DNA of 64,000 bases. Origin: Hippopus hippopus. Lineage: Eukaryota > Mollusca > Bivalvia > Cardiida > Cardiidae. The position numbers and the translations under genes are program-made. The DNA lies in contig OX328099.1 in assembly GCA_946811185.2 (NCBI GenBank), positions 21,727,859-21,791,858 of the forward strand, written 5' to 3'. This document shows positions 1 to 64,000 of the stretch, in pieces. Each line of letters opens with the position of its first letter. The first letter of the stretch is position 1. The notes under the pieces were generated by a model. It saw only the letters and a program-made list of their open reading frames with translations, had not been told where the DNA came from and searched no databases.

Positions 1-3000
1 CAAGTAGTCTGATCTTGGACCTCATCGATTTTAATCGTCGACTTTTCTTTTTTTTTTTTTGGGGGGGGGGGGGGGCATATTGCAATATCAACATGTTGCT
101 GAATCGGCATTTTTGGAGTTCGGTTTAACACTAAAGTTATCATACACTCACGAGTCTAACGGACCTGAAAGAAAAGCCTTTTGAAAACTTTGTGGGAAAT
201 GGAGAAAATTCTTGTAACCAGCATTTCCTCCTGTTCTCACAATGCTTTCTACTTTTTCAAAAACAGACACTATCATTTGAGTTGCATTTAATTTGTTGTG
301 TGCAAATGCTTTTAATTTGGTTGAGTCCAAAATTTCGTCATTTGGTAACGAGTTTAACTTTTGACGGGAAAATGTGCTATATGCGGCAGTTAATACTTTA
401 GCAAATAATCCTATTGTTTTACGACTCTGAGAAAGAAGGCTTTTGTAAACCCATTGAAAGAAGAAAGTCTTTGTGATCGACAGTTTCTCATTTTCCCACA
501 ATATTTTCTACCCTTTCAAAAGCAAGTTTCATTATGTGCCACACTTGTCGTCTACAAAAGTTTTCAACTTGAAAAAACTTAGAATTTGTCGTTTAGTAAA
601 TAGCTAATGCTTATATGTTGATGGGGTAATTAAGTCAGAATTTTAAAATTGTATTTTGTGTGTGTGGTTTTGATTTGTATAATTTCCACTTCCTACGATT
701 GAGAAAAAAAGGTGGGAATGAAGGAGAAATAAAACTCATTTATAGCACGTATATTACATGTAATTTTAAATACTGCTCAGAATCGTCAGAGTAAAACGTA
801 GGCTACATTGTTTTATACACACGAAAAATTACAGATTCAACATATAAGAAAGCATACATTTAAAGTTGGTTTTGATCGAACAAAAAGGAGAAAATGTTTT
901 GTTCCGAATACTCCATGGACTGTGTGGCGCCGATTTCTATTAAGTAACGCTTTTGCTTTGTAAGCGATGTCGCCTTCAGTTCTCACAATGTATACTACTG
1001 TTAATAGTTCTATCAAGATGTTTCCATTAGCAAGTCTAAAAATTGCATACTTCGTTTTAGGAACAACTCAGGTCTATCTATGCACTGAACTATATTCTGA
1101 TACATAAAGATGGGTACAACCTTTTTGCGGTTATGCCTTTTACAGTTTGCGTCGTTTTAAATATGGAAGAATCAAGCCCCTCACTGTTCAGGCTAATTCT
1201 TACAAATGAACAATTAATATATAAAAGTTCTTAAAAGGGGAACATTTGAAAGAAGGGAGAAACTGTTTGTTTGATGTAAAAAAAAAAAAAAAAAAGTTGT
1301 ATAGAAAAGTTGGAGATCAACTGTATGGTCGCTAGAAGTCGTATTTGTACAATAATAGGTTAAATTTATTTAACTTTTCACCAAACGACAAAATTTTAGA
1401 CTTGTCCTAATTTAGATTATTTCATACAAATAAAAGGTGATACAAACGATGAAATTTGTCACTAAAAGGATCAAAGTCAGTGCGAGAAAAGGAGTAAATA
1501 CAAGAACTTTTTTACAAGCTGTTTTGAAAAGCTTTCTTCCCCAGGATCCAAAAATCTCGGGACAGTGTGGTACAGGGTTAAGTATTACCTTTTCCCACAT
1601 AGCAATTTCAAAACGAAGCTATTTCTCCGGGATCTTTAATGCGTCTACAAAGGCTTACCCGCAAGTGATAATCATGCAGCAGCTAACTGTTTAAGTCACT
1701 GGTAAAGGAAAATGCGCTTGTTTTACTCCCTATTCCCACTATATTCATAGTCTGTGTCAATTTAAATCTTTCAGATCTAGTATTGTCATTCTTTTGTGTC
1801 AATTTAAATCTTTAGATCTAGTACTGTCATTCTTTTTACGGTTATACTCTTTGCAGGAGAAACTGATTGAGTGATGTAGAAAATATTTATTTGAAAAGTA
1901 GGAGATAACTTGTAAAAAGTTATTGCGCCCATTTCCATATTTTATCCTAAACAATCAACCGCAGGGTCGATAGACATCGTATTTGTACAGTAACAGGTCA
2001 AATTTGTTATTTTTAAATCTTTACCAAAAGACAATTTTTTAGACTTGTTCAAATTGCAGTCATTTTCAAAAAACAAATAAAACATGACTCAAACGATGGA
2101 ATTTGTCTTTTAAAGAGTTAAAAACATTGCGAGGAAAAGGAGAAAATGTTGGTAACCAGCTTTTAAACCTTTTATCAAATGTTTTCAAAAGCCTTCTATA
2201 TGATGCGACAGGTCAAGAACTGGTTTGAAAATGGCAAGAAAACATGAATTTGTGAGCTGTCGCCGGAAAGTACGGCAGAAAATACGGCATTAATATCTAA
2301 AAGTTCAAGAGTGGAAAAAAATAGCAAACGTACATTTTCTAATTTCAAATCTTAATCTTTGTGATTGTAAATCGACGGAAATAATCTCATTAATATCATA
2401 TTCTGATCTTTTATTAGATCTATATGATACATAATAAGATATCTTAGGGATACTGTCATGATCAAACAACCCGGGTATAAATTCCAGTCCATAATCATGT
2501 GTATATCATAAACATAGCAGGGGGTCCGTTTGTCAATATAACATTACGTAACACAGAAGAGATACCCGGGCGGCTTGTCTAACAGTTAGACTCGGCCATC
2601 ATCGGCAAATTCCGGCAAAATCCGAACGATCACGGAAAAAAAAATAGGATAGGGGCATTGAAAAACTGTAAGAAGGACCAACAGTTTATTTTTTTAAATG
2701 ATTTAAACTTATACCAATTTAAAGAGCAATGAATAAGCTCTATGACTTCACTTGAGATAATTTTGACTTTTCAACACAAAGAAAGAAAATTTAACAAATA
2801 TGTCAGTTTTTAACTTCGGAAAATGTATTTTTCCTTTTTACTTTATATAAACCATACCTATAATTTTAAAGTTAAATCAAAGGACTGAAAGTCCTGAAAA
2901 GCGGATTTGTTGAACAGTTTTAAGCTATGATTTGATGTAATGAAAATTATTTTTTTTATCACATGTAATACATGTATGTATAATATGTAAGTAATTAGTA

Positions 3001-3590
3001 GAGTAAGCAAGGGCAATGGAAGTCGAAGTTGTTCTATTAAGTGTGCTGCGCAGCAATTGTTATTTTACTACTTATTAGAGTAGTCCATGTTTTTTTTTAT
3101 GCTAATATTATATTTAGGACTGTAAAAACGCATAGGACTGAAAAGAAAACAAAACAAAACAAAACAAGATGGATTTATGTAAGTGAAAGTTATTTGACAA
3201 ATATATAGAACACTTCAGTTGCTGATGAGTAAGAACAAAAAACTATACAAAATAACAAAATGATATATACTGATATTTCTGTAAAAACAAAGTGTTAAGG
3301 TCTACAGCTGTCAACCAGTTTCAGCAATTATGAGCAAATTTGATCAAAGTGTACAATTAGAATTAAAGTTACCAAAGTTGCTAAAGAATATTAAATTTTA
3401 TGTTTGTGTATGTGTGTTTGTGTGTGTTTTCTTTTTTATTCTTTGATGAAAGGCTGGTAGGTACTGATAATCTTGTAAGAGTGACATCTAAAGCTTGATA
3501 ATAGGTATTGCTGATTAGAATCCCATATCTTTTCCCTCTATTGCTGACGGCTGGCAAATATCTACTTAAAACAGTCAAACTACTAATTTG
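1..3590. other. AT-rich non-coding host DNA
   Basis: No convincing gene. A T-run followed directly by a run of about 15 G lies near 46-75, and a poly-A tract near 1268-1295. Several degenerate copies of a dispersed foldback repeat (AAAACTTTGTGGGAAATGGAGAAAATTCT-like and its complement) occur near 180-240, 460-510 and 2110-2170, next to phrases such as 'caaatgctttcaatttggt' and 'accaaacgacaaaattt' that recur elsewhere in the window. Short ORFs here are AT-rich and look random. Confidence 0.6.
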
Positions 3591-3599
3591 TAAAAGATA

Positions 3600-3815
3600 G
3601 GTTAAAAAAAAGTTCCTAGGTGGCTCAGTTGTATGGTATAGGATTCTACAACTGTATTTTTCGTGGGAGTGTCATCGGGTAGGATACCTCAGAGCCATTA
3701 ACTAGTACGAGTGAAATCCATGACATACATGAAAAGCAGGCTGTCGCCGCGATATGACTGAAATAATGATGAAAGCGGCCAAAAACACAAAACAGCCAAT
3801 CAATCAACCAATTCA
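3600..3815 (+). mobile_element. Degraded tRNA-derived SINE copy
   Basis: The 3' part (about 3740-3815: GCTGTCGCCGCGATATGACT, then ...GAAATAATGATGAAAGCGGC, then an AATCAATCAACC tail) matches the 3' part of the well-preserved SINE copies at 35353 and 63351. The 5' tRNA-like part (GGTGGCTCAGTTGTATGG) is only loosely recognisable, so this is an old, diverged copy. Confidence 0.6.
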
Positions 3816-6800
3816 TTACTGAATTACGATAATTTCCACATAGTCCTTTGCAAGAATAAGAATGGATTTCTTAATCCATTATCAGGGTTCTAATTCACTA
3901 CAAAAAGCAATATAATATAGGGTTCTTACTCCCATTTTATCCCCGCTTCGAAACTTTCGAGGGAAAATCAATTTATGTGCCCGAGAGGTTCCTTAATTGG
4001 CAAAAAATATTCTGTTCTATTCTATTCTACACAGTTCAAACAACTACCATTTGATTTGCGATTTTCAAAACAGTGTGGTTATTCAGTGTCGACCGATTAC
4101 AGTGCTGACAGCACTTTGATTTATTCTTTTGCATGAAACGTAACAAAATAAAATTCAAGCGTATTAGGACTATGAATGGACTTTTACAAGTTGAAGACAA
4201 TTGAGTCTCTGAAGCTTTAAGTCCAGGATGTTAGGTTAAGTTAGTGGATGTCTAGTTAACTCAGAAGGACACTAATTCCCATAAAAAATCCACAGTATAA
4301 ATTCATGTCACGGGTTCGTACTTGATCGGGGACGTTTGTGAAAGAAGGATTTCTTTATGTTCCATCGATAACTGGAGAGAAATCTTGGAAGCAGTCTTGC
4401 ATAAATCAAACTATATATATATACTCTTTTATAGACTACACGATCTCCATTTCTTTCAACGTTTCATAGAAATGTTTCAAACAATTCGGAAATTCATCGA
4501 TAGTGCTGCACGAAGGGCGGTACCTAACAAGGTGCCGAATCGACTTTATGGGTTCTGTGTATTCGTTATCGAAAGGGTTTTAAATTATTTACGGCCAAAT
4601 TCTAGCTAGCTATCTGAACAGTTAAAGATATTTGATATAATGCACAGCTGAAAAATGTAATTTCATTAAGAAAATTATTGCTTAATCTCCTTGTTTATTT
4701 CGGCAGCGGAAGACACAAGTTGTGAATGAACATTTCTTGAATGAAAACGGGGGCAGTCTGTGTAAACATATTCATACGCACATGGCAATATTCAATGAAA
4801 AAAAGAACAAATTTTGTTTAAGTATTTAAAGTATTTCAAACTGACATTTTTTGAAGTTTTGACGAAATTTCTATAGAGAAATCAAACATAATTTGTATGA
4901 TTTGTTCAAAGTCAGAGCTGAATATCATTTGTAGATCTGCGTTGTTCGTCCCATACACCAGCCATGCAAAACTGAAAGTGAATGCATTTGGTTCAGGTCA
5001 AAACGATCACAGTAAGCGAATTTGCTATATAGCAAATCCGCTAAAAAGGACCGAAAGTTTCTTTAACGAAATTTATAAAACTAAGTTCATTTGAAAGAGA
5101 ATTTGAAAGAGAATAAATTGAATTTTCTTACCTCACTTGGAAGTCATTCCTGTTTTCTTCGTACTTTTCCCATTTTTAAGTGTCCCTGCCAAATTATTGA
5201 CCCCACAAGCAAACGAGAGTAAAATATTATCAGGTTATTTTCAATGCATATGCCATATATTAGCCATATACTGAGCTAAACATTCCCGTGTTCGCTTAAT
5301 TTGTTTAAAAAACTACGTTATGTATGCAAAAATAGTGCTTTTTTCTGTGTCGCTCTGTTCGGAGACTGATTTTGAATCTTTACAGAAAGGAAACTGTTTG
5401 GTATTTCACAATCCTTCTTTGCTTAAGACATACTTATCGTGTACCCTTACAGATGTATTAATGACACATGAAGACACATGCAATAGAATTTTGAAATATC
5501 AATGGATTAGTAGTGTCGCCAAAAAGTCATTAACATCCATTACTGCATTTTATCTCATGTCGGGATAGTCTTAGAACTGTTTGTCTAAAGATTACTGTCG
5601 GAATATTCTTTTATGCTTGATATTGAGGATTTTAGAGCCTATGGATCACAAAAACCTCTGTCATTCGAAAAAAATGCATCACTGATATCGAAGATAGCTA
5701 TGATTCAGGCAAAACTTGTTTAACCTCTGTTACCAAGGTTTTGCCAAAACCGTTATCAATTGACATCTGTTGAATGTGATGCTTAAAGGAGAATACCAAA
5801 AACGAAATAAAACTATATGAATCATTTTCATAATAATCAGAAAAAGGGCCTTTTCTGATCCAAAACATATGCTAATTTTAACATCCGTTACCTTTAACAT
5901 CCGTGACTAAAATCAATACTTACCGTTTGCCGTTTGTAGACGTCATACTCTACCTGAAATACCCCGGTCTTAGATTTATCCACTGTCTAACCGACTCGCT
6001 AACCTCACAGTAACATTGCAAAAGTCATTCCAAGTTTGTAACAGAGCACAGTTAAATGTTTGGTTTGAACGCCAGATAGAACTACTTAGAAGCAGGTCAT
6101 GATGGAAATACCAGACTCTGTCCCCTCAGAAAAGTGAAATCGGATTTAAAAATTAGGCCTTGAAATGGCTGACACGAAGAGAGTGAATGCAAAGTATGGC
6201 TTAAAGTGCAAGAAGGTTTAATTACACTACTGTAGTTGGTTAACTTCCGTCACCAAAATCATAAAATCTTGAAAACAGTACTCGAACATTTGGTCGATTG
6301 TGAAGCATTCTACAGAAACTATGTATACTTGTGCTTCAAAGAAATCAATAAGAATATAAATTATGTAGGTGTAATTACTTTAGCTTTCGGTAATTTTTTT
6401 CATTTTTTTGTGGCTAAACTTTGCTAGACTTATTTCTAAAATCTGGATTATTTTTTTCTAAGACATACATCTTTTATTTAATAGTCCCTCAAGTTGAGGA
6501 AAGTTAGTTTAGTTTTCAGTCATTTTACTACTTTTTCATGTCAGTAATATGAGAACATCGGATTTTTTTAACTTGTGGAATTTTCTTTTTAACATCCGTT
6601 ACATTCTTATTGACATTTAAATTTCAAAAATGAAGAATCATGGTCCAAATAACTAAAAGGAAATTACTCAGTGATAGATTCATTAAAATAATTAAGTATG
6701 ATAGCCATTGAAATACCCAGCCAAAGTGAAAATATTTTAAATGAAAGTAATTCGAAATTTCAGAATCAATATGAAGAAAAAGGTATAGATACGATATTGT

Positions 6801-7700
6801 GCCTTAATGTTCAATCAAACACAAAACGATCCAAAAGTTCTGGCTTAATTCCAACCACATACTTATATCTTCAATAAAATGGTGTGTTTATATACGTTGT
6901 ATTAACAGTTTTCAAAAAATAAATGATACAAAACTTGAATTTTATGAATTAACATCCGTTACTCCAATATATAGTCAATTGCTTAAAACATTTACAACAA
7001 GAAAACGGTTGATTCTCATGAAGTGTAACTTCAGAATTTCATCAAACTAAGATACGATTTTGATGTGGCAAATTTTTTGTCAAAATTCTAAGACATGCAT
7101 TTTTCATGTTTTTGGCATTCGTGTAAGTACATAAAATATAGGAATGACTGTTGAGATAATTTTCAATTCTGAAAATTGATGAAGTTATAAGCGTTTAACT
7201 ACCAAGGCCCTTCATAATTCTATATAAAAAAAATACAGGTATAAATAGGCATATATCGACTTTTACATGTCCGCGAAAGTTGGCTATGACGGTATCGCCA
7301 CAATTACCTTCTATTTGTTTTCTTGTTTTAATCTCAAAACAAAAGATATTGAGATTACAATATTTCCTGCAAAACCAGTTTTACAAATTAGGTTAAATAA
7401 TATCATTTTCTATTGAGTACCTTGCATAAAATGGCATTTTATTGAAAAATTAGATGATGACGGGAAATTTATGGTCGATCTATTCGAGGACATTTTTTGA
7501 CAACTTCCCCTCATAGTTCAGACTGCAACTTTTTTCTTGTGATTACTGAGATATCAAATGAAACGAAAATGACAGAATAATTTCTTTTGCAATTAGTTCC
7601 AACATTGATGCTGTTTTCGGCTAGGTTGACTGGCCTAACATGTTTATTTGTTTTATTACGTTCCGCTCAATACAGCGCGTCGGGGATTAGGGCATTTCCT
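3816..7700. other. Non-coding host DNA, no gene seen
   Basis: Only short AT-rich ORFs with no recognisable motif. One local peculiarity is the repeated phrase TAACATCCGTTAC (about 5879, 6592, 6950, with near copies such as TTAACATCCATTAC at about 5529), spaced irregularly over 1.4 kb. Otherwise nothing is seen. Confidence 0.5.
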
Positions 7701-7728
7701 ACGGTAGCGCTTTACAACAAAGGTAATT

Positions 7729-8230
7729 CTAGTAAAATGGTATGCACACGGTATCTAATTGAACTTGTCGTTTTATACCCGTCATGAGCACGGTGCCCGA
7801 CTGAAAACATTTGAAATGTATCCCATGGACCTTAAACATGGCTGCTGGAAAGAGTTCTGGTTCGTAACTTCCTGAATAGAAACCACACACTTTGTTTAAA
7901 CTTATGGCAGAGTCCAATTTAAAAGAAGCAGACACCATGACGACTCGAATCCTCGACAGTCATACTTGCCATCCCAAATGTTGTAGTCGTCTTGCGTATC
8001 GTCTCACGCGTCGTTTGGCCTCGGAGATTGATGCCATTCGTCTGTTCACGGATAGTTTTCCGGACGAAAACACCATACAGTGTCCTCCGATTTTAGGATG
8101 TTTCCATTGAGCCCCCGAATATCGATAGGGTCGTATATGATATTGATAGTCTTGGTTACCAAGGTTCTGAGGTTATTGTCACAATTTGTGTCGACTGTAC
8201 ATACGACGTTGGTAATCATGATTCGAAATG
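7729..8230 (-). pseudogene. TBP-like (TATA-binding protein) domain remnant
   Basis: Reading the minus strand, the first half (about 8222-7960) encodes a stretch starting ITNVVCTVDTNCDNNLRTL and, after a frame change near 8100, CMVFSSGKLSVN...YARRLQHLGW. This is the pattern of the first TBP repeat (the F-SSGK strand and the KYAR..QKLGF helix). After an in-frame TGA near 7962 the same frame gives GSYEPELFPAAMF and TVLMTGIK, matching the second TBP repeat with its SYEPELFP signature. Two TBP half-repeats in correct order make chance resemblance unlikely. At least one frameshift and one stop interrupt it, so it is broken unless introns are involved. It lies downstream of death-domain-like and PC4-like stretches on the same strand and may be the 3' part of one gene. 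Confidence 0.65.
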
Positions 8231-8274
8231 ACTACGACGCACTTTATCCAAAGTGATTGGGTTGGGTCTCCTCG

Positions 8275-8535
8275 CTAGGTCTCCGTTGTCCAGGATTTTG
8301 GAAGCCGTTGAATTGTCTCTGACACCTTGAAAAGCGTAGCGAGTAAGGGTTTAGGACAGTCGCACTGAATCACAACTTTGTACCACTCGTTGATCAACAC
8401 ATAGAGTAAGGTTTTGATTTGCCTAGGATACTGCTTTTTTAAACCGTCCAATTGTCGTTTTTGGTATCCCAGATGTATTGCAAAGAGCTCGCAGTTGCGC
8501 CCTAACTCTCTCGCATACTTTAGCATATCTTCATG
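8275..8535 (-). pseudogene. Death-domain-like exon or fragment
   Basis: An 83-residue frame beginning MLKYARELGRN has the spacing of a death domain: ELG.....AIHLGY near the start, LDGLKKQYP in the middle, LLYVLINEWYK (the L..W helix) and a final LLATLFKVSETIQR helix. Similarity is by pattern only. The frame is open to a TAA upstream, and the stretch between it and the PC4-like exon (8540-8650) has a plausible donor (ATTG|GTGAGT near 8662) and acceptor (TTTATCCAG near 8560). It could therefore be a second exon of a PC4-containing gene, but the phases do not join cleanly. It may equally be a decayed exon. Confidence 0.4.
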
Positions 8536-8651
8536 CGTTTATAAGTTCGGGTTCCTGGATAAATCGTAAAACACAGTTTAGTTTACGTGTTTTAAAAAAA
8601 CTGTCCGTGTGAAGTCTGTAATGAGTAGTAACACACTCGAGGGATTGTAAA

Positions 8652-9133
8652 TCAATGGTATCCACTCACCAATTGCCACAGTCGTTGGGACTGCACTCGG
8701 AACAGCTCAAATATCCTAACTGGTTCGTATGATCGCTCTGAAATCGGCATGGTACGATGGTAGACAACTCGGGGATCGCCGCTGCTGCGTCTGGGGAACT
8801 GTTGTAGCGTTTCGAATTCTGAGGGTCTCAGACACAGGCCTTTCTTACAAGGCATGACATCGTCCTGCGGCTTCCAGTACTGCCTCACGTCCAAGCAAGG
8901 ATTGTTCTTCCTGACGGTGCAGTACACGTTCCCGCCTAAGTGGACCTGGTAGTCCTGGTTCTTGTTCAAGGCTTCGTTCACCTCGTCGATCGAGTCTACT
9001 AATTATTTCCACCGAAATAACGTTAAACTGATTCCTTTCTTCGTAGGCTTGTCGTTTTCCCACTCTCTGAGATCCACGCGTGTCTCACCTTCAGATATCT
9101 GTTATTTCCGAGAGCGATGCTTGTACTGTCCAT
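8652..9133 (-). pseudogene. Tandem PC4/p15-like coactivator domains, interrupted
   Basis: PC4 (p15/Sub1) domains bind single-stranded DNA and act as transcription cofactors. The minus strand from an ATG at 9133 gives MDSTSIALGNNRYLK, then, after a one-base frame change near 9085, VDLREWENDKPTKKGISLTL..RWK and a TAA at 9003-9005. In the same frame a second domain follows: YQVHLGGNVYCTVRKN, LDVRQYWKPQDDVMPCKKG and LCLRPSEFETLQQF. Both copies have the LG..Y..V / DIR.Y / KKGI.L layout of PC4. The frame change and the stop mean that this copy is probably inactive. A related tandem-PC4 remnant lies at 31315-31815 on the plus strand. The base composition is more GC-rich than the flanks. The domains may come from a virus-like element or a host family; the sequence alone does not decide. 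Confidence 0.7.
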
Positions 9134-9175
9134 GATGGGAAATTCTAAACGAATGTCGACTACCGCTCATGGCTA

Positions 9176-9204
9176 TGGATTTTTATAGAATGACTATGAC
9201 GTCA
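9176..9204 (-). promoter_or_regulatory. CRE plus TATA box upstream of PC4-like gene
   Basis: On the minus strand TGACGTCA (9197-9204) is followed 8-9 nt later by CTATAAAAA (9180-9188), about 45 bp before the ATG at 9133. This is a compact core promoter with a consensus CRE/ATF site, so the PC4-like gene was once probably transcribed from here. Confidence 0.5.
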
Positions 9205-9263
9205 CTGGCAGCTATTACTATTGACGCTATTCATATATAGACCGGACGTTTCGAGTTCTTAGG

Positions 9264-9430
9264 CTCTCGGAGCGTCGTTTCTATAAATACACGCTCCTGT
9301 CGTCTATGACCTCATTTTCCTTTTATGGACACAAAGCGTCCGATTCTCACGCTCCCAGAGCGTTGTTTCTATAAATAAATGCCCCCACGCACCTAGGGAA
9401 ACTATGACGTCATGTGCCCCCTCGACACAG
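9264..9430. promoter_or_regulatory. Duplicated TATAAATA module with a CRE
   Basis: Two near-identical blocks, CGGAGCGTCGTTTCTATAAATA (9269-9290) and CAGAGCGTTGTTTCTATAAATA (9356-9377), each carry a TATAAATA. A further TGACGTCA follows near 9404-9411. They lie immediately upstream of the PC4-like locus. I infer a duplicated promoter; no gene on the plus strand is evident downstream. Confidence 0.3.
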
Positions 9431-9499
9431 TCATGAAAAAGCCATAAAAAGCAATCAAACAGCCATAAATATGCAAAAATGGCTCCATACAGGCGCACC

Positions 9500-11030
9500 T
9501 ATAGTTATATTAATCAACTTATCACTTGGATAAAGTTAGTTATTCATTAGCCTTGTGAACAAAGTGTAAAAGAACATCTAATGGAATGGTGTCATATTTC
9601 TGCCACGAGATACGACATAACTATTGCAATAGTTTAAGTGTACTATCGCAGTAAAACAAACTTTCCTGGAAATATTATCTAGATAATAAAAAGTATCACG
9701 ATAAAACTATCGCGATAATTTTCACTGTTATCACGATTTTTCTTAGGGTCGTGCCCACAACTAACATTCACGGTATCTTTAATTAGACACGGTTTCGGAA
9801 CATCTACGTCCCCAGCCTTATGAATTCTTCTTTTCTCTGAATGGTTTTAAAGTTGTTCGTAAGAGGCATTTCTAGTTGTCTTCGTGTTTAACAGACTTCG
9901 GTTCATTTCATATGTAGTCAAAGTTTACAATTGTAATTAATTCGAAATTAGCTTACTGCCATCTTGTATAGTCAAAAACTACCGAGTTCATCCAGATGGT
10001 GAATTTTCTATTTATAGATATTGAGAAACGGGTAGAACTGTCACGATAATTTTATCTCGAATGTCAGCGTCGTGTACGAATGAGAAATTTTGCGTTGAAC
10101 ATTTACTGATCAATGTAAAATTTTCGAGAAAACTAAGTTTAGCGTGATATTTTTTTCAGAAAACTTTTCACTGACTAGATAAAGGACCAGGTTCCATAAG
10201 GGGAGGGGGAGGGGGTTGGTGGTAGTTGAATATTTGAATAATGTTTTGGGCATATATAGCCACATAAAGGGGATATGCATTGATGAAAAATTTAAATCGA
10301 ACGGATCTTTGCTTTGGTGTTAATTGTGTTTTGAAAGTGGGTGGGGTAATTTTATATCTGTCCTACCTGAGGCAATAAATTATCGATTTTCAATTTTCCT
10401 ATAAGACTGGCTAAAAGTTTTTACATATTATGCAAGGGCTGTTGTCACATATCAAAGTGATATGAGGTTTTTGTATATGCTCTGTAAAAGTACTAATAAA
10501 TATTACTTTCTTTCCAGTTTTTGGATTTTGATATATTTTTATCTACCATCTTTGCGGAAAACATGAACGCTTCTCAACCAAGCAACAGAGTCTTACTATA
10601 TATTGAGGAAATATTTGTGAATGGTTTGTAATTGCAAAATTATGGGGATTTATTTGTATATGATATAAGAAAAGAGTTATGAGCCCTTGATTGCAGAAAA
10701 ATGCATACAAAATGTGAAAAAATATCAAATTTTTATTTTGTCTTTTTTCATCGATCAAGATGGAAAAAAGCCCTTATTTAACTTAAATTTATGTGTATTG
10801 TAGTGTAAAATGTTTGTTTTGTTTCAACAGCAGGGATAGAGTAAGTGCTATATATGGCCAAGGCGGATCATGATAGTGCTTAAAATTTGTTCTACATATC
10901 TGTTATTCCGTATCACTTTCATCAGATGAATAGTTGATGGAATCCAACACTTCATCTGCAGCATCTGTAAGAGAATCCATATATTTGTCATGTGCCTGAT
11001 ATGATTTTGTTGCTAGTTATACCTCCAAAA
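9500..11030. other. Non-coding host DNA, no gene seen
   Basis: AT-rich sequence without long ORFs. A short palindromic-looking run of ATTATCGCGATAGTTTT/ATCGCGATAATTTT-like words is found near 9620-9740. There is a GGGGAGGGGGAGGGGG tract near 10200. Confidence 0.5.
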
Positions 11031-11890
11031 ACTTTGTTGGGGGGGGGTATATAGGCGTCACCGCGTCGGTCAGTCTGTCTGTCTGTCGGTCTGTAGCTTT
11101 TCTGTCCGCTATATTTATCAATGACTACTTGACAGATCTCAATCAAACTTCAAAGGAAGTTTTTATATGAAGCCAAGATGTGCATATTATAATTTGGTTA
11201 CGGTTGAATGAGTTATGGCCCTTTCATGAGTTTTTTTGTCCGTGCTATTTCTCAATATCTACTTTACAGATTTCTTTCAAACTTCATAGAAAGTTTTAAT
11301 ATAAAGCAAAGATGTGCATGTTATAATGTGGTTATGGTTGAATGATTTTCCCATGAGTTATGGCCCTTTGATGATTTCTCTTTGTTCGCTCTTTTTCTGT
11401 AACTACTGGAAAGATTTCTATCAAACGTCATAGGAAGTTTCAATACAAAGTGAAGATATGCATATTATAATTTGGTTATGGTTGAATGACTTTTCCAGTG
11501 AGTTCATGAGTTATGGCCTTTTGATGAAGTTTTTTGTAGGAGCTATTTCTCAATAAGTACTGGACAGATTACAATCAAACTTCATAGTAAGCTTTATTAC
11601 AAAGCAAAGATGTGCATGTTTCATTTTACTTATGGTTGAGTGATTATTCAATGAGTTATGCCACACTGATGCTTTTTTTGTCCGAGCCTTTTCTCAATAA
11701 CTACTGAATGGATGTATATCAAACTTCATTATTTCAATAGGAAGCAAAGATCTGAATGTGTAAATTTTTTATTGTTAAATGATTTTCCATCGAGTTATAG
11801 CTATTTGATGATTTTTTTCTATTTCTCAATAACTACTGAATGGATTTAAATCAAACGTCATAAGAAATGTCACTACAAAGCAAAGGTGTG
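11031..11890 (+). repeat. GGGGGTATATAGGCGTCACC element with ~120-145 bp tandem units
   Basis: Starts with a G-run plus GGCGTCACCGCGTCGGTCAG and a (GTCT)n-like stretch, then about five to six diverged repeats. Each contains 'tttttgtccg..ctatttctcaataactact..acagatt...atcaaacttcata.gaagttt..ta.aaagcaaagatgtgcat' and 'ggttgaatga...gagttatggccctttgatga'. This pattern is typical of dispersed repeats in mollusc genomes. It has no coding capacity. Confidence 0.65.
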
Positions 11891-11894
11891 CTAA

Positions 11895-13075
11895 AATCAT
11901 TTTATAAAATTATTTTATTGCAATTCTCGTTTTTATGACAAAACTGGTTGTGAAGTGAAATGTAATAAATTTTCTGTCGTCGCAACGAGTTTTGCAATAA
12001 TTGATTGCAATACTGGTTTAGACATATTGTGACTTGACCATTAACAATTTAATGTTGTTTACGGTATTTAATCGACTTTATGAAAATTTGCAAAGGTTTA
12101 AGCCTTAACAGTATTTAGCCTGAAATGTACTTATTGGTCTTTGAATTATCACTTTTTGTAACTTTGTTTAGTTCTTACACAATCAATTTAACATTAAATT
12201 GCACTCTTACTTGGTTTTGAATGGAAAACGATCGAATATGACATATAAAATCATTTTATTGCAATTCTCGTTTTTATTGCAAAACTGGTTGTGAAGTGAA
12301 ATGTAATAAAGTTTCTGTCATCGCAACGGGTTTTGCAATAATTTATTGCAATACTGGTTTTAGACATATTGTTTCTTAAAGAGTCAAAATTCAATGTTGT
12401 TTACGGTATTTTATCGACTTTATGAAAGTTTTCAAAAATCTAAGCCTTAATAGTGTTTAGCCTGAAATGTTCTTATTGGTCTTTGAATTTTCACATTCTG
12501 TAACTTTATTTAGGTCTTACATAATCCAGTTTAACATTAGATTGCACTCTTACTTGGTTTTGATTGGAAAATGATCGAATATGATATATATAATCACTTT
12601 ATTTCAATTCTCGTTTTAATTGCAAAACTGGTTGTGAAGTGAAATGTAATAAATTTTCTGTCATTGCAACAAGTTTTGCAATAATTTATTGCAGTACTGA
12701 TTTAGACATATTGTGATTTGACCATTGACAATTTAATGTTGTATACGGTATTCAATCGACTATATAAATGTTTTCAAAGATATAAGCCTTAACAGTGTTT
12801 AACCTGAAATGCTGTTATTGGTCCTTGAATTTTCACTTTCTGTAACTTTATTTATGTCTAACATAATCCAATTTAACATTAAATTCCACACAAACTTGGT
12901 TTGAATGGAGAACGATCGAATATGACATATAAAATCATTTTATTGCAATTCTTGTTTTTATTGCAAAACTGGTTGTGAAGTGAAATGTAATAAATTTTCT
13001 GTCATCGCAACGAGTTTTGCAATAATTTATTGCAATTCTTGTTTTTATTGCAAAACTGGTTGCTACAGAGCTTTC
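11895..13075 (+). repeat. Tandem array, ~345-bp unit, about 3.4 copies
   Basis: The phrase AAAATCATTTTATTGCAATTC recurs at about 11898, 12246, 12590 (diverged) and 12931. Each is followed by 'ttttattgcaaaactggttgtgaagtgaaatgtaataaa..tttctgtc' and, further along, 'aatgttgtttacggtatttaatcgacttta'. The last unit is truncated. Units are clearly diverged, so this is an old local satellite. Confidence 0.8.
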
Positions 13076-13787
13076 CAAAATGCCTCTCCTCTATCTACAT
13101 GTAGATATCTGAAACAAACCTTTCTAGCCTCAATAACAAAGGTGATTCAAACTATCTATTAACTCTAAATAGAAAATTGTCAACACAAGTGTGAAGAATT
13201 TTTTGATAACTGTGTACAGCTTCATTGACAACTATAGATATTCGTATCCCCGTATGGAATAAATTTTCATTTCTTTTTTAAATAAGTCTAGGATGGACTC
13301 ACTTATAACGTTGATATCTGATGTAATTCTAATAAAAATCCTGACCAAGCTGAGTTGATATTTAAATGCCTATTTCTTCTATTTGTTTGACTCTTTACAA
13401 AATAATCCTGACCTACAATCCCTTGTGAAAAAAGACTTTTGAAAACATTGTGGGAAAAGGAGAAAATGCTGGACTTTTGAAAACATCATGAGAAAAGGAG
13501 GAAAAAAAATGAAAATGTGCTATGTACATGTAAGTCATGCTAGATCGTTGCGATATTCAAATGATAAGTCCGCTGAACGGAAACTTTCACGATCAGCAAA
13601 GTATCACTTGTTTAGTTTGCAGGCTTTATCTCCTGAATATAACACTGATAGAGCATGACAGGTATGAGTAGAAAAAAACGTGTGCATAGCAGAATAGTTC
13701 AATATTAGTTTTTTTTTTCATGAACATTGGCGAGTTCTAATTGGCTGATTTTTTTTTCATAGCTCCACGAAAAAAAATTCAGCAGTG
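13076..13787. other. Non-coding host DNA, no gene seen
   Basis: Contains a half-copy of the GTGGGAAAAGGAGAAAATGCTGG foldback family near 13448 and a second truncated one just after. Otherwise AT-rich and without features. Confidence 0.5.
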
Positions 13788-14296
13788 CCGGTGTAATGCA
13801 GAGAAATGACCCTCCCTTACAATATGACCCATGGGTCATTTCACTACGTAGAGGAATGACCCGGGTCATTATTCTACGTAGAGAAATGACCCCAGAGGGT
13901 TATTTCTCTACGTAGAATAATGACCCGGGTCATTTCTCTACGTAGTGAAATGACCCATGAAGAACCTTTGAATCAAGTTGATGTTGCTTGATCATGCCTG
14001 CTGTGCATGATAATGTTCAATTTTAATCAATTTAAAAATCAAAACATAATTTTTATTTCTCGGGAGTTTCGTTAATATTGAAACAAAACAACTAAACAAG
14101 CGACCCCTTCTGGCCATCAACTTGTTCCGAAAAGTTTCATATTACGAAAAGTTTCGAAGTATTTGATTCCCCGTAGTGAAATGACCCATGGGTCATTTCT
14201 CTACGTAGTGAAATGACCCATGGGTCATTTCTCTACGTAGTGAAATGACCCATGGGTCATTTTGTAGGGGAGGGTCATTTCTCTGCATTACACCGG
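13788..14296. mobile_element. MITE-like element built of nested palindromes
   Basis: Ends are inverted copies: CCGGTGTAATGCAGAGAAAT GACCCTCCC on the left and the complement finishing TGCATTACACCGG on the right. Inside, both subterminal regions are tandem runs of two palindromes, AATGACCCATGGGTCATT and CTCTACGTAGAG-like words, each ~15-20 bp. They flank an ordinary ~170-bp AT-rich centre (13960-14165). No ORF. Confidence 0.7.
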
Positions 14297-14934
14297 AACT
14301 ACTTTTCCAAAATTCTCTTCAATCCTTAAGTGAAGTCCCCATTCCCCACATCACTTATGTGGAACTATTAAAAGAGCAAGGGTTAGCCATACACAATATT
14401 AATCGTGTGACTTTTATTTGCATGAGGTAGCTTTCGGATCCGTATTCAACGACCATTCTTTTTAGAATTCTTGGTTTAGTTCTAAATTTAGAAAGAAAGG
14501 CAATTTCTTATTGACTAAAATCTCTGCTTCAGTAAATCAGAAACCTTATTACCTTCATATTGAGAAAAATATTTAAATCAGACTGAGAATTCTATTAACG
14601 AAGTATATCACAAATTTTTCTAACGGACAGATTTTTTTAAAAACTTTGCACATACAAAGCTCATCATGTCTCTAGGAGATTACAGTAAAAAAAAAGATGT
14701 GGGTCACCGTGCTCTTTCCTGAGAAATTTGCGTTTGAAAAAGGTGTATACAGTTCCAAAATAACTTCAGCTTATATTGGATTTAAAGCGTCTTTCTTTAA
14801 TTTAGTCAGTTAAACAGGAAAATTACAGGAAAAATATACAAATATACACCATTTTAATGAAAATTCATATATTTTTGCACAGGATATGCACAGGTGTATT
14901 GATAAGAACAAAAGCGAATACCAAACTATGTATA
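14297..14934. other. Non-coding host DNA with a dispersed repeat
   Basis: The stretch 14620-14810 (ACGGACAGATTTTTTTAAAAACT ... ggagattacagtaaa ... gggtcaccgtgct) is a diverged direct copy of 44225-44405. No gene seen. Confidence 0.5.
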
Positions 14935-15060
14935 TATCGCGGCGGCCAGTGCACCTATCCATGCTTTCCTGGTTTTTTTTTTTTTTTTCAGAATTCCGCA
15001 CAATATTCTTTGCAACCCACTGGCTGCTTTCTCACATGTCCATAGTGGAAACAATGATTT
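14935..15060 (-). mobile_element. SINE fragment, reverse orientation
   Basis: GGCGGCCAGTGCACCTATCC and CATGCTTTCCTGG, then after a T-run CCACTGGCTGCTTTCTCACA and CAATGATT. These are the reverse complement of the body of the SINE at 35353-35704. Ends are missing. Confidence 0.65.
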
Positions 15061-15322
15061 TCCTTTCGGTAAACTTGCACACAATAATTGCTGCAGAGAA
15101 CACTCCGTTAAAGAAAACTGCCTAATGCAATCTGTTCCTCTAAAAAACTTCATGGGTACTTTGAGTGGGGTATAGGTAAACGTTTCCAAGGTCTCTAATT
15201 AGATGTCTTTTCATAAGTAGTACTTGAACTAATCAATGTCAATATTCGATTCAGGTGTAAATATAACTGGGCTTTTCGCCCATATTTTGCAAGTATTTCT
15301 TTTCTATGCAAAGACTTACACA

Positions 15323-15328
15323 TGTATA
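15323..15328. repeat. 6-bp target site duplication, left of element 1
   Basis: TGTATA directly abuts the AGTAGTATAGG terminus and is repeated exactly at 30287-30292, after the other terminus. Confidence 0.9.
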
Positions 15329-15337
15329 AGTAGTATA

Positions 15338-15391
15338 GGAGGAGAGTATAGACCCCTGCCAGGCCATGGTCAGGGGTCTATACTCTCCTCC
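15338..15391. repeat. Terminal hairpin palindrome, left end of element 1
   Basis: GGAGGAGAGTATAGACCCCT G pairs perfectly over 21 bp with CAGGGGTCTATACTCTCCTCC around a 12-nt loop, starting 9 nt from the element end. The same hairpin is at 30224-30277. A possible role is recognition by integrase or replication-initiation protein (inference). Confidence 0.85.
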
Positions 15392-15604
15392 CCGAGTGCC
15401 CTACATCACCCTCCCTGGAAGAAATTTGTCCCTATTCTGCCCTCCCGAAAGAATTTGCATTTTTTATATTCCCTATTTTTACCTATTCTACCCTCCCTGA
15501 GAGGGATTTAGCATTCAAAATGGCGGCCTTGTGGGTGTTACTCTGGGGATAAAATTACCCAGGCTCTCCTCCCTGAGTGGAATTTTTCTGCAAAAAAGTG
15601 AAAG

Positions 15605-16210
15605 TTAAGGGAAAGTAAAGGGTAAGCCTGATCACTGAGTTGGACTTAGTTTTTTTTTACCCATATGCTAAGGGTAAGCCTGAACACTGAGTTGGACTTA
15701 GTTTTTTCACCCTATGATTGATTTTCTCTCTTTCTAAAAGCCTGACCATTGAGTTGGACTTAGACTTTTTTCTTTCTAAATACCTGGACATTGAGTTGGA
15801 CTTAGTTTTTTCTTCACCTATGTATGATTTTTCTTTCTAAATGCTTTGACATTGAGTTGGACTTAGTTTTTTCACCCTATGGATGATTTTTTCTCTTTCT
15901 AAATGCCTGATCACTGAGATGGACTTAGTTTTTTTACCCTATGGATGATTTTCTCTCTTTCTAAAAGCCTGACCATTGAGTTGGACTTAGACTTTTTTCT
16001 GCATCTCTATGAATGATTTCTCTTTTCTAAAAGGAAATTTATCCTATATCACTGAGTTGGTCTTAGCTTTTTTTCCCCTATGAATGATTTTCTCTCTTTC
16101 TAAAAGGTTGACCATTGAGTTGGACTTAGTCTTTTTTCCGCAATTATGAATGATTTTTTTCTTTCTAAAAGACTGAGCACTGGGTTGGACTTAGTCTTTT
16201 TTCTGAGTTT
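15605..16210 (-). repeat. Subterminal tandem repeats (~60-66 bp, about 10 units)
   Basis: Each unit contains (G)AGTTGGACTTAG followed by a T-rich run, CCCTATGAATGATTTTCTCT and TTTCTAAAAGCCTGA. About ten copies lie between 15640 and 16190. They are mirrored at 29405-30010 in the right arm and related arrays exist in element 2. No coding role is apparent; protein-binding iterons are a plausible guess. Confidence 0.75.
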
Positions 16211-16326
16211 TTTTACTCTTTGCAGTATAACTCTCTGGAGTATAACTCTTTTGGAGCGCATCTCTTCTAAAAGAAGTTTGACAATTTGAAGAAATGACAA
16301 TTTTGAAGAAAGATAGAACTTTCGTG

Positions 16327-16690
16327 GTAGATGGTTAGTCCTGAAAAGGACTGTTGGGTTAGCTCTGAAAAGAGCTGTGACAATTTGAAGAAATGACAAC
16401 TTGAAGATAGAACTTTCGTCTGATAGCTTGAAGGTAGAACTTTCGTCTGACATCTTGAAGATAGAACTTTCGTGGTAGATGGTTAGTCCTGAAAAGGACT
16501 GTTGGGTTAGCTCTGAAAAGAGCTGTGACAATTTGAAGAAATGACAACTTGAAGATAGAACTTTCGTCTGATAGCTTGAAGGTAGAACTTTCGTCTGACA
16601 TCTTGAAGATAGAACTTTCGTGGTAGATGGTTAGTCCTGAAAAGGACTGTTGGGTTAGCTCTGAAAAGAGCTGTGACAATTTGAAGAAAT
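16327..16690 (-). repeat. Array of paired histone-type hairpins, left arm of element 1
   Basis: A ~148-bp unit is repeated three times. On the minus strand each unit holds AGCTCTTTTCAGAGCT (16361-16376 in the first), 8 nt, then AGTCCTTTTCAGGACT (16337-16352), and then several GACGAAAGTTCTATCTTC/GACGAAAGTTCTACCTTC words. Stem changes are compensated (CT/AG versus CC/GG), so the 6-bp stem and TTTC loop are kept. Confidence 0.8.
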
Positions 16691-16832
16691 GACAACTTGA
16701 AGATAGAACTTTCGTCTGATAGCTTGAAGGTAGAACTTTCGTCTGACAATTTGAAGAAATGACAATTTGAAGAAAAGATAGAACTTACGTCTGACAATTT
16801 GAAGAAAGGTAGAACTTTCGTGGTAGATGGTT

Positions 16833-16848
16833 AGCCCTGAAAAGGGCT
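16833..16848 (-). terminator. Histone-like 3' stem-loop after the left CPxC gene
   Basis: Minus strand AGCCCT-TTTC-AGGGCT, followed by AACCA and, ten-odd nt later, CACGAAAGTTCT. It lies 45 bp beyond the stop of the gene at 16893-17126. Layout matches the histone mRNA stem-loop plus downstream element. Confidence 0.7.
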
Positions 16849-16892
16849 GTTGGGGTGTCCCTAAAAGGGACCTGGTTTTGGAGGTTGTGTTT

Positions 16893-17126
16893 TTAAGCAC
16901 AACCTCCAACCTTCCTGCACGCCGGACAGCTACTCGCAGCCCGCCTCCTTATCCTTTTTAGCTCCTGAGCATCTAAGTTGTATTGAAGTGAGAACGGTGG
17001 CTCGTTGTCACTATCCCAGCACTCGGTCTGGGGCACGCTGAACTCCTTCTTCTCCTTTTTCTTCTTTTCTTTTGACGATAGCTGGGCAAGCTCCCAGAAA
17101 TCCATATCTCGAAGTGCGCATTCCAT
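16893..17126 (-). CDS. 77-aa TIR-encoded protein with C-terminal CPxC motif (left copy)
   Basis: Not a family I recognise. The N-terminus (MECALRDMDFWELAQL) could form an amphipathic helix. A Lys/Glu-rich stretch follows (about residues 18-28), then an acidic patch (TECWDSDNEPPFSL), a basic helix (ELKRIRRRAA) and a cysteine-rich end, SSCPACRKVGGCA, that may bind zinc. The start is the first ATG after a TATA box 50 bp upstream. The identical gene is present in the right arm (28488-28721), and 75-aa homologues occur twice in element 2, so it is conserved and probably real. The stop codon lies in the loop of a 10-bp hairpin (GGAGGTTGTG/CACAACCTCC). Its C-terminal CPxC...GxC pattern resembles the end of the 88-aa protein. 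Confidence 0.8.
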   Translation of the reverse strand: MECALRDMDFWELAQLSSKEKKKKEKKEFSVPQTECWDSDNEPPFSLQYNLDAQELKRIRRRAASSCPACRKVGGCA

Positions 17127-17169
17127 TTTGTTGTACGTCGGAGAGATGAATGATGTGCGGGAAAATAAC

Positions 17170-17345
17170 GCTGGGTTTTATAGCTTTACAGGAGGATTGA
17201 ACTAGTTGACCCATGACGTCATTTTCTCCTATGTTTTTCCCGCGTCGGCGTTTCATGCTGTTTTGGCTCCAAATTAATGTTATCCAATCAGATTCACCGT
17301 TGTTTTTCTAATACTAAATGTTTTATTTTTGACCAATCCGCGGTT
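17170..17345 (-). promoter_or_regulatory. S-phase-type promoter cassette (CCAAT / E2F-like / CRE / TATA)
   Basis: Read on the minus strand: ATTGG boxes (inverted CCAAT, one at 17284-17288), GCGGGAAA (17236-17243, the TTTCCCGC E2F consensus), TGACGTCA (17214-17221) and CTATAAAA (17176-17183), then the ATG at 17126. The same block precedes the 104-aa and zinc-ribbon genes and the copies in element 2. Confidence 0.75.
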
Positions 17346-17458
17346 TTGTTACATTTTCTTGTTCGGGTTAGAAAAACTAGAGTTTAACTAACCTATGACT
17401 TTTTGATTATGAGTCTTCTGACAAAAATGAAAAGAAAAGATGTTTGTTTAAGATAGCT

Positions 17459-17474
17459 AGCCCTGAAAAGGGTT
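17459..17474 (-). terminator. Histone-like stem-loop after the 46-aa gene
   Basis: Minus strand AACCCT-TTTC-AGGGCT then AGCTATCTTAAATAAACATC. The outer two pairs are weaker (AA/CT) than in the other copies, and the usual CACGAAAG is not obvious. It is 26 bp beyond the stop. Confidence 0.5.
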
Positions 17475-17499
17475 GCTTTTTTGTGCAGAATGCACTTTT

Positions 17500-17640
17500 T
17501 TATCCCCCTCTCTTTCTTTTGAATGATTCCATTTTATCTAGCATTTGCATCAGATGCTCAATTTCATGTCTGATATATCTGAAACGTTCTCTTTCTTCTA
17601 ACCAGAAGAGCAATGAGAGAAAAAGTGTTAATCCAAACAT
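17500..17640 (-). CDS. 46-aa hydrophobic/helical peptide
   Basis: The ORF starts MFGLTLFLSLLFWLEERERF and ends in KRKRGG. Residues 2-14 are hydrophobic and could form a short membrane anchor. The rest is a charged helix with heptad-like spacing (IRHEIEHLMQMLDKM) and a basic tail. The homologue in element 2 (59906-60046) has the same length and differs at only a few residues (for example L/F and S/L changes), which argues for a real gene despite its size. It lies in the part of the left arm that has no counterpart in the right arm, between two repeat arrays. Function unknown. Confidence 0.65.
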   Translation of the reverse strand: MFGLTLFLSLLFWLEERERFRYIRHEIEHLMQMLDKMESFKRKRGG

Positions 17641-17728
17641 TGTGCGATACTGGTTCAGGTTTTATGAAAAGTTAATGGTAAATGAGAAAAATAATCAAGA
17701 GTTTAGTGTTTTATATGTGTAATGGATC

Positions 17729-18050
17729 ACTTTTTAGTTTTTTCATCCTATGAATGATTTTTCTCTCTAAATGGAATTTGTCCCTATATCGCTGAGTTGA
17801 ACTTAGTTTTTTTTCTGCATCTCTATGAATGATTTCTCTTTTCTAAAAGGAATTTATCCTATATCACTGAGTTGGAGTTAGACTTTTTTTTTACCCTATG
17901 AATGAATTTTCTTTCTAAAAGCCTGACCATTGTGTTGGACTTAGTCTTTTTTGCATCTATGAATGATTTTCTCTCTTTCTAAATGCCTGATCACTGAGTT
18001 GGACTTAGCTTTTTTCATTCTATAAATGAATACTCTTTTCTATGAATGAT
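17729..18050 (-). repeat. Second array of GAGTTGGACTTAG tandem repeats
   Basis: About five diverged 60-70 bp units of the subterminal repeat family (TGAGTTGGACTTAG, CTATGAATGATTTTCTCT) lie between the 46-aa and 104-aa genes. The same arrangement recurs in element 2 at 59455-59815. Confidence 0.7.
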
Positions 18051-18178
18051 TCTTACTCTTTGGAGTGTAACTCTTTGGAGTGTAACTCTTTGGAGTGTAA
18101 CTCTTCTAAAAGAAAGAAGTTTGACAATTTGAATAAATGACAATTTGAAGAAAGATAGATCTTTCGTGGTAGATGGTT

Positions 18179-18194
18179 CGCCCTGAAAAGGGCT
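18179..18194 (-). terminator. Histone-like stem-loop after the 104-aa gene
   Basis: Minus strand AGCCCT-TTTC-AGGGCG, then AACCATCTACCACGAAAGATC. The outermost pair is lost here but is present in element 2 (59311-59326). It is about 35 bp beyond the stop. Confidence 0.65.
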
Positions 18195-18228
18195 GTTTTT
18201 TGAGAAGGGCTGATTTTTTTGAAAATAT

Positions 18229-18543
18229 TTATTCAGTATCAGCATCAGTCGATTCGCTGTCTGACTCACTCCTTTCAGCGGCGATTTGCGCGCGGAAAAG
18301 GCGGTCTACCTCCTCTGTTTTTGAAATAACATACTGAAAATACATTTCAAGCATGCCCTCAATAATGAGTTCCTTCATCCGAAGGTTATAACAGAACACC
18401 CTGTTATTAGCAAGCTCAGCCCTCTCGTATCGTCTTCTCACTCCAACCAAGCGTTGTTTAAGTAAAACGATTTGCCTCCTAGCTCTTGTTAACTTTCGCT
18501 CGGCATCCATCCATGTGACGAGGAGTGATGGTCTTGAAGCCAT
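18229..18543 (-). CDS. 104-aa basic coiled-coil protein with acidic Ser-rich tail
   Basis: Not recognised. The N-terminal half is a strongly basic predicted helix (WMDAERKLTRARRQIVLLKQ through RRRYERAEL). The middle (FCYNLRMKELIIEGMLEMYF) looks like a second helix. The end is SESDSESTDADTE, a run of likely CK2-type sites. Element 2 has an intact homologue of the same length (58963-59277) with very high identity. It is preceded by a CRE/E2F/TATA cassette (TATA at 18581-18587) and followed by a histone-like stem-loop. The basic helix suggests nucleic-acid or protein binding; this is inference. Confidence 0.8.
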   Translation of the reverse strand: MASRPSLLVTWMDAERKLTRARRQIVLLKQRLVGVRRRYERAELANNRVFCYNLRMKELIIEGMLEMYFQYVISKTEEVDRLFRAQIAAERSESDSESTDADTE

Positions 18544-18574
18544 TGTGAAAATGAAATGTATGGAAAATAAATCG

Positions 18575-18760
18575 CCGAGATTTATAGTTTTTCAGACGGA
18601 TTGAACTAGTTGACCCATGACGTCATTTTCTCCTATGTTTTTCCCGCGTCGGCGTTTCATGCTGTTTTGGGTCCAAAATTAATGTTATCCAATCAGATTC
18701 ACCGTTTTATTTCTAATACTAAATGTTTTATTGTTGACCAATCCGCAGCTTTGTTGCATT
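18575..18760 (-). promoter_or_regulatory. CCAAT/E2F-like/CRE/TATA cassette for the 104-aa gene
   Basis: Minus strand: ATTGG boxes near 18685 and 18738, GCGGGAAA (18640-18647), TGACGTCA (18618-18625), CTATAAA (18581-18587), ATG at 18543. Nearly the same sequence as at 17170-17345. Confidence 0.75.
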
Positions 18761-18877
18761 TTTCTTGTTCGGGATAGAAAAAACTAGAGTTTGACTAATC
18801 TATGACTTTTTTTGATTGTGAATCTTTTGAGTTTTTGACAAATTTGAAGAAAGATAGAACTTTCGTGGTAGATGGGT

Positions 18878-18893
18878 AGCCCTGAAAAGGGCT
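18878..18893 (-). terminator. Histone-like stem-loop after the 88-aa gene
   Basis: Minus strand AGCCCT-TTTC-AGGGCT immediately followed by ACCCA and then TCTACCACGAAAGTTC. The ACCCA directly after the stem is the canonical histone sequence. It is ~35 bp beyond the ancestral stop of the gene at 18927. Confidence 0.7.
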
Positions 18894-18926
18894 GTTTTGT
18901 TTTTGGAGGCTGTGTTTTTTCCACTT

Positions 18927-19193
18927 CTAATGACAGCACCCGAAATTCGCTTGACAAATGGGGCATGCTGTAATCTTTCTCCCAAATTCGATATCAACCA
19001 AGATGATATCCGGTGTTGTCTTTAATAATAGTTAAACTAATCTTTCGCCGAGATCTTTGTATGGCTGTGTTATACGTTGTAGTTGGTTTTGTTCCTCCTC
19101 TCCTACGAGATGCGTGGTTAGTTGCAATAACTGCTGCCCGGCATTTAGATACTCTTGGAGAGCCTCACGTAGTTGATGATTTACCTCCTCCAT
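18927..19193 (-). pseudogene. 88-aa-type CPxC protein gene with one premature stop
   Basis: Starts MEEVNHQLREALQEYLNAGQ, a helical stretch, and runs in one frame to a TAG at 18927. A TAA at 19032-19034 replaces the CAA found at the same place in element 2, cutting it to 53 residues. The lost part includes the C-terminal end with CPIC..N.GCC, which resembles the end of the 77-aa protein. The intact homologue is at 58314-58580. Upstream is the second promoter type of the element (AAACGTATAAA). Function unknown. Confidence 0.7.
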
Positions 19194-19345
19194 ATTGATA
19201 TTGCTTCCGAATATTGACACTGCTTCCGAAGTGAACGTTAGCTGAGAGCCAAAGAAATGGTGAATGTATGAAAATAACGCGGGGGCTTTATACGTTTACA
19301 GAGGATTGAGATTTTTTTAAAGAGCTCGGACTTGGCAGAAAGCAC
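19194..19345 (-). promoter_or_regulatory. Class II promoter (GTAAACGTATAAA) of the 88-aa gene
   Basis: Minus strand: CTCTTTAAAAAAATCTCAAT, CTGTAAACGTATAAAG, GTTATTTTCATACATTCACC, CTCAGCTAACGTTCACTTCG, then a repeated GGAAGCAGTGTCAATATTCG before the ATG. The same string precedes the 220-aa gene and the second 88-aa-type copy. It lacks the CRE/E2F sites of the other cassette. Confidence 0.55.
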
Positions 19346-19499
19346 ATACATTTTTTTCCATGCTACGTTTCATGCTAAGATAGCAAAAAAGTTATGAGAC
19401 GATGTATGGAAAAAATGTAGACAGAACAAGTCTTTGGGGAAAAACAGAATGAAGAGCTCTATTGATTTTGAACTTTTAATTATTGAACTTTTATTTTAC

Positions 19500-19912
19500 T
19501 GAACAGAACTAAACAATGAAACATTTTTTTGCAATGCATCATAAAAAATTTTCTTGACAATGAAAAAAATTTCTTGACAATGAAAAAAATCACAATGAAA
19601 CAATTTTTTGCAAAGCATCATAAAAAATTTCTTGACAATGAAAAAAATCACAAGGAAACATTTTTTACAATACAGCATAAAAAACAATTTCTTAACAATG
19701 AAAAAAATCACACTGAAACATTTTTTACAATACAGCATAAAAAACATTTTCTTGACAATGAATTAATCACACTGAAACATTTTTTACAATACAGCATAAA
19801 AAACATTTTCTTGACAATGAATTAATCACAATGAAAAAAATCACACTGAATTATTTTTTCGCAATGAATTATTTACAATGAACTATTCTCAAAACAGTAT
19901 ATAACAAATTTT
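19500..19912 (-). repeat. AT-rich ~65-75-bp tandem repeats
   Basis: Units contain CATTGTCAAGAAA(A)T, TTTTTTATGCTGTATTGTAA, and AAATGTTTCAGTGTGATTTT. There are about five to six units between the 88-aa and 216-aa genes. A related array lies at 27190-27575 in inverted orientation, and two more in element 2. It includes AATAAA words that could serve polyadenylation. It could also be an AT-rich replication region; neither is shown. Confidence 0.6.
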
Positions 19913-20563
19913 TTACAATGCAAATTCGTAAATACCACGAGTTTCACATTTGTTTTCATATTCCGTAATGTCTTTATGCAATTGGTCATACCCCAAAAAC
20001 ATTGTATACTCACCATCCATATCGTCGAAATCTCGTAGTCCTATGAATGGAGCAACATGTCTATAAGCGTCTTTTGTTGAAAGAGCTGAATTCACTACTT
20101 CTTCTGTAACATCTCTATCAAATAGAATATACCCTGACATGGTTTCCCTTGATTCTCCGTAGGAATCATGAACAGATCCTTTTTTGTACCGTAAGTAAAA
20201 GTCAAATAGAACTGATTTCATTTTCAGAACGTTAAGAAAACTTTCTTCTGTTGTTCCTATGATAAAAAATGTCCATCGACTTGTGGATCGAAACAGTTTA
20301 CTAATAACATTGTCTTTCAAGCAGCTATTTGCTAAATGAGTCTTGACATAGAGATCAAAACCCGAATCGTCCACCATCATCGCAATAAAGTTGATTATGC
20401 CATACACTTTGTAGGACTTTTCTCCTTTTGCAACCCATTTAAACATTTTTTTGATCCAAATTTTCACACAGAAAAATTTAATGTTAAGCTGTGTTCGTTC
20501 ATCAAGCGTATGCTGTCGATCAAATTCTCCATAAATTTTTTCACGTAGTTCTATTGGTAACAT
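19913..20563 (-). CDS. 216-aa protein, unknown function
   Basis: I chose the ATG giving MLPIELREKIYGEF at 20563; the upstream extension in frame has no ATG and is not conserved in element 2. The N-terminal LPIELREKIY is reminiscent of the start of an F-box, but the rest does not support it clearly. The middle includes RSTSRWTFFIIGTTEESFL and MSGYILFDRDVTEE; the C-terminus is acidic (DFDDMDGEYTMFLGYDQLHK). Element 2 has an intact 217-aa homologue (57095-57748). It follows the polymerase gene on the same strand after ~80 bp. The last ~20 codons lie inside the diverged outer inverted repeat. No hairpin follows the stop. No capsid, integrase, protease or ATPase motif is visible. Confidence 0.8.
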   Translation of the reverse strand: MLPIELREKIYGEFDRQHTLDERTQLNIKFFCVKIWIKKMFKWVAKGEKSYKVYGIINFIAMMVDDSGFDLYVKTHLANSCLKDNVISKLFRSTSRWTFFIIGTTEESFLNVLKMKSVLFDFYLRYKKGSVHDSYGESRETMSGYILFDRDVTEEVVNSALSTKDAYRHVAPFIGLRDFDDMDGEYTMFLGYDQLHKDITEYENKCETRGIYEFAL

Positions 20564-20643
20564 GATTGTTATTTTTTGACCAACGGCTAATATTTTTTCC
20601 CGACTTACTTTGACTGACTGGTACACAACAATGTGATATGAAA

Positions 20644-23600
20644 TTATTTTCTCAAACTTTTATAACCATAGGGTACAGTATCAGTACCATTTACAATAAC
20701 TCTCTTGGTGTATACAGAGCGAAACGTTTTTGTTTGTGGTTCACTGGTAACCGTTCTATCTCTGTGTCTTTTAATTCTACAATCATACTTAATTTTGATT
20801 TCTATTGTGCGATCCAAAGCACATTTCGAATATGTATCGAAATTTAGCACCTGTTTTGTATTGTAATCCAGAGTAATCCCCTTTACTTTACATTTTCTTA
20901 TCTCTTTTCCATCTTTTGTTTTCATTTTGTAAGCATAATTCTTAGGTCCAAGTCCTCTGAATTGAGTAATTTTACAAGCAGGCTCTTCATCAGTCCATTT
21001 TCCTAACCGGCTGTTAATAATAGGGGGATTCCATAATTCAGGGTCGTGAATGTACATACAACTATCTGTATCGAAATACAGAACTCTATCTTTTAACTTT
21101 TCAAGAACGCTGTACAATTCCAACCTTGCATAAGCTGTTACGTAAGAACCTACTACCACATTGGCTGTAGCGTGGGTGTCAATATGTTCCAACTTTGATT
21201 CATAGTTAACCAAGATGAATGAACAGTTCTCGTCAAAGATTTCTACATGCTTTACAATGAAATTGGGATTGGTGACTAATTCAAAATATTTAGACAGATC
21301 ACTGATGTATTCCGTCTGGGTCATTTTTTCACGCTGAGCTAATTTTCCCCAAAGGCAGTTCAACATAATCTTAGCAAATGATCTTCTCCCAGGATTTCTT
21401 TGAATACAACTTGGATCAAGACGAACACCTTCTGTCTTCTCATATTCACAAACGAACTGATCTTTTTCTGAGTCTGATTGACACCAATCTGGATAACCAC
21501 TGGCTTCTTGCTTAATTTTCAAGAAATTGTCCACATAATGTTTAAAGAACTGATCTGACACAGAATTGAAATGCCAAATTTCATACACTTGCATTAATTG
21601 ATAACCGCAGTCAAGAGCCTTGAATAATTCAAAAGTAACCCAAGTTCCGACCAAAGCCCTCTCTTCTTTACCATGTCTACAAATGTTTGAGCTTTCTTCT
21701 GCACATTTCATACAGAGTGGAAACATCATTTTGTTGTTACAGTGAACTGGGAGAATGGGGTGAAACAAATCAGTTGGAGGTAAAACTTTACACTTGATTA
21801 ATCCCTCATATTGGCGAATATTGTTCATATCAATATTCTCAGCAGACAAAATTTTTGGCTGACCTACAGGGTAGGATTTGTGTTTACAAACATAAGGGTA
21901 TAGAGAACAGATATCGATGTACTTGATTTCCTTTTTGGTTTTTTCATCAACATCATATCCAATTTTTATTGCATTACATCTTCCCCCGGACAAACCATCC
22001 CTCGGATCGATAGGATTCCCAATGTGGATATAACTTTTCAATGAGTTTTTTGTACTCTTTATCCTTCATCTTAGCATCAAATTCGTGTTCCCAAATGTAC
22101 ACTACATTATATCCCATTTCTTCGATATCTGCTATACGTTCAAAAGTACGTTCGTACAATTCAGACATGGGTTTTCCATTAATAGGATTGATCTGTTTTC
22201 GATCTGTATAGCATACAGGACAACCATGATACAAATCCCCAAGAAATTCATAAACAGTGTTTGATTGACGGTGAAAACCATCTACACTATATTTCCCGAT
22301 TTGAGCTTCACCACCATTTTTTGCATGCTGAATATTAATACCTTTTTCCTGAGCAACGCTTTGAACCCATCGTATCGCTTTCATAGAAAAGCGACGTCTG
22401 GATGAGTCTTTACTTGAAATGATAGCTATTTGATTTTCTGGTAAATATTTGCTTCGCCACACCTTGTTACAGGCATCTGCGATGGTAATCGCCTCTAAAA
22501 ATGGACAAATACCACCCTGTCCGATAAACAGCTTTCTGAATTCAGCACACCCTCGTCTGAGGATATCAACATCTGACCTACAGTACAATTCCATCTCCTT
22601 CTGAAAATTGAATTCCTCACCATTTCGAACTTTGTCATTATACCAAACTATGAATTTTGACCTAGCCTCCTCAGACATTGAGTCGGGTTTGTAATAAGAC
22701 ATATCCAAGTAGGGTCCGATGTAACTCCAAAATTCATCTGTATTCGCCCAGTGAGGAAAGTAACCTTTTTTCATTTCTTGAAGATCAAAGGTGGGCGGAA
22801 ATTTTGCCAAACCAAAACTCATGAAATTGAAAGAATCGATCAGACGTACACCATTCAGTTCTAACTTCATAATATTTTTTCCATTCATGATCAATTTTGG
22901 AAGTTTTAACCCAACTTTGACAATATAGTCAAGAATGAACTGACCGTCATAGGCTTTGAAATTATGGGCAATAGCCGTAACCCCTTTATGATGTTTTGAA
23001 AAGAGCCAGTTGCAAAATTGACTCAAAGTTTCTTCACCTTGAAAAATAACTTCCCTACCCTCTTCAAATTCACTGCATGTAGAACAATGAAAATCAAGTG
23101 ATTTATCGATACATACATCACACGCTCTGTGTGCAATACAATAATTCGGGATGTGTACGCCTGTGTCTTGTTTGCATTCAAAATCAAAGAAAATAAACTG
23201 TGGTTTTTTGACTACAGAAGAACTCGTCTCGTCATCGCTGTCATGGTTCAACTTACTTTGGTAAGGTTGAATATAGTATTGATGAGAAAAGTTAACAATT
23301 CTCTTACAGATATGACATCTTTTCTTTCCATTGCAAACATGATTTTTCTTTCTGACATGATATTGTGTACCGCATTTCGAGCAGAGTTTCACTAATTCAC
23401 AAATGGATTTCTTTTCTTTACCTTGAACATTTCTGTGATTTTCAAAGCATTCAGCACTAAAAAATCGTCTACTGCAAACACTGCAAACATATTCTTTTGA
23501 TTCTGATGGACATTTTCCTTTGTGGTAACAACCTTTACAGATATTTGAACAAGTATGACTTTCCCGGTTATTGTAACCCACATCACAGAACTCACAATAA

Positions 23601-24634
23601 TATCCACAACTAAGAAAACCTTTGATAGATTTGATGTAGTCATAATGGTTTTGATGAAAGTACAAATGTATGATCTTACTATTGGCTTTCACTTCTGGAT
23701 GTTTAAATATTTTTTCCACTTTTGAATGCTGTTGGTGAACTTTAATGACATAGCCTTTTTCATACAAGATTGCTTGAATTTTTTTGTATTCATCAATTCC
23801 TACAGACTGTGTTGGTGAAACTCCAGCTTCATGTAACAATTTCTCAGCTTCAGTCTTTTGAAAAAAGCGTTTTGAACGACAAATACGACGCCATTTTCTA
23901 TTCCATACTTCGGTGTTTTCACGTTCACTGTAGCAAATTCCCACAACAACAGCTCTTGCAAAACATAGTTGGTCATGATTGCCAATTTGAATAATAGATT
24001 TCTTCTTCTGGGCAAAAAACTTTGAATCTAATTCTGACGATCTATATTTTGGTTTTCCGCTACCACTTGGTGGTATTGTATGTGTAATGTCAAATGTCAT
24101 TAATCCATCGTTCAAGACGAAATCTGTATTCGATTGTAAAACTCGTTCAATTTCATTCAGCATAGTTTCACCTTGTAACTGGTCTGCAGCTAAAAAAGGA
24201 ATATGGATTCCTATTTCCAACGAAGGATGATTGATGGTAATTCTAATCATGTCCGTAGGGTTAGCATTTAACTTTCGAATGATTTCATGGGTAACATCGT
24301 CAAATAATCCAAGTAGTCTCTGAGGTGTTAATTCTTCAAATTTCTTAAAACTCAGCATCAGCACATGTGATTCTGTTTTAAATTTTCTTGACTTCTTATT
24401 TCCCCTTTCTGTTAAATCATATAGACTTTTCATGTCTAAGTTAGAGTTGATACTTTCATCGTCGCTGTCATTTTCTTCTTTCAGCGGCTTAGTTTTTTTC
24501 TTTTTTATTGCTGGAAATATCTCATCGTCACTTTCTTCTTTCAACGGTCTAGTTTTTTTCTTTTTTGTTGGTGGAAACACCTCATCGTCACTTTCACTGT
24601 CCGAATAGGTTATTATTCTTTTTCTTTTACCCAT
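20644..24634 (-). pseudogene. Family B (protein-primed type) DNA polymerase, broken by a +1 frameshift
   Basis: Starts MGKRKRIITYSDSESDDE with two Lys-rich repeats that look like nuclear localisation signals. An OTU-like stretch follows (DQLCFARAVV ... HQNHYDYI, about residues 240-360), then a Cys/His zinc-binding region (~365-480), 3'-5' exonuclease motifs FDFECKQ, AHNFKAYDGQF and YCRSDVDIL, then GDLYHGCP, GGRCNAI, polymerase motif A DICSLYPYV, motif B RRSFAKIMLNCLWG and motif C YFDTDSCMY. This is the pattern of Polinton-type polymerases. One extra base near 22020-22030 shifts the frame between residue ~870 and GGRCNAI, so the C-terminal catalytic half (20644 to about 22030) is in another frame. 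Everything else is open. It is divergently transcribed from the knuckle gene. Confidence 0.9.
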
Positions 24635-24792
24635 CGTTTTAGTTCTGAGTGAAAAGACAATAATGCAGAAGTGAGAGAAAACTAACAATTTATATAGCCT
24701 CTCCGTTGTAACAGTGTATAAATAGAGATGATAGTTGTGAAAATCTATTCATTCTCCTACTCAATCTCAGACAGTACAGCTGATAAAAAAAT
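24635..24792. promoter_or_regulatory. Divergent promoter between polymerase and zinc-knuckle genes
   Basis: TATATAAATT on the minus strand (24687-24696) faces the polymerase, and TATAAATA on the plus strand (24717-24724) faces the knuckle gene. They are ~20 bp apart, each 50-70 bp from its ATG. No CRE, E2F or hairpin signal. Element 2 keeps the same layout (52848-53005). Confidence 0.65.
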
Positions 24793-25644
24793 ATGAGCGA
24801 GTTAAAGCTGCAAAATACATCACCACTTAGAAAGAGGGTGTATCTGTATGTTAATCCATACACCCACGATTATGAGATCAGCAATATACCATCAAAGTAT
24901 GATGTTAAACATATCGGAAACTATGTGGGATCATTTTTATCCCAGCAACATTTAGAAGAAAAAGATGTTTACCGTACTACCAGCTACAGAGTTTTGGATC
25001 AAGCGATGATTGACAAACGATATGGTGCGAATGGTGTGAGAACAAATATTTGTTTCACATGCAACGAAGCAGGACATTGGGCCAAAGAATGTCCAGAAAA
25101 AGAAAATCAGTTAGGAACAATTGTTTTTGTCTACGTGAATCCACACAGTCACGACATTGAGATTTTACCATCGTTTTACAACGTTGATGGTCTCAAAGAT
25201 ATAAAATTCGTCGGTACACTAAATTCATTCTGCAGTGAAAATACATGGAAAAAAAGTTCACCACAAGCTACATCCTCATCGGTTGAAACTCAGACCGTAG
25301 ACATGCAGAGCGATACGATGGATATCAATGATTCAGAAATCTGCAAAATAACAGAGCAGGTAGAGAAAAAAATATCTGCAATACGAAAAAATCTAAGAAA
25401 ACAACAAACTTTGGATCTAAGAAAACAACAAACTTTGGATCTAAAAAACAACAAATTTTCTGCAGAACCGGGTTGCTCGTACGGAAAGGAAAAACAGCAA
25501 AACAACGAAAAGAAGAAAAAACGAGTAACAAAACACGAGGACAAAATCTGTCCAGATGTGGAATTAAAAACCAACGAAAGGAAAAGAAAACGTAAAACCA
25601 GATGTGAATCTGACATTCCAAAGAAAAAAAGAAAAACATACTGA
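24793..25644 (+). CDS. 283-aa CCHC zinc-knuckle protein
   Basis: One CCHC knuckle (CFTCNEAGHWAKEC, CX2CX4HX4C, about residues 84-97) lies between two copies of the same domain: VYLYVNPYTHDYEI...YDVKHIGNYVGSF (about 16-50) and VFVYVNPHSHDIEI...DGLKDIKFVGTL (about 110-143). The second half is low complexity, with a duplicated RKQQTLDL, then a Lys/Arg-rich tail ending KKKRKTY that may be nuclear. Zinc knuckles of this type usually bind single-stranded nucleic acid. A role in replication with the divergent polymerase is inference. AATAAA occurs at 25790-25795. I do not recognise the duplicated domain. The copy in element 2 is frameshifted. Confidence 0.8.
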   Translation: MSELKLQNTSPLRKRVYLYVNPYTHDYEISNIPSKYDVKHIGNYVGSFLSQQHLEEKDVYRTTSYRVLDQAMIDKRYGANGVRTNICFTCNEAGHWAKECPEKENQLGTIVFVYVNPHSHDIEILPSFYNVDGLKDIKFVGTLNSFCSENTWKKSSPQATSSSVETQTVDMQSDTMDINDSEICKITEQVEKKISAIRKNLRKQQTLDLRKQQTLDLKNNKFSAEPGCSYGKEKQQNNEKKKKRVTKHEDKICPDVELKTNERKRKRKTRCESDIPKKKRKTY

Positions 25645-25901
25645 GTGAAAAAAAGATTTCAATACAATATTGAATATAAACAAAAAAAGACTGACTTGAT
25701 TTTTTTCATTCATTTTTTTGTCTTTACAGGTCATTCATTTTTTACAGTTCATGATTTGATTTTTTTCATTGTACATAAGTTCTTTTTGAAATAAAAAAAT
25801 ATAAAATAATTACTTCTTACTTTTGACTTTTTTCTAGTTGTGACTGTAAGTCTTTTTACTTTTGACAATTTGAGAAGAAAGATCTTTCATGCTAAATGGT
25901 T

Positions 25902-25917
25902 GGCCCTGAAAAGGGCT
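25902..25917 (-). terminator. Histone-like stem-loop after the zinc-ribbon gene
   Basis: Minus strand AGCCCT-TTTC-AGGGCC then AACCATTTAGCATGAAAGATC, 33 bp beyond the stop of the gene at 25950-26156. Confidence 0.65.
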
Positions 25918-25949
25918 TTTTTTGAAGGATCTCACATTGACATCCAGCT

Positions 25950-26156
25950 CTACGATTCTTCCGCCCGATCCACTGGGATGATTTCACACCCACAGTGTTC
26001 ACAGCAAATCGTCGAACCTTCATCATCATCGTAAAATCCTTCATCTGTATCTGGACAGTTATGCTTCTGGCCAAGATACTCAAGTATGGTAAAACATTTC
26101 CCACACTCTATCAGACATCTGTTTGCACAGTGAGGGCACACAAGAATTCGAACCAT
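25950..26156 (-). CDS. 68-aa double zinc-ribbon protein
   Basis: The sequence has CPHC(ANR)C...CGKC near the N-terminus and CCEHCGCE near the C-terminus, separated by an acidic linker (TDEGFYDDDEG). This gives four or more CxxC-type pairs, as in zinc ribbons. MVRILVCPHC is its start. Element 2 has an intact 68-aa homologue (51511-51717). A CRE/E2F/TATA cassette lies just upstream (TATA at 26196-26202) and a histone-like stem-loop follows. Ribbon proteins of this size occur as transcription accessory factors in many DNA viruses, but I cannot assign a function. Confidence 0.8.
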   Translation of the reverse strand: MVRILVCPHCANRCLIECGKCFTILEYLGQKHNCPDTDEGFYDDDEGSTICCEHCGCEIIPVDRAEES

Positions 26157-26189
26157 TCTGGAACAAATATGATTTTATGTAAAATATCA

Positions 26190-26275
26190 CTGGGCTTTAT
26201 AGCTTTACAGGAGGATTGAACTAGATGACCCATGACGTCATTTTCTCCTATGTTTTTCCCGCGTCGGCGTTTCAT
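26190..26275 (-). promoter_or_regulatory. E2F-like/CRE/TATA cassette for the zinc-ribbon gene
   Basis: Minus strand: GCGGGAAA (26255-26262), TGACGTCA (26233-26240), CTATAAA (26196-26202), ATG at 26156. The upstream CCAAT-containing part of the cassette is replaced by unrelated sequence, with only an ATTGGG-like word near 26283. Confidence 0.7.
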
Positions 26276-26369
26276 TAACATTGCCCAATTAAATCGATAG
26301 TTATATTGGTGTTTTTTCACCACTCCCATTTCGGTGTCACACAGTTCAATCCTGGTGTTTTCCGTCAGG

Positions 26370-26505
26370 TCCGCACTCTTTAAAAATTTCAATCCTCTGT
26401 AAACGTATAAAAAACTCAGCGTTATTTTCATACAATCACCATTTCTTTGATTCTCACCTAACGACCACTTCGCAATCAGTATCAATATTCAGAGACAGTT
26501 TCAAT
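26370..26505 (+). promoter_or_regulatory. Class II promoter of the 220-aa gene
   Basis: CTCTTTAAAAATTTCAATCC, CTGTAAACGTATAAAAAACT (TATA at 26406-26412), GTTATTTTCATACAATCACC, TCACCTAACGACCACTTCG, then CAGTATCAATATTC before the ATG. It is the same as the cassette of the 88-aa genes. Confidence 0.55.
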
Positions 26506-27168
26506 ATGAAGCACAACTTAGATGAAACCAACTTGGACGATTTTCCATCAGTGGAAAACAATGGAGACGTTCTTTCATCAGTTATGAATTCGACAATCAT
26601 CAATCCACTACCGGAGTTAAATTCGACAACCATCATTCCAGCGACGGTGTTTGACAACATTTATGAAGAGGTAAAGCAGCTAAATTTGAAACAAGATAGC
26701 ATGATGATCCGAATCATAGATCAGCTGGAGACTTTAAACAGACATTTGGAGGAAATTAAAACTTTAAGCGCAAGTACTGATCAGCTCAGTAGAAATATCG
26801 AGGTACTACGTCAACAGGATCAGTGCATTTCAACAACTCCTGTGAAGATTCCTGTGGAGTTCGAGTTTGATAAATCCAATCTTCACAAGTTAGTGGACTC
26901 TATCGTAAGTGTTGTGAAGAAAAATCAACCAAAGAAAAAACAGCCAGAGGAAAAACAACCAAGAAAAACAACAAAGCGGAAATCTGAGGAAGATGCTAAC
27001 CATCTCCACAAGAAGCAGCGAGTTGATCAAAAACCAACTACACCAATACTGACAGGCCAGGGTAAATACGGGAAAAACATTGACAATCACGTTGATTTCA
27101 AGATCCCGAAAAAACCAAAGACAGAGCGAAAACAATCAAGAAAAAACAACAAAACGGTAGGAATATGA
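26506..27168 (+). CDS. 220-aa coiled-coil protein with basic C-terminus
   Basis: Not recognised. Residues ~45-110 form a likely coiled coil (VFDNIYEEVKQLNLKQDSM to LSRNIEVLRQQDQ). From ~140 it is Lys/Gln/Pro-rich (KKNQPKKKQPEEKQPRKTTK), with KIPKKPKTERK near the end. An acidic N-terminus precedes the coil. Element 2 has an intact 220-aa homologue (50500-51162). A structural or DNA-binding role is possible; the basic tail could be a nuclear signal. It ends at the edge of the outer inverted repeat and has no hairpin after it; AATAAA at 27571-27576 could serve. Confidence 0.8.
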   Translation: MKHNLDETNLDDFPSVENNGDVLSSVMNSTIINPLPELNSTTIIPATVFDNIYEEVKQLNLKQDSMMIRIIDQLETLNRHLEEIKTLSASTDQLSRNIEVLRQQDQCISTTPVKIPVEFEFDKSNLHKLVDSIVSVVKKNQPKKKQPEEKQPRKTTKRKSEEDANHLHKKQRVDQKPTTPILTGQGKYGKNIDNHVDFKIPKKPKTERKQSRKNNKTVGI

Positions 27169-27600
27169 AAACAAATATGAAACTCGCGGTGTTTGCGAAT
27201 TTGCATTGCATAAAATTTTGTTATATACTGTTTTGAGAATAATTCACTGTAAATAATTCATTGCGAAAAAATAATTCAGTGTGATTTTTTTCATTGTGAA
27301 TAATTCATTGTGAAAAAATATTTCAGTGCGATTTTTTCATTGTCAAGAAATTGTTTTTTATGATGTATTATAAAAATGTTTCCTTGTGATTTTTTCATTG
27401 TCAAGAAATTTTTTATGCTGTATTGTAAAAAAATGTTTCCTTGTGATTTTTTTCGTTGTCAAGAAATTTTTTATGATGTTTTGTAAAAAATGTTTCCTCG
27501 TGATTTTTTTCATTGTCAAGAAATTTTTTATGATGCATTGCAAAAAATGTTTCATTGTTTAGTTCTGTTCAATAAATAAAAGTTCAATAAATAAAAGTTC
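27169..27600 (+). repeat. AT-rich tandem repeats, right side of element 1
   Basis: Units contain TTTCATTGTCAAGAAATTTT, TATGATGTATTATAAAAATG and TTTCCTTGTGATTTTTT. It is the inverted counterpart of 19500-19912. It begins with the GTATTTGCGAATTTGCATTG-type word that, on the other side, is the 3' end of the 216-aa gene. Confidence 0.6.
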
Positions 27601-27872
27601 AAAAAACAATAGAGCTCTTCATTCTGTTTTTCCCCAAAGACTTGTTTTGTCTACATTTTTTCCATACATCGTCTCATAACTTTTTTGCTATATTAGCATG
27701 AAACGTAGCATGGAAAAAAATGTATGTGCTTTCTGCCAGACCGAGCTCTTTTAAAAATTTCAAGTCTCTGTAAACGTATAAAGCCCAGCGTTATTTTCAC
27801 ACATTCACCATTTTTGGCTCTCAGCTAACGATCACTTCGGAAGCAGTATCAATATTCGGAAGCAGTATCAAT

Positions 27873-28105
27873 ATGGGGGGGAGATAAATTATCAACTACA
27901 TGAGGCTCTCCAAGAATATCTAAATGCAGGTCAACAGTTATTACAACTAAACACTCACTTTATAGGAGAGGAGAAATAAAACCAACTACAACCTATAACA
28001 CAGCTCTACAAAGATCTCGGCGAAAGATTACTTCAACTATTTTAAAAGACAACGTCTGACATCATCTTAGCCATTTACCAAGCGAATTTCGGATGTTGTC
28101 ATTAG
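27873..28105 (+). pseudogene. Second 88-aa-type gene copy, degenerate
   Basis: Follows a class II promoter (27735-27872) and aligns with the 76-aa gene at 49643-49873. It has extra G's after the ATG that break the frame at once, and several further stops (for example TAA within the EEEQN position). It ends at a TAG (28103-28105), followed by a weak AGCCT/ACCCC-type remnant of the hairpin near 28140. Clearly inactive. Confidence 0.7.
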
Positions 28106-28269
28106 AAGTGGAAAAAAACATAGCCTCCAAAAAACAAAACACCCCTTTTCAGGGCTACCCATCTTAAATAAACATCTTTCTTTTCATTTTGTCAGAAGAC
28201 TCATAATCAAAAAAGTCATAGGTTAGTTAAACTCTAGTTTTTCTAACCCGAACAAGAAAATGTAACAAA

Positions 28270-28440
28270 ACCGCGGATTGGTCAAAAATAAAACATTTAG
28301 TATTAGAAAAACAACGGTGAATCTGATTGGATAACATTAATTTGGAGCCAAAACAGCATGAAACGCCGACGCGGGAAAAACATAGGATAAAATGACGTCA
28401 TGGGTCAACTAGTTCAATCCTCCTGTAAAGCTATAAAACC
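28270..28440 (+). promoter_or_regulatory. CCAAT/E2F-like/CRE/TATA cassette, right arm of element 1
   Basis: ATTGG (28276, 28327), GCGGGAAA (28371-28378), TGACGTCA (28393-28400), CTATAAAA (28431-28438), ATG at 28488. Confidence 0.75.
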
Positions 28441-28487
28441 CAGCGTTATTTTCCCGCACATCATTCATCTCTCCGACGTACAACAAA

Positions 28488-28721
28488 ATGGAATGCGCAC
28501 TTCGAGATATGGATTTCTGGGAGCTTGCCCAGCTATCGTCAAAAGAAAAGAAGAAAAAGGAGAAGAAGAAGTTCAGCGTGCCCCAGACCGAGTGCTGGGA
28601 TAGTGACAACGAGCCACCGTTCTCACTTCAATACAACTTAGATGCTCAGGAGCTAAAAAGGATAAGGAGGCGGGCTGCGAGTAGCTGTCCGGCGTGCAGG
28701 AAGGTTGGAGGTTGTGCTTAA
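28488..28721 (+). CDS. 77-aa TIR-encoded CPxC protein (right copy)
   Basis: Same protein as the left copy except one Glu/Lys difference in the Lys-rich stretch. It has the same promoter cassette, the same hairpin around the stop (GGAGGTTGTG ... CACAACCTCC) and the same downstream stem-loop. Having a gene in both TIRs gives the element two copies. Confidence 0.8.
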   Translation: MECALRDMDFWELAQLSSKEKKKKEKKKFSVPQTECWDSDNEPPFSLQYNLDAQELKRIRRRAASSCPACRKVGGCA

Positions 28722-28765
28722 AAACACAACCTCCAAAACCAGGTCCCTTTTAGGGACACCCCAAC

Positions 28766-28781
28766 AGCCCTTTTCAGGGCT
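28766..28781 (+). terminator. Histone-like stem-loop after the right CPxC gene
   Basis: AGCCCT-TTTC-AGGGCT, AACCA, then CACGAAAGTTCTACC. A weaker hairpin GGTCCC-TTTT-AGGGAC lies ~20 bp upstream. Confidence 0.7.
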
Positions 28782-28934
28782 AACCATCTACCACGAAAGT
28801 TCTACCTTTCTTCAAATTGTCAGACGTAAGTTCTATCTTTTCTTCAAATTGTCATTTCTTCAAATTGTCAGACGAAAGTTCTACCTTCAAGCTATCAGAC
28901 GAAAGTTCTATCTTCAAGTTGTCATTTCTTCAAA

Positions 28935-29290
28935 TTGTCACAGCTCTTTTCAGAGCTAACCCAACAGTCCTTTTCAGGACTAACCATCTACCACGAAAGT
29001 TCTATCTTCAAGATGTCAGACGAAAGTTCTACCTTCAAGCTATCAGACGAAAGTTCTATCTTCAAGTTGTCATTTCTTCAAATTGTCACAGCTCTTTTCA
29101 GAGCTAACCCAACAGTCCTTTTCAGGACTAACCATCTACCACGAAAGTTCTATCTTCAAGATGTCAGACGAAAGTTCTACCTTCAAGCTATCAGACGAAA
29201 GTTCTATCTTCAAGTTGTCATTTCTTCAAATTGTCACAGCTCTTTTCAGAGCTAACCCAACAGTCCTTTTCAGGACTAACCATCTACCAC
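28935..29290 (+). repeat. Array of paired histone-type hairpins, right arm of element 1
   Basis: Three ~148-bp units with AGCTCT-TTTC-AGAGCT, AACCCAAC, AGTCCT-TTTC-AGGACT, AACCATCTACCACGAAAG, then repeated GACGAAAGTTCTA words. Confidence 0.8.
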
Positions 29291-29404
29291 GAAAGTTCTA
29301 TCTTTCTTCAAAATTGTCATTTCTTCAAATTGTCAAACTTCTTTTAGAAGAGATGCGCTCCAAAAGAGTTATACTCCAGAGAGTTATACTGCAAAGAGTA
29401 AAAA

Positions 29405-30010
29405 AACTCAGAAAAAAGACTAAGTCCAACCCAGTGCTCAGTCTTTTAGAAAGAAAAAAATCATTCATAATTGCGGAAAAAAGACTAAGTCCAACTCAAT
29501 GGTCAACCTTTTAGAAAGAGAGAAAATCATTCATAGGGGAAAAAAAGCTAAGACCAACTCAGTGATATAGGATAAATTTCCTTTTAGAAAAGAGAAATCA
29601 TTCATAGAGATGCAGAAAAAAGTCTAAGTCCAACTCAATGGTCAGGCTTTTAGAAAGAGAGAAAATCATCCATAGGGTAAAAAAACTAAGTCCATCTCAG
29701 TGATCAGGCATTTAGAAAGAGAAAAAATCATCCATAGGGTGAAAAAACTAAGTCCAACTCAATGTCAAAGCATTTAGAAAGAAAAATCATACATAGGTGA
29801 AGAAAAAACTAAGTCCAACTCAATGTCCAGGTATTTAGAAAGAAAAAAGTCTAAGTCCAACTCAATGGTCAGGCTTTTAGAAAGAGAGAAAATCAATCAT
29901 AGGGTGAAAAAACTAAGTCCAACTCAGTGTTCAGGCTTACCCTTAGCATATGGGTAAAAAAAAAACTAAGTCCAACTCAGTGATCAGGCTTACCCTTTAC
30001 TTTCCCTTAA
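29405..30010 (+). repeat. Subterminal tandem repeats, right arm of element 1
   Basis: Mirror of 15605-16210: about ten CTAAGTCCAACTCA units. Confidence 0.75.
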
Positions 30011-30223
30011 CTTTCACTTTTTTGCAGAAAAATTCCACTCAGGGAGGAGAGCCTGGGTAATTTTATCCCCAGAGTAACACCCACAAGGCCGCCATTTTGA
30101 ATGCTAAATCCCTCTCAGGGAGGGTAGAATAGGTAAAAATAGGGAATATAAAAAATGCAAATTCTTTCGGGAGGGCAGAATAGGGACAAATTTCTTCCAG
30201 GGAGGGTGATGTAGGGCACTCGG

Positions 30224-30277
30224 GGAGGAGAGTATAGACCCCTGACCATGGCCTGGCAGGGGTCTATACTCTCCTCC
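30224..30277. repeat. Terminal hairpin palindrome, right end of element 1
   Basis: Mirror of 15338-15391, with a perfect 21-bp stem. Confidence 0.85.
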
Positions 30278-30286
30278 TATACTACT

Positions 30287-30292
30287 TGTATA
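30287..30292. repeat. 6-bp target site duplication, right of element 1
   Basis: TGTATA, identical to 15323-15328. Confidence 0.9.
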
Positions 30293-31240
30293 CCCTTTTC
30301 AAGTTTAGTCTTTTTTTTTTTAATCATCAATTGCCATCTTTGAAACTTCTCAAGCCCTACTTCTGTCGAAGAATTCTGGTCTGTGCAAGACAAATTGTAG
30401 ACAGATGCACCGAATAGTGCTCGGTCGACATCACGTATCCGCTTCTCTACCTAGATATTCAGACACTGATCTCACACCGTTTGCGCATGCAGTAGACTAA
30501 ATTTCACCTGACCATTTGAATTCAAAACAGTGTGGAAGGAATTTCCGCTCTAGATTGAAGGTCTTTATTGTCATTCTCTATATCTTTGGTTGTAAAAATT
30601 TGGAGATATTTTTGTTATGTCATGCTTACTTTCAGTGCTAGAGTTAGTGTCGAATATGTGTTAGTGGCGCTATCAAACCCTTGTAAGTATCTAAACAGCA
30701 TAATGATAAACTTATATTTCTCATGATAAATCGAAAGTCTTGTCAAGACGTGTTACGATTTCCATCAGATGCTCTAATCTCTTGAAGTAAACTCTGTATT
30801 TCAAGTACATGTATTTTTGCATGATATAATTGTGTTGTCTATGTCATGACCTTATCAAGAAGAAAGTTTCTTAGCACATGCCTCGTATATGGTCAAATCA
30901 CTGTTTACGATCCTTCTAACTCCGTCCAGCTTCAGGCTGGCAAGTGCTTTCCTTCTTTTTGTGGGAGAAGCCGCCGATAGGAGACTTCATACTGTCTCTT
31001 TCTTCGGCGTAGCTGGCTATTGAATGCTTCATAATATTGGTCTTGACTGTATATTAAATGATTTGCAATTAGTAAAAATGTGGGCATGTATATTCTGTGG
31101 GCCTCTGCGACTTTTTGCGTGTCCATTTATTACACCAATATGACTAACATGTTATCTTGAAATACATGTTTAAACCTATTTTTAAAAAATCTCACTTTTC
31201 GATAACATTTAGTCCAAAATAACAGCCAACCAGATTGGAC
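30293..31240. other. Non-coding host DNA, no gene seen
   Basis: AT-rich with a T-run near 30310. One 64-codon ORF at 30932-31126 (minus) has no recognisable feature. It ends just upstream of the TATA box of the PC4-like remnant. Confidence 0.45.
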
Positions 31241-31245
31241 TCTGG

Positions 31246-31255
31246 TATATAAAAG
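31246..31255 (+). promoter_or_regulatory. TATA box upstream of the second PC4-like remnant
   Basis: TATATAAAAG, with an ATTGG word 10 bp upstream (31234). It is about 70 bp before the first PC4-like residues at 31320. Confidence 0.4.
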
Positions 31256-31314
31256 ACGGAGAATATTCCGATTTTGCTAGTTGAGTTCTGACACTCGACA
31301 AAATAAACATTGCC

Positions 31315-31815
31315 AGCTACTTTAGATGTAAACTGACTTTGGGAAGTGAACAACACGTGCGAGTCAATGAATGGAAAGGGGAGCTGAGAGTTGGTATCAG
31401 AGAATGGAAAGATGACCCACCAAAAAAGGCATAAGCCTGAGTCTAATGCGCTGGAAGAATCAAGTAGATTAGTTAGAATATGTTGACAGATCTCTTCAAA
31501 GTAAAGTAAAGTAAGGAAAGTAAAGTATGGATATCACATTAGGAGTATCGTCTCTTGCAGTATTGGTGAAAACAGCTTTTATACAGATATTAGACAGTAT
31601 TGGAAATCGAATGAAGAAGTGGTGCCGACCAGGAAAGGTATCCGTTTGAGACCCCAGGAATACAATCGATTTAAGTAACGTACACCGTACATTGGAAAAG
31701 CCTTACCCGAACTGAATAGTGTGGTACCCTGTTACGTGAAGAGTGATCATATGAATCAGATAGGAGCCCTTCAGTGTGCAGAGTGTAACCCAAATGAATT
31801 TATAAACTGATAATC
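31315..31815 (+). pseudogene. Second tandem-PC4-like remnant
   Basis: A frame from about 31335 reads LTLGSEQHVRVNEWKGELRV, IREWKDDPP and, after a one-base shift in an A-run near 31425, KKGISLSLMRWKNQVD: a PC4 domain. After ~60 bp, MDITLGVSSLAVLVKTAF continues in another frame as YTDIRQYWKSNEEVVPTRKG and IRLRPQEYNRFK, then TAA: a second PC4 domain. The order and words (IRQYWK, RKGIRLRP) closely match the locus at 8652-9133, so the two are paralogues. At least two frame changes mean it is broken. A cysteine-containing tail frame (VVPCYVKSDHMNQIGALQCA) follows. Confidence 0.65.
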
Positions 31816-32918
31816 ATGTTTGGACTTGCGCAACTCGTACGATAGTTTTATTTATTAGTGAATGGATGCATTATAGACATATAAAAACAGAAATAGAAAT
31901 GGAACAATCCACCTTAGAAATGAAATTTCATACCATATTTTATACTTACCGTTGACTGAACTACTGCTTGATTATTCTCATGAGTTTACGATAATATTCG
32001 TAATAACCCGTTCAATTCCGTGGCTGCCTTCTCTGCTAACCCGAGATTTACCGAATAAGTCCGAGAATAGTTTGCTTGTTTTCATAATTACCGGGTCGAA
32101 CAGGAAGTTTTCACACCGCCCACACGAAGTTATGATATTGTAATATACATTTATTCAATTTTAAAAGAATTCCATAGAAGCTCAAAAACTTTTGAAATCA
32201 CGAGAGCTACCAGCGTTTAAGCTATGTAGGAAATAAACGCCCCATTCGTATTTTTCATTATTCAAGTTATATAGGGGCTGCCAATGTCCCGGGGCGTCTT
32301 TTACCGGTTACAGCATTCTTTTCAAGCCACTGGTTTCTTTCCCCAACAAACATTGTCGAAAAATGTTCAGCGATGACAGAGGAATTAATTATGCCATTAT
32401 AACATGGGAGAAAGTAGCCACTGGCTTAGGAAATAACATTAAACACGTCGTCAAACACTGTAGAATCAACAAGAAACACACCATATTGGAAAGTGTAGAT
32501 CAAAGATCAGACTTGGTGTTCTGTAGATATTATAAATCATTATTATACTGCAAAGAAATTTCTCGTGATCTGATTGGATAATCTGCCCCGAACATATATA
32601 TCATGTACACTGGCAAAACCAACGTAAAAGCAGTTTCCCTTTCGGGAGACACGTAGACATGACTACACTATCAACACAACATCCAAAATGGCGGCGTCGA
32701 TCAAGATTAACATCAAGATTATGCGCTAAGCTGCACGTTTTAGCACGCATTACCAAGGTTTCAGTGACGTCAGTTTCTAGTGACGTCAGTTTTCACTGAA
32801 TCGGGGCACTCAGAAGGGAAATTCTACTTCGTCAGCGTACTCAATTTTTTAAACCAAAAACAGGTAAAATTCGCTTAACAAACGTTGGAATGGTAAAACT
32901 TTGCAGTGTAATAAATTC
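31816..32918. other. Non-coding host DNA with SINE-like fragments
   Basis: A reverse SINE fragment near 32290-32375 (AAGCCACTGGTTTCTTTCCC, CATTGTCGAAAAATG) and a forward one near 32400-32445 (ATGGGAGAAAGTAGCCACTGG) are very diverged. No gene seen. Confidence 0.4.
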
Positions 32919-33062
32919 GTTGTACGGTCAGGTGGCAGGGGACTTGGAAACTTGTTCACGGCTGTGGTGAATCATGTCGCCACCTCGCCTTCGGCTCGGG
33001 GCGACATGATTCACCACAGTCGTGAACAAGTTTCCAAGTCCCCTGCCACCTGACCGTACAAC
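32919..33062. repeat. Near-perfect 144-bp hairpin (foldback element)
   Basis: GTTGTACGGTCAGGTGGCAG ... GAATCATGTCGCC pairs with the reverse complement on the other side around a short CTTCGG-containing loop. The arms (~65 bp) are almost perfectly complementary, so it is recent or maintained. No ORF. Confidence 0.85.
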
Positions 33063-33479
33063 TAATAATGTCAGACTGCACGTTCTGTGCAATTTGATAT
33101 TAACTCTCTACTACAAAGAATCCGAGTTTTAACGACCCTGAGGAAGAAGCCTTTTGTAAACATTGTGGTAAAGAAGAAAAAATCCTGGTAACCAGAATTT
33201 TCTCCTTTCCCCATATTTTTTTCTATCCTGTCAGAGAACTTCAGCTCTTTTGCATCAAATTCAAATTTGTCGTCTGCAGGTGCTTTCAATTTGGAAGTGT
33301 CCGATATTTGTTATTTTGGAAAGGGTTCAGATCAGACTGCATGTTCTGTGCATTGTGATATCAATTCTTTCACTACCAACACAAGAAATTCGACATATTT
33401 TTTTCAAGGTGTTACTTAACCCTTTACCACACAATCCTAAGTTTTTAAACGACCATCAGGAAGAAGCTTTTTTGAAAAC

Positions 33480-33534
33480 ATTATGGGAAAAGGAGAAAAT
33501 GCTGGTAACCAGCATTTTCTCCTTTTCCCATAAT
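33480..33534. repeat. Perfect foldback of the GGAGAAAATGCTGGTAACC family
   Basis: 27-nt arms around one central base (ATTATGGGAAAAGGAGAAAA TGCTGGT / ACCAGCATTTTC...). Related copies occur near 37335-37385, 38800-38870, 38944-39000, 36345-36400, 37975-38035, 44708-44760 and as halves in the first 2.2 kb. Confidence 0.8.
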
Positions 33535-34134
33535 GCTTTCTGTTCCCACCCTAGACAAGTTCCAACATTTTACTCATTGTCGACTGCAAATGCTTTCAAT
33601 CTGGACAAGTCTACATTTTTGCTGTTTGATAGAGAATCAACTTTTTTCACTACCAGCACTAGAAATTTCACTTTCTTTTCTTTCCAAGTCTAAAAATAGA
33701 TTTGAGCCATGCTCTGGCAAAAGGGGGCCTAATGCATCTCCATGATGCATTATACTAATCTAGTCATCTGATAATTATGGATCCATCATAGCAACTTTTT
33801 TTTTTTTAACAACCGACTTAATCATGAGGTAGAATTGTCCCTGGACGTACAGAAAATTGACCAATAGCGAAAAGTTTCGGCACAGGTCAGCCTTTTGCGC
33901 AGGTTGACCTGGGTCGATACTTTTCGCAGATGCATTAAGCCCCCTTTTCACAAAGGGTGGCTCATTTCCATAGCCTTTGAAGCTGAATCGGGTCATAGAC
34001 AGGTAGCGGATGGTAGTGTAGATCCCAGATCAGGCTGCCGGGGCCTAACCTGCGGTTCAGAATCATTACACACTCCGAATCTAGAGTTAATTTCACCATT
34101 AGGCTTCTAAGCGCGACGCAGTGCGTTTTTCCGG

Positions 34135-34192
34135 ACAGTGTAAATCAAGATCAGACTGCAAAGAACGTGCAGTCTGATCTTGATACACACTG
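34135..34192. repeat. GATCAGACTGCA hairpin, copy 1
   Basis: ATCAAGATCAGACTGCA, 7-nt loop, TGCAGTCTGATCTTGAT, inside a larger ACAGTGT...ACACTG context. The family also occurs at 34337-34399, 45729-45790 and (diverged) 36165-36228. Confidence 0.75.
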
Positions 34193-34336
34193 CCCAATAC
34201 AGTGAGATTTTCCATCGAAAAGAAACGGGATTGAATCGCAATATATGTTTTTTGCTTTTTACTATCAGTTGGAAATTGTCATTTTGTTTTAGACTTAACC
34301 CTAGGCTGCTGAGCGCGACTTACTGACCTTTTGCGG

Positions 34337-34399
34337 ACAGTGTAGATCAAGATCAGACTGCACAGAACGTGCAGTCTGATCTTGGGTCAACACTCTCCG
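34337..34399. repeat. GATCAGACTGCA hairpin, copy 2
   Basis: GTAGATCAAGATCAGACTGC AC, short loop, GTGCAGTCTGATCTTG. Preceded by GCTGCTGAGCGCGACT, as in the copy near 45700. Confidence 0.7.
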
Positions 34400-35352
34400 A
34401 TAAGGAGATATTTTCCTCCAAAACATAAGTTTGAAATACCATTATTCGATTTTTTACTATTGGCTTGAAAGTTTATTTTACACATTTAGCAGGATGTGGG
34501 TTAAGTATGAAGATGGAGTTGTTCTATAAATTGACGAAAGAATGTTTCGCCAGTTCCCATTTTTTCTACATGACGTGCGTATTGTGCGTTTTGGACGCTA
34601 CGCCTATGACTACACGTTCTGTGCAATCTGATCTTGATCTACGACATACACACAAGCTACTAAAGTTGTCACTGGTAGAGACACAGTTAATTTCAACTGT
34701 CTAAAACGGACAAAGAGTTACGCGAAGCATTGAAGATGCTAAACAAGATATCTTTTAAAAAAAAGATAGACGGCGTGAAAGGTACCAGAATATGAACATT
34801 TGTAGACTTGTGGTTCAATGTGACGAGCCATAATGGAAAGTAACCATGCAAGCATTTGCTCGAAAAAAGGCCTCCAGGAGCTGGCAGAAAAGACATGTCC
34901 ACATTTTCAACCAATCGCAGAATAAGTTTATTCATGCTGATATAACAATACCAAGAAGCTAGCATGGCATTCAGACTATGCATTTTGAGTCATTCTACTA
35001 AACAAGGTACACAACTATAACTAACCTACACAAATATATCTAAGTTGTTATATGCCCTTCAGACATGTAGAACAATTTATTAGCGTACTTGTTTTGTAGT
35101 TTTATTTCATGATTTTTGTCTGCGTAGCTGAATGAACCGGCTTTTGACTTACTTCTTGCTACTGATAAAGAATGAATAGATGGTAATTTGCGATTGGTCA
35201 AAAAAAATATGCACATGTTCGTTTGGCGGGCCCCTGCTGCCATATTTGCTGGCATATTTACAAGCGTTGCTATCGCCAATCTTTACCTCAGGGCGTTGAT
35301 TTAATACCACAGCAAATTAATAATAGAGAATGATCCTTTTCTTGTTCTATTC

Positions 35353-35704
35353 GCCGAGCCCCGGTAGCTCAGTCGGTAGCGTGCAGGACTTGAGAACACG
35401 GGGTCCAGGGTTCGATCCCTGGCTATGATCCCTGGCCCGGCCAATTTCTTTCCGAGGATTGATTTTCCGAGGATTGATGATAGTCACTGCGACAGGATTC
35501 ATTCCTCTCCCACCGCTGACCATTGTTTCGACAATGATTATGTGGGAAAGCAGCCAGTGGCTTGGAAAGAAAAATGTGCGGAGTACTTGTAAAAGAGACT
35601 CCAGGAAAGCATGGATAGGTGCACTGGCCGCCGCGATATAACTGAAATAATGTTGAAAACGGCGTTAAACACCATACAATCAATCAATCAATCAATCAAT
35701 CAAT
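35353..35704 (+). mobile_element. tRNA-derived SINE, well preserved
   Basis: Starts CCGAGCCCCGGTAGCTCAGT. A-box-like TAGCTCAGTCGG and B-box-like GGTTCGATCCC show descent from a tRNA, so it is transcribed by RNA polymerase III if active. The body has CCGCTGACCATTGTTTCGAC, GCAGCCAGTGGCTTGG and GTGCACTGGCCGCCGCGATA. The tail is (AATC)n. Non-coding. It serves as the reference for the split copy around element 2. Confidence 0.85.
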
Positions 35705-37488
35705 TGTTCTATTCGGAGATTTAATATTTTCACAAGCAACACCCAATAACCCAATAATACTTTTTAACAAAATGGAAAATAGGAAAAAAAGGAAATTGCT
35801 CGCGAGGTTGTTTTTCATTATTTTACTTTATATTGAGCCACAAAAGTGTTAAAATAATCATATTCAAGTATTTCTTACGCCGTCCAAATTTTTTTTTAAA
35901 GATAAAAATTTCTTGTTTTAAATGAAAACGTTCTATTTAACGGACTGATACCGCCTTAGTCAAAAGCCAGCGTATTCAGCTACACCGAAAAGTAGAATCT
36001 TCAACGAAAAGACCAGTGAACGCTTTATCGGTGCTTCTGAATATAAAGTTTTCGGTGTGGGACGGCGTAAGTTGGATGTTACCAGAAAACAAAACAGTGA
36101 GTATAATTTCGAATCTACATGGTTGCCTTAGCAGTATGTTGTTTTTGCTATCAGCAAAGAGCAAGATCAGACTGCAAAGGTTCCAGTCTGCTTACGTTGA
36201 ATGTGCAATCTGATCTTGGATCTACGCTGTTCTTTAACCCTTAACCACAGGACAAAATTTTAGACTTGTCTTAATTGAGAGTGTTTGCGACGAATTGACA
36301 ACAGCTCAAATTCTTCGATTTATACCCAAAAGGTTAGAAAACATTGTGGTAAAAGGAGAAAATCCCAAAAAACATTTTATTCCTCTCCCACAAGTTTTTT
36401 AAAAGCTGTCTTTCTCTGAGTCATTAAAACTCGGGAATGTTTGGTAAATATTCAATATATCGTTGACTCGAAGGTTCTTATGTAATAGACATTCCTTGTC
36501 CAGTTTGAAATGAACTATTCTCTGTAAAAAGGGGGCTTGATGTATCTTCATGAAGTATCGACCCAGGTCAGTCTAAACAGTCCACACAGTCTGACCTAAG
36601 TCAAAACCTTTTGCTATCGGTCAATTCTCGGCATGTCAAAGGACCAGTGTATCTCATGACTATGTCGGTGGGTAGACAAAATTGATTTCATGGATCCATA
36701 ATTATGTGAAGAATGACTTGCCTGGTATAACGTATCATGGAGTTACATGGCTCAGATATAAGTCTTTTGGCTGAATCGAAGAAGAAAAGTCACCAAAAGT
36801 TTGTGATTCATGCGTTAAAGGGGCCTTCTTCGGTTTTGTTGCCTTAAATAAAAATTTCGAGTTAGACAATAATACATATAACTGAATAATATATTTTTAC
36901 CTCTGTCATTATAATTCAGACAATGTCTTACAATACAGTCTGTCAAAGTTTAAAGCAAAAAAATTGGCAGTAAAATGAATAGTAAACCTAGAATTAAAGA
37001 TGGCAACCTTAATTCCAGTTTTAAGATCAATTTTTCTTCCCGGGACCGGAACTTTGACAGCCCGAATTGTAACACTTTGTTAGACTCACAATAATGTCCA
37101 GACTTTTGAATTGTATCGATTAACTGAGCATGCCTAGGGTGCCTTTAAAATAAAGCATTTGTGTCGAAACAAATCATAAAACAGCAGATGATAACGTTAG
37201 TACAATGTATTGTACTCTGTACCAGACTACGAAATTGTATGCAGGTCCAAGTTCAAAGCATTTGCAGACGACACATACAATGTAGTTCAATTGATATGAT
37301 TTGTCTGTGAAAGGGTAGGAAACATAGTGGAGAAAGGAGAATGGTTACCAGCATTTTCTCCTTTTTCCACTTTGTTTCCAAAAGACCTATTGTCAGGGTC
37401 GTTAAAACCCGGGATTCCCTGGTCAATGGTTGAAAGATATAGGCTACATAATAACGTACATTTCTGTAGGTTTTCTGTGTAGTTGGGC
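35705..37488. other. Non-coding host DNA with diverged foldback copies
   Basis: A diverged GATCAGACTGCA hairpin at 36165-36228, foldback words at 36345-36400 and 37335-37385, and CCTTTACCAAACGACAAAATT-type flanks. No gene seen. Confidence 0.5.
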
Positions 37489-37880
37489 TGATCGAGCCTG
37501 GTAGCTAAGATGTATATAGAAGTACAGGACTTGAACCTTAGGGGTCAGTGGTTCGATATGCTCCCCCAGCCCGGCGAAATTCTACCCGAGGATTAATGAT
37601 AGTCATGGCGGCAAGATTTATTCCTCTATCCCCGCTAGTCATTGTTTCGACGATGTTCATGTGAGAAAGAAGCCAGTGGCTCAAATTTGCTAGCCAACGG
37701 TAATGGGTACCTTTGAAAAGAATAATGTAGTAGATCGCCAGCCTTAGATATTTAAGACGCAAGTCGCTCGGAAAGAACCTTTATTGAAGTTCTAGTAAAA
37801 GAAACTCGGGAAAAACATGAATAGGTGCACTGGCCGCCGCGATAGAACTAGAATAACTTGAAAAGGGCGTTAACTCTTTA
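37489..37880 (+). mobile_element. Diverged SINE with internal insertion
   Basis: GAGCCTGGTAGCT, TCAGTGGTTCGATATGC, CGAGGATTAATGATAGTCAT, AGCCAGTGGCTC, then ~70 bp of unrelated sequence, then GTGCACTGGCCGCCGCGATA and GAACTAGAATAACTTGAAAAG. An old copy of the SINE at 35353. Confidence 0.7.
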
Positions 37881-40860
37881 CCAGACGACAAAACTTTGGA
37901 CTCACCAAAATTGAAAGCGTTTGCAGACGACAAATCAAATGCAACTTAAATGATGGGCTTTATTCTTTAAAAGATATAAACATTGTGGGAAAAGGAGATA
38001 CTCCTTTTTACATAATGTTTTCAAAATTCTATTTTCTCAAGGTCATTAAAACTCGGAATTGTTTGGTAAGGAGTTAAAAAAACAAATTAGAATCAGCTAC
38101 AGAATTGGCTATCTCTTACAAGAATGACTCAAATTCGATCATACGATGCCATAATGCCAGGCAAATGGCAATAAGACATAACTTTAAAAAGATAGACGGC
38201 ATAAATTTGCCAGCAAATAGGCAAGGGCCCTCAAAATAAACATGTCTAAAGTTTTTACCAATCATAAATTTGTATTTATTCAATTGCTATCAGCACTAAA
38301 AAGTAGTTCATAAGCCAGCACATTCAGCTACACTGAAAAAGTAGAGGAGGGTGGGAAGCGGGGTGGGGGGAGGAAGAAAAACATTATCTAGACGTGGATT
38401 TATTCAGTGTAAATCTGTGTTTGGTGGGGGGAAAGAGAAAATATGCCCTATCTAGACGCGGATCTGCTCTGTGTAAATTTGTATATTGAATTTCCAGACT
38501 AACAAAGAATGCCAGGAGAAACTCTGTGTAGTCTCCTGGAATTCATCAATCTATGTTTACACAAAGCTGAAAACATTATTTCGGGAACTCCTTAACATTT
38601 CGCTCATCCTTCTCCCAACGCCTGGCGCATTTAGTTCGTTTGTTTCTTATATAGATATAACTCTATGCTAGATAACAAAGCTGTCGGCTTTGTCAAATTG
38701 AAAGCATTTGCAGACGATACATAATGTGTTTGAAAGACGAAATTTGTTTGTGAAAGGCAAAGAAAGCATTGTGGCGGGGGGGGGGGGGGAGGGGGGGAAA
38801 GGAGAAACTGCTGGTTAACCAGCTTTAATTCTTTTTCTCCTTTTCTCACAAAGTTTTCAAAAGTCTGCTTCTTCAGGGTCCTCAACCCTTTACCAATTCA
38901 TTCCGAGTTTTAACAACACTATGGAAGACGGTATTTAAAAACATGTTGGAAAAAGGAGAAAATGCTGGTACCCAGCATTTTCTCCTTTTCCCACAATGTT
39001 TTCTACTCTATCAAAGACAAAAGTCATCTTTTGATCTACATTTGATATTGTCGTCTGCAAATGCTTTCAATTTGGTCGAGTTTAGAATTTTGTCGTTTTG
39101 TAAATAGTTTAAAAATGAAATTTGTCTTTGAAAGCATAGAAAATAATGTGGGAAAAGCTTGGGATTCGAACCAGCTACACGGTTGAATCCGCACATCGCA
39201 GGATTCGATCCAGGAACTTCTGATATGCAAGGCCGACCCTCGACCCCTCCACCACTTTTTCCATCATTTGGATATGGGTTTTAAAAAAAGGAAAACCAGA
39301 CCATCAGCGAGAAAGCATGGAAGAAATAATACTGTAATTAGTTGTCCTTTGAAATTGGATTTTTAAATATGTTCGTGAACTATCGGTGAGATTGTTGCCA
39401 TGGTAACGACTTTTCCCCCAGCGTTTTGAGACATGAAATAACGATCATTGAGCTAGCCTAGTAATACGATTGGCCCGAGGGAGAAAATATTGACATTTCC
39501 AATCAAACGTCTGGAAAAGAACTCGATCTGGGACAGAATACAAGACCCACATTCATCAACTATTTTTTTTTCGGATGAAATTCTCAGTCTAATTCTCAAG
39601 AATTTTCTCAACTCGAAAGTGACGCAAATTCTGATTGGCTAAATCAAATTTGATTGGCTAAACAGTTACTTTCTTAAGCTACAATAAAACGAAGAGTGCG
39701 AATAAGACTAAGAGTAAGACTATTCATCAACTATGCTTTCATAAAAATATCTCTGTCTAATTCTCAAGAATTTGTTTATTTATAATGTAACTCAATTTCT
39801 GATTGGCGAAACCAAATGGTTTTGCCAATCAGAAATTGAGTTACTTTCTTATCTACAAAAATACTAAGAATAAGACTATTTATCAGCTATTCTTCCAAAA
39901 AAAAATCTCAGTCTTATTCTCAAGAACTTGTTTATCTTGAAAGTAACGTAATTTCTGAATGGCTAAACCAAATGGTTTGTATGTACGCTATTCAGACGAG
40001 GAACTTTCTATTTTTCTGAGATTTTAAAGGGAGCTATCCAGATTTTTATAATCTGACTAAACTTCAAAAATGATTTATCACTGCCTGATTTAGTAAGGTG
40101 AATACCTGCAAACCGTCAGTAAAGGAGAATGTCAAAAGTGAGATTTTTAATGGTTTTTCCTTGATAGGCTACGTAGTCTCTGAAAGTGATTTTAGATTTC
40201 CCGCCAGAGTTTCGCAAACACTCCTAGTAATGTCACATGATCAATAACACGCGCCGAGCACGAAGATTCGTTTTCAATCAGTATGAAGACGTCATATCTG
40301 ATGGAGTAAAAAATAGACGGGTGTGTCTTTTGCAAAACGGCAAACCCGTTATTTTAACGCCCTAAATTGCACCAGTTTACCGAATGTAACAGAACGTAAC
40401 CGTATGCTGTCTTTGCGATTGCAATGAAAAATGTATGTAGTTGTGAACATAATTTTGATTTATGGCATGAAAACTTTGTAGGCCCCTTTAAAGGCGCATA
40501 TTCATAATCGATGTCGTGAGTCAATCAACCAGGATTGTTAAATACCGAAAAATACCGCTCTGAATTTCTTAATAAGCTTCAAGAAACTGAGTGGAACAAC
40601 GTTATATTTAGAAATGAAATCGTCAAAAGTATTGGAGAAAAGAAAGATGTGTTAAAAGAGATAGACGATGAAAGACACAGATTGTAATCTGGAGAACTAG
40701 CTCCAAAAAGTCAATGGAAATTTATTCCCTCAACACATCCGGGAACCCTCGAGCTAGCACCCTCAACAAAAAAAAAGGTAAACGAAGGCATGTCTCGAAG
40801 AACGCTATTAATATTTATTTCTTTATTAGGGATCTTTGGAAAAATCTGGCAATGCTATCA
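37881..40860. other. Host repeats, no gene seen
   Basis: Foldback copies (38800-38870, 38944-39000), G-runs (38776-38800) and tandem inverted words of AATTTCTGATTGGC/GCCAATCAGAAATT at 39600-39960. Near 40556-40687 a short open frame (YRSEFLNKLQETEWNNVIF ... DDERHRL) looks more protein-like than its surroundings, but it has no start and no relatives that I know. Confidence 0.4.
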
Positions 40861-40869
40861 TGTATAGAT

Positions 40870-41190
40870 ATGATTTAACTTTATACCCCGTCGGGATTGG
40901 CCGTAGAAATATGCAGGGTTTGAATTAAAGTTTGCCAAAGCTTTAAAGCACCTTACAGAAAATCCATTAATTTCTGTCAACACGGAGATTTGGGACTACG
41001 ATTTGTTCATTTTCCGTCAAATCTTAGCCTTCAGACCTCTCTGAAGGCACTATCCGTGATAAAATCAAGCATGAAAAAAGATAAATAAGCAAAAAATTAC
41101 CGATGGAGATATCGTTCCGAGAGAATATTGACAAAATTTCTGTCCGAGCTGGGGCCCTTAACAGGGAAATGGTTCTATCGATAGGAAGGT
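40870..41190 (+). repeat. Member of an inverted repeat pair with 43075-43385
   Basis: TTTCTGTCAACACGGAGATTTGGG, GATAAAATCAAGCATGAAAA and CGTTCCGAGAGAATATTGAC are present on the other strand at 43075-43385, about 80% alike by eye. Confidence 0.65.
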
Positions 41191-42116
41191 TGTGCCCTTG
41201 TCAATATTTAAGATGAGGTAAAAATGTTAATTCGTAATAATTTATTTACTTGATCTGAGCACCATGGATGGTAAATGACCAAGTGGCTTTGTTTTTTTTA
41301 TCTTAGATTCTGTACACACTTTGAGATACCTTAGAGATAACTTGTAAGTCAGATAATACCTACGTATTAGAATAATATTACCATTTTTTGTAATACCCCT
41401 CTTTCACTTGGGTATTATCTTTTATACACTAAAAATCAGTGGAATCAGTGGGGCCAGCTACCGCACATTTCCAGGTGCTTAATCATTTCATTGGCAAACG
41501 GTTGCCTGAATCACCACTTAAAATTTCTAACTCGGGTAAATCGTGGCATAATACCATCATTATACTTGGCCTAGGCTATGTCAACTGCTAACAGCATCTG
41601 AAAATAAATTTCTGAATTATAAGTGATACCCGGAAACTGCAAATTCTTCAGTTCCAGATTCCCGGGTATCAGTTATATTTCAGAAAAAGGTTTTCAGATG
41701 TTGTTAGAAGTAAAAGAAGGTGAAATGTAGTCTCCACATCGTGCTTTAGGTCACACAAAAAATAATAATTTCAAGGAAAAAAAAAGACCACAAATTACTG
41801 CTTACGTTGTACCCCTTGTAAAAGGCTTATACTGGCGAAGACTTCATGTCCATAGCTTAGATGTCAGGCATTTTCGACACGGTTTAGTATAAAACTTCAA
41901 GCACCTACGTAGATGCATGCATATACTAAACAAAACCTCTAAACGGCCACTTTTAAGCCGGAAATCCCCGTAGACCTCTTCTGGCATCCGCTGTCCAGAA
42001 AAGAGGCAGTTCATTTAGTTTGATGTTTTTGAGAATAATTGACCAGTGTAAAAGCATACTCCAGCCTAAGTTTGAAAAGAATTTGTTGACTTGTTCTATT
42101 GAAATGAAGTTATTAA

Positions 42117-42310
42117 ACATTCATTTACCTTACATTGAAAAATCATTTTTTTGAAACTTTCACGCTCCTTCTCACGGGTTATATTTTTGTGCAGAAAATA
42201 GTTTTCACGTTTTTCCTCATTGATGACAAAATTTCAGTAATGTATGCTTCTCTGTTTAACCGGGTTTGTCTGATAGACACCACGCATGCGCAAACCATGA
42301 GTTTTCCCTT
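42117..42310 (+). repeat. Member of an inverted repeat pair with 44020-44210
   Basis: AAATCATTTTTTTGAAACTT, TATATTTTTGTGCAGAAAAT and GATAGACACCACGCATGCGC recur in reverse complement at 44020-44210. Confidence 0.6.
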
Positions 42311-43074
42311 TTTTGAAAAAGAGCTGCCTTCTATCGGCAAAATCGAGAATCTTTTCATTACAATACTATGTCTATCGTCCAGACATATGTTATAAGTTGT
42401 TTCTATTTACCTGTCTATTACTTGGTCAAATTTACATGAGAAACAAAAGTGGCCGATTAGAAGTTTTGCTGAGTGTATAAGTATCTAAAGAACTTCTATC
42501 TTTATCACTTCCAATGTAAGTTTACAAAACATTAAAAAGATAGGTAGAAAGACTGTAAAGATTATATGACACTTTTGTGTTGTTGCTTAAGGTTCAATTC
42601 AGCCTTGGTCATGGCTGGATGGCCAATGAACCAACCACACTTTTTCCTTGGCAAACTTAGACTTTCTAAGCGGATAACCAGTGCTTAGCGACTGTTTCCT
42701 TGCAAGCTAATGACAGCTGTCGTACTTGAATCAGCGGTGTGTGGGGGAACAACGAAAACATAAGCAAGACTGGATGATTGAATCAGAGTCTACGGGGGAT
42801 AAATTGCGAGTTTACTAAGGTGAAATAGGTATAACAATTTAGGTACGAGTTGACTACAGTACGAGTTTTCAAACTACGGGTTGACCAGCTACCCGCGCAT
42901 CCGACTGTTACACCGGGCCGGCGTCAGAAGACGTGACCAACAAAATGGATCAGGAGGAAGAGAGAATCTAACTCAAAGACAAGGATTAATTAGACTCACA
43001 TATTCTGATGATTTAACTCGACAGTAAAATATGGACGACGGCACTATCTCCTTGTCGATCGACCTATCTCCCTG

Positions 43075-43385
43075 TTGAGGGCCCTTGTTCGGACTGTAAT
43101 TTTGTCAATATTCTCTCGGAACGATTTCTCCGCCGGTAATTTTTTGCTTATTTATCTGTTTTCATGCTTGATTTTATCAGGGATGGTGCTGGAGGGGGGG
43201 GGGGAAGCGGAAGGCTATAGATTTGACGAAAATTAATAAAATCGTAGCCCCATATCTCCGTGTTGACAGAAATTGGTGGATTTTCTGTTAGATGCTTTAC
43301 AGTTGTGGCAATATAAATTTCAAACTTGCATATTTCTACGGCTAATCCTAACAGGGAATAAAGTAAAATCATATCTACACACGAC
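43075..43385 (-). repeat. Inverted partner of 40870-41190
   Basis: See 40870. A G-run near 43193-43203 interrupts the match. Confidence 0.65.
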
Positions 43386-44019
43386 AGCATTGCCGGATTT
43401 TTCCACAGATCGCTGATAAAGAAAAAAAAATTACGTGTTGAGGAGTGTGTTGAGGGAACAAAATTCCATCGACTCTTTTTGGAACTAGTTCCCCTGAATA
43501 CCAGCCGTGGTAAGGGGTACTGAAATATGAATATCGAAACGTTTTTCGTTGTTGAATGTTAAGAGGAATTATAAAGAGTAACCATGTCAGCAATTATACC
43601 TCTTTTTCCTCATTGGCTTTTCCTATTTTTTGAAAAGTGAAAATTTTATTTAGATATATTTTTCAAAAAAAGCTGTTAGTTCAATTAATCGTATAAAAGG
43701 GGGAAGTTCCTGCTAAAAATGCCTTGGCTGAAAGTACATGGAGACTTCAAATATGCTTGCGAAATTGGGGAGGGGGATTGTGTGAAAGCCAGTGGTTTTG
43801 TCGTTTGGTAATAGGGAGTTAATCCAAACTTCGAATAAGAATGTTCAACAATTAGTTCAAGAAGCCCGGCGATTTTGAAAAAAAAAAAGGTAAGTAACAG
43901 ACAGGTAAATAAAAACACATTTTAACATACATGTATCTAGACGTTATCTGTGGTATTGTTATGAAAAGATACTCGATTTTGCCGACAGAAAGCCTGTCTG
44001 TTTTAAAAGATAGAAAACA

Positions 44020-44210
44020 CATCGGCTGCGCATGCGTGGTGTCTATCAGCCGAAACAGGTTAAGATATGAGGGTCATAAATTACTGAAATTTGGACTGAA
44101 ATAAAAAAAAAAAACACGAAAACCTTTTTCTACACAAAAATATAATTCGAGAGAACGAGCTTGAAGTTTTCAAAAAAATGATTTTCAGTGTTGAGTATAT
44201 GTACATGAAC
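44020..44210 (-). repeat. Inverted partner of 42117-42310
   Basis: See 42117. Confidence 0.6.
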
Positions 44211-44224
44211 GGCGTATATCACAC

Positions 44225-46380
44225 ATTTTTCTAAAGGACAGATTTTTTTAAAACTTTGCATGTGCAAAGCTCTTCTCTAGGAGATTACGGTAAAAGATAT
44301 GGGCCACCGTGCTGAGAAATTTGGCTTTGAAAATGGTATATAAAGTTCCAAAATTCAGCTTATATTGGATTTAAAACGCTTTTCTTTAATAGTCAGTCAA
44401 ACAATATATAAAAGCCTGGATATGAGCATGGTAAATGTACAAATATGCATGTAACACATAGATCGATTGAATTAAAAAGGGAGATAATTTGACCGAATTA
44501 AGGGTAAATCTTTGATAAATACATACTTTCTAAGGGACAGATCTTTCTTAAAATTTCTACACTTATAGCATTTATAATTCTAAGCAATAAGAAAAAAATA
44601 AGAATGGCACCTATCCGTGCTTATTTCGTCAGAAAACAGGGATGAAGGTCACTGTGGCAGTTAATTTTTTCAAGGAAAAGAAATCGGATAAAAGCTCAGC
44701 AGATACAGTGGAAAAAGGAAAAATTGCTCATTAGGAGCCATTTCTCCTCTTCCCACAGTAACTTTCAAAGTGGAAACAGCTATACTTACACAGCTTTAAA
44801 TTTCCTGCTTTTGTTTGCTTGTTTGGCGTGTAACGCCGTGTCAACAGTATTTTATTTCTTTGACGGTGACAGTTCACAGATCCATTTTTTCTCTTTATTA
44901 ATACTACCCGAAGAAAGTACTACTTGTTTCTGTGCACCAGTGTATTACCAATGTGCGAAAAACACATAGATGCACTTCCAATTCACTATCCATGACAAAA
45001 AACACATGCGCAGTAGAATGAGCGCTAACATTTGTGATATTTTTTGACGCTCCCCCGCTTAAGCGTACATATGTTACTATGGTAACGCAGTTTAAGGCCG
45101 CTAGAGATAATTTGGTAAAAAATTTAACTTTAAAGCAGTTTGTAGATACTGAACTACAATATTACCAAATTATACACTGAACAAGCTAGAAATACGGAAG
45201 TAATAGGCCCTTTGTACGAATTTCTGGATCAACCCTCGTACGTCGTTAAATAAGTTCCTTTCTTGTGAATATGTAAAAAATTCTTTTCAGACTAAGGCTG
45301 AATTATGCTCTTGCACTGGTCAACCATTCTGCAAAAAAAAATCAAACAGAATGAACTCTCTCTTTTCTCGACAGAGGATGCAAAAAAAGGTCTACGGGGA
45401 ATTACAGCCTAAAAGTGACCGTGTATAAGTTTTATCGAGCGTGACTATAGTGAAAGCCCATATTATAATATTGTAACTTTCAATTTTCGTTTCACCGGAA
45501 AAGTCGCTCCAAAGCAGTCTGATCTTGGTTCTACACTGTTCGCAAAATTGCAATATGTCCCACTTAGCCGGGCCTTACGGTTAAGTAAAAAACATTTTCA
45601 AGTTTTATGACCTAAATGCAAGGTACGAAACAATAAAATTTTTACGGCTTACGTAAAGATCATCGGCTTTCCAGGTATACGTAGATTAACCCTTAGGCTG
45701 CTAAGCGCAACTCAGTGACGTCTTGCCGACAGTGTAGATTAAGATTAGACTGCACAGAACGTGCAGTCTGATCTTGGATCTACAATGTCCGAAGAGGAGA
45801 TTGTTTTCCTAAAAATTATAATAATAATAAAACCTTTGAAATGGCAAAATTTGGTTTTTTTTATTTTTGGCTTGAAGTTTTCATTTCAATCATTTAGCTT
45901 AAGGGATTTAGATAACAGCTAAAAATTCGTACCGATGTCATTTTTTTCTACGTAGATCGACGAACTAAATATCGGTACACAGTAAGTGCATTACCAAAAA
46001 AAAAAAAAACAGAATATTAGACTTGCCCAAAATGAGTGCATTTTGTAGACAAGTTAAAATCGGGTCATATGATAGAATTTGACGTTGAAAATGGTTCTGA
46101 CATTCGTTGGTTTTTGAGGTATATTTTTATTTAACTCTCTAAAAGGGTCACTTGATAATATTTTTCTCCCTCGACCCGTTTATTAACCCTAACGCTGCTT
46201 AGCGCGACTCAAGGGTCTTGGATCTACACTGTCCGATAAAGAGATATTTTTCCCCAAAATAACTTTGAAACAGCAAAATTTGGGTTTATATATTCATACT
46301 ATCGGCTTGAAAGTTTCATTTCACTTATTCAGCAGGACAAGGTTTAAGCTTTATCTCAAATTCCAACCCAAGTCATATCA
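44225..46380. other. Non-coding host DNA with dispersed repeats
   Basis: 44225-44405 repeats 14620-14810. A half foldback lies near 44708-44760 and a GATCAGACTGCA hairpin at 45729-45790, in the TTAACCCTTAGGCTGCTAAG context. Short ORFs only. Confidence 0.5.
45729..45790. repeat. GATCAGACTGCA hairpin, copy 3
   Basis: AGATTAAGATTAGACTGCAC, short loop, GTGCAGTCTGATCTTGGATC. Same family as 34337. Confidence 0.7.
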
Positions 46381-46651
46381 TATGGCTTGCAACACGCGAA
46401 AAGGGGAATTCGGACATTTGCTTAAAGTGTCGTCTCGGATCAGCCTGCGCAGTCCACGCGGCTTATCCGAGATTGCACTCTACGACTACATTAGATTTTG
46501 TGCTACAGAAGACTTGCGCAAAACAGAAAATTACATAAAAACGGAAAGTGTCGTTTTGGATTTGCCTGCGCGGACTGCGCAGGCTGATCCGAGACGACAC
46601 TTTACGCAAATGTCCGAATGCCCTTTTTCGCGTGTTGCAGGCCATATATTC
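46381..46651. mobile_element. MITE-like element with ~75-bp inverted ends
   Basis: Left end GCAACACGCGAAAAGGG...G TCGTCTCGGATCAGCCTGCG and the inverted right end finishing CGCGTGTTGC. A shorter internal region has ACAGAAAATTACATAAAAAC. The open frames in it are a by-product of the inverted arms. A second copy starts at 63936. Confidence 0.75.
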
Positions 46652-46892
46652 TCACATGTCCCTTCTAGGCAGCCGTAGTTATATATTTTGGGGGAAAATG
46701 TGTTGATCTTGAAACCGGGTAAGGTCGAGCTGTCGAGTGACTATGACCTGTAAGACGAGTAGAACTGTTGTATAAGTTTGTAAGCAGAGAGTTGATAGCC
46801 CTATCACTCATTTGTCTTCGGGAACCCTCTTCACCATCCATTCTAAATAATATTCTTGGCCTAATAATCAAGAATTTTCTAAAGTTGAAGTC

Positions 46893-47111
46893 GAGCAACG
46901 GTGGCGCAATCGGTAGCACAGTCAATAGCGTACAACACTTGAGAATAGGGGGTCGCTGGTTCAAATTCCCAGCTCGGTCAATTTCTTTCTGAGGAATGAT
47001 GATAGTTATTGCGAAAGGATTTATTCTTCTCCCATGCACCGCTGATCATTGTTTCGATGATGGTTATGTGGAAAAGTAGCCAGTGGCTTGGGAAGAATAT
47101 TGCTTGAGGTA
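46893..47111 (+). mobile_element. 5' part of a SINE split by element 2
   Basis: GTCGAGCAACGGTGGCGCAA TCGGTAG, GGTCGCTGGTTCAAATTCCC, GCACCGCTGATCATTGTTTC and AGTAGCCAGTGGCTTGGGAA are the SINE body seen at 35353. It breaks off at GAGGTA, where element 2 begins, and the rest is at 62363-62472. Confidence 0.8.
47106..47111. repeat. 6-bp target site duplication, left of element 2
   Basis: GAGGTA, repeated exactly at 62363-62368. In the unoccupied SINE it would be one copy (compare GAGTACTGG at 63554). Confidence 0.95.
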
Positions 47112-47120
47112 AGTAGTATA

Positions 47121-47173
47121 GGAGGGTAGTCTATACCCCTGCCAGGCCAGGGCAGGGGTCTAGATTACCCTCC
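47121..47173. repeat. Terminal hairpin, left end of element 2
   Basis: GGAGGGTAGTCTATACCCCTGC versus GCAGGGGTCTAGATTACCCTCC: imperfect 22-bp stem, 9-nt loop. Mirror copy at 62301-62353. Confidence 0.75.
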
Positions 47174-47339
47174 CTGAGTGCCCTACATCACCATCCTGAA
47201 AGAAATTTGTCCCTATTCTGCCACCCTGAAAGAAGTTGCATTTTTTATAATCCCTATTCTACCTACCCTGAGTGGAATTTATCTGCAAAAAAAGAGAAAG
47301 TAACACAAAAAAGCCATTTTTCAGGGTGGTAGAATAGGG

Positions 47340-48110
47340 AACTGCCAGGTCTGATCACTGAGTTGGACTTAGTTTTTTCACCCATATGCTATTAGGATTG
47401 CTTTATTGTAAGTAACACAAAATGGTAAAGTAACACAAAATGGCAAAGTAACACAAAATGCCATTTTTGACGGCACTATAGGGATCTAGCAGGTCTGATC
47501 ACTGAGTTGGACTTAGTTTTTTTCACCCATATGCTATTAGGATTGCTTTATTGTAAGTGTCATCCAAAATGCCATATTTTCGAGGGCTCTATAAGCATCT
47601 GCCAGGTCTGATCACTGAGTTGGACTTAGACTTTTTTCTGCATCTCTATGCACCCTGAAAGAATTTGCATTTTTTAAAATACCCAGGGTCTCTACCCTGA
47701 GAGGGATTTAGCATTCAAAATGGCGGCCTTATGACTGACAGTCTGGGGAAAAATCCACCCAAAGAGACTACCCTGAATGGATTTTTTCTGCAAAAAAAGG
47801 GAAAGTTAAGGGAAAGTAAAGGGTAAGCCTGATCACTGAGTTGGACTTAGTTTTTTCACCCTATGAATGATTTTCTCTCTTTCTAAAAGCCTGACCATTG
47901 AGTTGGACTTAGTTTTTTCTCACCTATGATTGAATTCTCTTTTCTAAATGGCTAACCATTGAGTTGAACTTAGACTTTTTCCACCCTATGAATGATTTTC
48001 TCTCTTTCTAAAAGCCTGACCCTTGAGTTGGACTTAGTTTTTTTCACCCTATGAATGATTTCTCTAAAAGACTGAGCACTGGGTTGAACTTAGTCTTTTT
48101 CTGAGTTTTT
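47340..48110 (-). repeat. Subterminal tandem repeats, left arm of element 2
   Basis: GATCACTGAGTTGGACTTAG units, here partly interspersed with a second repeat (CATATGCTATTAGGATTGCT and ...TTTATTGTAAGT). Mirrored at 61370-62130. Confidence 0.7.
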
Positions 48111-48228
48111 TTGCTCTTTACAGTATAACTCTCTGGAGTATAACTCTTTTGGAGTGCAACTCTTCTAAAAGAAAGAAGTTTGACAATTTGAAGAAATGAC
48201 AATTTTGAAAAAAGATAGAACTTTCGTG

Positions 48229-48700
48229 GTAGCTGGTTAGTCCTGAAAAGGACTGTTGGGTTAGCTCTGAAAAGAGCTGTGACAATTTGAAGAAATGACA
48301 ACTTGAAGATAGAACTTTCGTCTGACAGCTTGAAGGTAGAACTTTCGTCTGACATCTTGAGGATAGATCTTTCGTGGTAATGGTTAGTCCTGAAAAGGAC
48401 TGTTGGGTTAGCTCTGAAAAGAGCTGTGACAATTTGAAGAAATGACAACTTGAAGATAGAACTTTCGTCTGTCAGCTTGAAGGTAGAACTTTCGTCTGAC
48501 ATCTTGAAGATAGATCTTTCGTGGTAATGGTTAGTCCTGAAAAGGACTGTTGGGTTAGCTCTGAAAAGAGCTGTGACAATTTGAAGAAATGACAACTTGA
48601 AGATAGAACTTTCGTCTGACATCTTGAAGATAGATCTTTCGTGGTAGATGGTTAGTCCTGAAAAGGACTGTTGGGTTAGCTCTGAAAAGAACTGTGACAA
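48229..48700 (-). repeat. Array of paired histone-type hairpins, left arm of element 2
   Basis: Four units (first pair at about 48239-48278), with the same AGCTCT-TTTC-AGAGCT / AGTCCT-TTTC-AGGACT pairs and GACGAAAGTTCTA words on the minus strand. Confidence 0.8.
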
Positions 48701-48913
48701 TTTGAAGAAATGACAACTTGAAGATAGAACTTTCGTCTGACAGTTTGAAGGTAGATCTTTCGTCTGACAATTTGAAGAAATGACAATTTGAAGAAAAGAT
48801 AGAACTTACGTCTGACAATTTGAAGAAAGGTAGATCTTCCGTGGTAGATGGTTAGCCCTGAAAAGGGCTGTTGGGGTGGTCCTAAAAAAGGACGTGGTTT
48901 GGAGGTTGTGTTT

Positions 48914-49141
48914 TTAAGCACAACCTCCAACCTTCCTGCACGCCGGACAGCTACTTGCAGCCCTCCTCTTCAGCCTTTTTAGTTGCTGCTCGTCCAAGGC
49001 GAAGTCCAACGAGAACGGTGGCTCGTTGTCACTATCCCAGCACTCGGTCTGGGGCACGACGAACTCCTTCTTCTTTCTTTTTTCTCTGGATGCCATCTGG
49101 GCGAGTTCAGATAAACTCATGTCTCTCAACGCACACTCCAT
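48914..49141 (-). CDS. 75-aa TIR-encoded CPxC protein (left copy, element 2)
   Basis: Homologue of the 77-aa protein: MECALRDMSLSELAQM, a short Lys/Arg stretch, TECWDSDNEPPFSL and the same end SSCPACRKVGGCA. The region between residues 45 and 60 differs (DEQQLKRLKRRA). The acidic centre and the cysteine end are the conserved parts. The codon usage is more GC-rich in the centre than in other genes of the element. Confidence 0.8.
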   Translation of the reverse strand: MECALRDMSLSELAQMASREKRKKKEFVVPQTECWDSDNEPPFSLDFALDEQQLKRLKRRAASSCPACRKVGGCA

Positions 49142-49179
49142 GTTGCAGCAAGTTGAAGAGAATGAATGATGTGCGGGAA

Positions 49180-49320
49180 ATGCCGCTGGGTTTTATAACT
49201 TTTCAGACGGATTGAACTAGTTGACCCATGACGTCATTTTCTCCTATGTTTTTCCCGCGTCGGCGTTTCATGCTGTTTTGGCTCCAAAATTAATGTTATC
49301 CAATCAGATTCACCGTTGTT
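49180..49320 (-). promoter_or_regulatory. CCAAT/E2F-like/CRE/TATA cassette, left arm of element 2
   Basis: Minus strand: ATTGG (~49300), GCGGGAAA (49251-49258), TGACGTCA (49229-49236), TTATAAAA (49191-49197), ATG at 49141. A second, partial CCAAT/GCGTCGG block follows upstream to about 49450. Confidence 0.7.
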
Positions 49321-49594
49321 TTTTCTAATACTAAATGTTTTATTGTTGACCAACCCGCGTCGGTGTTTCATGCTGTTTTGACTCCAAATTAATGTTGGCC
49401 AATCAGAATCAACGTTTTATTTCTAATACTAAAATGTTTTATTGTTGACCAATCCGTGGCTTTGTTGCATTTTTTGTTGTTCGGGGGTTAGAAAAGAACT
49501 AGAGTTTGACTATTCTACGACTTTTTTTTTATTGTAAATCTTTTGAGTTTTTGACAATTTTTAAAAAAAGATAGAACTTTCGTGTTAGATGGTT

Positions 49595-49610
49595 AGCGCT
49601 GAAAAGGGCT
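49595..49610 (-). terminator. Histone-like stem-loop after the 76-aa gene
   Basis: Minus strand AGCCCT-TTTC-AGCGCT (one mismatch), AACCATCTAACACGAAAGTT. About 33 bp beyond the stop at 49643. Confidence 0.6.
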
Positions 49611-49642
49611 GTTTTGTTTTTGGAGGCTATGTTTTTCCACTT

Positions 49643-49873
49643 CTAATGACAACACCCGAAATTCACTTGGCAAATGGCTAAGATGATGTCAGACGTTGTC
49701 TTTAAAAATAGTTGAAGTAATCTTTCGCTGAGATCTTTGTAGGGCTGTGTTATAGGTTGTAGTTGGTTTTGTTCCTCCTCTCCTACGAAGTGAGTGTTTA
49801 GTTGTAATAACTGTTGACCTGCATTTAGATATTCTTGGAGAGTCTCACGTAGTTGATAATTTATCTCCTCCAT
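49643..49873 (-). CDS. 76-aa CPxC-family protein, second 88-aa-type copy
   Basis: MEEINYQLRETLQEYLNAGQ opens like the 88-aa protein and it ends CQVNFGCCH, but it lacks the ~12 residues that hold the first cysteine pair (the CPIC region is reduced to ICQ). So it keeps only part of the putative metal site. Class II promoter upstream. Its counterpart in element 1 (27873-28105) is degenerate. Confidence 0.65.
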   Translation of the reverse strand: MEEINYQLRETLQEYLNAGQQLLQLNTHFVGEEEQNQLQPITQPYKDLSERLLQLFLKTTSDIILAICQVNFGCCH

Positions 49874-50010
49874 ATTGATACTGCTTCCGAATATTGACAC
49901 TGCTTCCGAAGTGATCGTTAGCTGAGAGCCAAAAAATGGTGAATGTATGAAAATAACGCTGGGCTTTATACGTTTACAGAGGCTTGAAATGTTTAAAGAG
50001 CTCGGGTCTG
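49874..50010 (-). promoter_or_regulatory. Class II promoter of the 76-aa gene
   Basis: Minus strand: GTAAACGTATAAAGC, CAGCGTTATTTTCATACATT and CTCAGCTAACGATCACTTCG, then the GAAGCAGT(A/G)TCAATATTCG repeat. Confidence 0.5.
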
Positions 50011-50159
50011 GCAGAAACCACATACATTTTTTCCATGCTGCGTTTCATGCTAATATAGCAAAAAAGTTATGAGACGATGTATGGAAAAAATGTAGACAGA
50101 ACAAGTCTTTGGTGAAAACAGAATGAAGAGCTCTATTGTTTTTCGAACTTTTATTTATT

Positions 50160-50490
50160 GAACTTTTATTTACTGAACAGAACTAAACATTGAAACATTT
50201 TTTTGCAATGCATTATAAAAAATTTCTTGACAATGAAAAAATTTCTTGACAATGAAAAAAATCACAAGGAAACATTTTTACAATACAGCATAAAAAACAT
50301 TTTCTTAACAATGAAAAAATCACACTGAAAAAATTTCTTAACAATGAATTATTCACAATGAATTAATCGCAATGAATTAATCACAATGAATTATTTTTTC
50401 GCAATGAATTATTTTTCGCAATGAATTATTCGCAAAACAGTATATAACAAATTTTTTACAATGCAAATTTCGCAAATACCACGAGTTTCA
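50160..50490 (-). repeat. AT-rich tandem repeats, left side of element 2
   Basis: Same repeat as 19500-19912, with GCAATGAATTATT words. It reaches the end of the 220-aa gene. Confidence 0.6.
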
Positions 50491-50499
50491 TATTTGTTT

Positions 50500-51162
50500 T
50501 CATATTCCTACCGTTTTGTTGTTTTTTCTTGGTTGTTTTCGCTCTGTCTTTGGTTTTTTCGGGATCTTGAAATCAACGTGATTATCAATGTTTTTCCCGT
50601 ATTTACCCTGGCCTGTCAATATTGGTGTAGTCGGTCTTTGATCAACTCGCTGTTTCTTGTGGAGATGGGTAGCATCTTCCTCAGATTTCCGTTTTGTTGT
50701 TTTTCTTGGTTGTTTTTCCTCTGGTTGTTTTTTCTTTGGTTGATTTTTCTTCACAACACTTACGATAGAGTCCACTAACTTGTGAAGATTGGATTTATCA
50801 AAGTCGAACTCCACAGGGATCTTCACAGGAGTTGTTGAAATGCACTGATCCTGTTGACGTAGTACCTCGATATTTCTACTGAGCTGCTCAGTACTTGTGC
50901 TTAAAGTTTTAATTTCCTCCAAATGTCTGTTTAAAGTCTCCAGCTGATCTATGATTCGGATCATCATGCTATCTTGTTTTAAATTTAGCTGCTTTACCTC
51001 TTCATAAATGTTGTCAAACACCGTCGCCGGAATGATGGTTGTCGAATTTAACTCCGGTGGTGGATTGATGATTGTCGAATTTATAACTGATGAAAGAACG
51101 TCTCCATTGTTTTCCGCTGGTGGAAAATCGTCCAAGTTGATTTCATCTAAGTTGTGCTTCAT
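50500..51162 (-). CDS. 220-aa coiled-coil/basic protein (element 2)
   Basis: Intact homologue of 26506-27168 with only scattered substitutions (for example PSVENN to PPAENN). The ATG at 51162 follows a class II promoter; an upstream in-frame extension lacks ATG and is not used. Confidence 0.8.
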   Translation of the reverse strand: MKHNLDEINLDDFPPAENNGDVLSSVINSTIINPPPELNSTTIIPATVFDNIYEEVKQLNLKQDSMMIRIIDQLETLNRHLEEIKTLSTSTEQLSRNIEVLRQQDQCISTTPVKIPVEFDFDKSNLHKLVDSIVSVVKKNQPKKKQPEEKQPRKTTKRKSEEDATHLHKKQRVDQRPTTPILTGQGKYGKNIDNHVDFKIPKKPKTERKQPRKNNKTVGI

Positions 51163-51399
51163 ATTGAAACTGTCTCTGAATATTGATACTGTTTGCAAAG
51201 TGATCGTTAGCTGAGAATCAAAGAAATGGTGTTTGGTATAAAATAACGCTGAGTTTTTATACGTTTACAAAGGATTGAAATTTTTAAAGAGCTCGGACCT
51301 GACGGAAAACACCAGGATTGAACTGTGTGACACCGAATTAGGAGTGGTAAAAAACACCAATATAACTATCGATTTAATTGGATAATGTTAATGAAACGC

Positions 51400-51475
51400 C
51401 GACGCGGGAAAAACATAGGAGAAAATGACGTCATGGGTCAACTAGTTCAATCCTCCTGTAAAGCTATAAAGCCGC
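51400..51475 (+). promoter_or_regulatory. E2F-like/CRE/TATA cassette for the zinc-ribbon gene (element 2)
   Basis: GCGGGAAA (51404-51411), TGACGTCA (51426-51433), CTATAAA (51464-51470), ATG at 51511. Confidence 0.7.
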
Positions 51476-51510
51476 AGTGATATTTTACATAAAATCATAT
51501 TTGTTCCAGA

Positions 51511-51717
51511 ATGGTTCGAATTCTTGTATGCCCTCACTGTGCAAGCAGATGTCTGATAGAGTGTGGAAAATGTTTTACCATACTTGAGTATCTTGGACAG
51601 AAGCATGACTGTCCAGATACAGATGAAGGATTTTACGATGATGATGAAGGTTCATCGACTTGTTGCGAACACTGTGGGTGTGAAATCATCCCGGTGGATC
51701 GGACGGAGGAGTCGTAG
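51511..51717 (+). CDS. 68-aa double zinc-ribbon protein (element 2)
   Basis: Same protein as 25950-26156 with a few substitutions (CASRCL, HDCPD, STCCEHCGCE). All cysteines except that in the variable position are kept, supporting metal binding. Confidence 0.8.
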   Translation: MVRILVCPHCASRCLIECGKCFTILEYLGQKHDCPDTDEGFYDDDEGSSTCCEHCGCEIIPVDRTEES

Positions 51718-51748
51718 AGCTGAATGTCAATGTGAGATCCTTTTAAAA

Positions 51749-51764
51749 AGTCCTTTTCAGGGCT
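51749..51764 (+). terminator. Histone-like stem-loop after the zinc-ribbon gene
   Basis: AGTCCT-TTTC-AGGGCT (one T-G wobble), AACCATCTATACGAAAGATC. Confidence 0.6.
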
Positions 51765-51996
51765 AACCATCTATACGAAAGATCTTTCTTTCTTCAAAAT
51801 TGTCAAAAGTAAAAAAGACTTACAGTCACAACTAGAAAAAGTCAAAAGTAAGAAGTAATTATTTTATATTTTTTATTTCAAAAAAGAACTTATGTACAAT
51901 GAAAAAAATCAAATCATGAACTGTAAAGACAAAAAATGAAAAAATCAAGTCAGTCTTTTTGTTTAAATTCAATATTGTGTTGAAATCTTTTTTCAC

Positions 51997-52847
51997 TCAG
52001 CATGTTTTTCTTTTTTTCTTCGGAATGTCAGATTCACATTTGGTTTTACGTTTTCTTTTCCTATCGTTGTTTTTTAATACCACATCTGGACAGATTTTAT
52101 CCTCGTGTTTTGTTGATTTGTAAAAGAAACAGTTCTTTGTTACTCGTTTTTTCTTCTTTTCGTTGTTTTGCTGTTTTTCCTCTCCGTACGAGCAACCCGG
52201 TTCTGCAGGAAATTCGTTGTTTTTTAGATCTAAAGTTTGTTGTTTTCTTAGATTATCATTTGTAGATATTTTTTCTCCACCTGTTCTGTTATTTTGCAGA
52301 TTTCTGAATCGTTGATATCCGTTGTGTCGCTCTGCATGTGTACGATCTGAGTTTCAACCGATGAGGATGTAGCTTGTGGTGAACTTTTTTTCCACGTATT
52401 TCCACTGCAGAATGAATTTAGTGTCCCGACGAATTTTATATCTTTGAGACCATCAACGTTGTAAAACGATGGTAAAATCTCAATGTCATGGCTGTGTGGA
52501 TTCACGTAGACAAAAACAATTGTTCCTGGCTGATTTTCTTTTTCTGGACATTCTTTGGCCCAATGTCCTGCTTCGCTGCATGTGAAACAAATATTTGTTC
52601 TCTTGCCATTCGCACCATATCGTTTGTCAATCGTCGCTTGATCAAAAACTCTGTATCTGGTAGTACGGTAAACATCTTTTTCTTCTAAATGTTGGTGGGA
52701 TAAAAATGATCCCACATAGTTTCCGATATGTTTAACATCATACTTTGATGGTATATTGCTGATCTCATAATCGTGGGTGTATGGATTAACATACAGATAC
52801 ACCCTCTTTCTAAGTGGTGATGTATTTTGCAGGTTTAACTCGCTCAT
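51997..52847 (-). pseudogene. CCHC zinc-knuckle gene, frameshifted
   Basis: Same start and knuckle (CFTCSEAGHWAKEC) and both YVNP repeats as the gene at 24793. Loss of one A in an A-run near 52272 shifts the frame after ITEQVEKK, giving a stop at 52248 and a 199-residue product without the basic tail. The rest of the coding sequence to 51997 is still recognisable. The N-terminal part could still be functional. Confidence 0.8.
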
Positions 52848-53005
52848 ATTCTTTTATCAGCTGTACTGTCTGAGATTGAGTAGGAGAATGATTAGATTTT
52901 CACAACTATCGTCTCTATTTATACACTGTTACAACGGAGAGGCTATATAAATTGTTAGTTTTTTCTCACTTCTGCATTATTGTCTTTTCACTCAGAGCTA
53001 AAACG
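52848..53005. promoter_or_regulatory. Divergent promoter (knuckle gene / polymerase), element 2
   Basis: TATAAATA on the minus strand (52917-52924) and TATATAAATT on the plus strand (52944-52953). Confidence 0.6.
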
Positions 53006-56000
53006 ATGGGTAAAAGAAAAAGAATAATAACCTATTCAGACAGCGAAAGTGACGATGAGGTGATTCCGCCAACAAAAAAGAAAAAAACTAGACCGTTGAA
53101 AGAAGAAAGTGACGATGAGATATTTCCAGCAATAAAAAAGAAAAAAACTAGACCGTTGAAAGAAGAAAATGACAGCGACGATGAAAGTATCAACTCTAAC
53201 TTAGACATGAAAAGTCTATATGATTTAACAGAAAAGGGAAATAAGAAGTCAAGAAAATTTAAAACAGAATCACATGTGCTGATGCTGAGTTTTAAGAAAT
53301 TTGAAGAATTAACACCTCAGAGACTACTTGGATTATTTGACGATGTTACCCATGAAATCATTCGAAAGTTAAATGCTAACCCTACGGACATGATTAGAAT
53401 TACCATCAATCATCCTTCGTTGGAAATAGGAATCCATATTCCTTTTTTAGCTGCAGCCCAGTTACAAGGTGAAACTATGCTGAATGAAATTGAACGAGTT
53501 TTACAATCGAATACAGATTTCGTCTTGAACGATGGATTCATGACATTTGACATTACACATACAATACCACCAAGTGGTAGCGGAAAACAAAAATATAGAT
53601 CGTCAGAATTAGATTCGAAGTTTTTTGCCCAGAAGAAGCAATCTATTATACAAATTGGTAATCATGACCAACTATGTTTTGCAAGAGCTGTTGTTGTGGG
53701 AATTTGCTACAGTGAACGTGAAAACACCGAAGTATGGAATAGAAAATGGCGTCGTATTTGTCGTTCAAAACGCCTTTTTCAAAAGACTGAAGCTGAGAAA
53801 TTGTTAAATGAAGCTGGAGTTTCACCAACACAGTCTGTAGGAATTGATGAATACAAAAAAATTCAAACATTCTTGTATGAAAAAGGCTATGTCATTAAAG
53901 TTCATCAACAGCATTCAAAAGTGGAAAAAATATTTAAACATCCAGAAGTGAAAACCAATAGTAAGATCATACATTTGTACTTTCATCAAAACCATTATGA
54001 CTACATCAAATCTATCAAAGGTTTTCTTAGTTGTGGATATTATTGTGAGTTCTGTGATGTGGGTTACTCTAACCGGGAAAGTCATGGTTGTTCAAATATC
54101 TGTAAAGGTTGTTACCGCAAAGGTTGTTGTCGCAAAGGAAAATGTCCATCAGAAATTAAAGAATATGTTTGCAGTGATTGCAATAGACGATTTTTTAGTG
54201 ATGAATGCTTTGAAAATCACAGAATTGTTCAAGGTAAAGAAAAGAAATCTATTTGTGAATTAGTAAAACTCTGTTCGAAATGTGGTGTACAGTATCTTAT
54301 CAGAAAGAAAAATCATGTTTGCAATGGAAAGAAAAAGTGTCATATCTGTAAGAGAATTGTTAACTTTTCTCATCAATGCTATATTCAGCCTTACCAAAGT
54401 AAGTTGAACCATGATAGCGATGACGAGACGAGTTCTTCTGTAGTTAAAAAACCACAGTTTATTTTCTTTGATTTTGAATGCAAGCAAGACACAGGGGTAC
54501 ACATCCCGAATTATTGTATTGCACACAGAGCATGTGATGAATGTATCGATAAATCACTTGATTTTCATTGTTCTACATGCAGTAAATTTGAAGAGGGTAG
54601 GGAAGTTATTTTTCAAGGTGAAGAAACTTTGAGTCAATTTTGCAACTGGCTCTTTTCAAAACATCATAAAGGAGTCACGGCTATTGCCCATAATTTCAAA
54701 GGTTATGACGGTCAGTTCATTCTTGGCTATATTGTCAAAGTTGGGTTAAAACTTCCAAAATTGATCATGAATGGAAACAATATTATGAAGTTAGAACTGA
54801 ATGGTGTACGTCTGATCGATTCTTTCAATTTCATGAGTTTTGGTTTGGCAAAATTTCCAGCCACATTTGGTCTTCAAGAAATGAAAAAAGGTTACTTTCC
54901 TCACTGGGCAAATACAGATAAATTTTGGAGTTACATTGGACCTTACTTGGATATATCTTATTACAAACCCGACTCAATGTCTGAAGAGGCTAGGTCAAAA
55001 TTCATAGTTTGGTATAATGACAAACTTCAAAAGGGTGAGGAATTCAATTTTCAGAAGGAGATGGAATTGTACTGTAGATCAGATGTTGATATCCTCAGAC
55101 GAGGATGTGCTGAATTCAGAAAGGTGTTTATCGAACAGGGTGGTATTTGTCCATTTTTAGAGGCGATTACCATTGCAGATGCCTGTAACAAGGTCTGGCG
55201 AAGCAAATATTTGCCAGAAAATCAAATAGCTATCATTTCAAGTAAAGACTCATCAAGACGTCGCTTTTCTATGAAAGCGATACTGTGGATTCAAAGTGTA
55301 GCTCAGGAAAAAGGTATTAATATTCAGCATGCAAAAAATGGTGGGGAAGTTAAAATCGGGAGATATAGTGTAGATGGTTTTCACCGTCAATCAAACACTG
55401 TTTATGAATTTCTTGGGGATTTGTATCATGGTTGTCCTGTATGCTATACAGATCGAAAACAGATCAATCCTATTAATGGGAAATCCATGTCTGAATTGTA
55501 CGAACGTACTTTTGAACGTATAGCAGATATCGAAAAAATGGGATATAATGTAGTGTACATTTGGGAACACGATTTTGATGCTAAGATGAAGGATAAAGAG
55601 TACAAAAAACTCATTGAAAAGTTATATCCACATTTGGACCCTATCGATCCGAGGGATGGTTTGTCCGGGGGAAGATGTAATGCAATAAAAATTGGATATG
55701 ATGTTGATGAAAAAAAAACCAAAAAGGAAATCAAGTACATTGATATCTGTCCTCTATACCCTTATGTTTGTAAACACAAATCCTATCCTGTAGGTCAGCC
55801 AAAAATTTTGTCTGCTGAGAATATTGATATGAACAATATCTGACAATATGAGGGATTAATCAAGTGTAAAGTTTTACCTCCAACTGATTTGTTTCACCCC
55901 GTTCTTCCAGTTCACTGTAACAACAAAATGATGTTCCCACTCTGTATGAAATGTGCAGAAGAAAGCTCAAACATTTGTAGGCATGGTAAAGAAGAGAGGG

Positions 56001-57013
56001 CTTTGGTCGGAACTTGGGTTACTTTTGAATTATTCAAGGCTCTTGACTGTGGTTATCGATTATTGCAAGTGTATGAAGTTTGGCATTTCAATTCTGTATC
56101 AGATCAGTTCTTTAAACATTATGTGGACAATTTCTTGAAAATTAAGCAAGAAGCCAGTGGTTATCCAGGTTGGTGTCAATCAGACTCAGAAAAAGATCAG
56201 TTCGTTTGTGAATATGAGAAGGTGGAAGGTGTTCGTCTTGATCCAAGTTGTATTCAAAGAAATCCTGGGAGAAGATCATTTGCTAAGATTATGTTGAACT
56301 GTCTTTGGGGAAAATTAGCTCAGCGTGAAAAAATGACCCAGACGGAATACATCAGTGATCCGTCTAAATATTTTGAATTAGTCACCAACCCTAATTTCAT
56401 TGTAAAGCATGTAGAAATCTTTGACGAGGACTGTTCATTCATCTTGGTTAACTATGAATCAAAGTTGGAACATATTGAAACCCACGCTACAGCCAATGTG
56501 GTAGTAGGGTCTTACGTAACAGCTTATGCAAGGTTGGAATTGTACAGTGTTCTTGAAAAGTTAAAAGATAGAGTTCTGTATTTCGATACAGATAGTTGTA
56601 TGTACATTCACGACCCTGAATTATGGAATCCTTCTATTATTAACAGCCGACTAGGAAAATGGACTGATGAAGAACCTGATTGTAAAATTACTCAATTCAG
56701 AGGGCTTGGGCCTAAGAATTATGCTTACAAAATGAAAACAAAAGATGGAGAAGAGATAAGCAAATGTAAAGTAAAGGGGATTACTCTGGATTACAATACA
56801 AAGCAGGTGGTAAATTTTGATACATATTCGAAATGTGCTTTGGATCGCACAATAGAAATCAAAATTCAGTATGATTGTAAAATTAAAAGACACAGAGATA
56901 GAACGGTTACCAGTGAACCACAAACAAAAACGTTTCGCTCTGTATACACCAAGAGAGTTATTGTAAATGGTACTGACACTGTACCCTATGGTCATAAAAG
57001 TTTGAGAAAATAA
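53006..57013 (+). pseudogene. Family B (protein-primed type) DNA polymerase, interrupted by TGA
   Basis: All domains listed for element 1 are present in one frame of 1,336 codons. It has a TGA at 55841-55843 (codon 946) where element 1 has an arginine codon. The product would stop after motif A and lose motifs B and C (YFDTDSCMY at about codon 1190). Motif A reads DICPLYP instead of DICSLYP (Ser to Pro), which would probably be harmful. Other differences from element 1 are a 4-residue insertion in the zinc-binding region (CYRKGCCRKGKC) and a 1-residue insertion after GYDVDE. The downstream half (from 55889) has an ATG and stays open. Confidence 0.9.
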
Positions 57014-57094
57014 TTTTATATCACATTGTTGTGTAGAAATCAGTCAAAGTAAGTCGAGAAAAAAATATTAGCCGCTGGTCAAAAAATAACAGCC

Positions 57095-57748
57095 ATGTTG
57101 ACGCTACCAATAGAACTACGTGAAAAAATTTATGGAGAATTTGTTCGACAGCATACGCTTGATAAACAAACACAGCTTAACATTAAATTTTTCTGTGTGA
57201 AAATTTGGATCGAAAAAATGTTTAAATGGGTTGCAAAAGGAGAAAAGTCCTACAAAGTGTATGGTATAATCATCTTTATTACGACGATGGTGGACAAATC
57301 GGACTTGGGTCTCTTTCTCAAAACTCATTTAGCAGATAGCTGTTTGAAAGACAATGTTATTAGTAACCCGTTTCGATCCACAAGCCGATGGACATTTTTT
57401 ATCATAGGAAGAACAGAAGAAAGTTTTCTTAACGTTCTGAAAACGAAATCAGTTCTATCTGACTTTTACTTACGGTACAAAGAAGGATCTGTTCATTCCT
57501 ACGGAGAAACAATGGAAACCATGTCAGGGTATATTCTATTTGATAGAGATGTTACAGAAGAAGTAGTATATTCAGCTCTTTCAGCAAAAGACGCTTATAG
57601 ACATGTTGCTCCATTCCTAGGACTACGAGATTTCGACGATATGGACAGTGAGTATACAATGTTTTTGGGGTATGACCAATTGCATAAAGACATTACGGAA
57701 TATGAAAACAAGTGTGAAACTCGTGGTATTTGCGAATTTGCAATGTAA
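57095..57748 (+). CDS. 217-aa protein, unknown function (element 2)
   Basis: Starts MLTLPIELREKIYGEFVRQH. Homologue of 19913-20563, intact and one residue longer near the N-terminus (MLT). It is 81 bp after the polymerase stop, same strand, with no hairpin after it. AATAAA is present at 58024-58029. Confidence 0.8.
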   Translation: MLTLPIELREKIYGEFVRQHTLDKQTQLNIKFFCVKIWIEKMFKWVAKGEKSYKVYGIIIFITTMVDKSDLGLFLKTHLADSCLKDNVISNPFRSTSRWTFFIIGRTEESFLNVLKTKSVLSDFYLRYKEGSVHSYGETMETMSGYILFDRDVTEEVVYSALSAKDAYRHVAPFLGLRDFDDMDSEYTMFLGYDQLHKDITEYENKCETRGICEFAM

Positions 57749-58035
57749 AAAATTTGTTATATACTGTTTTGCGAATAATTCATTGTGAATAATCATTGCA
57801 AAAAAATAATTCATTATGATTTTTTTCATTGTTAAGAAAATGTTTTTTTATGCTGTATTGTAAAAATGTTTCCTTGTGATTTTTTTCATTGTTAAGAAAA
57901 TGTTTTTTATGTTGTATTGTAAAAAAATGTTTCCGTGTGAATTTTTTCATTGTCAAGAAATTTTTTATAATGCATTGCAAAAAAATGTTTCAATCTTTAG
58001 TTCTGTTCAGTAAATAAAAGTTCAATAAATAAAAG
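57749..58035 (+). repeat. AT-rich tandem repeats, right side of element 2
   Basis: Repeat units TTTCATTGTTAAGAAAATGT..TATGCTGTATTGTAAAAATG. Same family as 19500-19912. Confidence 0.6.
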
Positions 58036-58189
58036 TTCAAAAAAACAATAGAGCTCTTCATTCTGTTTTTCCCCAAAGACTTGTTCTGTCTACATTTTTT
58101 CCATACAACGTCTCATAACTTTTTTTTGCTATATTAGCATGAAACGTAGCATGGAAAAAATGTATGTGCTTTCTGCCAGGTCCGAGCTC

Positions 58190-58313
58190 TTTAAAAATTT
58201 CAATCCTCCTTAAACGTATAAAACTCGGCGTTATTTTCATACAATCACCATTTCTTGATTCTCAGCTAACGATCACTTCGAAAACAGTGTCAATATTCGG
58301 AAGCAATATCAAT
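58190..58313 (+). promoter_or_regulatory. Class II promoter of the 88-aa gene
   Basis: CTTTAAAAATTTCAATCCTC, TAAACGTATAAAACTC (TATA at 58217-58223), GCTAACGATCACTTCGAAAA and a CAATATTCGGAAGCAATATC string. Confidence 0.55.
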
Positions 58314-58580
58314 ATGGAGGAGGTAAATCATCAACTACGTGAGGCTCTCCAAGAGTATCTAAATGCCGGGCAGCAGTTATTGCAACTAACCACTCATCTC
58401 GTAGGAGAGGAGGAACAAAACCAACTACAACGAATAACACAGCCATACAAAGATCTCGGCGAAAGATTAGTTCAACTATTATTAAAGACAACACCGGATA
58501 TCATTTTGGTTGATATCGAATTTGGGAGGAAGATTACAGCATGCCCTATTTGCCAAGCGAATTTCGGGTGTTGCTATTAG
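58314..58580 (+). CDS. 88-aa CPxC protein (element 2, intact)
   Basis: MEEVNHQLREALQEYLNAGQ starts a helical N-terminal two thirds (heptad-like Leu spacing, ending at RLVQLLLKTTPD). A short hydrophobic stretch and the cysteine-containing end RKITACPICQANFGCCY follow. The CPxC(x5)GxC pattern matches the end of the 75/77-aa proteins (CPACRKVGGC). A homologue with one stop codon is in element 1. I infer a small metal-binding dimer or adaptor; function unknown. Confidence 0.75.
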   Translation: MEEVNHQLREALQEYLNAGQQLLQLTTHLVGEEEQNQLQRITQPYKDLGERLVQLLLKTTPDIILVDIEFGRKITACPICQANFGCCY

Positions 58581-58613
58581 AAGTGGAAAAAACACAGCCT
58601 CCAAAAACAAAAC

Positions 58614-58629
58614 AGCCCTTTTCAGGGCT
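58614..58629 (+). terminator. Histone-like 3' stem-loop after the 88-aa gene (best match)
   Basis: AGCCCT-TTTC-AGGGCT preceded by CCAAAAACAAAAC and followed directly by ACCCA, then CACGAAAG at 58640-58647, i.e. 10 nt after the stem. The stem-loop fits the histone pattern GGYYYUHHUHARRRCC at 14 of 16 positions; only the outermost G-C pair is A-T. Confidence 0.75.
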
Positions 58630-58794
58630 ACCCATCTACCACGAAAGTTCTATCTTTTTTCAAATTGTCAAAACTCAAAAGATTTACAATCAAAAAAAGT
58701 CATAGAATAGTCAAACTCTAGTTTTTCTATCCCCGAACAAGAAAAAATGCAACAAAACCACGGGTTGGTCGACAATAAAACATTTAGTATTAGA

Positions 58795-58930
58795 AATAAA
58801 ACGGTGATTCTGATTGGATAACATTAATTTTGGAGCCAAAACAGCATGAAACGCCAACGCGGGAAAAACATAGGAGAAAATGACGTCATGGGTCAACTAG
58901 TTCAATCCGTCTGAAAAGCTATAAATCTCG
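58795..58930 (+). promoter_or_regulatory. CCAAT/E2F-like/CRE/TATA cassette for the 104-aa gene (element 2)
   Basis: ATTGG (~58814), GCGGGAAA (58859-58866), TGACGTCA (58881-58888), CTATAAA (58919-58925), ATG at 58963. Confidence 0.75.
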
Positions 58931-58962
58931 GCGATTTATTTTCCATACATTTCATTTTCACA

Positions 58963-59277
58963 ATGGCTACGATAGCACCACTTCTTGGTACTTGGATGGA
59001 TGCTGAGCGAAAGTTAATAAGAGCAAGGAGGCAAATCGTCTTACTTAAACAACGCTTAGCTGGAGTGAGAAGACGATACGAGAGGGCTGAGCTTGCTAAT
59101 AACAGGGTGTTCTGTTATAACCTTCGGATGAAGGAACTCATTATTGAGGGCATGCTTGAGATGTATTTTCAGTATGTTATTTCAAAAACTGAGCAGGTGA
59201 CCCGTCTTTTCCGCGCGCAAATCGCCGCTGAAAGGAGTGAGTCAGACAGCGAATCGACTGATGCTGATACTGAATAA
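58963..59277 (+). CDS. 104-aa basic coiled-coil protein (element 2)
   Basis: Homologue of 18229-18543. MATIAPLLGTWMDAERKL differs at the extreme N-terminus, then it is nearly identical to the acidic end. Confidence 0.8.
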   Translation: MATIAPLLGTWMDAERKLIRARRQIVLLKQRLAGVRRRYERAELANNRVFCYNLRMKELIIEGMLEMYFQYVISKTEQVTRLFRAQIAAERSESDSESTDADTE

Positions 59278-59310
59278 ACATTTTCAAAAAATCAGCTCTT
59301 CTCAAAAAAC

Positions 59311-59326
59311 AGCCCTTTTCAGGGCT
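59311..59326 (+). terminator. Histone-like stem-loop after the 104-aa gene
   Basis: AGCCCT-TTTC-AGGGCT, AACCA, then CACGAAAGA at 59337-59345, which resembles the sea-urchin histone downstream element CAAGAAAGA. Confidence 0.7.
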
Positions 59327-59454
59327 AACCATCTACCACGAAAGATCTATCTTTCTTCAAATTGTCATTTCTTCAAATTGTCAAACTTCTTTCTTTTTAG
59401 AAGAGTTACACTCCAAAAAGAGTTACACTCCAGAGACTTACGCTGAAAAGAGCA

Positions 59455-59815
59455 AAAAACTCAGAAAAAAGACTAAGTCCAACTCAATGGTCAGACAATT
59501 AGAAAGAAAAAAAATCATCCATAGATGTAGAAAAAACTAAGCCCACCTCAGTGCTCAAACATTTAGAAAGAAAAAATCATACATAGGTGAAGAAAAAACT
59601 AAGTCCAACTCAATGGTTAGACATTTAGAAAGAGAATTCATTCATAGATGCAGAAAAAGACTAAGCCCAACTCAGTGATATAGGGATAAATTCCTTTTAG
59701 AAAAGAGAAATCATACATAGAGATGCAGAAAAAAGTCTAAGTTCAACTCAGCGATATAGGGACAAATTCCATTTAGAGAGAAAAAATCATTCATAGGATG
59801 AAAAAAACTAAAAAG
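59455..59815 (+). repeat. Second array of subterminal-type repeats (element 2)
   Basis: AAGACTAAGTCCAACTCAAT and ...GAGAAATCATACATAG units. Counterpart of 17729-18050. Confidence 0.65.
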
Positions 59816-59828
59816 TGATCCATTACAC

Positions 59829-59836
59829 ATATAAAA
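59829..59836 (+). promoter_or_regulatory. TATA box for the 46-aa gene
   Basis: ATATAAAA, 70 bp before the ATG at 59906. The CRE/E2F cassette is absent here. Confidence 0.45.
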
Positions 59837-59905
59837 CACCAAACTCTTGATTATTTTTTCTCATTCACCATTAACTTTTCATAAAACCTGAACCAGTATC
59901 CCACT

Positions 59906-60046
59906 ATGTTTGGATTAACATTTTTTCTCTTATTGCTCTTCTGGTTAGAAGAAAGAGAACGTTTCAGATATATCAGACATGAAAATGAGCATCTGATGCA
60001 AATGTTAGATAAAATGGAATCAATCAAAAGAAAGAGAGGAGGATAA
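59906..60046 (+). CDS. 46-aa hydrophobic/helical peptide (element 2)
   Basis: MFGLTFFLLLLFWLEERERF ... KRKRGG. Homologue of 17500-17640, same length. Conserved through both elements, so I regard it as coding although it is short. Confidence 0.65.
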   Translation: MFGLTFFLLLLFWLEERERFRYIRHENEHLMQMLDKMESIKRKRGG

Positions 60047-60079
60047 AAAAAAGTGCATTCTGTACAAAAAAAACCAACC

Positions 60080-60095
60080 CTTTTCAGGGCTAGCT
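60080..60095 (+). terminator. Weak histone-like stem-loop after the 46-aa gene
   Basis: AACCCT-TTTC-AGGGCT then AGCTATCTTAAATAAACATC, as in element 1. Confidence 0.5.
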
Positions 60096-60254
60096 ATCTT
60101 AAATAAACATCTTTCTTTTCATTTTGTCAGAAGACTCATAATCAAAAAAAAGTCATAGGTTAGTTAAACTCTAGTTTTTTTCTAACCCAAACAAGAAAAT
60201 GTAACAAAACCATGGATTGGTCAAAAATAAAACATTTAGTATTAGAAAAACAAC

Positions 60255-60380
60255 GGTGAATCTGATTGGATAACATTAATTTGGAGCCAAAACAGCATGA
60301 AACGCCGACGCGGGAAAAACATAGGAGAAAATGACGTCATGGGTCAACTAGTTCAATCCGTCTGAAAAGTTATAAAACCC
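60255..60380 (+). promoter_or_regulatory. CCAAT/E2F-like/CRE/TATA cassette, right arm of element 2
   Basis: ATTGG (~60265), GCGGGAAA (60310-60317), TGACGTCA (60332-60339), TTATAAAA (60370-60377), ATG at 60427. Confidence 0.75.
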
Positions 60381-60426
60381 AGCGGCATTTCCCGCACATC
60401 ATTCATTCTCTTCAAGTTGCTGCAAC

Positions 60427-60654
60427 ATGGAGTGTGCGTTGAGAGACATGAGTTTTTCTAAACTCGCCCAGATGGCATCCAGAGAAAAAAAGAAGAAGAA
60501 GGAGTTCGTCGTGCCCCAGACCGAGTGCTGGGATAGTGACAACGAGCCACCGTTCTCGTTGGACTTCGCCTTGGACGAGCAGCAACTAAAAAGGCTGAAG
60601 AGGAGGGCTGCAAGTAGCTGTCCGGCGTGCAGGAAGGTTGGAGGTTGTGCTTAA
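60427..60654 (+). CDS. 75-aa TIR-encoded CPxC protein (right copy, element 2)
   Basis: As 48914-49141; differs by a few residues near the N-terminus (MSFSKLAQM) and the Lys-rich stretch. Stop codon within the GGAGGTTGTG hairpin. Confidence 0.8.
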   Translation: MECALRDMSFSKLAQMASREKKKKKEFVVPQTECWDSDNEPPFSLDFALDEQQLKRLKRRAASSCPACRKVGGCA

Positions 60655-60698
60655 AAACACAACCTCCAAACCAGGTCCTTTTTTAGGACCACCCCAAC

Positions 60699-60714
60699 AG
60701 CCCTTTTCAGGGCT
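60699..60714 (+). terminator. Histone-like stem-loop after the right CPxC gene
   Basis: AGCCCT-TTTC-AGGGCT, AACCATCTACCACGGAAGATC. Confidence 0.7.
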
Positions 60715-60894
60715 AACCATCTACCACGGAAGATCTACCTTTCTTCAAATTGTCAGACGTAAGTTCTATCTTTTCTTCAAATTGTCATTTCTTCAAATTG
60801 TCAGACGAAAGTTCTACCTTCAAACTGTCAGACGAAAGTTCTATCTTCAAGCTGTCAGACGAAAGTTCTATCTTCAAGTTGTCATTTCTTCAAA

Positions 60895-61245
60895 TTGTCA
60901 CAGCTCTTTTCAGAGCTAACCCAACAGTCCTTTTCAGGACTAACCATTACCACGAAAGATCTATCTTCAAGATGTCAGACGAAAGTTCTACCTTCAAGCT
61001 GACAGACGAAAGTTCTATCTTCAAGTTGTCATTTCTTCAAATTGTCACAGCTCTTTTCAGAGCTAACCCAACAGTCCTTTTCAGGACTAACCATTACCAC
61101 GAAAGATCTATCCTCAAGATGTCAGACGAAAGTTCTACCTTCAAGCTGTCAGACGAAAGTTCTATCTTCAAGTTGTCATTTCTTCAAATTGTCACAGCTC
61201 TTTTCAGAGCTAACCCAACAGTCCTTTTCAGGACTAACCAGCTAC
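60895..61245 (+). repeat. Array of paired histone-type hairpins, right arm of element 2
   Basis: Three units: pairs at 60902-60941, about 61049-61089 and about 61197-61237. Confidence 0.8.
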
Positions 61246-61369
61246 CACGAAAGTTCTATCTTTTTTCAAAATTGTCATTTCTTCAAATTGTCAAACTTCT
61301 TTCTTTTAGAAGAGTTGCACTCCAAAAGAGTTATACTCCAGAGAGTTATACTGTAAAGAGCAAAAAAAC

Positions 61370-62130
61370 TCAGAAAAAGACTAAGTTCAACCCAGTGCTC
61401 AGTCTTTTAGAGAAATCATTCATAGGGTGAAAAAAACTAAGTCCAACTCAAGGGTCAGGCTTTTAGAAAGAGAGAAAATCATTCATAGGGTGGAAAAAGT
61501 CTAAGTTCAACTCAATGGTTAGCCATTTAGAAAAGAGAATTCAATCATAGGTGAGAAAAAACTAAGTCCAACTCAATGGTCAGGCTTTTAGAAAGAGAGA
61601 AAATCATTCATAGGGTGAAAAAACTAAGTCCAACTCAGTGATCAGGCTTACCCTTTACTTTCCCTTAACTTTCCCTTTTTTTGCAGAAAAAATCCATTCA
61701 GGGTAGTCTCTTTGGGTGGATTTTTCCCCAGACTGTCAGTCATAAGGCCGCCATTTTGAATGCTAAATCCCTCTCAGGGTAGAGACCCTGGGTATTTTAA
61801 AAAATGCAAATTCTTTCAGGGTGCATAGAGATGCAGAAAAAAGTCTAGGTCCAACTCAGTGATCAGACCTGGCAGATGCTTATAGAGCCCTCGAAAATAT
61901 GGCATTTTGGATGACACTTACAATAAAGCAATCCTAATAGCATATGGGTGAAAAAAACTAAGTCCAACTCAGTGATCAGACCTGCTAGATCCCTATAGTG
62001 CCGTCAAAAATGGCATTTTGTGTTACTTTGCCATTTTGTGTTACTTTACCATTTTGTGTTACTTACAATAAAGCAATCCTAATAGCATATGGGTGAAAAA
62101 ACTAAGTCCAACTCAGTGATCAGACCTGGC
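61370..62130 (+). repeat. Subterminal tandem repeats, right arm of element 2
   Basis: CTAAGTCCAACTCAGTGATC units, with the AATAGCATATGGGTGAAAAA repeat interspersed. Mirror of 47340-48110. Confidence 0.7.
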
Positions 62131-62300
62131 AGTTCCCTATTCTACCACCCTGAAAAATGGCTTTTTTGTGTTACTTTCTCTTTTTTTGCAGATAAATTCC
62201 ACTCAGGGTAGGTAGAATAGGGATTATAAAAAATGCAACTTCTTTCAGGGTGGCAGAATAGGGACAAATTTCTTTCAGGGTGGTGATGTAGGGCACTCAG

Positions 62301-62353
62301 GGAGGGTAGTCTAGACCCCTGCCCTGGCCTGGCAGGGGTATAGACTACCCTCC
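62301..62353. repeat. Terminal hairpin, right end of element 2
   Basis: GGAGGGTAGTCTAGACCCCTGC pairs with GCAGGGGTATAGACTACCCTCC, nearly perfect. Mirror of 47121-47173. Confidence 0.75.
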
Positions 62354-62362
62354 TATACTACT

Positions 62363-62368
62363 GAGGTA
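62363..62368. repeat. 6-bp target site duplication, right of element 2
   Basis: GAGGTA, identical to 47106-47111. Confidence 0.95.
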
Positions 62369-62472
62369 CTGGTAACAGAAACTTCAGGAAAGTATGAATA
62401 GGCGCGCTGGCTACTGCGATATAACTGAAATAATGTTGAAAACGGCGTTAAACGCCATACAATCAATCAATA
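62363..62472 (+). mobile_element. 3' part of the SINE split by element 2
   Basis: GAGGTACTGGTAACAGAAAC, then CGATATAACTGAAATAATGT TG, GCGTTAAACGCCATACAATC and a short AATC tail. AATTTCTAAATTTGAC follows, resembling AATTTTCTAAAGTTGA before the 5' half at 46876: the original SINE target duplication. Confidence 0.8.
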
Positions 62473-63350
62473 ATTTCTAAATTTGACAGTGACGCAGATT
62501 GTGGTTTAGCAAATCAGAGATTGCGTTGCTTTCGAAATCTACAATTGGATAAAGAATGCAGTTTAGAATGGTAGGTGAATGTCCTTAATTTTTGGACCGG
62601 TAGAAAACATTTACACGATCTCTATTATTCGAGTTCTTGTCAGTGAATCAGTGGTAAAAAGCCCAGATCCCAAGAGCAGTAACTCCCGTAATAGTCAGCC
62701 AATCACTAAATTGCAAGTGCAAATACTCCCGTAGTAGGCATTGTGAGATGGTGCTTCTGTTAAAATTTCAGCCAAATTCGTTTAAAACTAGGAGGAGAAG
62801 ATGGCAAAAAATTGCGTCTATGGATTCCAGTTTTTGTCCGTCGGCCCCTTCCGAACTTCCTGTAGTGGTGGAATTAAGAGGGAATTAAAGGCCCGTTAGC
62901 GACCAAAGGTTATCAGTTCGGGGATTAAAATATCGGCAATCTAATTCGTGTCATGTAACATTATGGGATTTAGTACGAATCTGACAATTTGTTACAGTGC
63001 GGCCCGTCTTTGTTACAGTCGGTGGCAGAAAAATAATTTATAAAACTAGAAAGAAAATTCGTCAACTTAATTCTAGTATTAAGATTTTTCAGTCGCCTGG
63101 TTGCGGAGCAACCAGGCTATCATTGTTATCAGTCTGATTTTGTATGTCGGCGGATGGAACTTTGGCAGACTGATATGACTTACTGACGTTGTGAATTTCC
63201 ATGAAAGGGAGGTAATTCTTTGCTACCTTTGTAATGAAAATATTTAATATTTCTTATTTCTATTAGTGGAATTCTTCGAGTAAAAAGCACTCTTCGACCT
63301 ACCACCGGGACCAAATGTAAACAAAAATCAGTGGCATCATATATGTCCAA
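62473..63350. other. Non-coding host DNA, no gene seen
   Basis: Only a short hairpin GCCTGGTTGCGGAGCAACCAGGC at about 63096-63118. Otherwise nothing is seen. Confidence 0.5.
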
Positions 63351-63668
63351 AGCCGAGCCCCGGTAGCTCAGTCGGTAGCGTATAGGACTTGAGAACGGGG
63401 GGTCTTGGGTTCGATCCCTGGCTCGGCCAATTTCTTTCCGAGGATTGATGATAGTCATTGCGACAGGATTCATTCCTCTTCCACCGCTGACCATTGTCTT
63501 GACGATGGTTATGTGGGAAAGCAGCCAGTGGCTTGGAAAGAAAAATTGTGCTGAGTACTGGTTAAAGAGACTCCAGGAAAGCATGGAAAAGTGCACTGGC
63601 CGCCGCGATAAAACTTAAATAATGTTGAAAACAGCGTTAAACACCATACAATCAATCAATCAATCAAT
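63351..63668 (+). mobile_element. Complete SINE with 12-bp target duplication
   Basis: Starts AGCCGAGCCCCGGTAGCTCA, B-box-like GGTTCGATCCC, body as at 35353, (AATC)n tail. ATATATGTCCAA precedes the SINE (ends 63350) and follows the tail (63667-63678). That is a target duplication typical of LINE-driven insertion. Confidence 0.85.
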
Positions 63669-63678
63669 ATATGTCCAA

Positions 63679-63930
63679 GTACAATCAAAAGCGAATTTCT
63701 GTACTTTTTGAGGCACATTTCATTGCCATGCAGTGTCTAATAAGTATACTTTTAATTTTCTTTTTACCGTTATGTGTTAGTTAACGGTTTGTGACGTCAC
63801 GGGCACCTTGTAAGTTCCTATAATATCGCGCTTTCTCGCGAGACTTGTTCATTTTCTTACCATATATAAACAAGAGCGCTCAAATAGAGATAACTCTATC
63901 AGAATGACGACAACAAGTATTACATTTAAG
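63679..63930. other. Non-coding host DNA, no gene seen
   Basis: A TGACGTCACGGGCACC word lies near 63790 and a TATATAAA near 63863; no ORF follows inside the window. Confidence 0.4.
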
Positions 63931-63935
63931 GTCTG

Positions 63936-64000
63936 CAACACGCGAAAAGGGGCTTTCGGATATTTGCGTAATGTGTCGTCTCGGATCATCCTGCGCAGGC
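63936..64000. mobile_element. MITE-like element copy cut by the window end
   Basis: CTGCAACACGCGAAAAGGGG, GTGTCGTCTCGGATCATCCT: same left end as the element at 46381-46651. Confidence 0.7.

Follow-up and report, generated by a model that had tools for sequence, protein, structure and literature searches.

Histone-type 3′ end signals behind the small genes of a Polinton-derived element in Hippopus hippopus

Messenger RNA ends that are made at a stem-loop and carry no poly(A) are regarded as nearly private to replication-dependent histone genes. The locus analysed here, a window of 64,000 nucleotides that is part of contig C4 in a 1.07-Gb genome, raises the question of whether small genes of a mobile element use the same kind of end. 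An earlier note had read AGCCCT-TTTC-AGGGCT, followed by ACCCA and CACGAAAG, behind one such gene, and the letters were verified exactly as it gave them. The histone-type assignment developed below draws on sequence, position, strand and conservation, and it makes it probable, in our judgement, that small genes of a Polinton-derived element, none of them a histone gene, carry the 3′ end signal of the host's replication-dependent histone genes and would yield S-phase-biased, poly(A)-less mRNAs.

Two Polinton-derived elements and their small genes

The window contains two related elements, E1 and E2 (Table 1), that share 89-93% identity over their main aligned pieces and have terminal inverted repeats of about 2.2 kb and at least 1.7 kb. 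Hallmarks of Polintons are a PolB gene, long terminal inverted repeats, AG...CT ends and 6-bp target-site duplications. Like Polintons (Mavericks), E1 and E2 possess a PolB (PF03175 in E2), which in E1 is split by a frame change, together with long terminal inverted repeats, termini that read AGTAGTATAGG with AG...CT ends, and 6-bp duplications in the flanks. Unlike them, the two elements yielded no integrase (PF00665) when ten ORFs, nine of E2 and one of E1, were compared with Pfam; they have no recognised capsid, and none of their small genes has a Pfam match above the curated cut-off. Capsid, protease and ATPase were likewise without a Pfam match in these ten ORFs, Pfam being equally blind to the presumed capsid ORFs of two independent contigs, L001 and L002, described below. 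Because no integrase was found in the scanned ORFs, we file E1 and E2 as Polinton-derived; they are perhaps mobilised in trans. Among the best 120 of 368 PolB relatives, the closest (342 members) has 83% identity, and the closest named relatives are from Mercenaria (55-56%) and then oysters (42-43%), in line with a bivalve host. No relatives of PolB, capsid or integrase were found in IMG/VR. A homology search with the 104-aa protein gave nothing at E<=0.01. The 68-aa gene is present in at least 150 genomic copies: out of 1440 candidates the 150 best were scored, and every one of them has 91-100% identity and no stop. A palindrome of about 40 bp lies just inside the element termini (about 15340-15385, 47125-47165 and at the right ends).

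The earlier note had credited at least six different small genes with the hairpin; E2 does hold six such loci, which represent only four gene families (75/77, 104, 88 and 68 aa, the 88-aa gene having been listed as 126/138 aa). All nine strong hairpin sites on its list are present on the coding strand, the gene-end copy at 48854-48869 and the 26 hairpins of the terminal arrays can be added to that list, and its two weaker sites near 17459 and 60080 exist as decayed relics. Two further structures were seen beside these genes: a strong hairpin across the stop codon of the 75/77-aa gene at about 60640-60668, with equivalents in the other terminal repeats and thus in both elements, and an imperfect hairpin of about 75 nt at 58090-58165, upstream of the 88-aa gene, with a weak mir-58 match (E 0.057).

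Table 1. Elements, small genes, gene-end signals, promoter sites and terminal arrays in the window.
Feature	Position	Strand	Remarks
Element E1	15329..30286	-	14,958 bp; orientation opposite to E2; target-site duplication TGTATA
E1 left terminal array	16337..16672	-	six hairpins
Stem-loop of 77-aa gene (16893-17126)	16833..16848	-	E1 left repeat
Stem-loop of 104-aa gene (18229-18543)	18179..18194	-	E1; 5/6 pairs
Intact stem-loop behind 88-aa gene copy	18878..18893	-	E1; ORF holds a stop
Stem-loop of 68-aa gene (25950-26156)	25902..25917	-	E1; 5/6 pairs
Decayed hairpin behind broken 88-aa gene copy	28141..28156	+	ORF with two stops; stem position 2 no longer G; HDE gone
Stem-loop of 77-aa gene (28488-28721)	28766..28781	+	E1 right repeat
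E1 right terminal array	28942..29277	+	six hairpins
Element E2	47112..62362	+	15,251 bp; target-site duplication GAGGTA; ends AGTAGTATAGG...
E2 left terminal array	48239..48693	-	eight hairpins
Stem-loop of left-repeat 75-aa gene (48914-49141)	48854..48869	-	E2
Stem-loop of inverted 88-aa gene copy (ORF 49643-50023)	49595..49610	-	5/6 pairs; 32 nt past stop
Stem-loop of 68-aa cysteine-rich gene (51511-51717)	51749..51764	+	31 nt past stop
PolB (PF03175)	53006..57013	+	E2; two same-frame ORFs, in-frame stop between
Small gene, likely 88 aa	58314..58580	+	138-aa ORF from 58164 in the list; likely start Met51, judged from gene copies
Histone-type stem-loop of 88-aa gene	58614..58629	+	33 nt past stop; ACCCA next; RF00032 28.5 bits
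HDE-like CACGAAAG	58640..58647	+	GAAAG from +14 past stem
Third motif AATTGTCAA	58663..58671	+	+34 past stem; common to host histone genes
E2F-type site TTTTCCCGCG	58858..58867	-	upstream of 104-aa gene
Other seven TTTTCCCGCG sites (5′ ends)	17235+, 18639+, 26254+, 28379-, 49250+, 51412-, 60318-		E1/E2
CRE palindrome TGACGTCA	58881..58888		upstream of 104-aa gene; one of eight in elements, 13 in window
Small gene, 104 aa	58963..59277	+	E2
Stem-loop of 104-aa gene	59311..59326	+	33 nt past stop
Small gene, 75 aa	60427..60654	+	right terminal repeat of E2
Extra upstream hairpin GGTCCT/AGGACC, then ACCCC	60674..60690	+	5-nt loop; at 75-aa gene
Stem-loop of 75-aa gene	60699..60714	+	44 nt past stop
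E2 right terminal array	60902..61235	+	six hairpins in ~147-bp units; HDE-like repeats

Comparison of the element gene ends with host histone genes

The 64-kb window was scanned under relaxed conditions, with five or more stem pairs around a UNUN loop and G required in stem position 2. The 43 matches comprise 11 gene-end hairpins, 26 array hairpins, four antisense matches in copies of the 75/77-aa gene and two others (8534 and 59454). Six standard pairs are formed in eight of the 11 gene-end hairpins and five pairs in the remaining three (18194, 25917, 49610). The UUUC loop occurs at all 12 gene-end sites and the G at stem position 2 at 11 of them, the exception being 28141. Among the 11 gene-end hairpins, nine have A-U as their first stem pair and two (18194, 25917) form no pair there, which counts against the histone type; the first pair is G-C in all six host histone genes compared and in L002. 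The earlier note's compensated stem changes were borne out, with double changes in three of the six stem pairs, one of these through L002 only, and stem covariation reached 0.251 compared with 0.139 after shuffling; none of 500 shuffles was as high, a figure that is not a probability because the sequences are related.

The Rfam model RF00032, which that note had proposed as a check, found no match in the window at the gathering score of 34 bits, a result that taken to the letter speaks against its reading. At E<=10 the model gave 24 window matches, 23 of them inside E1 and E2 (best 28.5 bits, E 5.5e-4) and the last at 62439 (E 1.5), 77 nt outside E2; the hairpins at 18194 and 49610, two of the 11 at gene ends, went undetected. 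The cut-off is not decisive for this animal, since four of its own six histone genes also fall below 34 bits: the scores are 37.9 for the H2A.X-like gene, 35.2 for H4, 33.5 for H2A, 32.4 for H2B, 31.5 for H3 and 30.0 for H1. Across the host genome, where 75 of 305,864 candidates were scored, the model gave at least 74 matches, 58 over the cut-off, and 72 of the 74 lie in a histone cluster at C15:40.57-41.47 Mb; among 14 control genomes one had a match and none had a match over the cut-off.

The six host genes (H4, H2B, H2A, H1 and H3 of one repeat unit, and one H2A.X-like gene) all place a GG...CC stem 28-39 nt past the stop codon and begin a purine run at +12 or +13 past the stem, consisting of just three purines in H2A. 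At the nine element gene ends examined, the corresponding purine element is GAAAG, GAAAGA or GGAAGA and starts at +13 or +14 in every case. Besides this HDE, a motif resembling AATTGTCAA follows the stem-loop by 28-32 nt in all six host genes (L024, L026), and its counterpart in the elements, AATTGTCA or in one case ATTTGTCAA, stands at +32 to +36 at ten of ten gene ends and is repeated at +50 in the 104-aa gene. The host motifs fit AATTGTCAA in 7, 7, 8, 9, 9 and 9 of 9 letters, and none of 20000 shuffles scored as high, a result that overstates the significance because the motif was picked after both sets had been seen.

Taken together, the element ends resemble those of replication-dependent histone genes in their 6-bp stem, UUUC loop, A-rich 5′ flank, ACCCA/AACCA 3′ flank, purine element, third motif and distance of the stem from the stop codon (31-44 nt). 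They differ in belonging to genes that are not histones, in their A-U first pair and in a best score of 28.5 bits against a cut-off of 34. The earlier note's reading of histone-type 3′ ends thus gains support from the stem-loop, the purine element and the third motif common to host histone genes, and from an above-cut-off example in L002. Variability of the HDE would not be odd, since only some of the histone genes of the bivalve Lucina pectinata are reported to have purine elements close to the palindrome (PMC6210712).

A candidate U7 snRNA, L027:1501-1539, scored 25.9 bits (E 0.77), below the cut-off, and six of 14 prokaryote controls also matched below the cut-off. The candidate has CTCTTTC ahead of AATTTGTCTAG, contains an Sm-type site and adjoins a palindromic repeat. 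Pairing with this below-cut-off sequence was better than in 95% of mononucleotide shuffles for all five element HDEs, two of which pair at another segment of it, and for four of six host HDEs; H4, H2A, L002 and a further RF00032 site described below (C8) did not pass that level. By sequence, the pairing is suggestive only.

Gene association, conservation and rival explanations

The association was counted over 18 gene copies, ten of intact small genes and eight of long genes; the broken 88-aa copies of E1, two in number, were not counted. A hairpin lies 31-44 nt past the stop codon in 10/10 small-gene copies and 0/8 long-gene copies, the nearest hairpin being at least 865 nt away in each of the latter (Fisher P 2.3e-5 by copy and 0.029 by family, four versus four). 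The families are not independent, since their gene-end cassettes, which are near-identical over 60 nt (92-97%), have been partly copied between them. The long genes were said to have AATAAA in place of the hairpin, and this held in all eight copies, with AATAAA or ATTAAA 145-417 nt past the stop.

These observations bear on the strongest rival explanation, in which a histone gene 3′ end was captured once, duplicated as a cassette with the genes and arrays, and is now unused, the mRNAs being polyadenylated from other signals. Such a relic would account for the likeness of the cassettes between families and for hairpins in arrays that contain no genes. It would also fit the poly(A) signals at two of the families, which count against poly(A)-less ends: the 88-aa gene (2/10 small-gene copies) has AATAAA or ATTAAA 109 or 193 nt past the stop, and in the 104-aa gene (2/10) an AATAAA overlaps the stop codon. 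The hairpin at 18893, intact although its ORF holds a stop, counts against a gene-end role in the same way. The other six of the ten small-gene copies, those of the 75/77- and 68-aa genes, speak against a relic in having no AATAAA or ATTAAA within 1.2 kb, and so do the hairpins at 28141, 17473 and 60071, which stand behind a broken or missing gene, have lower scores and are decayed.

The relic explanation is further opposed by the 68-aa gene, which was followed through 50 genomic copies in two batches (30 loci including the E2 copy of the window, and 20 more) and in which three blocks are kept while the spacers change. The CTTTTCAG core lies 31-34 nt past the stop in 49 of the 50, with a UUUU loop in the remaining one, and all six pairs form in that register in 46. 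Per column, the stem-loop had a variability of 1.0%, the six bases that follow it 0.7%, the HDE 1.3% and the third motif 0%. The spacers reached 5.7%, 25% and 18%, the sequence beyond the blocks 8.9% and the final 30 coding bases 4.9%. Much of the spacer variation seems to split two groups of copies. The constancy of the stem-loop is not unique: when 111 noncoding windows are ranked by variability, it falls within the lowest 15.

Copies of the other three families were taken from 20 further genomic stretches. All 16 copies of the 75-aa gene with enough sequence show the exact hairpin 41-46 nt past the stop, and four of these 16 have the extra upstream GG...CC-type hairpin in exact form. For the 104-aa gene, 17 of 19 copies contain the hairpin core, and for the 88-aa gene 14 of 18; in the remaining two and four it was not found. 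Stem-loop against spacer variability was 0% versus 3.9% for the 75-aa gene, 1.6% versus 2.9% for the 104-aa gene and 7.6% versus 6.4% for the 88-aa gene, which therefore gives no support. The divergence between E1 and E2 alone was rejected as a test of selection, being too weak: 3/64 stem-loop positions differ compared with 55/577 in the upstream flank (P 0.25), the fifth pair, which includes the decayed copy, having been left out. On balance, we regard the relic explanation as unlikely.

The terminal tandem arrays, with periods of 121-148 bp, lie in the terminal inverted repeats beyond the 75/77-aa gene and together contain the 26 histone-type hairpins, and their 27-bp repeat unites ACGAAAG with a TGTCA motif, arranged as at the gene ends. 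A role as decoy or fail-safe terminator is possible. The more specific proposal that hairpin- and HDE-rich array transcripts titrate SLBP or U7 snRNP, and so upset the host's histone mRNA supply, could draw on the two hairpins and ACGAAAG-TGTCA repeats of each ~147-bp unit and on the position of the arrays downstream of the 75/77-aa gene on the same strand. It is nevertheless highly improbable, as no array transcript is known and processing at the first hairpin would stop the transcript ahead of the array. Least credible of all is a DNA-level function of the hairpins in terminal-repeat structure, replication or transposase binding with a coincidental likeness to histone ends, which the 26 array hairpins in both repeats of both elements might suggest and which we rejected on strand and position, given the UUUC loop on the coding strand 31-44 nt past the stop at 11 gene ends and the strand-specific HDE and third motif common to host histone genes.

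Under the histone-type reading, which we prefer, SLBP would bind the small-gene hairpin, U7 snRNP would pair with the purine element and CPSF73 would cut about 5 nt past the stem. The resulting mRNAs are predicted to be intronless, non-polyadenylated and present mainly in S phase; PolB and the other long genes would have ordinary poly(A) ends.

Promoters, independent cases and implications

The promoters of the small genes offer a second possible link to S phase. The sequence TTTTCCCGCG, which we take to be an E2F-type site from its consensus, occurs eight times in the window compared with 0.12 expected, always inside the elements, and the CRE palindrome TGACGTCA is found at five places in the window outside them. 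In eight of the ten small-gene copies, covering three of the four families, TTTTCCCGCG stands 96-109 nt and TGACGTCA 75-88 nt ahead of the ATG; the 88-aa gene has neither nearby. These promoter stretches are copies of one another and hence not independent, and the 220-aa gene shares a divergent region with the 68-aa gene. A TCAATCC motif lies near the TATA box of the 75/77-, 104- and 68-aa genes, of one of the two 88-aa copies checked and of the 220-aa gene. In the host it is found near the TATA box of H2A and H2A.X and upstream in H3, and it is not found in H4, H2B or H1. Up to 300 nt from the ATG, the six host histone genes have neither an E2F-type site nor a full CRE, so the element promoter was not copied from them. 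Viral early promoters driven by E2F and ATF exist, such as that of adenovirus E2. Like these, the small genes combine an E2F-type site, a CRE and a TATA box; unlike them, they add the TCAATCC motif known from the host H2A, H3 and H2A.X promoters. Such E2F/CRE/TATA promoters may help S-phase expression in three of the four families.

Evidence from outside the window comes mainly from L002. A GTDB scan with PolB returned three contigs (a Nocardioides MAG, a Bacteroidia MAG and a Solemya symbiont assembly), all of which we take for animal contamination. On L002 there are PolB, a TBP gene and an integrase whose chromodomain match is below the cut-off, along with presumed capsid and protease ORFs that have no Pfam match. 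Its RF00032 site scores 35.8 bits (E 3.5e-7), above the cut-off, 28 nt past an 89-aa C2H2 zinc-finger ORF that lies on the contig and may belong to the element itself, of which one end is missing. When a model was built from nine window hairpins alone, this site ranked first among 15 loci (22.6 bits, E 3.2e-4). Downstream of its stem-loop lies AAAGAG, which PMC7026596 gives as the purine core of a mouse H2a pre-mRNA. The third motif is missing at L002 and at the C8 site (6 of 9 letters), and the L002 ORF has, up to 300 nt from its ATG, three copies of TGACGTCA and a CCAAT box, without an E2F-type site. No RF00032 site was found on L001 or L003.

The C8 site, named after its contig (L025:4068-4112), is a separate observation: it scores 31.4 bits in RF00032 and lies 493 nt past a DDE_Tnp_4 transposase ORF, no ORF of at least 60 aa ends beside it, and its downstream sequence resembles that of L002. 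In IMG/VR the window-type hairpin pattern had no matches. Twelve stretches there with the canonical histone stem-loop pattern were judged to be at chance level, our own rough estimate expecting about that many; several repeat two sequences, and no histone-like context was seen. In the open-access literature we found nothing joining Polintons with a histone stem-loop or with replication-dependent histones and nothing with CAAGAAAGA in a histone stem-loop context, and in titles and abstract starts of the papers listed nothing on histone-type ends in mobile elements, viruses with such ends being less thoroughly covered.

We lean slightly towards a broader view, in which a Polinton lineage built a full S-phase cassette, in which an E2F/CRE/TATA promoter is combined with an SLBP/U7 3′ end matched to the host, and multiplied it across one animal genome, as the copy number of the 68-aa gene indicates; L002-like Polintons would have done likewise, and replication-coupled, poly(A)-less expression might be a general Polinton strategy. 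The natural variants found here, with their A-U first pair and tandem hairpins, lend themselves to tests of SLBP and U7 specificity, and the third motif, which the element has in common with the host genes examined, could be tested as a further defining part of the histone 3′ end in this animal. If the histone-type reading is true, it would explain why poly(A)-selected RNA data could miss the small genes, and it would show how mobile elements couple their expression to host DNA replication, the likely benefit being that accessory genes would be switched on during host DNA replication, as a DNA-replicating element needs.
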